Positions 1 to 64,000 of a DNA stretch of 64,000 bases are shown piece by piece. The DNA is from Tubiluchus corallicola (Eukaryota > Priapulida > Priapulimorpha > Priapulimorphida > Tubiluchidae). A program made the translations under genes and the position numbers. Location: assembly GCA_030141605.1 (NCBI GenBank), contig JAQGDQ010000159.1, forward strand, positions 186,001 to 250,000, read 5' to 3'. The notes below the pieces were generated by a model that made no database searches, was not told the origin of the DNA, and worked only from the letters and a program-made list of their open reading frames with translations. The first letter of the stretch is position 1. Each line of letters starts with the position of its first letter.

Positions 1-463
1 CTCAGATCGAGGTGGTGGCATAGAACATCAGCACATAGACAAAGTTTTGCACTACCATTTTACCACAGCTGACCAAGAAACTTCACAAATGGATGACAAC
101 AACGGGCTTGGTAACTTCGTACAGGTTGTAAATCCAGGCCCTTCATCCGGGCCTATGTATGGGTAAGTTTGTTCTGCTGCTAATTTTCAGATGTCGCATG
201 TATTGGTTATTAAATAAGTGCTAACCAATAATATTGATTGATTAATTTCATAATAAAAAATTGCTTCCTGTAGATAAGTATAAGTTTCTATGGAACATTT
301 TCTCCAAATTTATTTCAGATTTGGATTTGGTTTGCCTACAGCAAGGGCATATGCTGAGTACCTAGGTGGTTCACTAAAAGTTATCTCAATGCAAGGAATT
401 GGAACCGATGTTTATCTACGTTTACGACACATAGATGGCAAACAAGAGAGTTTTAGAATATAG
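1..463 (+). CDS. BCKDK: Branched-chain alpha-ketoacid dehydrogenase kinase, C-terminal part (two last coding exons)
   Basis: Mitochondrial protein kinase of the GHKL/PDHK family; it phosphorylates and switches off the branched-chain ketoacid dehydrogenase complex. Coding exons are 1-162 (window starts inside it, frame from base 2) and 319-463 (TAG at 461-463), joined through GG|A across a GT-AG intron. The first exon opens with SDRGGGI, the G1 ATP-binding box. The junction gives GFGFGLP (G2 box), followed by the kinase-specific tail [15 protein letters not shown] and the end QESFRI. This tail matches BCKDK rather than PDK1-4. The N-terminal and middle parts lie left of the window. It is oriented tail-to-tail with the ZDHHC gene on the other strand. 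Family assignment is very secure; orthology is from memory of the vertebrate protein. Confidence 0.95.
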
Positions 464-2787
464 ACATGATTTGCTATGCTTATTTATACCAACTAGATGT
501 ATTATGTGTAACTTATCGTGAAGCTCTATATAAATTAAATTAAAAAGTGTAAAATCAATTTATTTTTTATGTTAAATGTAAACAAATTGTGCTATATGTA
601 TTTTGAATATTCTGTTTTTAGCATACTAGCAATGCACTTTTTGGGTAGACGTCTCATTTTCAGCAATCTCAGAATTTTCTGTTTAATATATTTATAGAGC
701 ATGCTATGTTCAAAATGAAGTTAGTTAAGCTTGCAATTGGAATTCAGATCTCCGATTCAGAAACTCAGAACTCCTTTACAGTTTTGGCAATAAAATGTGT
801 TAAAATCTTGTGAAATGCTTTTTTTGAGATTATTGTTTGAACAGTGTATCTCTACGTTATTTTTCCTGGCATTTTACATTGGTGCTGTCACTGCTGTGCT
901 GTTTCAGATGGGTGTTTATATTTGATTTTCAATTTTTGTTTTAAATGTGTACCCTATAAATATTGATGTGCTATTAACTGATTGGAAGGCAAATAAAAAA
1001 AATTATGTTTTGACTAGTCTTTCATCAACTGATGTGTTTAAAATTAGGCTAAGTAATGTTATTGTTAAATATTTTAATGTATGCCGATTGAATACGTACG
1101 CTTTTCTTGTGTGTGTAAATACTAAGTCACTGTGCAACATGAAATAATAATTTCGATTTGAATTGCAATGAAACTTCCTATCACCAGTTAAAACATTACC
1201 TGCATTCAGTATTTGGTTTGTGCTGGTTAGCTAATCAGTCCAACTTTTTCCGTGTTCAAGTCGAAATTTTGCACTGGATGCTGGCAGTTTTTGATAATCT
1301 TTCCTTTGTCTCTATTAAACTCACATTTTTAAATCATGCTGCACCCTTGTATCAACCAAAGAACTTTTGCATCTGTAAGCTTTTGCTTGTCTAGAGCTTA
1401 TTGTTGTTTTATTAGATTTGTTGTTCAAGATGTCTGCTGAGTTTTTAATTAGGTATGACCTATTACCTTTTGGTTTTGTTATCCATAATTTTAAGTTATG
1501 AACATTTCTATGATTTTCAAAGCTAGACTTGACTGTATTCAGTCATTTTCAGTTTAAATCTGAAATTACTGACAACAAGTATTTTCAATACCAAAAATGC
1601 TTTCAAGCAACTTCGTAATATTGAAATGATACTCTTTGATATTTTGTAGTTTAGCTACAATGAATTAAAAAAATTGATTTATCTTTTTTAGTGGTAAAAA
1701 ATTGTCGATGAGTCAAAAGCTGACTCATACAATGAATTAACCGAAGTTCGGTAATGTCATTTTAAATAGAGAATAAAATGTTTTGTTTTTGATAACTATT
1801 TTTCGGGCAATTCTGTAAGAGATAGGAAATTTCTGTCGGTAAGAGATCAGCTGTCTACAACCAAAAGTATTTGTGTAAAGTTTTATAGAGCTTTCTCAAA
1901 TACTTCACAGCATCATAGCTCAAGAATTTGATATTTAACACTGATTTATTTTAACACATTATTACTGTACATCACATATTTACATGGCAAAAAATAAAAT
2001 TTCTGTTAACATGACTGTAGTACTACAGAAGCAACAACATAACAATCTATAAGTAAAATGCATTTTTTTTGTGATTACTCCATTAAGGATGAGCTTTAGG
2101 AGTGTAAATTTGATTACAGTAATATAATGCTTATCTTTAAAGTTCTTTAAAACTTTTGACACACGTTGTAATACCTTGGATAGTTTGAACGTTGAAGAAA
2201 CATGTAGCATATTGGACAGTTAACAAAAAATTCAGTCATAAAACTTGGAGAAGTAACTAGATAAAACAAAAAAATACCTAACACAAGTTCCAATAAAAGT
2301 TCTTATTAAAATGTACCTTAAAGTTTTTGGCAGTCCAGTTTAACATTATAAAATTATTTTGAAAAACTGGTAAATCAGCGCCAGCTTTTAAAGAAATCAC
2401 AAGTGTCAGATTTTTGACGAAATTACCCTATATATGTCTTGTAAAATAATTAAAATTAGGATAGAATATTTCTAGACTTGCACAAGTTGAACAGATTAGC
2501 AGCAAAATGATATTATAAAAATAAAAGTTTGATTCTAAACTAATAAGCAATAATTCTGTTTGCTCACATCTGTAAATACTTTGCTTAAATATTTAGTAAA
2601 ATAAGTTATTAACTTGTATAACCATTAAAATTTTTTGAAGATTGCTTTTTAGTCTTAAGCTTAAAATGTAAACTCTACTATCTCCGCACAAGTATCGCAA
2701 CTCGATAAATCAAACTACAAAAATAAATTAATTTCCACAAAGTATTGCAGCAGGCCACTGATTCTAGTAAAGAAGAAAATTTAGTGT
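464..2787. other. Convergent 3' region between BCKDK and the ZDHHC gene; no coding exon seen
   Basis: AT-rich sequence holding the 3' untranslated regions of two convergent genes. Candidate poly(A) signals for BCKDK are AATAAA at 789-794 and 1772-1777. A minus-strand AATAAA (TTTATT at 1945-1950) could end the ZDHHC transcript. Short ATG-initiated frames here lack splice context and residue patterns of real proteins. Nothing else was recognised. Confidence 0.6.
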
Positions 2788-5700
2788 CTACACGGATATT
2801 TCATATGTGATGTCATCCCTCGATTCACATGGCATTGTCCGAGAGAATCCCGACAGTATTGACTTTGGGATTTGCTCACTTTTATTTTCTCTGATATCAC
2901 TCACTGCCATTGCTTTTACAAACGATAGTGGTCTCTGATGGTGTAACTTTAACACTGGTCTCAACTCATTGCAGGGACTACGAACCTTCTCGTCACTAGA
3001 GCTGTCTGACGCATCAGCATAATTAATTTCAAGTTTATTGTTCACAGCATCTTTGTATGATTCCGTTCTTTGTGGAGTAGAATCGACACAACCTGAATTA
3101 CGATTAATTACTGACACCGGTTTATGAGCACGAGTTAGGCTAGCACCCGTTACGCGTATCGGACGGATACCATACGTAGGGTTTGATTTGTATCCACCGT
3201 TTTCGGTAATGACCCGATTGGCTTGTAGCGACCGTGTAGATTCAGAACTTACTTCATAAGCATCACCATGAATCATGTCTAGTGGCTGACTGGCTGATAC
3301 GTGATTCAAGTTTGAAAGTTCAAGTGGAGATTTACGGAGACTGCCATGGGAGGAAGACAAAGTTTTATTCACATCTGGCGTGCTAGGCGGGGTAAATCGG
3401 GGATCAATCTGACCCAACATTTCACTAGTTACCTAAAAACACAAACCAGTTTATTATAAAACATAGAAAGAGTTAAAAATAAAAAATGAAATATTGTCAC
3501 ACACATAGAAATACTTCAGCATAGATGCAGATATATATACTAAGTTATCGGCATAAACTAAAAATAAAACGTTGTCATTTTTGAATGTTGGCAATCTGAA
3601 GACATACATATACACAGACACACAACAAAGACCAAGTTAATCGTTTTTACTGACAAATATCAATATATAAATATGAAGATTTTGTTTTCTTCATAGTTGC
3701 TCTTTAATACAACAGTCACAAAAAGTTTCATATTCAAACCTACAAAGTCAACCATGCAAATTTAACAAGGTTTTTCAACAGTTTGGAGTTTATAGGCCCA
3801 ATCAACTGAAATATCAAACCACGTTTGAAATGACTTGAGCAAAATCAGGTATGATTTTATAATTTACGAAATATAGGCAACAAAATAAAATCTGATTTTT
3901 TAATGAAACATTATGTATCATTATGATCTTTAAACATAATCTGTATTTTTTAAGGTAAAAAAGCCACTCCATCAAACTTCAGGTTCTATACTATAAAACT
4001 TCCTTGTCCTTTTTGTATTAGAATTTTTATATCACAGCAAACAAATAAAAAACAAAATATTTTATTTATCTTAGAATTTTCTTTTTTCAGTTTTAATAGT
4101 AGTTAGTTTTGCAAAAATGTTTCGGTTCAGTTTCGTTTCGGTATCGGCTTCCTGTGTTTCACAAAGTTCGATTTCGGTTTCTGATTGTAAATTCAGTTTC
4201 GGTAACATGTCCGACTCTGATCAGTCAGCTCAAAAGATAACTAATTTTTGTTTCCTACATCTTTCAATTAGATAACAAGTAGAAGTTATTAGCACAGTTA
4301 ACGATAACATGCATAATTACCTCAATATGGAACCTTACCTGTGGTTTTCCTCGTATGTTTGATAGAGGTCTACTTCGAGATGGAACATGATTGGCTACTG
4401 CGCTACTCGGGCTCGATAGAAATATTACTGCATCCTGTTAAATGAATATGCATCATTTTATTTAAACCACAATATGAATTAAACACAGCACATATGAGAT
4501 CTGAAGCTATATGAAAAACAAAAGAAAACAAATTTTTCAGTTGAAAATTACTGAATAATCTCTGGTGTGCAGTTGGTGATGTGAGACACTTGTGAGGGAG
4601 ACAGCTCTCTGAGAATTTTTAGAAAAAGTAACAAGAGAATCATTGGATAATCTGATCTCCTATACAAAATTGTTTCACTTTAAAAATGCTTGTATTTTGA
4701 CTTTAACGGTAAATCTTAAAATTCTATCATGGTTAACCAACCATGACTTGTTGCACCTTTACAGTTGTATTTTAAACCTGTGAATAAATCAATTGTAAAA
4801 GTTTTTCATTAAAATTAAAACTGGTTATGTCAACAGATATATTATAAAGGAATACCAATTTGTGTCAAAGACGAAAGCATTTAAATTTTCCAGTATGCCT
4901 TAGCTCCAGTAGGAAATTGTAGTAAGCATTGCCAAATATTGGTGTGTGCAAAGGAGTAAATGAGAAGTGTTAAAGTATTTTATTAGACAATCTGGAATGA
5001 GTTATAGGGTTAAATCAGATATAAACTGAGACAATTTAAAGTTTATTTTGTACCCAAAAACTTTGGAATTTTTGCCCCATGATCAATTACGAGTCACCAC
5101 ACTTTTTCGCAAATAGAAGAGACCAACTGTTCAGAGAATACCGATTCTTTTACCTCAGATTTTGGTGTCGCAGGGAGAGAGTTGCTTAGAACTGTTTCAG
5201 ATGCAATGTCAAACAGATTCGTATAAGAACCTGGAATTCTGTTTGGTTTTGCATTTGTACTGGACTCTTTAGATTCAATGCTGCTTCTGCATTCTGTTTC
5301 TGAAGCCTGTAAGGTTCATTAAAACAGATTAATTAAACAGAAAAAATGTGATTTACAAAAAATGACAGATAATGAATGTTTGATGTGTCATTTCACTAAC
5401 AATTGTCGATTGCAGTATAAATGGTTAAAGTTAACGCTAAATGTAGTAACAATTTAGCTTCATATTTTACTGTAGTCTTTACCGTCCTCACTACCATCAT
5501 CATCACCACCATTTCATTACCTCTAAATCTACCCCCAGATCACGAATAACACATCTATGACAAAACATGTCCTGGGGCACATTCTGATATTCAAAGTTCA
5601 CGAACAAGATGGAATTTGCACTTACCTGACAAAAAATAATAAATCAATTTATAGTTGAATAATCATGGTGTGCATTTAGCTGCAATGCTAAGCAATATTG

Positions 5701-8700
5701 TGGTTGGATACTAAATGGATGGATTGAGAGGTTATATACATATTTGTAGTTTAATCGTGCTTCGAAAATTGCATATAAGCTTGTGTAGCTTAGAGTTCTT
5801 ATGGATTTTTGATCTGAAAAACTCGAGACTTGTGTCTAAAGACTTGGGCCTTGACTTGAGACTTGGTGCTACTGATTTGGGACTTGATTCGACATGCTGA
5901 CATCTTTGCTGAGATCATTCTTGATGATGAGCTGGGTTTTGGCTAAAATGTTAAGAAAAATCAGCAAAAAGCACAAAATAACGAATGGTTCATTAATGGT
6001 AATGCAAAATAACATTGAAAAGGCATAAAATTTCTGATAATGTCTTTACCTGTACAGAATAAAATTTGCTTGCTTGACAGCGGGAAGACAAGGATTTGAT
6101 TGCACCATTTCGTTGATCGGTGACAGCAACTTTTACATCGTTGGCGTCAGTACTGGCATTTTGTGTACTAGATGATGATAATGTTAGTACCTTGCTTTTG
6201 TCATAGTACTTTGTGTATCTGAATAACAACAAATTAAATTTGTTCATTTTGCCCGGTTACACAATAATAATTGAAATTCTTGAAATGAATGAGCTCAGAT
6301 GCTCAAATGCAACAGTGATACTTATTCATATTTCTGGCATGATCAATTACAGTTTTAAGTGCAAAATTGAAATTTCAAATGAATTACAAGCTTTTCTGAT
6401 TATAGAATTCATACAATTCATGTTTTTCTACAACAGCCAGCCCAGAAGGAAAGATGATTTTGAGGAAGTGTATAATGTTAGATTTTTGCTATAGCACAAG
6501 CTATTACATGCGCAATAGTTATCATAGTACAAATTAGGAGCAAAGAAAAACACATTCAATACACTATGCTAAGAACATCGGTAATACCAGTACATACCTT
6601 GGTATAGTAGGACCACACAAGATTAAGGCACAGTTCTGTCGGCACCCAAGTGAGAAAGGGTTATAGCCGCCAATAAACTTTCCCGTAACCTATCAATATT
6701 AAAAGTATTGGTCTTACTTGACAGGCAGGAAGAATCAATGACAGTGTTTTGTTTATAGCTGGCTCAAGGTATTACGCTTCCCTAGGCAAAAAGTCAGCTA
6801 GAGGCTTAAGGAAACACCATTAAGTTCCACCTGTATATCATTTTGAGGTAATTACCTGGTGTTGAAATTGTTCCATAATTTTAGGCTCCTAATTAAATAG
6901 TTGTGTTTTGAAGGTTTTAAGATATTTGACAATGCAACAAACTCTACATAATTCTTTTTAAATATGCATGTTAAAAATTCTCTCTTTAGCAATCTATATC
7001 ATTTTTTTCCAAAACGTTTCTGACCACGCAGTATGCTTCGCGTGAGCCATGGTATTGCTTTGTTGTTAACCGTAAGCTTTAGTACTTTATCTGTTTGTAA
7101 ACTAGTAAATGTAAATATCATTATATGATGAAAAATTTAAGTCACATTTTCATTGTACTCCAGACTTGATTTGGCTTGATGAAAGTGGCTAAACACTTCA
7201 ATAAGGTCTGATAAACTGTTCAGTAGGTTCAATAAATTCTGAACTAACTATTTTAAATATATAAAAATTACACACAGTTACTAGTTTTTATCAAATGTAG
7301 GTACATTAACTCCTTTCTGATGGGTATATACATTTACCTGTCAAATGTGATGGGTAGAAGCAATCTCTTATTAACTAATGAGCATGCAGGTAGATTACAT
7401 AACAACAAAAAAGTTCAGTTGCATTCTTTGTTTTTCCTCTTTGAAGAAGTTTTAATGGATAAAAATTTTGCTTTGTGCCTGTACAGCATCTCAGCGTAGC
7501 TGTTGATCTGCTCGGAGCTCATTAGCACAGGCTATTATTATTAGGCCAAGATAATCTTTATTGTCATCTGAGTGCATGTTCACAGAAGTAAAACAGCAAG
7601 GGTCGACAGAGAGCAGCACTAAACACACTAGAATGTTGTCATGCTTTTGAATGTACAGTACGAAGAGTGAAAAAATATTAACAGCAAATTTGTGTTTTTA
7701 AAAAAATTGACTAATGGTAATCTCAGTACCTTTTACTTGCTAATAATGCTGTATATGCACTACCAAACTTTTGCCTATGAAAAACTTGTTGCAGGTAAAC
7801 AAATTCATAAAAAAATTTATGGATGCACACTACTTTACTATATGTTTGCAGCTATATGTTCGTAGAGAGAAGTTGCGCAACAAGTTGTATCTAAACGTGC
7901 CATTAGTCAAATGTATAATTTTTTTGCATGGTTTGGATACTTTTTGCAAACTTGGTGCAGAACTGAATGTCTATGGATTTTATGTTGAACAGTTGTAGAT
8001 ATAAGCTATCACTAGAAAGCTAGAAGATTTTGAAATCAAAACTCTGACAAATTTTTGCAAACTTTTTGAATTATCTTGCTAATTATTCCATTGAATAAGA
8101 AATCTAAACATGAAATTTAGAGTGCTTGAAAAATTTAATTCTCTTTCAGAAAAAATGCACTAGTTATCTCATACTGTTAGGCCGTTATAGGTAGCTTTAT
8201 TCGACTATGACATAATCACCTAAATATTAATAGCAGTGAAGAAGTTAATACAATATTTCTACGTGAATAAACAATGCTGTACTCAATTTTCCCATGCCAA
8301 ATAACATGTAAAGTTGGCACATTTGTGTGCCTAGTCCTTGTAAAATGAAGTTTATTAAATAGCACTATATAAAACAAAAATATAAATTATTACCTGCTCA
8401 TTTGTAGTTCTACCTCTTGCAACGAGAACAACATGAAATCCAGTTAAACCTAAAACTGGAATAAACAGTAGTAGATCTACAACAATAATAGCTAAGCTGA
8501 ATTGCTGTTAAGAATGATAAACACAAGCTGAAGCTATCATAATATTATAAACAAGCCTAAATGCCAGCTACCTTATACAAACATTGTCTTCCATCACAAA
8601 AGCATAATACAATGTTGTTATGTTAAAAAAGACCAAAAAACACCACCACACCAGCAAGGTCACCTGCTGAAAACGCATGTGCTCAAAAAAACTAAAATGT

Positions 8701-11700
8701 TTTTAAAATTAATGCGACTGAGCATAGTGTTTTTCATAAATGAACTTTACATGGGAAATTTTAAGGAGGCAGTTCGTGTAATAATGAGTTCATTTTAGGT
8801 CCTGTGACAATTACTCAAAATTGCAGTAGGCTAGTACCGCAGGGTACTGGATTCTGACTTCAACGAAATAGAAAAAAGAAATATGATTTTTTATTAAATA
8901 ACAGCACGGCACTATGTGATCAACAAGCACACTTAAGAAAGCATCTCTAAAATAAGATGGCCCTATTTTTTTCCATTTTGCACAATTATTAGTAATAACA
9001 TTTAGTTATAAATAGTTGATAAATAGTACTTTTATTTGTTACTAATATATTAATAACAAATAAAAACAATTGTACAATACAATGTAAATGACTATTAATG
9101 TAATAGTTTGAATTATAGTAGTGGTATGTAATAGTTAAAATTATTGTAGTGAAAAGGATACGTGATGATGGTACGAGGCTGCAAAAAAAACTTGTTGACA
9201 CTGATTTTGCCATGAAAGATGTACCACAAGCAACATCCTAATATAACCAGCATGTGAATAGTTAGTGAAATGAGAAATATGAAGAAATGGCGATAGTTTC
9301 TTCGTCCAATACAGTTGTTGACCCATGGACAATGATGATCAAATGTCTGTAAAAAAGGAACATGGTTTATATGACTGTACATACAAAAATTACCTGTAAA
9401 TGCTTGCAGTTGTCATAATTTCATCCTAGACATTTCTATTTACAGGGAAGCCTTTAAAAATCATTTTCCGTCAGACATCTTAACTGCAGAATTTCATAAA
9501 AAAAATAAAAAAAGACTTTGCTAGCTTCAAGAAGAAACTGAGCAAACATGGCACAGATACAAGTATACTGGTTTTCTGGATTTTTATCTCTATTTTGTCT
9601 TTCTGATTGTAGCTACTTACTTTGAGTGGCCAAAGTTTGAAGCCATCTGCATTTCAGCTTGTACTATGAAATATAGACTTTTAAAAGCTATTAAATTATA
9701 ATGCAAACTTTGCATTGAAAGTTGATAGATGAGACGAAAGCCAAAAATCTATTAGAAAAAAGCCAAACGAAACACAGAAACTGCTATCAATACAGGCAAA
9801 ATTTTGAAAGTGTAAATTGACCATTGTTTGGGGTGAGCATCGAATGTTCGAATTTGATTTCTCATGAGCTCTTCTAGTTCGAATTCGATTCAAACCTAAA
9901 ATTGTAAATTTGAATAATTCAGCACTTCAACTATATGCATGTTTTATCAATAAAACATTTGATGCAATCTCGACAATTTAGCTGTGATTGTGCAAAAGTT
10001 TTAAACAGATTGTTAATGTTTTTACTGCAGAACGAAATCAAATAATATGCATGATTTTTGTGAGGCCTTTTTATTAATGATTTCACTGAATTCAAATTCG
10101 ATTCGAAATCTCGAAATTCGGTTTGATTATTAGAGTTTGAAAGTCGCAAATTCGATTCAATTCGAATTCGCTTTCTGACAGAGAATCCTCACAAGTACCC
10201 TTTGTGCAGCTTGAGCCACAGTCACCGTTTTCTTTTTTTAACAAGCTAACGGAAGTATTTCCAGAGAACTTCACAATTTTACATTCGCTGTGAAATTCCC
10301 ATAAAGAATTATGTAACAGCGCAATTCTTGGATATTTGAGTCTTCAAATTGCTTACATCAATCATTTTGAGTCTTCAAATTGCTTACATCAATCACATTA
10401 TATTCAAGAATTTTGCTAACAACACAATTTATTATTTTTGGTTTAATTTTAGTTCATTAACTTAATGGTAAAAATACAACAAAACCTCAATTCTTTCTAT
10501 GAAAACCTTACTCTATGACAAACTTTTATTGCTAAAATTATGTTTGCACGCTTTTAGATAATGTAAATGTGCACACCTCTATACAATTATCACAGACACT
10601 GCAATGTGAGCAGCGGGGTGGTCGGTAAAACTGACATGTTGTGCACCACTTGCGACGTACAGTTATACCCCTTATTTCCACATTCTTGTAGAGTGGTGAG
10701 CGGAAATCATCATCCTTTTCTTCATCCACAGCTGAAGATAAAGCAATGACATTGTAGAATATGAAGTATGTATAATTATAATTTTTAGTATAATCTATAC
10801 CTTGCTTTAACAATGACAGCATTTTAGTATGGCATTGAAAATTTAATAAACTGTTCATATTGCTGAACGTAGTAATAGATATAAATACTGGATACACTGC
10901 AATCAGTGTGTCCAATTTATGCTGTTATTAGGTCATTATAGCCATGTCAACATAATTTACTTTCCAAGCTTACGTAGTCCATTTTGCTGACTTGCTTAAT
11001 GAAATACGTATCAGAGTATTTAAGAAAAAACATATTATTGAGTAAAATAGTGTTGATTAATGCTATTACTGTTGCATATCACTTTTTAGGCTGTTATAAA
11101 GCTATGTTTGTTTTACAATTGGCTGTTTTATATGCATTTAGTTGGTGGATCTTTTTAGAGTTATACTCTAAAGTCAAAATTTCAACATGATTAAAAAGGC
11201 AGTGTTACACTTACTCTAAAGGTAGCATTTTCTGTTACCATTGTGCTAAACAAACACTAAGATACCAGCAGTAGTTGATATACCACAGTTTATAAATAAC
11301 CTAAATGGAATTTTAAATTACATAAATGATAACGATATTTGTTAACAAAGTCACCATTATAAATTTATATTAATAGTTTACCACGTGGTATGACTCCCGG
11401 GTCCATAAATGTTGCTAAAGCAAAATTGATTATCACAAATGTATTCAGAATTCCATGACAGATGAGCAAGATGTAGCTGAACTGTTGAGCTAGATACCAT
11501 CCCCTGAAAAATATATAAAATTTTGTATTAAATACAATTATTCTTCACGATCTGTATAATATATCTACTAACAACATGAGTTCAAACATCTAGCAATGGC
11601 TTCACAAACAGTCTAATATGATATGCTGTAATGTCAATTTTTCAAGAACCTAATGACCATTTTCTAACAAAAACTATAAAAGCTACATCAATTATTATCA

Positions 11701-14700
11701 AATGTCAAACTTTAGAAACTACATTCAGAAGTTTAAATAATTTTTAAATTTGTCATTTGGAATATCAGCTTAGTGCAGTATTATTTCTATATTAATTAGT
11801 ATGAAAACAGTTGGCAGTCAGAAGCAAGTAAAGTTTTGCATCACATTCAGTAAGCACACATTTATCCTGCATAAACATCCGAGAAGCATGTTGCTAACTT
11901 ACTAATCCAATGTCAAAATTCCTTGATATAATGTAAACAGCCAAGTATACATGAAACACCCTGCATGTACTGTACAGTTTACATGTTTTGATTTTGAAGT
12001 TTTCATGACACGTACATCTTCAGCTTCAGCAGCTGCATGAACACACATTTCAAGTACAACAGTAACAGTTTGCTTATTCTAATATTACAGGGGCCTAGAG
12101 CACTTAACTAAGAAATAACATTCCATAAATTGCTAAGTAATATAATTTCTTTATAATTACTAAGTTATATAATATAATATAATATAATATAATATAATAT
12201 AATATAATATAATATAATATAATATAATATAATATAATATAATATAATATAATATAATATAATATAATATAATATAATATAATATAATATAATATAATAT
12301 AATATAATATAATATAATATAATATAATATAATATAATATAATATAATATAATATAATATAATATAATATAATATAATATAATATAATATAATATAACTT
12401 CCTAGACCAAAAATCTAGAAACTCCCTTTTTGAGTAAATAGACATTGCTTATAACTCAAATTGAAGCACATAATAATACAAATGTAGATGTAAATGTAGT
12501 TGCTTAATAAATATGCCCAAGACCTTGGAAGGGTTCATCGACCTTATAACACAGCTAATATTTCTCTATTAAACTACAAAAGAAAATAAGCTCAAAATTT
12601 TTAAATGGCATACGAAATGAGAGACAGCTATTTTCATTTTTTCAATTCTAAAATTGAGGGTTAACCTATTAGTTGCCAGTTGCGCCATTGTTTAATCTAT
12701 TATTGCCAATGCTTAATATTGAACTTTTTGCTCATTTTTGGATATAAATGTTTAACTGATCAGATTATAGCAAAAAACATGTTGTGCACATTCAAGGTCA
12801 AAATCTTGACATATGACTACTCAAAAGTAACAATGCTGCCATTTACTCACAAATGATACCCACAAATCATAATTCAGTGAAGAAGTTACTCTATTAGGGT
12901 TATTTCTGAGAGATACTGAATAATAGCAATAATAATTGTTTTATTAGAATCACAAAATTCTTACTAGCTAGCTAGATAGAGAATATTTTATATGCCGCAC
13001 AAAATTATTAGCCTTACCACTCCACAATTTCTGGTCATGTAAATGAAGTTATGCATCAAGTCCACTAAACTTAATCTGGCAGACATTTGTTTGACCAACA
13101 TTTCACTATCCAAAAATTATTATCTAGTTCTTAATCTAAATCAGAATTCAACATGTCTTCGATAATGCCTAACTGTACAACTGCCGCCATTGCAAAAACA
13201 TCAGCAAAACCGCACTGTGTCAAGAAAATACGAAGCAAAGACATGCTTACAAACTAATGCTTAAATTTCCATATTTTCCCATAGCAACCAAGTTCTTTAT
13301 GTCACTAGGTGTGCAGTAAAATAATATCATGCTGCATGCACTATGACTCGTCATGCATTATTTTACATGTAATAACTAATTATGTGCATTGGCCATTGGT
13401 AACTGTTCTGACATACAATGTGTTAATAAGCTTGCTAATTTTTTCCAAATAGTAACTTTTCTTTTTATCCTTTACGGCTTGCTGAAGGTTGAGCATAGAC
13501 ATGACTAAAAAAATCATCTAATCTTGATTACTAATATTTTTTTCATGGAACTTTGAATAAAATTTTTAAAATAGAAAATACCTATATTGGAGCGGTGTAA
13601 AGGTTATTCTAAATTCAAAATAATAGGCATAGTTGTACCCATCAAAAGGCAAGCACTGTTTAGCACGACACATCTATGTACATGAACATAAAATTAGCCC
13701 TCTATTTGGAGGGAGAACTTTAAAAAAGTTTAGCTCTTGATGTCTAAAAATTAATGTATAGTTTAAGAGAAAGAGAGAGAAAATGGCAATGATCTCAACT
13801 CATTTTTGCTACACTTACAAACATACACTAAGCGGAGAATATGAGACTTATGTTTCAGTTATAATAATCAAATTTTTGAAAATCTGACCCCATAAAACTT
13901 TCATTTTATATCCCATTTTATTATTTATTACATTAATATTTTTCCCTTGTATTTGAATGGCCCTAGTGGCTCTTATGGTGAATTCAGCAAAATTTGCTAC
14001 GAGTTGCTCCCTGACACTAAGTGCGAGCTAAAACTCCGTTCTCTATTCACTGCGAGAGTATCAAAAGTACCTTGCCAAGGCACTCACACTAAGCAGTAAC
14101 TCACTTGAAATGAACTTGCAGCAACTGTCGGAGAATTTGCAATAACTTGTCGACAATCACTTGCAAAAGCAGTTCACACTTTCTAGTTTGCTGTCAGAGA
14201 CAAACTCGCTAGTTTCGATAGTTCAAATGTGCAATTAGCAAGTAACTGCCTGAGTTGCCGATCCTACTGATGTGAAAACGTACCTGTTTTCAAAATGAGT
14301 AATAATGTCTAAGATGTGCTACATGTGAATTTGGTAACTGCATGGCCTGTGAGGATTTAAAGTGAGCAGCACCTTGCACTAAGCAGTCGCTTAAGTTCCC
14401 TTAAGCATTAGCTTTTAAAATGACATGTAATTAAAAAATTATCTGTAACAAATTATTAGACTTTAGATTCTCAACAGGCACCTAAGCATGTGTAAAATTA
14501 GAGTTCATTTGCTTTCGCTCGTACAAAGTCAAATTATTAACAACATATTGTTAGCACAGTACATTAAATGATGTGCAAATTTGTCACTATAACAACACAA
14601 TATCATAAATTAGAGTTAAATAAGCAGGTAAACATATATAAGCATGTGGAATGTAAGATGCATGATAAGTTAATGTGTCTGTCAATGTTATCATGTTTCC

Positions 14701-15158
14701 CATTAATTTTGTATTTGTAACATACGTAAGTGTGCACACTGTTTTAAGAGCTTCTATAGTCTTATGCTGCCCTCAAATATTTCCTTTGTAATTATTTTAT
14801 TGTTTTAATATTGGCCTACTTGTATTGTAATTGTGCTTCAATGTACTCCAACATTCATCGTCGATACCCGATCTCCAATGAGCATTCCCTTTACTCTGTA
14901 ACAGGATGCGAGAGAATTTAACACAGTTTCCAGTCCATGTCACATTGACAATCTTTGCATTCCTGCAAGGATTCTTCTATTTTTCAGTCATCTCTTCTTG
15001 TTGACAAGTGTCATTGTTTACCTGTATTCTAATCTGACAACCTTTGAATGTATGCGATGCAATTTGGCGAAAACTTACGGGAAAGCGTAGTATAGTCCAG
15101 AAAAAATTAAAAGTGTTGCCCAAGCAGATACAGCTGGTATAATTTGTGTAGAAAACAT
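2788..15158 (-). CDS. ZDHHC5/8-like: Palmitoyltransferase of the ZDHHC5/8 group, about 642 aa in 11 coding exons
   Basis: Protein S-acyltransferase with four membrane segments; it transfers palmitate from CoA to cysteines of membrane proteins. Exons, 5' to 3' on the minus strand: 15158-15079, 11503-11382, 10731-10577, 9346-9162, 8587-8572 (16-nt microexon, tentative), 8504-8394, 6689-6598, 6218-6050, 5625-5521 (tentative), 5306-5154, 4434-4339, 3432-2788. Phases agree at every junction. Seen: [11 protein letters not shown] after TM2 (about residue 60); the zinc-binding cysteine-rich domain with [14 protein letters not shown]; catalytic DHHC at about 122-125; the RGRTTNEQ (TTxE) motif at about 219; the VTGKF..GYNPFS..C segment typical of ZDHHC5/8. 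The C-terminal tail is long, Ser-rich and poorly conserved, and ends in YEISV, the PDZ-binding end known in vertebrate ZDHHC5 and ZDHHC8. The start ATG at 15158 places TM1 directly after the N-terminus. Intron 1 is 3.6 kb. The two tentative exons and possible further small tail exons are the weak points. Confidence 0.9.
9840..10180. repeat. Degenerate TTCGAATTCGATT-rich repeat, possibly an old transposon remnant
   Basis: Inside the intron between the first and second zinc-domain exons of the ZDHHC gene. Two blocks (about 9848-9912 and 10088-10172) are rich in TTCGAATTCGATTC-type words in both orientations, with an AT-rich stretch between them. Such TTCGAA-rich ends are common in hAT-type miniature elements, but no clean terminal repeat or target duplication could be drawn. 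The class is uncertain. Confidence 0.3.
10334..10395. repeat. 31-bp tandem duplication
   Basis: Two adjacent, nearly identical copies of a 31-bp unit containing GAGTCTTCAAATTGCTTAC (about 10334-10364 and 10365-10395), in an intron of the ZDHHC gene. Directly visible. Confidence 0.85.
12167..12397. repeat. Pure (TAATA)n pentanucleotide microsatellite, 231 bp
   Basis: About 46 uninterrupted copies of the 5-bp unit in intron 1 of the ZDHHC gene. Because 5 and 3 are coprime and the unit forms no stop in this minus-strand frame, it opens a spurious 113-codon frame of repeated ILYYI; that frame is not a gene. Its purity suggests recent expansion and high polymorphism. Confidence 0.97.
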
Positions 15159-15563
15159 TTCAATCACTATTTTCTTTCTCAACAACAATCCATTTTTATT
15201 CGTTCAGCCCATATTTCCTAACAACACCCGGAAACCAGAAATATAAAAAAATAGTACTTCCCAAGATTTTACACTTTTGTAATAAACGAAACATATTTAA
15301 GCCGGACACCTCAGAAGATAGTGGCCGTTTGCCTTTTGTTTAGTTTTAAAACAATACGTTTTGATTAAATTGCATTTTAAAAATTTATTGCTCGGGCGGA
15401 GAAACATTTCACGGAAACGGAAGTCACTTTTAGTAATGTCTGCCTCCTTGTTGCGCGTGATTCGAACAGAAGTTTTTCTAATTTTTAGTGCGCGAGACTG
15501 AACCGCTAATTCAGAGCTTCGTAATGTGTATCAGCTTTGTTGAATTTTAAGACTGGCCTCAAG
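15159..15563. promoter_or_regulatory. Shared head-to-head upstream region of the ZDHHC and MEAK7-like genes
   Basis: The start codons of two divergent genes are only 405 bp apart, so both promoters must lie here unless an unseen upstream non-coding exon exists. No convincing TATA box was seen near either start. The segment around 15400-15540 is less AT-rich than its surroundings and contains several CpG steps (for example near 15400-15420 and 15454-15500), as expected for a TATA-less bidirectional housekeeping promoter. The transcription start sites cannot be fixed from sequence. Confidence 0.6.
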
Positions 15564-18500
15564 ATGGGTAATCAGCGTTCTCACCATAGCCAAACAAGTA
15601 AATCCAGCTTTGAAGAGAAACCTGAGTTGAGACAGAAAAATGAAATTACGAGTGCATTAAGTGCCACCTACAAGGTAAAATTAGGCAAAACACAGTTGGG
15701 CAATTTTTAGGGGAGGGGGAATTTATGAGCTTAATTTTATCTTTAGATTAGTTTACCTTTATTTCCAAATAACTATTTGAAATTAGCTGTTAATTTCAAT
15801 TTCCCAAAATTGAAGTATGAGACTGGCCGGCGCTATTACACTTTCGCACCGCCTAGCTTTTTCTAGGTTATTACTCGTTTTTAGGCTCGTACGTCATCAT
15901 TCTATTATTTTTACGTCATCAGTGAATGTTTCCGCTAATCTAATTGTAATTTAATCATATATTTAGGTATAATTACCAATAATTACGCTGTATTCACAGT
16001 TCTACACCTATACAGGGCGTATCGCCATCTTGTTTGTGTGTGTAGTCACGTGACGAATTTCGTACTAGTTTATGCATTATCAGGGCCTAGCTTAAAAGTA
16101 CGTGACACACTTTCATCTTCACCGCATTTACATAATAAAGAAAAAACCTTTACTTTTTTTATAATCTAATTCTTAATAATACTACAGTAATAAATAAAAT
16201 TAATGATAAATAACTGTAGTCGTCTAAAATAATTTCCTCGTATATGCCAGCTTGGGTCCCGTGGCTGCAACCCTAATAATCATAAATTATGCGAAGAAAC
16301 TAAAAATACATGTTAAGGGTCACATCGTCACTGCGCGAGCGCGATTGCGCATTAGTGGTGTAAACACAGTTATGCACGTGGAGCTTTTTGCGTAATGCCG
16401 GCGGTAAGTAATGTATGATTTTAATCTGGAATTATAAAGCGTAAAAAGCAATAATATTATGGGAATATGGTGTATATTACGCCTGTTGGTCTGCTTTCTG
16501 GCCTGCAGGCGTGAAAAGAACCAATAGGCCAGGAAAAGCTAGGCGGTGCGAAAGTGTAATAGCGCCGAACTGGCCTGTTAAAGTGTTGTATGTTGATGGC
16601 AATCAACAACAACAATACACGAAAACCAACAGCAACATAATATATCAGTGATTGAAAGAGCTGAATAATAAATAAAATTAGAATATTTTCTACCGACATT
16701 GCCATGACTCACAGCTAATGGAGACATTGCGCCAAGCAGAATGCAAAGTGGATACATATGGGATGTGATATTTGCTAAACAACACCAAAACACCAGCAAC
16801 TCTTTAATAAATGCTAATGCCATTAATGGACTCACCCAGTATGTTGGCTGTGTTACTTTAGCTATGTCTCCAGCCTGCTCCATGTGCTCCAGTTCTGCTT
16901 TGTTTTTATCATGCAGAGCAAATGGAATTTTTTGTCATGGCTTCACTACTGACTACTGGGTGTGATACTAGAATCCACCTTAGTTTTATGTTCTCCTGGT
17001 AGACAGCCTAATGATCCCTAATCCTTCAAACACATCTTTGAACTCCAACACGACTTTTTTTCTGTGTCCTTCTGGCTCTGCCGCAATCTGTTTACAACTT
17101 CTAGTCATGTTATTTTCATTTTGCAGCTGTTGTTTATTTAATGTGTTCAACATGGATTTTTCTGATTCCTCTTTAAAATTTCTTCATCTTTGGTAACAGT
17201 CCAGTCGCTCACAATCTTTGTTCCTAGCATAGACTGCACTTTTGCTGGCATCACAATAAACTAAAAAATATACAGCTCATCTTTATGCTGTATTTGTATA
17301 GTGCATTTTCTTTTTACAGGAATCTCACTGTAACTTCACTTGTGTGTTACATAGTATAGGTCATTTCCTTTAACAATTGTAGTCTAAAATGGTTAACTCA
17401 GTCACAGTTGCACTGGTGTCTAATTTCACGTGTCATTCATACACAGAGGCACATACACAGAGGCACAAGCCATAATCCATGCTGACCGGTATTGTGCGTC
17501 GCCCAGGCTTCAACAAAAGATTTATTTAACAGAGACAAACAACCAAACTGGTACCAGCATTGCACAATCTCTCGTGCTCCCAACGTATGTAGAAGTTATA
17601 ACTTACGTTGCTCGATAAAGAAGAAAACATGGAGATATGTTAACCATATTTCGAATTTTCAACAGCGATGCTAAATCAAATCTTGCACGTTATTTGCAAG
17701 CCAGTTATAGGGGTGATGGGCATAAGATCTCTAGATGCAACAACAAGAACTGTTGCACTTTCCAGGCAGTCAGCAACCAGAATAAGATGGATACATGTCA
17801 AGAATGCAAAAAGTCCAGATCACTTTAAAAGACAGCTTGACCAATGGTGGGCACACCATCACGCAACGCCTTTGAACCTGAGTGGACTCTACAAGCATTC
17901 CAATAATCATCAATTCAACAGAAGAAATAAGTAAAATTAATACCTGGTATAAGAAGAAAGAATTTAAGACAGGAGAAAGGGTGGTGAAGAACCTTCTGTT
18001 TGCTTTATAAGTGTGTTTTTATAACGAGTGGAAATATAGGCTTGAAAATTAGGTGACTGGATCATAGGCTTGAAACTTCTGTCACTATTCACTACAATTT
18101 TTTATTTCAGAAAAGATCACAATAAGTTTGGTTGATACAGCTTGTCCTGTTTTAAAGCACATTTGCAAAGCAAATTTACTTAATTTAGCAAGGTATTTTA
18201 CATTAAATATGTTACTGTTAAAAATTCGTGTAAATTATGGAAAGATGTATCTAATACGATTCTCTTCCCTACAGTTTACAAGTTTTTTTGCGTAGGCGCA
18301 GCTATGCAACAGTGACTTTTAATTCTGTTTTGTTGTGTTCCAGTAATCTTCACTTAGTTTTGAGATGCGTTTACAGGTTTATATGTTTATTTTACAGAAG
18401 TTGGAAGCGGCATCAGTGCAAAATAGCAGTAGTAAAAGTTGCTGCATTGCTAAAGCTGTGTTCAAGGTAATTTAATTATTTAAAAATAAATGTTTGTGAG

Positions 18501-21500
18501 ATGCTTGCACATAATTTCAGCATCTTAATCTTAACATCTGTTAGAGCTATTAGTGCTCATCAGTTGATTGTTTTCACATTCCTGTCTGAAATGAAGCTTT
18601 ACTTTATAAACTTTCAGCACTGTTAAATGTTCGAAAGCAAATCTTTTTAAACAAACTTTAGCCTAAATTAAAGTAATTTTCATTTTCATTTGTATCTTGT
18701 GTAATGTAATTTCATGTTTAGTTTCGTATGAGTCACTGTGTCAAGTGCACTGCAATATTGTAACGATAATTAGTGCGCTATATATTTTATTTTATGTAAT
18801 GTAAAGTAATGATGAGAGGCCACAGAGTTGTAGCTTATGGATCGCAGCAAATTGATTGAATGTGTTTTGTTGCACACACTTTGTTGGGTGTGATGGGCAT
18901 AATTTTTCTATCGTTCAGCAGCTGTTCTGTAGTGTTCTATGATTGGCCTAAAGTTGTAAAAATTATTATCAATATTATTTTTTTCTTTTTGTCTTTTAGT
19001 CCTATTTTAATGAACAGTTTTCACCAAGCTTCTCTGAGGCATTGTGCGAGTACTTTCAAGTGCACAATGACCAAAGCTGTGATAGGATATCTGAAGATTT
19101 ATTTGTTTCCAAAAGTCAGCATATTCTCGAACTGTCTGATTTCACTGGCTTTTATTTCAACCTTTTTTCATCTGGCAAACCTTCAATGAATTCAAACGGT
19201 ATGTATTCAGTAATGTCTGAGTTACTTGCTGTTATACACGTGTTACAAGCAGTTTAGGTTAATAATTGGTGGTTTTTAATGCCATTATAGCTAGGAAAAA
19301 TTATATGCACTATAGATTTTGGAGAGAAGTTTTTCTGTAGATCATTCGGTTTTGTAAAGGTAAGCGTATTTGATTTCATGAGTTTGTAGGTTCAGTTCGT
19401 GGGCTGTGGGCTTTTTTTGTGGTTTAGTGAGTTTAATTTTTATGACTGCAATGATAACCTGAAAATATATTAATATGTAGAGCTATGTATCTTGCTGACA
19501 TATACAAATGCCCAAGATCACATCAGAATGCACTCCAAAACAAAACTGTTTCACACATTTTAAAAGTAAACATACTGATACCTGTTCAGTAAGACTGCAG
19601 ACAAAACAAACCTGGATACAAATTTAATGACACACTTAAAAGCTTATGCAAAGACTTTATTGTGCAATGTGCATGTCCTAAATGTGATGCTACTTAGGTG
19701 TTATTAATTTCTGGTAACACTTCAAAAGCTGTTTTGATTGAAATGTTGTCATTGCCCCATGCAAGTCTCAGTGGTATAGGTGTTATCAGACCCTGCTGGC
19801 AACATTTTTCTTGGAAGCTGTCGTAATTAACCCTAACCCTAACCCCAACCCCACCCTAACTCTAATCCTAATCTGCTTCACGAACTAATTTCTTATGCGT
19901 GGGGAATTGAAAACTTTAGCCCTAAATTCTTATTTTTTTAATTTTTGTGACAAAATGCAAGTATGATACATATGAGTGAAATTGAAACCAGTTTGCAGAA
20001 TTGTTGATATAATGCTGTCATGGATAAATTAACATAGTTGTATTTTATGGTTGAAATAATTGATAACGGAAGTGTTCAAACTTTACGATTTTCACTTGTG
20101 TTTGTTAAGCAGTTATAATGACTTTGATTTCTTTAAGTAATTCTTTTACAAGAGTACTTAATTTTTGAATGAAGACTGTAAAATTTTTGAAAGGTCAGCT
20201 ACTTTCTTCATTTAATAAGACCTGAGCAGTTTTTGAATTTCATCTCCAATTACTTGTTACCACTTTTAAAGGTCCTATGACACTATTTTTTATGTCATTT
20301 TCTTTTGAAGCATAGGCGGAATTACATATTTCCTAATTTTTAAAACAGTTGTTATGCATGCTTTTATGTGTAAATATATTGCAAATTTGTAATAACAAAC
20401 ACAGTATGCGGAGCACTATGATGTTACTGTACCATTATTTAAACTGGGTGTAGGCTATATGAACAATAGGTGTGCCGAGTACTCCCGCAAATAAGGTTAA
20501 GCTGCTAGCCACTATTTCGGGTTAGATGCACAGTAAGTAAGGTAATAATTAACCTTTCTAACTAAATTTCATAAAAACTGCATTTAGTCATGGTTAGCAG
20601 TAAGACATTTCAACCCTACCAGTTTACTTCAACATAAAAATGGCACAAACGTGACCGCAGTGAGGATAGGGCATCCTTTCTTTTTGCTACAAAAAGAAGC
20701 GCCCATCTATCCTGCTAGGCATGGTGAAAAATGAAGCTTGGGCAGTTACACGTAGAATACAGGTACTCAACTGCATCAAACTTATAAGCACGTCGATCAG
20801 CAGTCAAACTTTAGACTATGAGAATATTTTTTACTTAAATATTTAAAGCTTTTTTCTCTGAAACTTCTTTTGCACATTCGAAAAAATGTAACATAGGTTT
20901 TTCCAAGTGTCTAAAAATGTAGGGAGTGCTATTTTAATGAGTTAAAAATGTTGTCTGAAAGGCATTTCTTCTTAGTTTTCTGTTTTCTTTTACTTTTGAA
21001 CCTCAGTCATTCAGTATACCCAGTCTGCATAGGCTCAAAATGTCGGTAAAGCCCAGGGAACAAAACCATTTGTCATTTCTGCCTTATTGTCTAGTTCTTT
21101 TCTCTTCGATCATATCTAAGAATCCGCTGTTATTTTGACAATTTTATATGCTGAAAAACGTAAAAACGATCACTGTTCATCAGAAGCATCATCTGAACGG
21201 GACGTCATGCAAAAGATACCTTGGCAGTGAGACATTTACAAAACAGAAGTGATCAGAAAATGAACAAGAATGCAGCGCAGGGCAAAATACCATGGTGTCA
21301 TGCTAAAACTTTTACACGTTGTACTTCGTTATTAATATTTTTTTCATCTATAAAATATAGTGCATTCAAGTAAGTGTGGACAAACCTATTATTTGAGCTT
21401 AATACTAAAATTGCAAAAAAAGGTACCCCTGTCTCTTCGTTACCGGCGTATCGCTTGATTTTGCCCCCATGTAAATACAGCAGGAGTCACACTTGCGCAG

Positions 21501-24500
21501 TGTCATTCCTAACGTGATGTCATTTCCGCTTCCCGATTTTTCGTTTTTCGCAAGATGTCTGTGCGACCCTAAATTTGAAGAGTTGCAATGCTAACCAAAC
21601 CAAAACAAGCAAGTTTATAAAAAAATAAAGCTGTTTTGTATCAGGCAAGTCAATAGTGAATTTTGACAACAAGTGTCAGTGGATCTTTAAAGGAACATAA
21701 ATGAAGTGTTGCTTTTGAGTGATGACACTAAATCAAATTGTCCTAGCCTAATCCTGATGACCTGTCTATCAAGTTTGGCATCTTGCAGCAAACAAAGTAC
21801 CGATACATTATTTGTCTAATTTAGAAATTTAAGTTTGCAAAAGTTTTGTAATGAAATAATTGTTTCAGATCTAAATAAACTGGTGAGAACTGCATTTACA
21901 GTGGACACAGGTGTAATCAATATTACAGAATCTGGAGATGCTGTAATGTCTGCAGTGGTTTGTGGACTGGTAAATGATTCAGTTATTACACTTACAAACC
22001 ATGTCTGTACATGTGCAAAAAAATGAAAGAAAAATATACAAGCATGTTCAGAGAAAAGTAATTAAAACAATTTAAGTATTTGTAGTAACTGTGTATGTTA
22101 TATATCAAGAAACTTTTATTTTGTTATCGTGCTGTTCAAATTAAAGTTCTTAGGTTGTCATTTTTATGTGTATGGTTTTTTATCTGTAACTGTTGTGGCT
22201 TTGTTGTAAACTAAATGTCCTTTGGTGTTTAAACTGTTTGTTTACTGTGTAGCTAGGTGGAAAAATGCAAATTACAGGAAGTGAGTTCAGCAACTGGGTG
22301 CATTCAAATACACCAAGATTACTTTTAGGACTTCACAAACATCTGACTGCAAAACTCCTTGGTAGCTCTATTTCTGTAAGTAGATTATAGTTAGTTATTA
22401 TTAGATACCTTCAATTTTTAACTAACTTCCATAAAATAAAGAAATGCTGTTTCGAAATGAAGTAAAATATGAACCAAAGCCATTTCTTACAGGTTGGTCA
22501 GGCAATGCAATTTGCTGATAAGCAGCTATTGAATTTGGGTGTCTTGTGGCTGTTGTCTGTTTTCTTACCAACGATTTATACTTGTGAATCGGAAAGTGCA
22601 TCTGCAGAAAAAGAGGCAAGTGGAAGAAATAACTAAAACAAATTCATGAGTTATTTCTTCTGATACATAGAAATTTTTTATAATATTTGGTCTACCTTTC
22701 GCTTAACTGATTTGTTTGTCAGTCAAAACGTTGCCAATTTTATGTATCCAATAAAACTGACTTTTCAGTTTGCTTTATTGATTTCTCTTATGATGACCGG
22801 GTGTGCAAAGCAAAAAATTTCAATGATAGGTAGAAAATAATAAAAGGTTAAGTGAATAAATAATTAATAAATGAATAAGAAAATTAGTGGAAAATTTCTA
22901 TAATGTAGTATTAAAAAAATTACTGATGACCAAATTTAGTTGTTGATTACAAACTATTCTGATGCATTTTCACAAAACTTCTTTGACTGATAGTAAAATA
23001 CATTGTGAGACTAACTGAGACTTGACAGATGTCACAATCAATAAAAAAGTATGTTCAAAACACCCTTTTTTCTCCTCAAATTGTTTTTCATATTTCTCAG
23101 TTTTTTTGGAGGAATGAGTGTGTTTTGTGATGAGCGTGTGACTTATGCGATCTTTTTTCTGTTCAGATAAAGGTCTACAGAATCCCAAAATGGTACTTGA
23201 TATATGACAGCAACGATCAAGGCCTTAGTTTGAATAGGTAATTATCAATGTGACATGTCCTTAATGTGTGTTTAATTACTAACTATGTGCTTTTTGTTAA
23301 ATGAAATTTTTTTTGTTAAATGAAAAAATTCACATCTTGGTATGAGTCATTAGATACTAGATTATGAGTTTAAGTGATTGAGTACTTGTTTGTATATACA
23401 TACATATATTTATAATTTTTTTTTCTGATGATTGAAATGTATGTCTGTGTTTCAATCTTTTTTCAGATTTGAGCATCACTGTTTCCATTACAAAGGCCCG
23501 ACTGTGATGTTGGTGTCATTAGACGATAAATCCTTAGTGTCTTTTCTTAGTGACATGGAATGGCGGTAAGTTAAGTAGCTACATAGAGAGATATAGAGAG
23601 TCCATTGTTGTAACCTTTTAGAGTCACTATTTGGAAACCTGAAATAAAACCTCTGCAAATTAATGCTATACTACAATTCTACTTATTTCCACTTTTAGTT
23701 AGTCACTAAGTAGAGCCATAAGTCTAAACAGAAAACTGTAGCCTGGCTATTGAAAAAACAGAGATAAACTGAAAATGGTCTCTCATAATACAATTATTAA
23801 AAATGTTTTTAACTTAAACTGTCGAGAACCATTCAAAGAAAAAAATAAGTGTGTGAAAATAGCATTGTAAAAAAAGCAGAGATTGTATTGAAAATGTGTG
23901 TGGTCTGCTGTAGCATTTTATGTATTGTTTGAAATTGTTTTATATTTAGTGAATTTAGTGATATATAAGCATATGCAGTTGCACTCATCTTAAGGTACAA
24001 ATAAAAAATAAAAAGTACATAACTAAACATAATTTATGCATAAGCAATGCAAAATACACTTATTAAAAGCACAATAAACAGCAACATATATTACAAATGA
24101 CGTCATACCAATGAAAACTGAAAAGATATAACACAATCCTTATCAAGCAACTGGTGTACCTATGTGTGCAAAAGAAGATCCTCATCACCAGAAGCAGTAA
24201 TATATTTGCTACTAATCAATTCCTCATAACCAGAAGCAGTAATATATTTGCTACTAATCAATTCATAAAACGTATCTGTAGTTCTGTTAAAATACAAAGA
24301 AATAACATATTGATCAGACATATATGGCATACAGAATTTCTGACTTTCTGCCGTTAGACAAACTATTTTAGAAGACATTAATTAATATTAAATCCAACAA
24401 TGACAATAAGAAGGGTATCTGAATCCGAAGTATCCTGTAGTAAAGGTGGTGAGATCAAGTCCGTACAATAACCGTTCTCCATCTTGTTGCGTGCAGTAAC

Positions 24501-27500
24501 CACGACAGTGCTTTGAGTGAGTGCACTTTATTTTAGGACTAAAATAATTACAAAGGTAAAATTCAAATTTATTAGTTTGCATAAATCTATTAACTTCTTA
24601 ATTTCTGTGAGAAAGGGTTTTGGCATTAATAAAATGGTATTACTAGAAAAAAACGTGCATACTGTATGGGTTTTAGAGAAGCAGAATTGAAATCTGTCGC
24701 ATTATAAGCTGAATAGCTGACTAGTGACTCTGTGCATTTAGCAACCAATGTTAAGCAATGCTAGCCTAGTCAGCAAATGGATGTGGGACTGCTGGTTCAA
24801 TACTTATTTAGGGTGGTTTCATCTGCCAAACCACTCATAGATATTTATATTGTTAAGGGAAGGTGTATACGTAAGAGAAGTTCCAAACGTGGCTCGGACA
24901 TCTCTGCCAAAAGAGTATCTCATCTACGATACTCAGCCACATTATGTAATACTTGCAGTTGAAGGCTAGGATTTGCAGAATATTAAAAACACCTGCATGT
25001 ACGGCGGCAGAATAATTATGAGCTATATTTGAGAAGGCAGTTGCCATATTTGTGATAGAGTGAGAGCAAGCAAGAGAGTGAGAGAGAGAGAGAGAGAGGG
25101 AGGGAGGGAGGGAGAGAGAGAGAGAGAGAGAGAGAAGCAAACAAAGAGGGACCAAAAAGAACAGAAGAATGACAGCACAACAGTCTGTGTTCTAATAAGT
25201 ACCTGACCAAAATAGAAATATTTTGGAATTAATCACCAACACAGAGCAATTAGCAAATCACAGTTTTACTAGAAGTGTAGGTGTATCAGGTTAGTATGTA
25301 ATGAAATGACACATGATCCAGGCAAATTCATTTGGACAATAGGATGAGTAACCTAAAGTTGGAAGGCTTGTTTCAGAAAAGGTGTATAAAGGGGTTATTT
25401 CTACATGAAAAAGAATATGGAGTGCCTTAAGCTTGAGTACCTGTATATGAAGCACAGAGAGTGAATGTAAGGTTAGATGTCAGGTCATTTTTAATTTCAG
25501 AAGTTATCTAAGATTGTTTGCACAGGCACATCAGAGTTCACAACTGACACTTAATTATTCTGAAAATTGAGTTTTCATTAACCAGTCTGTATTGCGTACA
25601 TTTCATTACTTGTGGTATTTCATTAATTTTGTAAACAAATATACTGATAAAATGCTTTATGCTTTACCTTCTGCATTTGCGAATGGAAACAAGTTGTCCA
25701 GGTTTCATGAGAATGTTATGTCCATTGCAAGAACGCAAACACATGAAATTGCCTGTTTGGAAAGTTAGGAAGAACGCTGGACATCTTGGTTTTGGAGCCA
25801 AATCCAAAATGTAATCGTTCAGTGCATTAAAGCTGATTGATTCCTTTTCATCGGTTAATACACGTTCTGCTGGCTCTGTAGCTTCCATAATATACTTGGC
25901 TTTCTCTCTACATAGTCAAAATTATAGAAATTATGATGAATTTGAATTATGAACTAGTCTTGGAAGATAAAATTCTGAATGAACTTGATTTCCTTTTAGG
26001 AACTCTTAATATCATCAACAGCTGCTGTTGTTGTTAATATTTATTTGCTAACATTACTGTACCAAACTAATGTCCCTTCCTGGCAGTAGTTGCTGATAAA
26101 ACATCCTTGGAGCTGTTTTGTTCACGTATCTTCACCGAAGATGTGGGGCAGTTTTTCCTATATACACAGTCTAAATATGGGTCATCTTAGACCATTTAAA
26201 AAACTTAATATTTTTCACTTCAAGAGACAGATACTAAAGTGTCATTAATTCCACTTTGTTTGTCAGCTTCATGTATTGGGCTGCATTATTTAACATACTA
26301 GGAAAACTATCCGACATTTTAAGGAGCTTATGTATACAGTATACACACTTGCCAAAGTATCTGTCTGCACAGAGAAAAATATTGTAAACTTTTATGGGCC
26401 TCTCAGCTATTTAAGAGCATGATTTTGAGACTTGGTCACTACGCCACATGTCCTCTCGCCACCTTTTATTTATAAATTAGTTCTGGATGCAAATTTCGCA
26501 TCTTGTGTCATTATAAAAATTGTGTATTCCATCATCATTGGAACTATGTTGTTGAATGAAAATGCGAATGTCTCACCAAAGTAAACTTAAAATATGCTAC
26601 TTAAAAGTTATACGTTCTGTTTTTTGAGTTATACATATAGGAAATTATCTAAAATTGTGAAAAGTGGATTATATTTTTAATTCTTGTTATGGAAAAATTG
26701 CAAAGTTGTAACTTTAAATTGTTAAAAGCAAGCAAATTTAACATTAGAATATAGAATAATATGTTTGTGGTTTCTTATGTACATCTGTTCCTTTGCCCTG
26801 CTGTTTTATGCTATATTTTAGCTGAAACTCTGAAACAGTAATATGAATGAGTGAATCGGTCTGTTTAATTGTCTGTCCATCTATCTCCACTTTTTCTCAG
26901 CTCTGGAGCAATCTAGGATGTTGATACCTTATCCAGTAGTGGGGCATGTTCGGAGCTCAGAACTTATAAATGTTTGGGGCACTCAATGCAGATTTGAATT
27001 TTTCACTATTTTTTAAAAATTAAAAATGGAACGTTAAAGTTTTAATATATTTAAACAACGAGATTGACATTTACTGTCAGGTGTTCATGTATTTGTGAAC
27101 TTACAGCATCTCGTTTTCCACACTAATGTCACATTTGCCAAATATACACCGACTAGGTATCTTGTCTATTGGTAGTAACTCTCCCTTGTCTCCCATCAGT
27201 TCTTCTATTGTAATACACCGTAGATTATAACCATTTCCCAGTGCAAATACGACAGAGATAGTGGTTACCAACAAATACTTCATGTTTTTCTATCTGTAAA
27301 ATAACAGCTGTGTTATTTTAATTTGCTAACATTCTACAAAAATAATAACAATGAGAAATAACAAGAAATGAGAAAAATAATATGTTTTTTATATTGCAGG
27401 AGTTGTACGCCTTTAAAATTAACAAGTAATAATGTCTTACTACAGAAATTGTAATTTTTAATAGGAATTGAAAAGTAAGATGTTTTATGGCTTGTGGAAA

Positions 27501-30500
27501 GTGAATAATAAGAAACAATTTTTAGAATATTAATAAATGTGAAAAAGTGACATACTTTGCAATTTGTAGAAATGGCAATGCATTTTACATTTTGAAATAG
27601 AAATGAAGAATATGACATCCTATAGTGTGCAGAAAATTGTTAGAAATTGACTCATAGGGTCCTTTGTAGTTTGCAGTAGTTCTGTTAATACACTTAGAAC
27701 AACAACTAATGAGAAGGTGATTTATAGTTTGTAACAATTTTTAGTAAGAAGTTTATACAATACTTTTAGCAATAACATGAAATGAGAAGAAATAAGATGC
27801 TTTGTATTTTTTGATGTAGTAATACATTTATAATAGTAAGATGTAAGATGTACTGAAGAAGATGCTTTGTATTTTTTGATGTAGTAATATGTTTATAATA
27901 GTAAGATGTAAGATGTACTGAAGAAGTTGCAAAGTTTACAAAACATGAAATGTAAGATGCTTGGTAAAATTGTGTGTAGATTCTTGTAGTGTACTTAAAA
28001 TAACTAGAAGAGGTGTAATATAAGGTGTTTATAGTTGTATGTTCTTGTAATTTTCTTTATAACAAGAGATGAGAGCAAGCAAAATGCTTTGTAGTTTATA
28101 GATTTTTGTAATGCCTTTAAGAAGTCAGAAATTAATGAGCAAGATGTTTTTTTTAGTTTTTGGAAGTTGTGAAAAAGTAAAAAAGTGCTTACCGGTTTCT
28201 TACTTGTTGACTTCTGCAGTTTCTTGCTCAATGGATTGAATTAGCATCATTAATAGCTCTTTATTTATACCCGGAAAGCTGAGAGAGTCGTATTTGGGAT
28301 GCAATCAAAATGTAACACATCACTTTCAAGGTACCCTGTAATTTATTTACTACAACAGTTCTTATTGCTTAATACAATTATACAGTGATATATAATGAAA
28401 GGTGGTATCCAAGGACTAAGTTTCTGCAATGTCATTCATGTACAACCTTGCAAAATGAGGTGAATACCAGAAGGTGAAATTGAGTTGCTTTACAAGAACT
28501 TCAAAATCTAGCTGATGATTTTACAATGTTGTATTGCACCCATATGAGATATTTTTTTGCTGAACAGGTGATTGGTGAATAAGATAAGTTTTGATTCTGA
28601 ATATACTTTTTGAATTTTAATATGGCAATCATTTTTGTTTTGTCATGCATTTATGCGATTTGGATTGTTCCTTGACAAAATAGACAAATATGCAGGAGAT
28701 TAGACTACCTTTATTTAACAGGCAAGCTTTTATGTTGTTTCATACATTTAGTCAGAACTGACTGACAACAGAAGAGTTTCAGAAAGTATTAATTTGTTCT
28801 AGAAAAATGCAAAGAACAATTTATCGATATTTCAATGTTAAGCAGCAAGGTGAAGTTTTTGATGTATGTTGGATGTGGAAAATCAAATGAGTCAATTGAT
28901 TTGCGAGCTTGTTATATTGTTGGGAAAATGCAAAAGACATTTTTCTGTGTTATTCAGGGTTGCAGCGAAGGTTGTGTTTGTCTTCCAATGTCACCTTAAT
29001 TTCACTATTTGAAATTTAAAACTGATTTGTTTAACAATTAATAGATTTCTACCTGGTGTGGAGAGAAACTACACACATGTTCTTAAATAACTAACGTATT
29101 TTTAACTCTTGAGGAAAATTTTACACCCATCGTAAAAGCAATACTTTGTCCTTCATCATTGTATTTGTTGAAGGAAGGGAAATGGAATACTAAGGTGAAG
29201 TTTTTTTTTGAAGTGTAGTGTTTGCGTGAAGTCATGTATCATGAAGATACTCTTTCCTCCATATTGTCACATTTCACTTAACCTTGATGTTGAAACCTTC
29301 AATATGCAGCATTTTCAGAGATCTCCTTCAGTCTGAATTTGATGCTTTATAGCTCAGTGTTTTTGGGACTGGCAATATTTGGCAATGTTTGATCACATTT
29401 TCATTCTTGAAAAGCATTCCTATGTTACTCGTTGGAGTATATTTTGTGCTTATTTTCCTCTCATTCCTAGGCAAATGGGATCTTTAAAGCTCAATTACTT
29501 GTAATGATTGAATGTTACGCCCGCATTATGAAATTATATTCGTACAAATAGTAATAGTAGTAAAGATATTCAAACAAGTAAATCAACATGATTTTTTTAA
29601 CGAAAAGCTTTTTAAAAGCAATATGTTAGTTCCATATTTAGAAGTTATATCGATGCAAATATTAATAGCTAAAATGGTAATGAAACAAATAACCCAATTC
29701 GGTGTTGCTTCTTTTGTTTATTAACTAAAAGCTTTATCAAAGCAATTTACAAAATAAGATCTTAACACTAAATATAATTTTGAAGTTTTATAAAAATATA
29801 ATTTTTATATTTAACATAAAGAACATGAAGAACATTGACAAAATTCATTTAGACTTTTGACAAACATAGAGCATTAATAATTTTGTGTCAGATTTCATCA
29901 GATTTTAATCATTTTGAAGTATGAAATGAAGTAACAGAGTCATAACTAATTAGCTGTGCTTCATAGTAGATGCATTTTTCAGTATTAGCTATAAGAACTT
30001 TGGTACTTAAGTATGTATAAAAAATATATTACTTTTGATGCTACATGTCTAACAGTTTCCATAGTATTTTGTAGTACAGTTGATGAGAATTGCTCTACAA
30101 TCTATAGCTTTGACATAGATAACATAAACATATTGACACTGTTTCCCATAATTTAGTTAAGATTTTGTCAGTCATTTTAAAATAATGGTAATTGATGATA
30201 AAACAAAACAGTTATATCAAAAGTTGTTGCAATGCAACTCGTGGAATCTTCAATCTGCATTGAATTCACATGTTCTTTTCTAAAGATTGGCAGATTTGAT
30301 TAGTGAAAGTAAAATTACAGGATCATAGTTGATTTTTGTGCCAGTATACCAATCTGTTTTAGTACTATATGAATTACATCTAAGTCTTATGTATTACACT
30401 AAGTATTAGATACCACTTTTTATGATACATAACAATTTTAAATTTGTATGTAAAAATCAAGTGCTATTTCTATTTTTCTACTTTAGCTAAGGTTTTCTCA

Positions 30501-33500
30501 GTATATTAACCACATAACATAAATGGCTAGAAGCTGACTAATTAATATTAAATCAAACAAGGACAAAAAGAAGGATATCTGAAGCCATAGTATCCTGTCT
30601 TAAAGGTGGAAAGATCAAGTCCATACAGAAAACTTTCTCCATATTTTTGTGTGCAGGAACCTTGACAAGACTTTGGACGAATGCACGTTGCCCCTGGGCT
30701 GAAATGTGTGTAAGGGTAAAATTAAAATTGTTTGTTCTGTCATTAGATTACATAGATCTTTCTAAACTGTCTTTGCCAAAATAGCATTTTGTAAGTAAAT
30801 GGTAAGAGAAGACATGTGCATTGCACAGATTTTAGAGAAACAGAATTAAAACATATTGTGGGGTGAGTGAATAGCTGATTGGTCACTCTGTGGGTTAGTG
30901 GCACTGAGCTATTTACTGAATAGATATGTAACTGCCAAGTTCATTCATTTTGATTAGTTTTTACCTGCCAAGGAAGGACGTACAACACATCCAAACATGA
31001 CTGATGCATCTCTGCCATAATTGTTTCTCATCTTAGAAGATTAGCCCTGATGACAAGGGAGATGGTTTTAATTTCTCCACAAACTTCTACATTGTGTAAT
31101 CTTTCCCACTGAGGGCCAGATTTCAGCTTGCAAGATGAGGAAAGTATTAGAAAGCTATAATTATTATTTTTCGCTCGAAAGCACGTAAAACATCTTTGCA
31201 AATAAAAACAAGACATAATATTTCCTAAATGTTGTAGCTTTTCATATAATATGGCAGCTTTTACTTACACACAAGTGTTGCCTTTGAGGTGGCAGTTGTC
31301 TAATTTGTGAAAAAATATGGAGGAGATGTGAGAGTGAGATAGCTAGAGAGAGAGAGAGAGAAGGGAAAAGGTTTAAGAGGTGATGCAAGTGACTGATAAA
31401 GGAAAGAAGGCGAAGGAAGAAAGGAACCAAAACAAAAATATAGAAGGAAAGGAGCAGAAGATGGAGAGAAACTGGTGCTGTCAATAAAGTGGAATTCTAA
31501 GCACTATAATAAAAAGTACAACTAACTGTGCTCTGATACAGACCTACCAAAATTTAAGTTCTGTGGAATTAATCACTAACACAAAGTCGTTGTTTTCATA
31601 GAACCTGCATTGTGAGTGTAACAGACCACAAACATGTGATTGTGGCTAATTCTTTTTGATAGTAGGCTGAGAAGCAACCTGAAGTCTGGAAAAGCTGTTT
31701 ATAAAAATAAATTAAGTGGGACACTGAAAAATGGAGTGCACCAAGCTTGAATACCTGTATGTGAAACAAAGAGAGAGAGTTTGTTAGAAAACTTTGGCCT
31801 TTTTATTACAGAAGTTATCTAGGATTGAAAATAGGTTTTGTTTAAATAGCATATTGGAGTTCACAAGTGGCATTTATTTATTTATTCTGAAAAAAAGTTG
31901 AATTTTCATTCAAGTAAACAATCTATGTTGTTTACATTTCACAGACATTTATGATATTTCAATAATTTTGTAAATAAATTAATTGGTAAAATGCTTTACC
32001 TCTTGCATTTGTGAATGAAAACAAATTGTCCAGGTTTCATGAGAATTTTTTGTCCATTGCAAGAAATCAAGCACATGAAAAAATACGTTCTGAACAGCAT
32101 ATGGTACATCACACATGTTGGTCTAGGAGCCAAAATTGACATATAATCATTCACGGCATTAAAACTGATGGACTTCAGGTCTTCGTCAGCATCTGTTAAT
32201 ACTCCTTCTGCTGGGTCTCTGGCTTCCATAAATGACTCAACCATCTCTCTACAAATTCAAAAATATGTACCAGAACTACTAAATAATGTTGGAATGTGAG
32301 ATTCTGAATAAACTTAATTTCATTCTAGGATACCATAGCATAAGACAATAGGTATTGTTGTTTATTTGCTGATATTTCAGTGCATATCTGCAGAATTTTC
32401 TGAGCAATTAGTGAAGCCATGAAAGCAGTAATCATTAAATTAAATTTTACCAAGTCATTGAAATCAAGAGTTATCCCTTATTAAACCAAGATTCGAAGTC
32501 ACAGTTTGCAATACTATGAAGTACCAACACTATGCAAAGCTATATCACTGCATTATTTAATCATGTAGGGGAGAGTGGGGCGAGATGGGCTACTTAAGTT
32601 TTACAATATGTATATAACACCAGCATTAATAAATTAATAACTTAATAACCTATGTTAAGTGACAGTAAATTGATGTACTTGCTTTTGCTTTTGAAGAAAA
32701 TGAGTGACAATACTCAACTTACCCTAAGCACTGGGGGAGGTTTGGTTACCATAGCCCATCTTACCCAGTATGGTAGCCCATCTCAACCAGTGTGATAGCC
32801 CATCTCAAGCAGTGCCTAGGGTGAGTTGACTATATTAACTTTACAATGACTGTCGATTATACAAAGAACAGTGGAAATGCGAAAAAGTTATGGAACGTGT
32901 TGAATTTGACCCAGGACTAGGGGTCATTCACTTACAAGACGAGTACTATATATAACACATTAGTCTACCATACACCAGTGTTCATTACATGCCTTATTCA
33001 GTCCTTCTAGCTGGCTTCTATCTAGTTTGCTCTTTCAGAAATGAAATTAGTATACCCAGCTAACCTTTATAGGCACGAGATGGGCAACAATTCATTTCAC
33101 TCAGCGGTTCCTGTGTGAACTTTGCAATAAATGTGTGATTTTACAGATAATGCAGTTAAACTTTATTTTTTATATGTTTTAAATGTTAAGTATTTTATCG
33201 TTTAATAGAGTAATTCTGCTAAGTGTTTTACTTAAGGCTTGGAAGTGCTTTCGTTAGTAACAAGGATTTATAACCAGAAGCTCACTTGTTTTTAATGTAA
33301 AATACAGCATCAAAATTACCTGAAATTACCATTTATTTCATATTCAGTTCAATTTCAAACTTACTTCAAAGTGACACTTAAAGATGACAAAGATTATACA
33401 CGTATTGTGACATTGGAATTTAGCTACCTAACACTGCATTGCAAGAACAATATTAATTGAATAAGGGAGAGTTGGTACGTAAGCCCAACTGGCCCCGGTA

Positions 33501-36500
33501 ACCAGATGACCCACTAACCCCAGGTGCATATTTTTCAAAGTCCTCCTTCCCACAACATTTGGAGGAACTAAGCCTTTCATATCTATATTACATGCATTGC
33601 GTATGTACATAGCAATGCTTCACAATAAGTATTGTTATAAAAAGAATGCTAACATCTTAGATCAATTCGTCGAAAAATCAAGTTTGGTTATGATTTTAAC
33701 AGTTTAAACAAAATAACTTAACCGTGTGTCAGCCACCATGTCTTTCTGCGCACTGTCATATTGCTGGTACAGCGTATGTAAATGAGCAATAAGTGTCACT
33801 TTAGTCATTTATTGGAAGCAGCAAACTTGCAACTAGCCCGACTCACCCCAGTAGTCCATCTCAGTCAGGTCTCTCCTACTGTGCTCAGCAAAAGCCACAA
33901 ATAGAGTAACTGATCTAAATAAGTCCTAAATTTCCTTGTCTGTGTATAAGTCTTGAATTTAATTTGTTCTACTTAGTACCTAAACTTTGAAACTCTGACA
34001 GAAAGAACCATGTTAAAATGTGTGCTCACGTGAGTGCACATGTGCATGTGTCCTTCACTTGATTAATCATTAGGCTAATTGTTGTAAGTGAATGTCTTTC
34101 TTAATGTGTGTTCTGGATATCCTACAGAAAGATGCTGAGGTTTATAAGCCAACTCCCACTGTTGAGTGTATTCAAATAGTAGTAAATGTAGTATAGTAAT
34201 GTCACTAGTAATGGATGGGTGGTTCTGACTGTGTACCAGTAGAGTGAGATCTCGAACAAGCTTTGCCATATTTAGTCAATAGCTCAAGTGGTATGCATCA
34301 TGAAAGCACGAGTTTTGGTTTCAAATTCTGGTTAACTCACAATTTTTCAGCACCTGCTTGAATTAATGGAACCATCAGACTGATTGTTGTAACCGTGATG
34401 TCTTTATTAATGATTGTCCTGGATGACTAAGGCCCTCTCCCTCTCCAACAGTAGTTCCTGATGCAGCCTTACTGTTGTTCACATATCTTCGCTTTGAAAT
34501 TTGGGTATTCTTCGATATACCAGGTAATGCAGTCCAAGCAATTTAGAGAATCCTTCAGGGTAGGATCCCAAAGTGCCTCCAATTTCGCTTCATTTTTCAA
34601 CTTCATTAGCTGAGTTGCACAGCAGATTTATTTGGAAAAGTGAGACGTTTCAGGTGCATGAGTATCTGCTTGCACATAGAAAAATTATCAAAAACTCCTG
34701 TAAACCTCTTAACTGTAAGCACACCATTTTGAGGTCTGATCAGCTAGTCAGTGAGAGTATGTTGTGTCACTAGAACCACTTACAACCCCATTATTAAGTA
34801 AGTTGTTTGTTAAACAACTGTATAACTCATCTAGACCAACTTTCTTTAAATTAATGATTTTAGGTCATGTATTTAGAACTTGTAGAGAGCAAATTTAGCT
34901 ACAAGTACATTCATTAATTGACTGCATTCTTTTATATTTGATTTTAGAAAGTAATGAAATTATTACTATTTAAACTAATAAATGAGTGAAATTTCATGCA
35001 GTAATACGTTCATCATTTCTTATTTAGATCTGTTAGTCTTGTGGTCTGGCTAACTTTTTGTGATTGCTTTTAGGATGATTGATCTCGAATCAATGTTTAT
35101 AATCATGTTTCTATCAACAATATCTATTGTTCTAATGTTAGTCCGAAAAATCTTTGAATCTTCAAACTGAAATATTGCTTCTAGATTTTACTCAAATCTC
35201 CACAGTAGTAATGTCAAGGAGTCAACACACTCCCACATGAAGATACAGCTCAAAATGTGAAGGTAGTTTGGGAACCACATGTTTAGTGGCAGATTTAAGA
35301 GGAGTGGTTGCTGACTTAGTACATTTTACTTAAAGGTCAATTCATTACTGCTCAATATGTATAAGGAGTTGGACAACCACTCACCTATAGTAGTAGATGG
35401 AGGATAGATTTTAGGAGGGTAGCTAACAAAGTGGGTATTTTAAAGTCAAGGTCAATACAATACAATTTAGGATCGGTATGGTCTCACCATATTTAAATAT
35501 GATGCTTTAAACATATTAAGGTGAAAACATATGAGACTGGAAGGTTTTCATATACACAGACATTTTTATGTAAAGATATTTATCAGTCAGATATTTATGT
35601 AAAATTTTACAAACTTACGCTTTTGATTCTTCCACATTCACGCATTTGTCAGATGGGCACGTGGCAGGTTTCCGTAATTCTCCCTTTTTCCCCATGTATT
35701 CTTCTATCGTTAGACACGGTATTCTTGATAAGCCATTTCCCAGTACGAATAGGGCAGAGACAGTGGCTACCAACAAGCACTTCATTTTCTTATTTCTAAA
35801 AGAAAAAAGTTTGTTATTTTGAGTATTTAAAGTGTGCTAACATTACATTACATTATTGTAACGCCTTTAAAATAACAAAAAATGAGGAGTAATGTATTTT
35901 GCATTTTTACAAATTGCAAGACATTTATATTAGCAATATGATTTTGGAATTTTTAGGATGAGCAGAGAAATGTAAACGGTTTTGCTTGTACTTGTAATGC
36001 TTTTAAAACAACAAGAAACGAAATATAAGGTGTTTTACACTTATAGGCTCTTGTAATTTAGAAAATAGTACGTAAGAATAAACAAGATTAGCACTTTCTA
36101 ATTTATAGATTTTGTAATGCCTTTAGGTGGCAAAAGTTAACAAATAAGATACTTTTTTAGTTTTTGTAGTTACAGACTTGGAAGTTCTTACCTGCTTCTT
36201 GACTTCTGTAGTTCCTTGCTAAATACGTAGGCCAAGATCTCCTTATTTATACCCTGAATACTGTGGCCTTGTTTAGCATACAATCAAAATTAACTTCCAG
36301 GTACCCGTTGTTTATGACAATGCATCTTAAACCTGATACAATCATGCACTGGTAAATAAAGTCAGATACCAGAGACTAAGGTTACTGCAGTGTAAATCGA
36401 ATTCGACTTTCCAAAATGGCTTTGCAAGTGAAATTGCGGGTATTTTATAAGCACTGTAAACCTAGATGTATTATTTTATAATTTATATTGTGCCCAAATG

Positions 36501-39500
36501 AGGTTGGTTGTTTGTTAAGCATAGCAAGTCGTGTGCAGAATAATTAAACATTATTCCTGTTGTCAAAGTTCACCATTCGGAATTGGGTTAGTGGGAAATT
36601 TGCAGCCCAACGCTTTTGCAATGGCGTTTGTAACATACAATGCAAAAATACAAATCAACGTTTGCTAAGTTAAGAATCACAATGCATTACATTAAAATTG
36701 GGCTGTAATCTATGCAGTGTTTCACTTATCATTTAAGCAGTTAATGCTCAGTATTATTGTAAGTTGTGTAACAACTAATTTTTGTTAGATTTTCTTACAA
36801 ATGGCTGATCGTGAACATGTCTATGCATTCTGTTTCTTGTATTTTCACCTTCTAGAATAATTCTTTTTCGATCTGGTAATGTGTTTATTTTGCTCTCGTC
36901 CAAATAGTCCTAAAATCACTTTTCCCGAGGATTGTTTGTGCTAGTTTTCACAAAATTGGGAGCGTCCCTGTCACTAATGTCACTCAGTGTCTCTGCCTTG
37001 TAGAAAGCAAAGTTATATACTTATGACATCCTCCGCACACGAAAGATTCAGCTTTCAGACTATGTTCAGTACACCGTCTGACATAGTCAGGTCTTCAAAA
37101 AATTACAAAACTGACTCTCCCTTTTCCCTATTTTTGTTATTGTTGTAGTGATTTGAAAAATAAATGATTCGAAACGGAGTGTGTGTGTGCGTGCGTGTTT
37201 GTGTTTGCGTGGGTGGGTGGGTGCGTGCATGTGGTAACGGATGCGTCACGTATCCTACGTAGCTGTTGTGTGTGCACTCGCATGTTAAATGTGTCTTCGA
37301 TTATTTGTATTTGTGTTCATTCATAAACCTATAATGTCGATTATATTATGGATTTAAATATTGATACATTAATATAAATATAGCTAAATGCTTTTTTCAT
37401 AATTTGTTGTATAACAGGTTCACAAAAATATCTGGTCTTAGAATATCTGGTTGTAAATTGCTGGTCTTAGTGAATCTTTGTAACACTTAAGTTACTTTTT
37501 CTTGTGGAACATCCTGATTAGTACTGGTGTACACATGTGTGTAAGCATATTTTGCAAAGTATGAGTGTTCTCCCACTAGTGGTCCAACTTTTTGTTCAAA
37601 TGACATTATTTGTTGTACGAATTAAGTATCGTTTCCATTTATAAAGTTGTATTCTAGCAGCTCTTATTGTAGCAAATGTACAACAGCTAGTATAGTGAAA
37701 CACATGTAGGCGTTTTTACTTTATATATTTGCCATTTATTTACTCAAAAATAAACATAAAACAAAAAGCAAAGCAATAGTTTAAATATGCTGACTACCTT
37801 ATTAAATTAAAATCTCAGTGTCAGTTCTTACAATTGCACGACGTTTCTTAAATACTGGCTAGTTTCAAAAAACTATTATTAATTTATTATGATTATTATT
37901 ACTTTTGCTAATACATAGTAATTTTGAGATTCTAATTAAAATTTAATGTAATTCACATCCTGAAAATTTCTGTTGTCTGACTGAATACGAAGTACTATAA
38001 AACGAGCTAAATCGAAAAATTCAATTATAGGTACTCCAGTACAGTTTCGATTAATAATAACGGCCTGTTCCTAAATCCAACAAGGACAATAAGAAGGGTA
38101 TTTGAATCCATAGTATCCTGTAGTAAAGGTGGTGAGATCAAGTCCGTACAACAAACGTTCTGCATATTGTTGCCTGCAGTAGCCACCACAGTGCTTTGTG
38201 TGAATGCATTTTGTACCAGGACTGAAATAATTACAAGAATATAAATTCAAATTCTGTGCATTTCATCAGATTTTGGAGTTTTTTTTACTAGAAAAAAACT
38301 TATTTTGTTATAGTATTTTTATTTCTGTAAAACCACAACAAGATATGTTTTGTACTAGTGCAAATAATAAGAAACTTTACAGCTATTTTCTGTGACATTA
38401 AGCAAGAGTTTAAAACAAGTCCTGAAGGCAGGGAAAGAAGGAAACAGAATAAAGAAATAAAGAGAAAGGTAAGGAGTGGGATAAGATAGACAAGTGTGAT
38501 AGAAAGTTAAGGAGTAACAAAAGAGATACAAACTTACTGAAAGTAAGAAGATATTTGTTGTCATATTGTTACCGAAGCTAAGTGGATAAAATGCTTTACC
38601 TTTTACATGTGCGGATGTAGAGAGTTTGTCCAGGTTTCAGAAAGATGTTGTGCCCATTGCAAGAACGCAAGCACATGAATGATTTTGTAGTGAAAACCAG
38701 TGTGTTCATCTGACATCGTGGCCGAGGAGCTAAGTTCAAAACGTAGTCATTTACTGCATTGAAACTGACAGATTTGACATCAGTATCAGAATCTGCTGGT
38801 CCATCGTTTCTTGTAAAGGAATCGACTACTGTTCTGTGGAATTAAAAACAAAAAGTTTGTGCCAAATATTGGTAGTGGCTTTAGCAGAAATTGTTCTTGT
38901 CGAAATTATGAGGTAATTATTATATTAAATTTAGGAAGCAATTTAATTAAAGAATTGAAATACAAAAAGCATTTTTAACTAGGCGCAGATTTAAACTACT
39001 GTGTGGAGCATTGTAGGATACAGTTGCGTGGTCAATCATCAATGACAGTTAGGCCTGTTAACCATGCTTAGACACTCACTAGCTTAGGTAGATTTTTTTC
39101 TTTAATTATTTAACGTTTTTTATTCATTCGGTGTGTTTGACTTCTAGTGCTAAATACACTTCTAAACTAGTCTGGAACGCAAAGCATTAGTTTACTCGCT
39201 TACTGAGTTTTTCTGACCAACCGCGTGGATATGTTATTTAGAACACCGTTTAACCCTTGTTATGGATCCGTTTTTTCTTAAGAATTCATAATACGGAGCA
39301 ACGGTATTGTGACGTCACAATGTTAAAAACTGATCAAAACTTATTACATGAACAATGATAACAACATTATTATGATGAAAAGTTGAGTTTATTGAGTTGA
39401 TTTGCAAGCGTGTTACTCAATAATTACAATAATTACTATTAATAACATTAATTACATCAATTATCATGACTATTAATTTGCATTGCTGAAGATTAACGAT

Positions 39501-42500
39501 ACGCTAACGGGTGTTTGTTAAGTAATATAAGGTGTTGTCCTTCTAAATGTTTTACTTTGTGCTTGTAATGCTGCTAGGCTTTACTTACTTATGTGAGTCT
39601 TGCAAACTCACACATTCGTAAGATCGACAACAGTTTGGAATCTGGTCTGGAGTCAGTAATTGCCCGTTTCTCCCAATGAGCGCTTCTATTGGAACACAAC
39701 ACAGGTCCTGACAGTTTGCCAATGCAAACAGGACGGAGGCTATGGCTAGGAAAAAATACTTCATTTTGTAGATTCTGTAAATATAAGACGTTTTGTTTCA
39801 AATTAGAATGACAAATTTTCAACCTGTTATAGTACTTTGAGTTATGGCATATATATATGTAAATCTGCACTAAAGTATGCATCTATATCTGCCAAGAGGT
39901 CAAGAAAGGCACTGCTATACAAAGCTACATTTTTATGTGACATACTAGGCTTAGTATGTCAGGTGAATTCATTATGTACTTGTATGATGTGCAGATGCTT
40001 ATGCAGAAAACTGACAACACTCACAAATTTCAGATTTGAAATTGAAATCTTTGCAACAAAATTATTGTTATGTAAACTAGGTACAGAAATATTCTGTGTA
40101 ATATAATTACTATTTAACAAATTCAAATGTACCACCATTTTATTATGGATATTACGAGCTTACCTGTTATATCTTGCCCAAACTTCTATATCGTATCTAA
40201 CTTTTCCTCTTGCTTCAATCAGTGAATCTGAATATTAATTACATGTGGCGCTTAAGGTTGCATTTATACCATAGAGACCGGAAGCGTCATAAATTTGGAT
40301 GCACGATTGCAACTGAGACAACACTTTAAATCCGGGAGTATTTTGTAAACATTTTTCGGGTCGTCGTGCACATTTTGTTCTCGTTGTTTGTTAGCTAAAG
40401 CCAATGAAGTATTCAGATTGTTTAAACAAATTCAACATTAAGTTTTTATTTTTTAGTAACACATTTTGAAACAGTTGAACTGAAAGGAATGAAAATTTCA
40501 CTCATTTGAACTTGCTTTTGATTTGGACTATGGAAACTACGATAAGCTGCAAGTTACAAATGACTGTAAATTATGCGAAATTGTTGTTTTTACGTGTAAT
40601 TAAACTACCTCTCCTTGTCTATCTCGAGAGGAGCGCCTAAAAGTCGGGAGAATCCTTCCCACTTCGCCCGTCCACACATTTTTAGCAGTTTTGCTATGCA
40701 CAAAAATCCTTGTACAGAAATTAATAGGTGATGTGTTAGAACTGTAATTATATAAAATCGTCAACTTATATGAAACTTGCGTCACGACTTGTGACAGTTT
40801 ATATGTTGTCATTATGGTTGAATGTTCTGTAGTATAGTATGCACCGTTAGCCTGCGTTTACGTAAGGTGTAAGCCTTTGTTGTAAAAACTAGGTTTAATT
40901 TCCATTGACTATCTCATTTGCCGTTTCGTACAATCTGAATAATTATAGTACCCAATTTTTTTATATTTTTTAAATTTCCCAAATGTTTTCAGTATTACAC
41001 TTAACCCTTAGACGTAAAACCAATTGCACCTATTTGTAAGTTATTTGGTGTTGTTTGTACGAGTCTTGAACAGTCACGTTTTGTTTTGGCGGAATTAAGG
41101 CCAATTCGAGGAATAATAAAATGCGCTTTTAAGTTCGTGTTTGTATGTCGAAGAAGTCACGCGCACACATAGTATTTGTTTTGTTCTCGCAGGACTGCTC
41201 CATATTTCCGGTGTTTTTTCACGATTAACAAACACGCGAATGTAATTTTGGTATACGGTCGTAGAATATGTTTTGTTTGGTCATTTTAGGCATTTTACAA
41301 CAAAAATGAAATTTAAATATCGATAGTAACTGTTAAGGCGAGGTCAGTATTATAATATCCAATCTCGAATCTCTGGTAGATATTGGCTGTCACTATAAAA
41401 CTTAGTGTAGATGGAGCTTCAGATTTTGTAGATGGAGCTTCAGCTAGCTCCTTTGGGAGATTGTTCCTTTCATTAACATCTATTTTAATGGTATTAGTTG
41501 GTTTCTTTGAATAGTTTCATGTAGGCTTATTGGCCGCTTAGATTTCTAAAGATTCCTAGCCTTCCACCAGGCAGTAGAAGATCGATGCCGGGTAGAAAGC
41601 GGTACGTGTCTAATGGATCTGTTCTCTTCCTGAACTGGGTATTGAGTAAAAGTACTCTTTCTGAATATTCTGTGTCGTTTAGCCCTGAGACTAATAGCTA
41701 AGCGTAAGAAGGAGGCAGTGTGTTTTGAAGACGCACCATTAAACACACAAAAGAGAGAAAGGAAGGCAAATTAATGAACATAAATCATGCTTACTGCCTT
41801 TCCTACTTTCTTATAAGAGATTTGGTGACAAATTTCGAAACTGGATATCAAAATGTGAAATTTTGGTAGTGAACAGCGCATGCGACCTTGTTTCAATGCA
41901 ATTAACACATTTCTGCTGCCCTCTGCTGAGTTTTTCCTATTATAGCGGCCTTTCATAATAGTAGACACCGTTTACAATTACACTCTGGGTCGATCACTCA
42001 AGTCCAAATTGTAAATTGTATAAAATTAGCACAACTAAATAATTCAGCCTTTTCCTGTGGACTGTTAAGCATTTATATATTGCTTTCGAGTTTTTAAGCT
42101 GCATAGGTTCTTCCATTCATTCTTTTTTCAAGCAGTTTTTGTTATCAATGTAATGTATGCCAGTATATTACAGCTGCTACACGAGTGACCTTAAATTTTG
42201 TATAGATTGTATTGGAACACACGTCCACGCAAACTTACGAAAAGCAGTAAGAGAAGAACAAAGATTTTTCTTTCAAGTAATGTTTTTCTTCCACTTGATG
42301 TCAAGATAGGCAATGTACAGCTGAATAATACGCAGCAATTCATTAAAACTATTTGGGCTCATCCAATAATAGCCAAAAAATTTATTCGGTTACTCAGATG
42401 AGCCCGTAAGTCGTAGAGCTTATAAAATTTTGGGTAAACCCAACAATTCGGGTGTCTGTTTCGTTTTTTATAATTTCTAATACTTATTACTTATTACTCA

Positions 42501-44273
42501 ATATTTATAATGTCAGTTGTGCAATTTAAAATTACGTATCTGCGCGTCCGACATTTGTACAGCGGCAGAATTGCTGCAATTTCCAGTTGCACAACTTTTA
42601 ATTGCGCAACTGTAAATTGCATTTCTGCGCGGGGCTTTAGAATCGATGTTTTACAAGAAGTCTTTGTAATTTTCTTACTACTCGCTTCCACTCACCTTTT
42701 TGCTCTCTTTTCGAGCTGGCAACTGCGGTTTTGGATTCAGTATACCTAAGATCATGATTACGGTACGTTTTCTGTTTAGAAGGTGTTTGTGATAAGATTT
42801 CATTAGCAGGCTAAAAAATTCACAAGTGAGGTAACCCTTCCGCGTGGGATCATTATCTTGCATATAAAACCGAAATGTCTTTTTGGTCGTGTGACGCTTA
42901 ACACATGTGGAATAGACGTCTAGATAATATGGATGACCTTAGGTCATATTAAATGTCACTCAAGTGTTGGCATCTCTATTTGAATAAATAAGAATCATAG
43001 TGGCACGGTGTATCAGTGAGTTTGTAGCTCTACTTAATTTTTTAACTGGTGGACTAAATCCTCGCGGATTCATCACCCATTCTACACCACCCCACATTAT
43101 GCCACACGCCATCACAATACCACACGCACCACACCACATGACAGGCAAAACAATTAGGATAACATCAACTACAACAACAGTAGCAGTAACATAGCTAAAC
43201 TCTGCAAAAACGTTTTGCTCATAGTAAATAAATATCAGGAGATTGCACTCTATGGAAAAGGCCTAGATCATGAGGTCAGGGCAGAGGTCAACAAAAGATT
43301 ACCAGAAATAACATGGGCATTTTTGATGATGAAAGTTGTTGCAAAATTTTCCATATTATTTTCAAGGAAGCCTTGTGGTCTTTTGTTTATTTAATAATGT
43401 CGCCTCAAAGGTCTATAATATGTTCATTTGAAAAGACGTTCAGAATTTTTATTTCAGTGAGAGTGCAAAAAGATGGGGTGGAGTTTATTCATATGCAATC
43501 CAAATACTGCCCGCCTATAAAATAATTGAGGGTAATATTTGTAACATAACTATTAAACTATGTACCTACTTTCAGTTTATAGTTTTTCATTTCAACAGTA
43601 CAAGTATTTCAAAACGCCAAGCATTTAAAAAAAAATAAAACTAAAACAGTTAAAAACCTATTTATTTTTAAACCTGAAATGCAAAATGAAACATATAAGT
43701 ACTTTATCAAATTTTAACAAACGTTGTAAAGTTTGAATAAGCTAAATTGCATGAAGTTTAGCTGTTTCTCAAATTTAATCAAGTTTGCTTTTTTTAGATG
43801 GAGAACTTTTTTACTTAAATTTGAAGACTCGAGGGCTGCCATTGGGTTTCCAGTTTGGTACTGATCCTCGCAAGCCAATCATGGTGATTAATAAGGAGAT
43901 GCATGAAGCGGTGTATAATCAAGTCCCAAGAAGTCTTAATAGGATTGAGGTAGTTTAAACATATAAAACATATATCACCTTCTCTCCAACGTTGTAATCT
44001 GCACTAGTCCAAAAGTTGTATAATTTTATGTTTCCAGGAGTGAAAAGGTTGAAGCTATGATATTAGTGCCAGTTTTACAGAACTTTCTTTTGTTTCCTCC
44101 TGCCCTCCTCTCTCACTCTCTTCTTTTTCCTTTTCCTTTCTCTTTTTTGTCATGTATTCTTTCTAAATCTCTCTCTCACATTTTCTCCTTGCTCTCCTTG
44201 TACCCTCTCTCTCTCTGTCTCCATTGCTTATATATTTCATTTTATAAATAGAAGATTTTGAATGAATGAAACT

Positions 44274-44327
<54 letters not shown>

Positions 44328-44804
44328 TCTTTTTGTTATTCTCTTTACCATATTTCCTTTTTCTAGTCGCTATTCTTTTCCTAAAACTTCTTTGTTTTAT
44401 ATTTGTGTACTGTCTTGTCTTCATAATTTGACTTGCTTTTATGATGTACACCAGCAAATTTTCAGTCAGTGTATTTTTAAACATTGGACTTTTTTATGTG
44501 ACTGCTGTTTATGAAGGTATGGGGATGCGGCACAAAGGAAGACAAAGAACAACAGGCTAAACAGAGGGAGTGGGAGTCTCAGCAAGCTGAACGAGAAAGA
44601 AAGGCATGTTTACTATTTTTAATAGCATCATTGTTGAAAATGTTTTATAATTAAAAATACTTTAATCTGGCTTACGCCTACAATCTTATTCCTATTTTCA
44701 TTTACTAGGTGAAATTACCTGGAAAATGGGAAGACAATCCAGATAAAGCCTTACTAGAGATGGCAGGGATTAAAACAGACCATGCTGAACGTGGTGATGT
44801 ATAG
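15564..44804 (+). CDS. MEAK7-like: TLDc-domain protein like MEAK7/TLDC1, 11 exons found, one TLDc exon missing
   Basis: MEAK7 is a membrane-anchored lysosomal/mTOR-linked TLDc protein. Exons: 15564-15674, 18398-18466, 19000-19198, 21869-21969, 22253-22375, 22493-22615, 23167-23237, 23467-23565, (gap), 43798-43949, 44517-44603, 44709-44804. All junction phases agree except across the gap, where one or more unidentified exons (total length 2 mod 3) must lie. The start is MGNQRS, an N-myristoylation signal like vertebrate MEAK7. Residues about 61-242 form a helical region without a motif I can name. TLDc begins near residue 243 with WYLIYDSNDQGLSLNRFEHH and GPTVMLVSLDD; it resumes after the gap with LFYLNLKTRGLPLGF and closes with RIEVWGCG. 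The tail is Lys/Glu/Gln-rich and then has NPDKALLEMAG, like the MEAK7 C-terminus. Missing in the assembly is the expected FGG..C.LFQL.P stretch. Two introns begin with GC (22616 and 44604). The 20-kb gap intron hosts three antisense genes. Confidence 0.85.
15829..16566. mobile_element. Non-autonomous DNA transposon (MITE-like) with about 36-bp terminal inverted repeats
   Basis: Left end about 15829-15864 and right end about 16531-16566 are inverted copies starting GGCGCTATTACACTTTCGCA, with one mismatch over about 36 bp. Flanks carry a likely target duplication: GACTGGCC before the left end and AACTGGCC after the right end (7 of 8 bases equal). No transposase frame lies inside the 738 bp. An 8-bp duplication suggests hAT, and long inverted repeats suggest Mutator-like; the superfamily is not settled. 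It sits in intron 1 of the MEAK7-like gene. Confidence 0.8.
16820..17130 (-). pseudogene. Gypsy-type retrotransposon pol fragment (start of reverse transcriptase), decayed
   Basis: Minus-strand translation gives, in more than one frame, hallmarks of the protease/reverse-transcriptase junction of Ty3/Gypsy polyproteins: FKDVFEGLG, then GCLPGEH, then KIPFALHDK, then KVTQPTYWVSPLM, in the expected order and spacing. Frames shift between these blocks and stops interrupt them, so it is inactive. The catalytic YxDD region and the LTRs are not seen. It lies in intron 1 of the MEAK7-like gene, right after the miniature inverted-repeat element, and is antisense to the host gene. The 270 bp towards 16550 keep open frames but could not be matched. 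Confidence 0.8.
19828..19873. repeat. Interstitial telomere-like CCCTAA repeats
   Basis: A short run of CCCTAA/CCCCAA-type units on the plus strand, degrading to the right. It lies in the MEAK7-like intron between 19199 and 21868. Equivalent to TTAGGG on the other strand, the telomere repeat of most non-arthropod animals. It may equally be a simple repeat inside an unidentified element. Confidence 0.7.
24181..24264. repeat. 42-bp perfect-spaced tandem duplication
   Basis: Two consecutive 42-bp units (24181-24222 and 24223-24264) containing AGAAGCAGTAATATATTTGC, differing at one base. Just downstream of the stop codon of gene A, probably in its 3' UTR or beyond. Confidence 0.9.
24388..27283 (-). 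CDS. Gene A: secreted cystine-knot protein, Spaetzle/neurotrophin-like, 189 aa
   Basis: Three coding exons: 27283-27105, 25907-25668, 24538-24388, both introns phase 2, stop TAA. Signal peptide MKYLLVTTISVVFALGNG, then a block with CITIEELMGDKGELLP. Cysteines fall at about 23, 46, 51, 102, 116, 120, 138, 145, 151, 155, 185 and 187. The last part has K-C-x6-C, then CRGYC, ERLLYGLDL, and the end GFRYPSYCHCWI. C-x6-C, about 29 residues, then a terminal P-S-x-C-x-C is the spacing of Spaetzle cystine knots as I recall them; this family link is an inference and should be tested by structure. It is expected to be secreted and to act outside the cell, possibly as a Toll or growth-factor-type receptor ligand. 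The start ATG follows a 5'-UTR splice acceptor by 10 nt, as in B and C. It lies antisense within the MEAK7-like intron. Confidence 0.85.
25073..25135. repeat. (GA)n / (GGGA)n microsatellite
   Basis: Low-complexity purine repeat in intron 2 of gene A. A shorter GA run occupies the corresponding place in intron 2 of gene B (about 31345-31362), and the flanking bases can also be aligned, which supports origin of A and B by duplication. Confidence 0.9.
27793..27924. repeat. 66-bp tandem duplication inside an irregular intronic minisatellite
   Basis: Two nearly identical 66-bp units start at 27793 and 27859 (AAGATGCTTTGTATTTTTTG). They lie in the 5'-UTR intron of gene A (27294-28192). Much of that intron is built from diverged copies of a motif with TTGTAATGCCTTTAA followed by an AACAA..AATGA stretch and AAGATG.TTT. 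The same motif recurs in the 5'-UTR intron of gene B (35850-36175). Confidence 0.85.
28193..28269 (-). promoter_or_regulatory. Gene A core promoter and non-coding first exon
   Basis: A minus-strand TATAAATAA box lies at 28269-28261. About 30 bp downstream begins a presumed non-coding exon ending at 28193 with the donor GTAAGC. It splices to the acceptor at 27295-27294, 10 nt before the ATG. The UTR words CAGAAGTCAA..AAG are shared with gene B. The TSS position is inferred from the TATA distance. Confidence 0.7.
28270..30547. other. Spacer between gene A promoter and gene B; no gene recognised
   Basis: AT-rich intronic DNA of the MEAK7-like gene and intergenic DNA of the nested cluster. No exon-like frame with splice sites, no inverted-repeat element and no RNA gene was recognised. 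The missing MEAK7-like TLDc exon could lie here but was not found. Confidence 0.5.
30548..35785 (-). CDS. Gene B: secreted cystine-knot protein, paralogue of gene A, 188 aa
   Basis: Coding exons: 35785-35619, 32248-32000, 30698-30548; phase 2 at both introns; stop TAA. Signal peptide MKCLLVATVSALFVLGNG, then PCLTIEEYMGKKGEL, equivalent to the gene A block. The middle exon shares SISFNAVNDY, LAPRPTC, ISCNGQKILMKPGQ and the final KC with A. The last exon has C-x6-C across the splice, CQGSC, LYGLDLSTF and ends YGFRYPSFCPCLI. The same secreted cystine-knot role is inferred. Intron 1 is enlarged by a 1.3-kb inverted-repeat transposon. Intron 2 can be aligned by eye with intron 2 of gene A in several places, so A and B are the closer pair. 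Confidence 0.85.
32568..33876. mobile_element. Non-autonomous pogo/Tc1-like element with degenerate terminal inverted repeats and TA duplication
   Basis: The left end, GGGGAGAGTGGGGCGAGATG at 32568, is mirrored at the right end near 33845-33876 with several mismatches. Both ends are flanked by TA (32566-32567 and 33877-33878), the target site of pogo/Tc1/mariner elements. Close to the left end three copies of a TAGCCCATCT-containing unit of about 27 bp occur (32749-32815), like sub-terminal transposase sites. No transposase frame remains. The element sits in intron 1 of gene B and has no counterpart in gene A. Confidence 0.75.
36192..36251 (-). promoter_or_regulatory. Gene B core promoter and non-coding first exon
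   Basis: A minus-strand TATAAATAA box lies at 36251-36243. The presumed non-coding exon ends at 36192 with donor GTAAGA and splices to the acceptor at 35797-35796, again 10 nt before the ATG. Same architecture as genes A and C. Confidence 0.7.
38071..39764 (-). CDS. Gene C: secreted cystine-knot protein, third paralogue, 186 aa
   Basis: Coding exons: 39764-39589, 38833-38600, 38221-38071; phase 2 introns; stop TAG. Signal peptide MKYFFLAIASVLFALANC, then CCVPIEALIGRNGQLL and a cysteine cluster CC....C. The middle exon has SVSFNAVNDYVL, LAPRPRC, MCLRSCNGHNIFLKPGQ and ends T-C-K. The last exon reads C-x6-C, CGGYC, ERLLYGLDLTTF and YGFKYPSYCPCWI, very close to gene A. The donor of exon 1 lies in a GTAAGTAAG stretch; using the first GTAAGT keeps the frame, the second would add a stop. 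The introns are much shorter than in A and B. It is the first of the three in transcription order along the minus strand and has its own TATA promoter. Confidence 0.85.
40164..40268 (-). promoter_or_regulatory. Gene C core promoter and non-coding first exon
   Basis: A minus-strand TATAAAT box lies at about 40268-40262. The presumed non-coding exon ends at 40164 with donor GTAAGC and splices to the acceptor at 39776-39775, 10 nt before the ATG. The UTR exon is longer than in A and B. Confidence 0.65.
40270..43797. other. Remaining part of the long MEAK7-like intron; nothing firmly identified
   Basis: No supported gene. It contains a local duplication of GTAGATGGAGCTTCAG (41407-41444), repeated words with CTGCGCG and TTGCGCAACT around 42500-42640 that may be an old miniature element, and a CACACC-rich low-complexity patch at 43080-43140. 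A stop-free plus-strand stretch at about 43202-43390 is discussed among the findings. Confidence 0.4.
44276..44322. repeat. (CT)n microsatellite
   Basis: About 23 uninterrupted CT units in the intron between MEAK7-like exons 43798-43949 and 44517-44603. The surrounding 44090-44230 is also pyrimidine-rich. Confidence 0.95.
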
Positions 44805-46253
44805 TCCCGTTTTAGTGCACAAATACAGTAAAATTAAAGATATTGTTATTTACACTCAGTGCATGAAGCTCCTGCGTTCCATTACTGTTATAATTACCAT
44901 TGAAGGCACGAGGTAAAGCCTGTAGCTTTTGCGTCTCCAATGTGTCTATTTGTACTACAGTAGTAGTTTACCTTGCAGGCTTTTAACAGTTTGTTGTTGT
45001 AAACATATTGAGCTTTGTCTGTGATCTATTTTTTTCTGGTTTTTAGGCGAAATCTCAAAGTCACTTTGCTTAGGTAAAATTTGTTGCTGAGATCAAATAA
45101 TTAGGTTTTATGCTAAATAGTGCTTAGACATTGCAACAAGGAGTACATGCAGAGAAAGGCACTCAGTAACCCGTGAGATAGGAACTGGCTTGATCATGGA
45201 GCTGTGCTTCATAAATAATGCTGTAACGAATTACTCCTGAAATGATTCCATCTTAGAAATGTGTTGTTACACTGCTGTTGTTTATATCTCCATTCTCTTT
45301 TGGCAAGTTGCTTAAAATTCTACTTAATAAATATGTCTTTGCAGTGAAAAGGTAGAATTTATATTTATTCAACATAGTTAATTCACATATATTCAACATA
45401 GTTAAGTTATTAGCTCAGTTCATGGTTTGTTGTAAAATATTGTAAATAAAATGCTAATACAACATGTAAAACTTGTCATTGATGAAAATTTGGGTAGGAC
45501 TCAATAAAAGCCAAATCCTGAGGCACCTCTTGCATAATTGAGTGCAAATGTTTCTGTTTTTAGTTCTGATAAACTTGAAATAATTAAACAACCATATACT
45601 TATTATACTTACTTAGAGGAAAACAATGTTTAATAACATCAAAATGAAACTAACGCTGACAGCAGTTTATACAATACTGTGTAGTGATTAAGAGCAAAAC
45701 TATAAAGTACACATTCAAGCAGTTGTTGAGCACAGACAAATGCATTGATAGCTCACTAATAATAACTTGGCCCAATGTTGAAAATAATATTGGTAACTGG
45801 TAACTTTACACTACATTGCCTTTAAGGGCCATTACGTCTGTGCTTCAAGATGCAAACTGCTGCATTATCTGGAACGGAAGGCACATTGGATAATAATCGC
45901 TACCAAGTTGTATCTTCTGTATCTTTAACTGTATCTTTAGAAAGTATATAATTCTTCAGTTCCTGTGTTACTTTCAAAAGTCTACATGCTTGCACAGCAT
46001 AATGATTGTATGTACAAAAACAAAATTTAAAACTTATCTCTTACGTAATTACAATCATTGAATGTAAACATCCTATCTACATAGCCTGACTCCAAGGTGG
46101 AAGGGTATATGCAGTTATCATTGAGTAAATCCAGTCTGATGTTCCCACTCTGATAAGCAAGACCTTAGTTCTTTCATACTGCTTTTGTCCAGTGCACGTT
46201 AAATATTTGCCTAGTCGTATGATGATTTTGGCCCTATGTTGCGAAACACATGT
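44805..46253. other. Convergent 3' region between the MEAK7-like and ZP-domain genes
   Basis: Holds the 3' UTRs of two convergent genes. A candidate poly(A) signal AATAAA for the MEAK7-like transcript lies at 45445-45450. No coding exon, RNA gene or element was recognised. Confidence 0.55.
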
Positions 46254-49200
46254 CTAATGACAATCCTTACAGTCTGCCTCACATTCACAGCTGAAATTTG
46301 TACCTGTCTCCGCTCTGCAGTCTGGACAGCTCTGACAGTTGTGGCTGTTGCTTGTTACCACAACTGGACTTTTCCTACCACTCTGACGTTCTTTTGCACT
46401 CCTAACTGGATTGGCTTGTGCTTGACTAAACCTCTGCCTTGACTGACGGATAATTTCTTTCCTTGCCAATTCTGGAATCTTCTGCTTTATTTTTTTGTTT
46501 ACCTTATTCAGTCGACTGAGTTTAATATAGAGGCAAACAGCGATTGTAACTGAGAGCAGAAGTATCGCCATAACTGACACTAACACTGCAATAAAGGCAT
46601 CCTTTGGTACACAGTTCTGTATCGGCACTTCTTCCAAACTTCTTGGGTTGTTCTCTATTCCTATAAAAATATTTTGTTTAATTAGTTTTTACACTCTTTA
46701 GAAAAGACTATTATTTTGTATAGAAATTAAAGTACTGCTTACCTTTATCTTCACGTGCTCCGGGAATTTTTACTTTGAATTTTTGAAATATTTTTTGATC
46801 CTCAATCACTTCTTCTGCATTATCAGGTTTTGTCTCAGTATCGTTGACTGCTTCTCTTTTGCCTCTGCCCAAAACTTGGCCCTTGACAGTCTCCTTACCA
46901 GCAAACGTTGCAAAGAACTCTGAGCCTGGTGAGGGCTGAGGTGGAGCATATCCTGGATAGGGTCGATCTTCACTGCAGAAAGGCTGCACGAAATATATCA
47001 TAAAATTGTTTAGTTTCAGAACTTGAAGAAAACGTAACATAATTAATGAATCAAAATATATAAAGCGTTTTTGGCTTCAATGAATTAGCTTATTAATATC
47101 CTTGTTTAATAATTATAAGGGTTTTAAAAAGTGTCAAAATCACATAACACAGCGCAGCAATTTATTTTGATTGTTTTGTGTAACGTCATATAATATAAAT
47201 GTATTTATTGCTGTACTGTTCTCAAGTAGTTTGATATTCACTTTCTGTAGTTTTGTTTGCCATATTGATTCTGGATGTTTACCTCGTAGAGGGAGCATAC
47301 GAAGTGTCGATCATAGCTAAGATATCTCTGCCAGCTTTGTGGCTGATCTTAGTCAATGAGATGAGGTATAGTGTTGATAATGAGTGAGGTTCTGGTTTTA
47401 TCACAGCCACCCAAATTAATTTAGTAAGTTCTACCATTTATGGCTAAATTGCTAAATTGTATAAAAAGGTGCTGTTTCAGAAGCACATAATTTATAAGAA
47501 ATTAGTAATGCTATCAAGACAAATCTTCTGAATAGGGAAGGTGGTCAAAGAGGGTGAAACTAGTGTTGAATTTGGACAGAGGCGCTCCCAGACTCCTGTA
47601 GACAGAAGTACAACACAACAGTTCGAACAGCTTTCATGTTAAAATCAATTGCAATACTTGCCAGTTCTTCACGTATTATGAAAGATAATGAAGATGAATA
47701 AAATGAGTTTTAACTAACCATATCACAATGAACCAGCTAGAAAGTATTAAAATTTAAATGACTTGAAGCATACCCTGCGACATCGATCATAGCAGACCAT
47801 GCATTGACATTGTAAATATACATCTTCTGCATCGGGAAACTTGAAAACCTAGAATAGAAGTTGTAAAAATTTAATGCTAAGATTCTTAGTTTTGTTTTCA
47901 ATATACTGCCAGATATCACCAACATTTGATTCTATATTAAGGGCGTAGTTTTTTATTGTACTTTACCTTGAAATGACTGTACATGTGGGTTTCACCAGGA
48001 TTGGTGGTGTGGTCGTAGACAGGCGGTTTTATAAATTTTGTGCTTGTTGGACAACCAGATTCATCCAGTAACTCTAACTTCGACTGTCCAACACCATCGT
48101 GACCATAACATCTTGAGACAAATATGTCAAATACTTCTGCAAAAATATTTTCTTCGACTTAATGAAAGTACCATATTTTAGTGAATGTGCAAATTTTAAT
48201 AAACACTATGCAGTATTGAACAATAAGGATTTACTAATTAACTTTATTAATTGAATTATTGATTGAAGTTCCATAGAATTATCTCATAATCTAGCTTACT
48301 ACATTTATGTAGTATTAATCTATCATCTACTTGTTTAATTTATCTAAAGTAGGTACTCGTCTACCTTTTGTAACTAAATGTATAAAATCTACCTTGTAAT
48401 CTGGAATAACATGGGACTCTGGAAGACAAATATTCTTCTTCTTCCAGTTGTACTAGCATAATTCTGTCAAATGAAGAACAAACCTTGTTGATTTCGAATA
48501 CTGACGTCCATAGTGGCTGTATCTCCTAATTCTAGAATGCGTGCGTCATTAGCAAATGGATCTGTTCCTGGAACTATTCTCAAGAAACAGTTTGGTACTT
48601 CAATTAGGCCGGGACGTACAAATACACTGCTTTCTTTTTCCAAACTGAAAAGAGACATTACCAGCTGCAAAGATAGATTGTAGTGAAAATAAGCAATGAT
48701 AGTAAAGAGAAGGAAGCTATGTTTTACATCTAGTCTCTGTCTGCTCTACATATTTTTCATATTATTGGACTTTCATGATAATTCGTAAGAAACACACAAG
48801 AATGCCTGTGTAGTCTTACGAACAAGCTCTTTGTTAAAGAAGCTTACAATGAATCAAATGACTAGTGATCCTTTTAAGTGTTGTTTGTCTCTGTAATCAC
48901 AGTCTTTCATAACGGATGTTTTCAGCATTTCTGATATTCAATATTGGTATGTTTACTTACGGAACTTGGACCCCCGAGTCAACAGTTCTGGCATGGGAAC
49001 CTGTCCACATACATGAAACTGTGTAAGCTCTGTCGTGCGTCTCCATAACGCCAAAAGCTGCATCATTCATCACTACAATCGTGTTGTTGTAAAAAACTTC
49101 ATCTTGGAAATTGTTTCCCTGCAGTAAACACAGTTTTTAGCCCAGATTTTAGCCAAACCCTTTTTTCAATTGCTTATATATGTGTGTGTGTGCTTCCGGT

Positions 49201-52200
49201 AGTTATCATTTTAGTCTAGAAATAATAGTTTTGTAGGTACTCATGATTATTGATCGAACTAAATTTATTACATGATAACTGCAGTTACTAATTATAAGTG
49301 CATTATAACGTACCCCAAATTGGAGTGATGGGATAGTATTGAAATAGATAACCATTACGACTTAACCCAACACCAAAATGTGCATAAAAGGGTAACATCT
49401 GACATTTTATGTATGCTGCTCTTGTATGGCTTCTGCAGATAACGCCTACACTACCGTGTGTGTGTACGTAGCTGATTTTTTCCCTATTTCTTAGGTCATT
49501 TGATCACAATCATGGGTAGTTTCTCATCACCTTATTTACGTTTTATTTTTGGAAACAAGTTGTCTAAAAAACGGCAAGTGAAAAATCGTCATTCAATTTG
49601 AAAAGCTCAGCGTTCATGCACGCTGTCTGCTTTTAGAGGAGCCTTCCAATTTTTGCGAAATTTTCAAGAAAATGTTTGAAAGGGCTTCCCGGTGATTACA
49701 AATTCATTGTGGAAACAAAAAAAAAGAAATGTGTATAAGATGTAAAAGTTTCTTTTTACAATACTACATCACCCTTCCACTGAACCAAATCAGAACGGCA
49801 TAATTTGCTATGCCATTTCGTGGATTCGCATTTAGAATTTACGATATGCTTATATATGCCTATTGTTGCTATGATGGCATTATCTCTGCTACGTGGGACA
49901 TATTTGCATTGTTGAACATTGGTGTGCAGATCTAATGGCGTTTTTTGTGTTATCGTGAAGAGTTCGTGCAGTTCTAACTTTGAATCCTGCTCTGTATGAT
50001 AAGTAAAGAAAAACAATGTAGAAGTCACCGAGAGTGCAAAAACCTAGAAAAGTATAAAATTACAAACTGAAGACACAAATAAAAATGACAGGTTGACTCC
50101 CAACACCAGCAGTCATCCCTGCGTACAAGATTGTACCGTTTTTACCACTTCTGTTCCACACAAGTCCATGGGAATGGCAATACGATGATGGCGCCCTCCT
50201 CTGGCTCTTACTCGACATCGGTCACTCTTGTAGTACCCTTGGCAGAAAACTATCCCATTGAAGTCATCGTCAAATTGCATGTCAACCAACATGACGTTAT
50301 TCTCGATGTCACACCCGACACGGATATCTGTAAATTGTATAGAATAAATTTGCGATTTGTGTAGAGAGATATTGCGGGATTAGTGTGTACATTGTTGTAC
50401 TGCACTCTGGTGTGCCTTGGTGTCTTCTCACGAATAACTTGGATTTTTTGTTGACAAATTGATTTTGATTCTAAAAGTCACTCATTATTAATTTATTCCC
50501 AACATTTTGACCTTGAATCCAACATCAGTTCAGGTTAATGTCAAATATGATCTACAGGATTATCTATATTAGCCAATTTAGATAGGAGTGCTAAAAATGC
50601 TGGGACTGAACTTTTGACACATTTGTCTGTCTAAATGGGTTTGAAGTGTATCTATCTAATTTGGTTTCCATTGTTATTACATATACAAGCTTACTTTGTC
50701 AATTTGCAATTAAATGCCAGCAAAGCAGTAAAAATAAATCTAAACCATGATGACTCCAATACGACAGTTGAATTTTCATCGTACACATCCATAATTTTCT
50801 TTATTTACCTTGTACGTTATTTCCCCTGTCATCACCCCATAACTCACTGTACTTTCTAGGAGGCGGTGTATGATCCAATCCTCTGACATCAAATCTATGA
50901 AATCCAGTGAAGGCATCAGTTGGTCGTGTGTTGTATATGTCGTTCTTTGATACCTGGAAACATGCACTATTTAAAAAGAGGCAAATCGAATAGCTTGGAA
51001 CTTATAACCGGTGAAAATTTGAACCCAAAAAAACTTGAAAATCATGCATTTTGTTTTGTGGATGGTATTTAGAGACAGCTTGTTTACTATAAACTAACTA
51101 CGATTGAATCTCATTAATAAGTTTTATTCCGAATTGACGGTTTTGTAAACTAGTGAGTTCACTTGTATAAAGTATGTGTAGTAACAGGTCTAACCTATAA
51201 AGTAAGTGTAGTAACAGGTCTAACCCTGTAGCCTGCGTTGACCCATTTTGTGCTCCTTGAGCACGATCAAAAAACTGTATTAGCTGTTCCTTTGATTTCA
51301 AAATGGGCTAATTTGTGAGACGAAGTAAGTCTTAACTAAGTTTTCTGCATGAGCAGGGTTAACTGAGTTTACTCAAATTATTGTTAGTGCAAAATTACTT
51401 ACCAGTGCTTGTTCTGGCTCTCTGGAAGGAATTTCAAATGAATCGATCTTTGGCAGCCTTGATTCAAACCTTGGAGTAGTTGTTTTTAATTGATCAGGGG
51501 TGTCTAGTGGCTGCAATAATTACATAAGCAAAAACTGTGTATAATCTAACGCCACTTTTCCATGTTGCATCGTAATGCCCAAATACTCGCACCACGGTAA
51601 TGAATTTTTAATGAATATCTTATACTGCTAATGATTTTTGAACTAAAATGTATTTGCATTTGTCTGAATAACAAGTAAATTCCGCTTATAGTCATCCGTG
51701 CCTTTAAATAAAATACCGTAAAACGGGGTGAGTTCGCCACCCCTTACGTAATGGCCATTGTAGGTTTGCTGTAACTATTGTTCAGTGTTTAATGAACAGA
51801 TATCATGATCACCGTCATTATAAACAGTTTGCGACAGTTATCTTCTTTCAATTCGCACTAGAAGTATTCCATTCTGCGCTACATGTTATTTGTCTACTGT
51901 TTCTTGCTACTTAACATGCCACGCGCCTGCACCCCTGTACCGGGTCATAGATACCAAAATTATACCCCAGAAGCTCTGGAAGCTGCCCTACATGCCGCCA
52001 AGAATATCAACAGGACAATCAGCGCAGCGGCGAGGCAATTCGGAGTTCCAAGAAATACCCTTTCTGACAAACTCTCAGGAAGTCATCCGCGGAAGACCGG
52101 AGGTCAGCCATTGTTCTCCGCCGCCGAGGAGCACGAAATCGCCAACACTCCAAGTGGCCGCTGAGTGGGGGTTCTTAATGACTGCCATCGATCTCCGACT

Positions 52201-55200
52201 AGTGATTAAGAGTGTTCTTGACGCGAAGGTAATCCAGGAACGGCGATTCAAGGCAAACACCCCTGGAATAGACTTTGTCAAATCATTCGCCCGAAGGAAC
52301 AATCTGGTTTTCAGAGTAGCTGGTAATATCAAGGGCGCCCGCAATAAGATCAGTGCACAAGACGTTCAACCCTTCCTTGCCAACGTAGAAGTTTCTATTT
52401 GAAAACTAAAACTAGACATTTTTTATAATTTTTTCATAGGGTGGCGAACTCACCCCCAACCAGCCAATCACAACCAGTTAACTTCAGCTACCTAGAATGG
52501 CATTAAACAGTGTTAAATTGTTAGTGGCGAATTCACCCCACGATAGTGTTTCATTCGAAAGGCAATATAAAGCTTGAACTAAGAAAATCGGTTGGGTAAT
52601 TCTCTTGCTATGGCAGGAAACGTAAAAAATACCGCTAAAATGTGGCGAACTCACCCCGTTTTATGGTAACTATAGTTCACTGTCACAAATGAAAAACGTG
52701 AACTTTTCTCCTATGGCAGAAATAGCTGTATTACTCATAAAACACTAACAACTTACCTCATCTTTAGATTTATCTAGTGCACCTCTCTGCTGTAGGAATT
52801 TAGTATAGGGATTGAATTCAGTGATTCTTCTGTCAGAAGTGTATGGATTGAATACTTGTGTGGCCACAACATTGGTTTCCAAGGTGGGACCTGGCAGAGC
52901 GGACTTGATTTCGAATCGTTTGTACCCACTGTTCACTGGACTTGGTGTGGTTGTACTGAATGGATTGTACATTACTGTCGTCGAAAACTGCTTTGGTGTT
53001 GGGGGTGGTTGCGTATGTACTGGAAGCCCTTGGGACGGCTGTCGCCTGTCCTCAGTAATTTCTTTTCTCCTTTCTCCAAAATTGGTGTAGGCATTCATCG
53101 TCGATGATGGTCGTGATGGGTTGTTCGTGGGCTTTAGAGAAAAGGGATTGAAAGTTTGAATACCACGGCCAGTATATTTTGAAGTTCCGCTAGTCGGAAC
53201 TGGAGAAGGTGGTCGAGTTTGGATGCCTCTTCCTGAAAGACAAAAGGAATTTCAAAGGAAAAAAGGAAAGACAAAAGCGGCTTGTGTGTAGCTCTGCAGC
53301 TTTTGCCGCTATTGCTGATGTTGCTGTTATTGAGCACTAATTGTTGATATCATTATTTTGTTGATAAGGTTGTTAAGCAATTAGTTTTTGTGATTTGTGG
53401 TTCTTGTTACTGGTATATTATTTGTGCCACTGTGGTTGTTGATGTTGTTAAGATAATTTCTGTTCTAGTCGCTGTTGCTGTTATTATTGTTATTGTTAGT
53501 ATTGCTGGGTGCCCCTGCAGTAATTGCTAATGAATAACAGTGTTGCCTAAAATGCTTATTGGTTTAACGCACATCCATATTTTCTTAAAACAAATTGAAA
53601 ACTTTCTGAATTTCTTACCGGTATAAGGTGTTAAAGATGGGGGACTTTCTGTTGGTGGAAGATTCGCTACAGCTACTGCCGATCCGGATCCAGTGAAATC
53701 TGACACAAGAACACCGCCTCCCACGCCATTGCTAGATACAATGCCTCCTACAGGGTACGCTCTGTTTCCGTGATTCTGGTCCGTCGGTTGAAAAATGTTC
53801 GATGACTGAGGTGAGTTGTCATTGAAAGGATCTACAAATACCGACAACAGTCCCAATTTATTTAGGGAAAATGTACTAGTCCATCCCATGCTTTACTCTG
53901 CTGTTCATTGTGAATATTAGACAACATTTATCTATGACAATCATAGCTTTATCGTAGTTTTAGGCAAAGATTATCTGTCAATTTGTGAACATTTTGTGTG
54001 TGAATTAAGTAGTAAAAATGAGTTACACGTACTGGAAAAATAAGGTACTTGACCAGATCCATGCTGAGGATGTGGTGATGGTGACAGTCCTGGCTGATTG
54101 TGACCACCCAAGTTATGTCTCATTCCATTTTGGTCATCACCTTGCCATTGATCATTCTGGAATCTACCTGGCTGGTAGAATCCCTCCACTTGTGGAGCAC
54201 TGTAGTGTCCTGACGGTGGTGCTTGGTAATCTGAATAATCTTGATAATCATTATCGGAGTAATCGTTAACCTCGTATGGATTCAGTGAATTACCAGAAGA
54301 ATGGAAACCATCTGATGGAGCACCTGCGTTTGGACGATATTTGCCTACGTCCACATTTTCTACTGGTATCTGACGTGGGTCATTTACTACTGCCCCAGGT
54401 GGAAGTGCCCTGTGCTGATCTTGGTCATCATACACACTATGAATTGGGGCTTTACGACTAGGCGATATCCCTTTTTGATTTTGTGCATCGGGTCCATCAT
54501 AGAATTGGTGCTTTGGCGCTTGGCGACTACTACCCTGATTCCGGCCCTCTATATAATCTGTATCTGGTGGTGCTTGCACTTGAAAAGGACTTAATCGCCT
54601 TCCGTAATCCTGGGTATCGTTTCCCTCTGAAACAAGGAAAGCTAAAATCAAGTTGCTTACTACTGTCCTTTTAAGCCTATAGGTTAACGTTCTCTATCAT
54701 ACATACATTTCCGTATGTATGGTAATCTTACTTTAGTAAAAGTAAAGGCCATACCTTCAAGATTAATTTCATTTAATGTGGTATTTACTAGCTGAGTATT
54801 GTTTGCACTTTCTGTCCGCTCACGATGGTTTTGACCACGCCGTCTTTGTGGCCGGTTTCCTGCAATGGTATTTTTGTGACACATTAAATGAGTGAAAGTG
54901 TTGTAAGGTATTATTTTGGGGATTAAATAAGCGTTAGTGCATTATTTGTATTAGTTTCCTTTTACGTGAATATCATACTGTACATAATATACACTTTCAT
55001 AATCTATGTGAGTGTATATATATAAATGGACATGATAAGTGGAAGTAGTATATACAAATATATACAACAAATATATATAAGAGACAGTCTAAAAATTTGC
55101 TTTCAACCTAAAAAGGTTGCAGTTTTGCAAACTTCTTTGTAAACGTGTGAACGACAAGCATAAAAAGTAACTCTATACTATGTGCTTAGTATAGGCCGTT

Positions 55201-56241
55201 GACAGGTCGCTTTTGCATTAGTTTTCGTTTGTACCGTGCAACCCACATGCAGTTTAGTACCAGTACTATACATGTACCTTAAATGTGAGGGTCTGATCAG
55301 AGTACCAATCGCCATTTCTTACCAGATTATTACAACTTTGGCAATTTTTTGGCAAATGTAGGCCGTTTGAGTGAATAATTTAGACTCAGAAATAAGAGTG
55401 CTGCAAGTAAGCTTGCGTGCTACAGTAATGACTTCAAATATGGGCACGCGAGTCTTGATAATTATGCTTAAGAACCCCGAAAGATCTTGTATATACGCAA
55501 CGTGTGAACGTACCACAGTGCCTTGTATTCTATAGTGTGTGAACGCAGGCGCGTGGATTGTCCGTTGACCGTTAACACATTCGACAATAGCATTCATGTT
55601 GTGTTTAGCACAAGTTTTGAAGTTTAAAAAAGTAAATAAAAACACCTAAGCCTATAGCTTATACAAAATACAGGGCGTGCTACAAGAAAGACGCGTATGC
55701 TGAAAGATCGAAGCTAATATAATCTTGCTTTCTATCTGCAATACGCAACGCATCATTATTGTTTTAATAAGCGATGGAGCACTAATTCAATAATGTATTT
55801 GACACCAACAGGCTAGAGTCCGTAAGCCTCGAAGCCTCTAAGCTGCTGACACGTTTGTCGTTAGGATGACAAGATTGTTTTAACATTCATTTAACATAAC
55901 CTTTTTATTGCATTTGCGAACATCGACTCGCGCGCTGGGTTGGGTCTAAGGAAAAATATTCAGAGTAATCCTTGACTCGACAATTTATAGACATTGGTAA
56001 GCGCTGAAGATACAAGATTGAGTTTTCCTAATGAGAATTCACGTCTATGTTTAAATTAAAGATAAACGAAATAAAACTTATGGTTGCTTTATTAAATGAA
56101 GTGATGAAACAAACCCATTTTATGACCAGCGTAAGATTCTGTTGTGTCGATGATTGTGTAGTCTGTTGTGTATGGCGTAATATCGAAGAAATCTATTGTT
56201 GAGGAAGCTTCGACATTATCGTTCGTTGTTGTAATAGCAAC
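46254..56241 (-). CDS. ZP-domain transmembrane protein, cuticlin-like, 1053 residues found, N-terminus missing
   Basis: Fourteen consecutive exons, all phase-consistent: 56241-56115, 54859-54755, 54626-54033, 53831-53619, 53232-52757, 51510-51403, 50953-50809, 50327-50146, 49118-48961, 48644-48484, 48136-47967, 47848-47774, 46983-46743, 46660-46254. The first five encode a low-complexity Pro/Gln/Tyr/Asp-rich extracellular region with repeated FNPY/FNPF motifs. The ZP-N module (50327-48961) has GCDIEN, FNGIVFCQGYYKSDRC and CGTEV; ZP-C follows with DIFVSRCYG, GCPTS and VFKFPDAEDVYLQCQCMVC. A basic GRGKR site before the membrane segment fits the usual ZP furin cleavage. A single TM segment (VLVSVMAILLLSVTIAVCLY) precedes a cytoplasmic tail ending in seven cysteines. 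Such proteins polymerise in cuticle or apical matrix. The donor at 54032 was chosen over an upstream GT at 54045 because only it keeps phase. Upstream exons with the signal peptide were not found. Confidence 0.9.
51716..52666 (+). mobile_element. Degenerate pogo/Tigger DNA transposon, 951 bp, inside a ZP-gene intron
   Basis: Terminal inverted repeats of 24 bp (51716-51739 and 52643-52666), starting CCGTAAAACGGGGTGAG on the left and differing at one base from the right copy. Both ends are flanked by TA (51714-51715, 52667-52668). Two further copies of the GTGGCGAA.TCACCCC word lie inside the right end (near 52441 and 52525). The element holds the N-terminal part of a transposase, oriented opposite to the host gene, but no DDE domain, so it cannot move by itself. 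Confidence 0.9.
51916..52402 (+). pseudogene. Pogo/Tigger transposase fragment: Psq-type HTH and CENP-B-type HTH, frameshifted
   Basis: The first frame, from ATG at 51916, reads MPRACTPVPGHRYQNYTPEA and contains a Psq-like helix-turn-helix (SAAARQFGVPRNTLSDKLSG). Near 52144 the frame must change by one base; the second frame, to a stop at 52402, has WGFLMTAIDLR, RRFKANTPGIDFVKSFARR and NISAQ-type residues of the CENP-B HTH domain. Together this is the DNA-binding half of a pogo transposase. The DDE catalytic half is absent. It lies within the inverted-repeat element. Confidence 0.85.
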
Positions 56242-57404
56242 CTAAAATTATATTAATTATATTTAACTGACTTATTAGCCATGTAATAAACTATGTAATA
56301 GTTGTGAATCAAAAATGAATATAGACATATAGATACATTTTGCTTTACAAAATTTGCTTTACAACATTTCAGCAATTGAAAAAAGTTCTCATTAAATAAT
56401 TAATTTTGCCCTTGCCTAAAATAACCTTAGATGATTGTTAATGTCAAAAACATCTGATGGCGTAGTATATATCGTTAATATTTTTCTTGTTTACTGACAG
56501 AGATTTTGTTGCCAAACAAGTATATCTCCCCAGGAGTGATATTAAAAAGGTTAGTTGGCATAAAATGTGTACCTCTGGTGTTCTTAAGATTAAAGACAAT
56601 GTCATAATCTGCCGCATATTTAACACACAATGATCAATAAGTTTTTGTATTATACAAAATTATACATGGAGCCACAAGGCAAAGGTCATCAGTATAAATT
56701 GAAATTTTGCCAATACGACAAGTAGCTGACACAAATTTAGATAATTGTTTAGACAAGTCACCCACATAAACAGAAAAAAGTACAGGCGACAAAAAAACCC
56801 TTGACGTACGCCATTGCTAACACAAAAACTATATAATAAAGTAATTTACGTAAACTTTTAAATTAGCAGATATTTAAAACTGTATAGCTAGGGACTTGTA
56901 ACAGATTTGGTGAAGTTTAGTATCATATCTAGTATGATTCTTGATAAGCTATTATGCTCAGTAATTATAGCTGACAATTAATGCAGAAAAGTGAAATTTC
57001 ACGCAATTTGCTGTGTCGTTGCGGCATCGTACGAAACAAAACGTGTTTACAAACGGGAAGTGAGTAGATTAATTACGACTCTTCTCTTTACACACATCGC
57101 AAGTGAAAGCTTACTGCATATTGGAGCACAGACTCCCACCCACATCCGCCGCACCATCCCCACCCCCAGAGCAATACTTCCGTACCTGTAGCGCATAATC
57201 ATTAATTATTAGCAGCCTTAAACATGGTTTACGCAATGTATATTACATGTTTGGTGTTTTTACTGGTATAATAGCTTGAGGTAGCATGTGATTTCATTTA
57301 CGTAATTTTCGTTTGATTACATTGAATCATGTGTACACCATTTACCAGTACCGAAAAGAAAAGTAGGGTAATTCAGGTCAAATTTTACACTGTATGTTTA
57401 AGGA

Positions 57405-58076
57405 TAAGCAGCGGGACTTTGGTTAAGTGGCCAGTCATTTATAGTGTGTATTTTTTCTATTTCACTTGAGAAGTCGTGAACACTGTTTTTACGTTCTATG
57501 TGAAACAAAATTTGTTTCAGGGTATGACTGGATTACCAACGCGAGGAATTTATAACCCGAAGCATTAGAAATCTACTTCGTTTTATCTGCGACAACTCAA
57601 TATTACTTAAAAGATATTTCATTTTGTAACCAAATGGTTTTTTAAAGCTTTGCAAATAGAAAACACCACATTATAACAGCGGATTGCCGGAATAAAAAGA
57701 ATGACAGAGGAAAAAGTTGACGGTCGACCTACAATTTTTCCTACTGCATTTGCAGACATATGTGAAAAGTGAAAAGTTGTTGTGCAGCAGTCAACATACA
57801 TATATATATATACATATTTTCTATTTGCAAAGCTTTAAAAAACCATTTGGTTACAAAATGAAATATCTTTTAAGTAATATTGAGTTGTCGCAGATAAAAC
57901 GAAGTAGATTTCTAATGCTTCGGGTTATAAATTCCTCGCGTTGGTAATCCCAGTCATACCCTGAAACAAATTTTGTTTCACATAGAACGTAAAAACAGTG
58001 TTCACGACTTCTCAAGTGAAATAGAAAAAATACACACTATAAATGACTGGCCACTTAACCAAAGTCCCGCTGCTTA
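57405..58076. repeat. Near-perfect long inverted repeat: two 260-bp arms, 153-bp spacer
   Basis: Left arm 57405-57663 is the reverse complement of right arm 57817-58076 over its whole length; one single-base indel was noted by eye (in the ACTGG(G)ATTACC stretch) and no other difference. The outer ends are TAAGCAGCGGG and its complement; the inner ends are GCAAATAGAAAA and its complement. The spacer has no coding frame. No clear target duplication flanks it. It could be a foldback-type element or a recent inverted duplication; the transcript would form a long hairpin. Confidence 0.95.
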
Positions 58077-58452
58077 TATATATACGTTTAGAATACAACC
58101 TTTTCAATGGCTATTTATATGTATAAATTTATTTAACATTTACACATACTTTATCCATGTATGTATGTATGTACTTTTTGTATTTTGTGAAATATATATG
58201 TTGTTGATTATGATGAAAACGAAGAAGATGATGATGATAACGATAATGATGATAATGATGATGGCGGCGATGGTTATAATTATAAGAATAAAGAGGCAAA
58301 TGAAACCGCACTGAATTGATTATTTTGGCAGTCATATCCGTTTCCTAACCACGCTGAGCTTTGTTTGGTAAAAGTGGGGTAATAATAATCTTTGTTATGT
58401 AGTTGTAAAATTGTTATTTACAACTGACGAAAACCTTGTTGATCTTATGTTT

Positions 58453-58472
58453 CTTATTATATTATTATTATT

Positions 58473-58517
<45 letters not shown>

Positions 58518-58599
58518 ATTATTATTATTATTATTATTATCATTATCATTAGTGGTAGTAGCAGCAGCAGTGGTAGTAGTGGTAGGAGTGGTAGTGGTT

Positions 58600-58669
<70 letters not shown>

Positions 58670-58755
58670 CAGAAACAGCAGCAGCAGCAGCAGTAGTGGT
58701 AGCAGTGGTAATAGTAGTAGTAGTATCATTATCATTATCATTCTTATTATTATAT
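58453..58755. repeat. Compound trinucleotide microsatellite (TTA)n (TTG)n (GTA)n (GCA)n
   Basis: About 300 bp of changing trinucleotide runs: TTA/TTG, TTA, then GTA with GTG and GCA interruptions, then GTA/TCA/TTA. Both strands show long spurious frames rich in Leu, Val or Thr; these are not genes. Confidence 0.97.
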
Positions 58756-60705
58756 TATTTGCATTACATTTACCATTATTGATATTATTGTCGCTAAGCA
58801 TACACCGCTACCAGCTAGCTATTTTTCTATCTGGATTCTCAAATGATCACCGGAAGTTTTTCAGTCAGAAGATTATCTCTAGTTTAAAGAGCACACTGAT
58901 ATAATATTAACACAATGCTGTATTGTACATCGTCACTATAACCTAATTTACCTGTTAATGTTACTTGTTAGAGCGCCAAATTGTTTATTAAGTGCGTAAA
59001 GTTTGCAAAACCAAACTTTTAAAGTTGGCATTCAGTATTATACAGCATTATGATAAATAGGACTTTTTAATATCAAGTGCTTTAGCGAGAAACGATGCCT
59101 TACCAGTTATAAAAGTAAGGAACAAAAATTAAAGTCGTACTATTAACATAATATAAGTGAAACAGAAATATGAAAACCAATAATCAAATTACATGCATTT
59201 GATAATAAACTAGAATATTAGTATAGGATTTTCAAATTATGTTTTTATTGGATTTGATCCAAAAGCAATCTATTTCAAGGTTGTACAAAAAGAAAACGAC
59301 TGGACTTTAATTATTATTGTTGCCATCATTCACGTAGTTTATTATGAGTCGGAATCTCCATTCAGTCTACAGCTAAGTAGAAGAAAGGTTCATTTGTTCT
59401 CTGCCGGTAATCATTTCTTGCGGCCTATGAAATATTGATATCCAATTACAGTACATTAGATTAAAATTTGCAAAAAGAAAGTGATCACAAATGAGATCAC
59501 GTATTTCGTGGAAAACTTATTAAAATAAAAATTCTTTTCCAGGAATCGCACAAATTTAGAGCAATCCGAATGCGCAAGCATAACTTGCACTATTCCGTTG
59601 TCATTGTCGCTGCACTTTTGACCTTTTGACGCTATTTAAAGGTCTTTTTTCAAGTGAGACTGAATTACGTCACGCATAGCGGAATCCAAATTAGACCAAA
59701 AAGCAGCAATAACAGGTGAACGCAAACAAAGTGTGTAATAATAAGGCTTTCACTTGTCACGGCTTATATCGAATTGGGCCATTATGTTTTATGTGCCTCT
59801 GATGTCTTTCAAATAGGTCGTTTTCTGTGTGCAGATTTCTTTTTTCTCTCCTCTGTTACCGCATTACATGCAAACCGCTCTAAGTTGAATGTATCAAAAA
59901 ATTATGTATTACTTTAGTGTTCAGTGTTCGTCATGACCATTATGTCAACAGTTTTGTGATCTGCTTCTTGTCGTACCTCTTAATCTTACTAGCTTCCTTA
60001 ATTTGAAATACGATAAATCTATTTGAATAGTTTTGCTTATTCTCTTTAATTGCAGCAACATTGCGGTACAGTAAAGTACAGCCATTTTATGTTTGGTATT
60101 TCACTATATTTCTGAGTTACTGAACAAACTCTTACTACAATTGAACTCTGAAGTTGCCATGGAAATTTTTCACCTTCAATGCCCAGAGCACTCAAACATT
60201 GATACCAAAGAAAAGCTGAAGAGCGGTCATCCATCCACCTACTAATTGAGTCAATATTCAGGTGACCATTCAACTATTTATCTCGTTTTCAAAGTGCACC
60301 CAATATAGTTTTCCAACGAGTGTTCAATATAGTTTTCCAATGTAAATTAATTTTAATCAAACTTTGTAATTTTTGCACATAGCTCATTCATTATAATAAG
60401 GTGACTGTAGATAAAATTAACAAAAATATATCCTATTAAGTTTATTTTCCACGGTTTCTACGACTACGCCAACACAATACGATGCACTGACACTCAAATA
60501 ATAGAGTAAAGAACGATTTTTTCACTAATTTTCACGGTAACATCTAGTAGGATTGAATAGTAATGTGTGTCTTATTAAATATGTAACAATACGCAACGAT
60601 CAATGTTCTGCTTGATTATTATTTTAATAGTTTTTTGCCGCATTTTCAGTCCACGAAAAGATATATTTTTGCATTTACAAAAAGGTTTATTCATTTAACG
60701 TTACT

Positions 60706-60896
60706 TGCTTATTTACTAGCTTACTTACTTACTTATTTACTTACTTACGCGCTTACTTACTTATACTGAAAAGGCTTACTCATTCAAAATTACTTGCTTG
60801 CTTTCATGCTTGCTTATTTATTAATTTACTTACTTACTCATTAACTTATCTGTTTACTTGCTTGTTTGTTTACTTACTTACTTAGTCGACGAGTGT
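60706..60896. repeat. Degenerate (TTAC)n/(TTGC)n tetranucleotide repeat
   Basis: Many TTAC units with TTGC, TTAT and CATG variants and two breaks. Non-coding. Confidence 0.85.
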
Positions 60897-62704
60897 ACCG
60901 TACCTGACGCACTAATTGATCCAGTAGATTTTCAGTCTTGTAGGAAAAGGGCAACTAGGTAATCAAATCCCGGGGCTAACTGGCTATATGAATGCCACGC
61001 TGCTACAAAACACGATCCAATCATTTTACTCGCTCTATTTGTTCTAGCGATTATTCTATATGTAGCCTTGCCAATCTTCCTTGCGCTAAATCGTTCAAAC
61101 AATTTATCTAAGTAATGATTCTAGCTGTGAGGTTTCTTTGCGCGATTAACGTGCGATCGACACTATTATCGGAATATTGCACATTCTTAGAGTGGGGAGA
61201 AATGTTTGTTTCACTCGGCTTTTTATGTTTAAATTTTATTTAATGCATTATTCATTATGATTCTTTTTCACGTTTTGCATGCAACTCACCTCTAGAAACT
61301 TCAAAGCTGGTAGACTGAAATTTGGCACTGTAGCTGTATAGCAGGCCCTTATAGATCTTGCAAAACCGATATACAAAAATTGAGTCAGGTGGGCGATAAA
61401 GAAAATTGGGAACCCACTTTGGCCTATTTGCTGCAAAATGATAACAGGAAGCCCCAAGTTTTTCTGCATCAGCAGAATTTTGGCAACGCGTACAACCGTC
61501 TAAATCTCTATCTACTCATCGATAGGGTCACTCATACGTTGAACTTTTTCTTGCCTATCGGAAGAAAATGTTGTTGTATAAAAATTTTGTTGCGGTCTAA
61601 CTTTTGGCACATCAAAGATCATGTAGAATAGAAAGAGCGAAGTGACATACGAGAACAGTACCACATCAAGTTGAGGTTTATCTACTCTACTGTCGACGCT
61701 TTCAATGCAAAAGGGTCATCTGACTGTTCACATATACTAATTACTAGGAAACACAAATGGAAGAATATATTGTGTCCAGTTTTCAATTGACACACGAACT
61801 TAAAAGGCACGACCAATATATTATTGCCTAGATTACTGTAAACTTGAATTTCTCATGTCAACGTTTCTTGGGCATTATAACCGTTTGAGTGTCTGCCAGT
61901 GCCTAAATGAATTCCATCTTTTTCGGACATTAAGCGTTAGTTTATTGATATTATTACTATCTTAATTATGATGATTTGTTTCGTATTTGTCATTTTGGAT
62001 AATTAATTATGGCATTGTTTTGAATGACGTATTATTACCCTGCAAATTAAATAATTACAAAGCCTTAAGCCAAATTACAGAATCACAAACGAATTAATTT
62101 CGCACGTCACTATGTAACTCATCGCATTCACAATGCAGTGTAAGGCAAATAAACGGTTTTGTTATTAAAAATTTCACTAAAGGAAGACCTAAAATTTTTC
62201 TGAATAGTAAGCCAAATATTTTTATTAAATTTTTGGTAATATAGTAGCAAAATTTTTATATATTAAGCAAATGTACTCTTACACGACTAACGTCTCTGTG
62301 ATATTGTTAATAAGTAACTGTGTAATTAAGTTTAGCCGGTAGGTATATTTGCCTCTAATAACAAATCAAACTTTTTAGAGTCATTCTTGGTCACGTCCTA
62401 GTACAGTATTTGCAAATATTATTAATTAAACTGAAAACCACTACATTTTAACACTAGGTAACTTTTGTGTAAAATTAATGTTTGTATTTGTTTTTGTTGT
62501 TATGGTGTTTATAAAGGCTTATCGTGAAATAAACAGTTAGTTACTTATACTTACTAGTCGCAACGATTTTCCTAGTTGTGGGTTTAGTTGGGAGAAATTT
62601 ACATAACTTTAGAAAAGCGGCAAACCCACCTTGTATGTGAACTTGAAAATAAATCCTGTTAAGCATTTAATTACAAAAGGAAAACGAAGTTTATGGCTAG
62701 TTAT

Positions 62705-62844
62705 TTAATTTTGTAAAGGAGGTGCTTTGGGTCGTTTGGCTCCTTTGATACGATTATAGTGTTTCGCAAGGTGTTTAGGCTTCTCGTGTTTTGGCGGGAC
62801 GGGAAGATTATTTTGTGGATTAAATTTGTCATTCAAAGTACCGC
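62705..62844 (-). CDS. Possible terminal coding exon of an unrecognised minus-strand gene
   Basis: The acceptor TTTTTGCACAG ends at 62845. It is followed by an open frame of 46 codons (two leading bases complete a split codon) to a TAA at 62705-62707. The peptide is basic and rich in Pro, Lys, Asn and His, with NPQNNLPVPPKHEKPKHLAK and the end KAPPLQN. There is no homology I recognise. Upstream exons should lie between 62845 and the right window edge or beyond. It could instead be the end of a separate transcript variant or a chance frame. Confidence 0.45.
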
Positions 62845-64000
62845 CTGTGCAAAAATGAGCAAAAATACAACTGACCCATACTTCACATACAGCACAATAG
62901 AGTCGACTGACCGAGACCCACTCAACGAAAATAATTGAGTCAGTAGACTAGTCTAAACCAGTGTCCTAACTGGCCCAGTTATACTCAATTAAGTTATTGA
63001 TATAAACTTCAATTTGTACTGCCTGCATTTGTTATGAAGATCAGTGTGTGCATTATAACTGTTCTGCCCTTAAGCGCAATGTGCACCGCAGTGACGCATA
63101 TAATCTATCACTTCCTGCGGTTTAACCTACAAAACATTTCCGTCCCTAAAACAAGCAAGGTTTTGTGCAAATTTCTGCTTCGGTTCTAATTAAGTGTAAC
63201 AGCCCTTTATTTAAGACGGTGAAATTCTTAGTAAAAAGTATTTCTGTATTGAGATTTTTGCAAAATAATAGTACAAACTTTCTACATTAGACCTGTAGAC
63301 CATGGAAAAAATAAAGTAATAGTATAAAATGATGTTGACTGCAGGTGTAGTTGATAATATGAAATGAAAAAAGATTGAAGCGCCTATGTAGCTAGTACCT
63401 TAACAAAATTTGATGCAGCACCACTATCATATTTTTATTAGCCCTGTAGAACTACTGGGAAATTAATTAAAGGACCAAGGTTTGTTGAAGAAAACCAGTA
63501 ATTATTATGATCTAGAGTTCAGAAGTGAGTAAACGGGAAATTGTTGCTGTCGTATAGTCAGTGATACCAAAATTAGGTTGATTCATATATATATGTATAT
63601 TATGCCTACATAATATATGTACCTGTACTCAGCTTTAGAAAACTGTAGAACTACTGGGAAATTATATATATAATAATTAATATATAATATTATACCTACA
63701 TCAGCATGTACTCAGCTTTAGAAAACTAATGTGCATGCTCTGAAAGCTTTTCGCTGTTATAGTACTAAAAAGAAGTTTATATGTTTGCCGTTTGTGGGAC
63801 ATTATTTCTTCTTAAATTCCGAACAAGTACTTAAATTCCGGGCTAAGTTGCACGGAATTGTTATCACTACATTTTCAGAAAAAATCGATTCCTTTTGTTA
63901 TAACTCGCGCAGCGAGAAAGTTCATTTCGCACAGAAACCACGCAGTTTTTCCGCTAGTCCAGTTAGCTCCAGTCATTGTTTTTATTGGTGGCAATTTATA
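62845..64000. other. Right edge; no gene recognised
   Basis: AT-rich sequence without a supported exon. A duplicated patch containing GTAGAACTACTGGGAAATTA occurs near 63445 and 63645, and CAGCTTTAGAAAACT occurs twice (near 63630 and 63713), indicating local duplication. Confidence 0.4.

What the first reader, a model, noticed from the sequence alone, without database searches (positions are those of the whole stretch)
24388..40268. Cluster of three Spaetzle/neurotrophin-like cystine-knot genes nested antisense in one intron of a MEAK7-like gene
Three hand-assembled genes encode secreted proteins of 186-189 aa. They share 12 aligned cysteines, a KC-x6-C step, a C-x-G-[YS]-C motif and the C-terminal signature YGF[RK]YPS[YF]C[PH]C (FGFRYPSYCHC in A). 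Spacing from the x6 pair to the terminal C-x-C matches my memory of Spaetzle cystine knots, but the N-terminal CxxIE...GELL block and the middle exon are unlike any family I can name. If the fold holds, this is a small expanded family of candidate Toll- or Trk-like receptor ligands, possibly undescribed.
Basis: partly seen in the sequence, partly recalled or inferred. Interest (0 to 1): 0.88.

Follow-up and report, generated by a model that had tools for sequence, protein, structure and literature searches.

The report
Compact Spaetzle-like cystine-knot gene family
Three neighbouring animal genes encode small secreted proteins whose last part resembles Spaetzle, the insect ligand of the Toll receptor; they look like a cut-down relative of that ligand family lacking its usual dimer bond, and the same genome holds several more copies.

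Summary
The three genes are real by sequence. Each has three coding exons on the minus strand, GT-AG phase-2 introns and an upstream TATA box, and encodes a protein of 186-189 aa with a hydrophobic start. The animal's own genome (343.5 Mb, unnamed) holds five more exon-3 matches, seven distinct genes in all; of the other four, I assembled three intact and one has a frameshift.

About 60 C-terminal residues match the Spaetzle profile (Pfam E 1e-5 to 6e-3 in 5 of 6 intact genes; all six below the curated cut-off). Profile-profile comparison beats 200 of 200 shuffles for Spaetzle, only barely for horseshoe-crab coagulogen, and not for neurotrophins. The six knot cysteines and the knot glutamine are invariant in 6 of 6. 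All six lack the cysteine that joins Spaetzle dimers, an intron splits the knot, and a short N-terminal cysteine block precedes it.

Best reading: a compact, probably monomeric or non-covalent variant of the Spaetzle/neurotrophin superfamily in a probably non-arthropod protostome, most likely an extracellular receptor ligand. The genome encodes LRR-TIR Toll-type receptors; the pairing is inferred. The fold is unconfirmed (AlphaFold pLDDT 40). The MEAK7 host-gene claim is not supported: the TLD exons found lie on other contigs.

The parts
27105..27283 (-). Gene A coding exon 1: hydrophobic start and N-terminal Cys block (ATG to phase-2 donor)
   Evidence: spliced ORF, GTAAGT donor
25668..25907 (-). 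Gene A coding exon 2: acidic linker and first knot part (C102, C116, C120, C138)
24388..24538 (-). Gene A coding exon 3: rest of the knot (C145, C151, C155, C185, C187) and stop
   Evidence: Pfam Spaetzle 17.7 bits, E 0.0057 for the whole protein
28193..28238 (-). Possible non-coding leader exon of gene A (donor end from sequence, start estimated)
   Evidence: GTAAGC donor, resembles gene B leader; no transcript
28262..28269 (-). Gene A TATA box (TATAAATA)
   Evidence: upstream A/B piece 65% identical over 481 columns
35619..35785 (-). Gene B coding exon 1
32000..32248 (-). Gene B coding exon 2
30548..30698 (-). Gene B coding exon 3 and stop
   Evidence: Pfam Spaetzle 18.2 bits, E 0.0038 for the whole protein
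36192..36220 (-). Possible non-coding leader exon of gene B (start estimated)
   Evidence: GTAAGA donor; no transcript
36244..36251 (-). Gene B TATA box (TATAAATA)
39589..39764 (-). Gene C coding exon 1
38600..38833 (-). Gene C coding exon 2
38071..38221 (-). Gene C coding exon 3 and stop
   Evidence: Pfam Spaetzle 23.1 bits, E 1.1e-4 for the whole protein
40164..40237 (-). Possible non-coding leader exon of gene C (start estimated)
   Evidence: GTAAGC donor, no similarity to A or B found; no transcript
40261..40268 (-). Gene C TATA box (TATAAATG)

Best explanation
The genes encode a family of small secreted cystine-knot proteins of the Spaetzle/neurotrophin/coagulogen superfamily, nearest in sequence to Spaetzle. 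Shown: gene structure, paralogues, purifying selection, Spaetzle-type knot signature. Inferred: after signal-peptide removal the chain forms the knot ring C138-C185 and C145-C187 (A numbering; pairing carried over from the Spaetzle/NGF knot as I recall it), threaded by C102-C155, with a further clasp C120-C151, and with the exon-1 cysteine block tied to the knot domain through C116. Lacking the Spaetzle dimer cysteine, it acts as a monomer or non-covalent dimer. As an extracellular ligand it most likely docks on an LRR receptor of the Toll type. The conserved N-terminal block stands where Spaetzle has its prodomain. Several copies, TATA promoters and moderate purifying selection fit a diversified, inducible or tissue-specific signalling or defence factor.
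For: Pfam Spaetzle in 5 of 6 intact genes at E below 0.01 (F: 0.14); the only other listed family was a toxin model in A at E 0.2. hhalign score against two Spaetzle sequences is 28.1 versus a maximum of 20.9 in 200 shuffles, 100 of which kept the cysteine columns in place; Aedes Spz1C alone gives 26.6 versus a maximum of 19.7 in 120. Knot spacing C-x35-C-x6-C-x9-C-x29-C-x-C (A) against Spaetzle C-x36-C-x6-C-x13-C-x30-C-x-C. Six knot Cys and C-x-Q invariant in 6 of 6. From alignment column 22 on, the Cys count is even in 6 of 6 (12; 14 in C), and G lacks C120 and C151 together. Dimer cysteine replaced by Tyr or Phe in 6 of 6; its role is given in PMC9427763 (passages). Two open LRR-TIR frames of 959 and 865 aa in the same genome.
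Against: 0 of 6 reach Pfam's curated cut-off of 27 bits, and human NGF (recalled) scores 23.0 bits against the Spaetzle model, like gene C, so the Pfam score alone shows the superfamily only. PDB searches found no Spaetzle or coagulogen (no match; one unrelated chain at E 1.5). Drosophila Spaetzle alone is marginal (20.4 over 9 columns, versus 20.1 in shuffles). The Spaetzle proline nine residues after the first knot Cys (my mapping of Pro13 of PMC2772990) is missing in 6 of 6. The even Cys count of C and G holds only if their Cys at column 18 goes with the signal peptide; no cleavage predictor was run. The fold model is uninformative. No receptor-binding, expression or secretion data.
Confidence: 0.5

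Rival explanations
1. Coagulogen-like use: the proteins share the knot but are structural or gel-forming (clot, mucus, egg or shell matrix) rather than receptor ligands, working as monomers like coagulogen.
For: Loss of the dimer cysteine and extra cysteines recall coagulogen, which does not dimerise to function (PMC2586362, passages). hhalign to two coagulogens 23.1, above 200 of 200 shuffles though barely. Both have N-terminal cysteines outside the knot.
Against: The best cysteine-keeping shuffle reaches 23.0, and the match spans 39 columns against 60 for Spaetzle. No Pfam Coagulin hit listed at E up to 10. BLASTP of C to coagulogen E 0.078 for the single comparison.
Confidence: 0.25
2. Convergent small cysteine-rich secreted effectors (for example antimicrobial or glandular peptides) whose C-terminus resembles Spaetzle by chance plus cysteine composition.
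For: Sub-threshold Pfam scores, no PDB sequence relative, duplicating family, dN/dS up to 0.51.
Against: Similarity persists when cysteine columns are held in place and the rest is shuffled (0 of 100 reach it). Paralogues E and G also hit Spaetzle. Knot spacing and glutamine agree.
Confidence: 0.15
3. Duplicates of the genome's own neurotrophin gene that act through Trk.
For: A neurotrophin-like gene exists (C1744, Spaetzle 36.2 and NGF 25.1 bits).
Against: The family is no closer to that protein than shuffles (15.2 versus best shuffles 17.4 and 22.9), nor to human neurotrophins (13.5 versus 18.1 and 20.6). That gene has its knot in one open frame while the family has an intron between the second and third knot Cys.
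Confidence: 0.05

Closest known systems
Spaetzle (Spz) family, Toll ligands of arthropods (Pfam PF16077; PDB 3E07, 4BV4, 7B1B)
   Same: Six knot cysteines with near-equal spacing, C-x-Q, aromatic residue before the C-x-C end, best profile match
   Different: Dimer cysteine replaced by Tyr/Phe; six extra cysteines in A; short precursor with no conserved cleavage site that I could see by eye; Spz Pro13 absent; below Pfam cut-off
Coagulogen of horseshoe crabs (Pfam PF02035; PDB 1AOC)
   Same: Knot superfamily (coagulogen itself scores 30.6 bits on the Spaetzle model), compact precursor with N-terminal cysteines outside the knot
   Different: No Coagulin hit; similarity barely above shuffles
Neurotrophins (Pfam PF00243)
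   Same: Same superfamily knot cysteines; the shared glutamine is per PMC2772990
   Different: No NGF hit, no Trp130 by my mapping, no similarity above shuffles
IL-17 cytokines (cystine-knot fold, expanded in invertebrates)
   Same: Small secreted Cys-rich proteins (recalled)
   Different: No IL-17 family listed at E up to 10 for 6 of 6 (filters drop most weak matches)

Membership tests
Spaetzle | Pfam PF16077 above curated cut-off (27 bits) | tested here: not met
   13.2 to 26.3 bits in 6 genes
Spaetzle | Six knot cysteines in order and spacing | tested here: met
   invariant in 6 of 6; spacing of A compared with Drosophila Spaetzle
Spaetzle | Knot glutamine (C-x-Q; Gln44 of PMC2772990) | tested here: met
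   6 of 6
Spaetzle | Aromatic at site 133 and no Trp at site 130 (Spz against neurotrophin marks, PMC2772990 section 15) | tested here: met
   Phe before [KR]YP in 6 of 6; no Trp at the mapped site in 6 of 6; mapping by eye
Spaetzle | Pro13 after the first knot cysteine | tested here: not met
   no Pro nine residues after C102 in 6 of 6 (mapping by eye)
Spaetzle | Cysteine for the covalent dimer (first Cys of PSCC) | tested here: not met
   Tyr or Phe in 6 of 6; role per PMC9427763, residue mapped from chain numbers
Spaetzle | Cystine-knot fold | tested here: inconclusive
   AlphaFold of the exon 2-intron-exon 3 frame of gene C, pLDDT 40, pTM 0.25
Spaetzle | Binds and activates Toll after proteolysis | not testable with these tools
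   needs protein work
Coagulogen | Pfam PF02035 | tested here: not met
   not listed at E up to 10
Neurotrophin | Pfam PF00243 and Trp130 | tested here: not met
   not listed at E up to 10; no Trp at the mapped site

The most novel reading that the evidence does not exclude
Spaetzle-type ligands are not confined to arthropods: a compact, non-covalently assembled branch survives and has expanded in another protostome lineage, where it supplies the missing endogenous ligands of its Toll receptors, with an N-terminal disulfide-tethered block replacing the cleavable prodomain.
Probability: 0.3. Interest if true: 0.8.

Novelty: new variant of a known kind. Interest (0 to 1): 0.6.

Why it matters
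Outside arthropods the extracellular protein ligands of Toll receptors are largely unknown (my general knowledge). Wilson 2009 (PMC2772990, passages) recovered no Spz genes from lophotrochozoans (Capitella, Helobdella and Lottia searched) but called it too early to conclude absence. A seven-gene Spaetzle-like family, in a genome where the Spaetzle model itself finds only one other kind of locus, gives concrete proteins to test as such ligands, and would show a Spaetzle-type knot without the covalent dimer.

Tried and rejected
Rejected or left open. MEAK7 host gene. My first guess of an integrin alpha for the 46-54 kb gene: it reads as ZP/cuticlin-like (CUT_N E 0.015). An early idea that the animal is an arthropod, based on that weak hit; against it, no Chitin_bind_4 match and only one kind of Spaetzle locus, but neither family rang in the control genomes, so these absences are weak. 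Hemocyanin beta-sandwich and annelid linker families also gave nothing (same caveat), so the phylum stays open. A Hox search gave a Ubx/abd-A/Lox-like homeodomain in L029 (label recalled), fitting a protostome. A visual likeness of gene C exon 1 (LIGRNGQLLTP) to the coagulogen A chain (LGRTQIVT) is not shared by A, B, E, F or G and was not counted. A ninth exon-2 match on C884 is satellite. A scan of viral contigs confirmed no relative among 40 pattern matches. The two neurotrophin-like places on C1744 have equal score; a direct comparison of the stored stretches did not match (851 of 3288 bases) and the reverse orientation was not tried. Papers also opened for passages without use in the argument: PMC8609888, PMC7441323, PMC7535936.
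Full report
What is there. Three genes lie head to tail on the minus strand between 24388 and 40268. Each has three coding exons: a hydrophobic start (best 12-residue Kyte-Doolittle mean 2.6 to 2.8 in A, B and C) plus an N-terminal cysteine block; an acidic linker plus the first part of a cysteine-rich domain; and the C-terminal part. All six introns are GT-AG and phase 2. Proteins are 189, 188 and 186 aa. A TATAAAT box lies upstream of each, followed by a possible spliced non-coding leader; no transcript was seen. Pieces of A and B introns and promoters align at 65-77%, none of C's. Coding dN/dS (NG86) is 0.51, 0.48 and 0.33, so the frames are under purifying selection.

The family in the genome. 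The window's own genome is held (343.5 Mb, 2344 contigs, unnamed). Exon 3 of C gave 8 matches at E up to 10: the three window genes, C354, C2295, C104 and two on C44. C354 and C2295 are 100% identical over 9768 bases of the 9900 fetched, so seven distinct genes (a lower bound, since the tool scores best candidates only). Exon 2 of C found the same eight loci plus one satellite hit. I assembled E (C104, 201 aa), F (C44, 192 aa) and G (C44, 182 aa) with the same exon plan. D (C354/C2295) carries a frameshift in exon 1 relative to E and was left out of all protein counts below (n = 6: A, B, C, E, F, G).

Similarity to known families. Pfam: Spaetzle PF16077 in A (17.7 bits, E 0.0057), B (18.2, 0.0038), C (23.1, 1.1e-4), E (20.8, 5.9e-4), F (13.2, 0.14) and G (26.3, 1.2e-5); cut-off 27. 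The only other family listed was a scorpion-toxin model in A at E 0.2. A hand-typed consensus gave 22.0 bits, its last 61 residues 25.4. Yardsticks on the same model: Drosophila Spaetzle 107.5, Tachypleus coagulogen 30.6, human NGF (recalled) 23.0 bits. So the Pfam result alone places the family in the superfamily. To ask which branch is nearest I compared the six-member profile with each by hhalign and with shuffles (100 of all columns, 100 keeping cysteine columns): Spaetzle (2 sequences) 28.1 against a maximum of 20.9 in 200; coagulogen (2) 23.1 against 23.0; NGF/BDNF/NT3 13.5, inside the shuffles (maxima 18.1 and 20.6). Single sequences, 60 plus 60 shuffles: Aedes Spz1C 26.6 against 19.7; Drosophila Spaetzle 20.4, over 9 columns, against 20.1; the genome's own neurotrophin-like protein 15.2, below the best shuffles (17.4, 22.9). 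PDB searches by sequence or profile found no relative (one unrelated chain at E 1.5).

Anatomy of the knot. In A numbering the six invariant cysteines C102, C138, C145, C155, C185 and C187 match the Spaetzle knot cysteines in order and nearly in spacing. The knot glutamine (C-x-Q) is invariant. Of the three sites that PMC2772990 (passages and section 15) uses to separate Spz from neurotrophins, two agree with Spz (aromatic at 133, no Trp at 130) and one does not (Pro13), by my mapping. The first Cys of Spaetzle's PSCC, which makes the central intermolecular bond (PMC9427763, passages; I mapped its Cys-94 to this residue from the chain numbers), is Tyr or Phe in 6 of 6. Counting from alignment column 22, cysteines number 12 in A, B, E, F and G and 14 in C. 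This leaves out cysteines in the N-terminal hydrophobic part (one each in B, E and F) and one at column 18 in C and G, which I assume goes with the signal peptide; if it does not, C and G are odd. G lacks columns 120 and 151 together, which hints at a 120-151 bond (one event). C116 then has no partner in exons 2 and 3 and should bind the exon-1 block (inference). Mosquito Spz1C uses an extra Cys-59 for a second intermolecular bond, so 151 could instead be intermolecular.

Fold. The spliced protein may not be given to the structure tool here. I folded gene C exon 2, its in-frame 378-base intron (stops read as Gly) and exon 3 with exon rows of A and B. Result: pLDDT 40, pTM 0.25. Better-scored strands occur only in exon 2 (residues 41-77, block means 53 to 73); exon 3 has no strand of three or more residues. 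This neither supports nor refutes the knot.

Setting. The genome has a separate neurotrophin-like gene (C1744; Spaetzle 36.2, NGF 25.1 bits) whose knot lies in one open frame, while this family has an intron between the second and third knot Cys. It has at least four TIR matches, two in long open LRR-TIR frames (959 and 865 aa) and two broken by stops in the six-frame reading, so candidate Toll-type receptors exist. The phylum is not known. A PF16077 search that finds only one kind of locus, no Chitin_bind_4 match (no positive control) and the homeodomains seen suggest a non-arthropod protostome.

Host gene. The nested-in-MEAK7 claim is not supported. Plus-strand exon-like pieces exist upstream, with faint matches to a recalled human MEAK7, but no Pfam model hits them and the genome's TLD exons found are on other contigs.

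Literature. Ten searches of the held library gave no description of such a family outside arthropods in the rows I saw. Several listings were cut (25 of 99, 10 of 30, 12 of 3764, 12 of 324), subscription papers are mostly missing, and the spelling with an umlaut cannot be searched. [quoted passage not shown] Novelty is therefore provisional.

Verdict. A real, expanded family by sequence; superfamily membership likely (about 0.8), nearest to Spaetzle; strict Spaetzle membership not claimed because the dimer cysteine, Pro13 and the Pfam cut-off fail. Ligand function is the most likely use (about 0.5) but unproven.

Noticed in passing
window 46254-53900, minus strand: Exons reading like a ZP/cuticlin-type membrane protein (CUT_N E 0.015 in one frame).
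   Followed up: partly
window 9113-10924, minus strand: Exons reading like a DHHC palmitoyltransferase ([20 protein letters not shown]), with a possible PDZ-ligand C-terminus EISV near 2788 (labels recalled).
   Followed up: no
window 51862-52164, plus strand: Frame reading like a psq/pogo-type helix-turn-helix of a DNA transposon (label recalled).
   Followed up: no
L011 and L012 (C354:139501-149400, C2295:56101-66000): Two contigs are identical over 9768 bases and carry a family member with a frameshift in exon 1: haplotig, duplicate or assembly error.
   Followed up: partly
L001 and L002 (C1744:869475 + and 950925 -): A neurotrophin-like knot exon occurs twice, on opposite strands about 81 kb apart, with equal score.
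   Followed up: partly
L026 (C1217): A central Hox homeodomain followed by KLQLPMK rather than the Lox5 KLTGP that I expected (labels recalled).
   Followed up: no
window 32560-33900: Scattered repeats of the type ATAGCCCATCTCAACCAGTGTG inside gene B intron 1.
   Followed up: no
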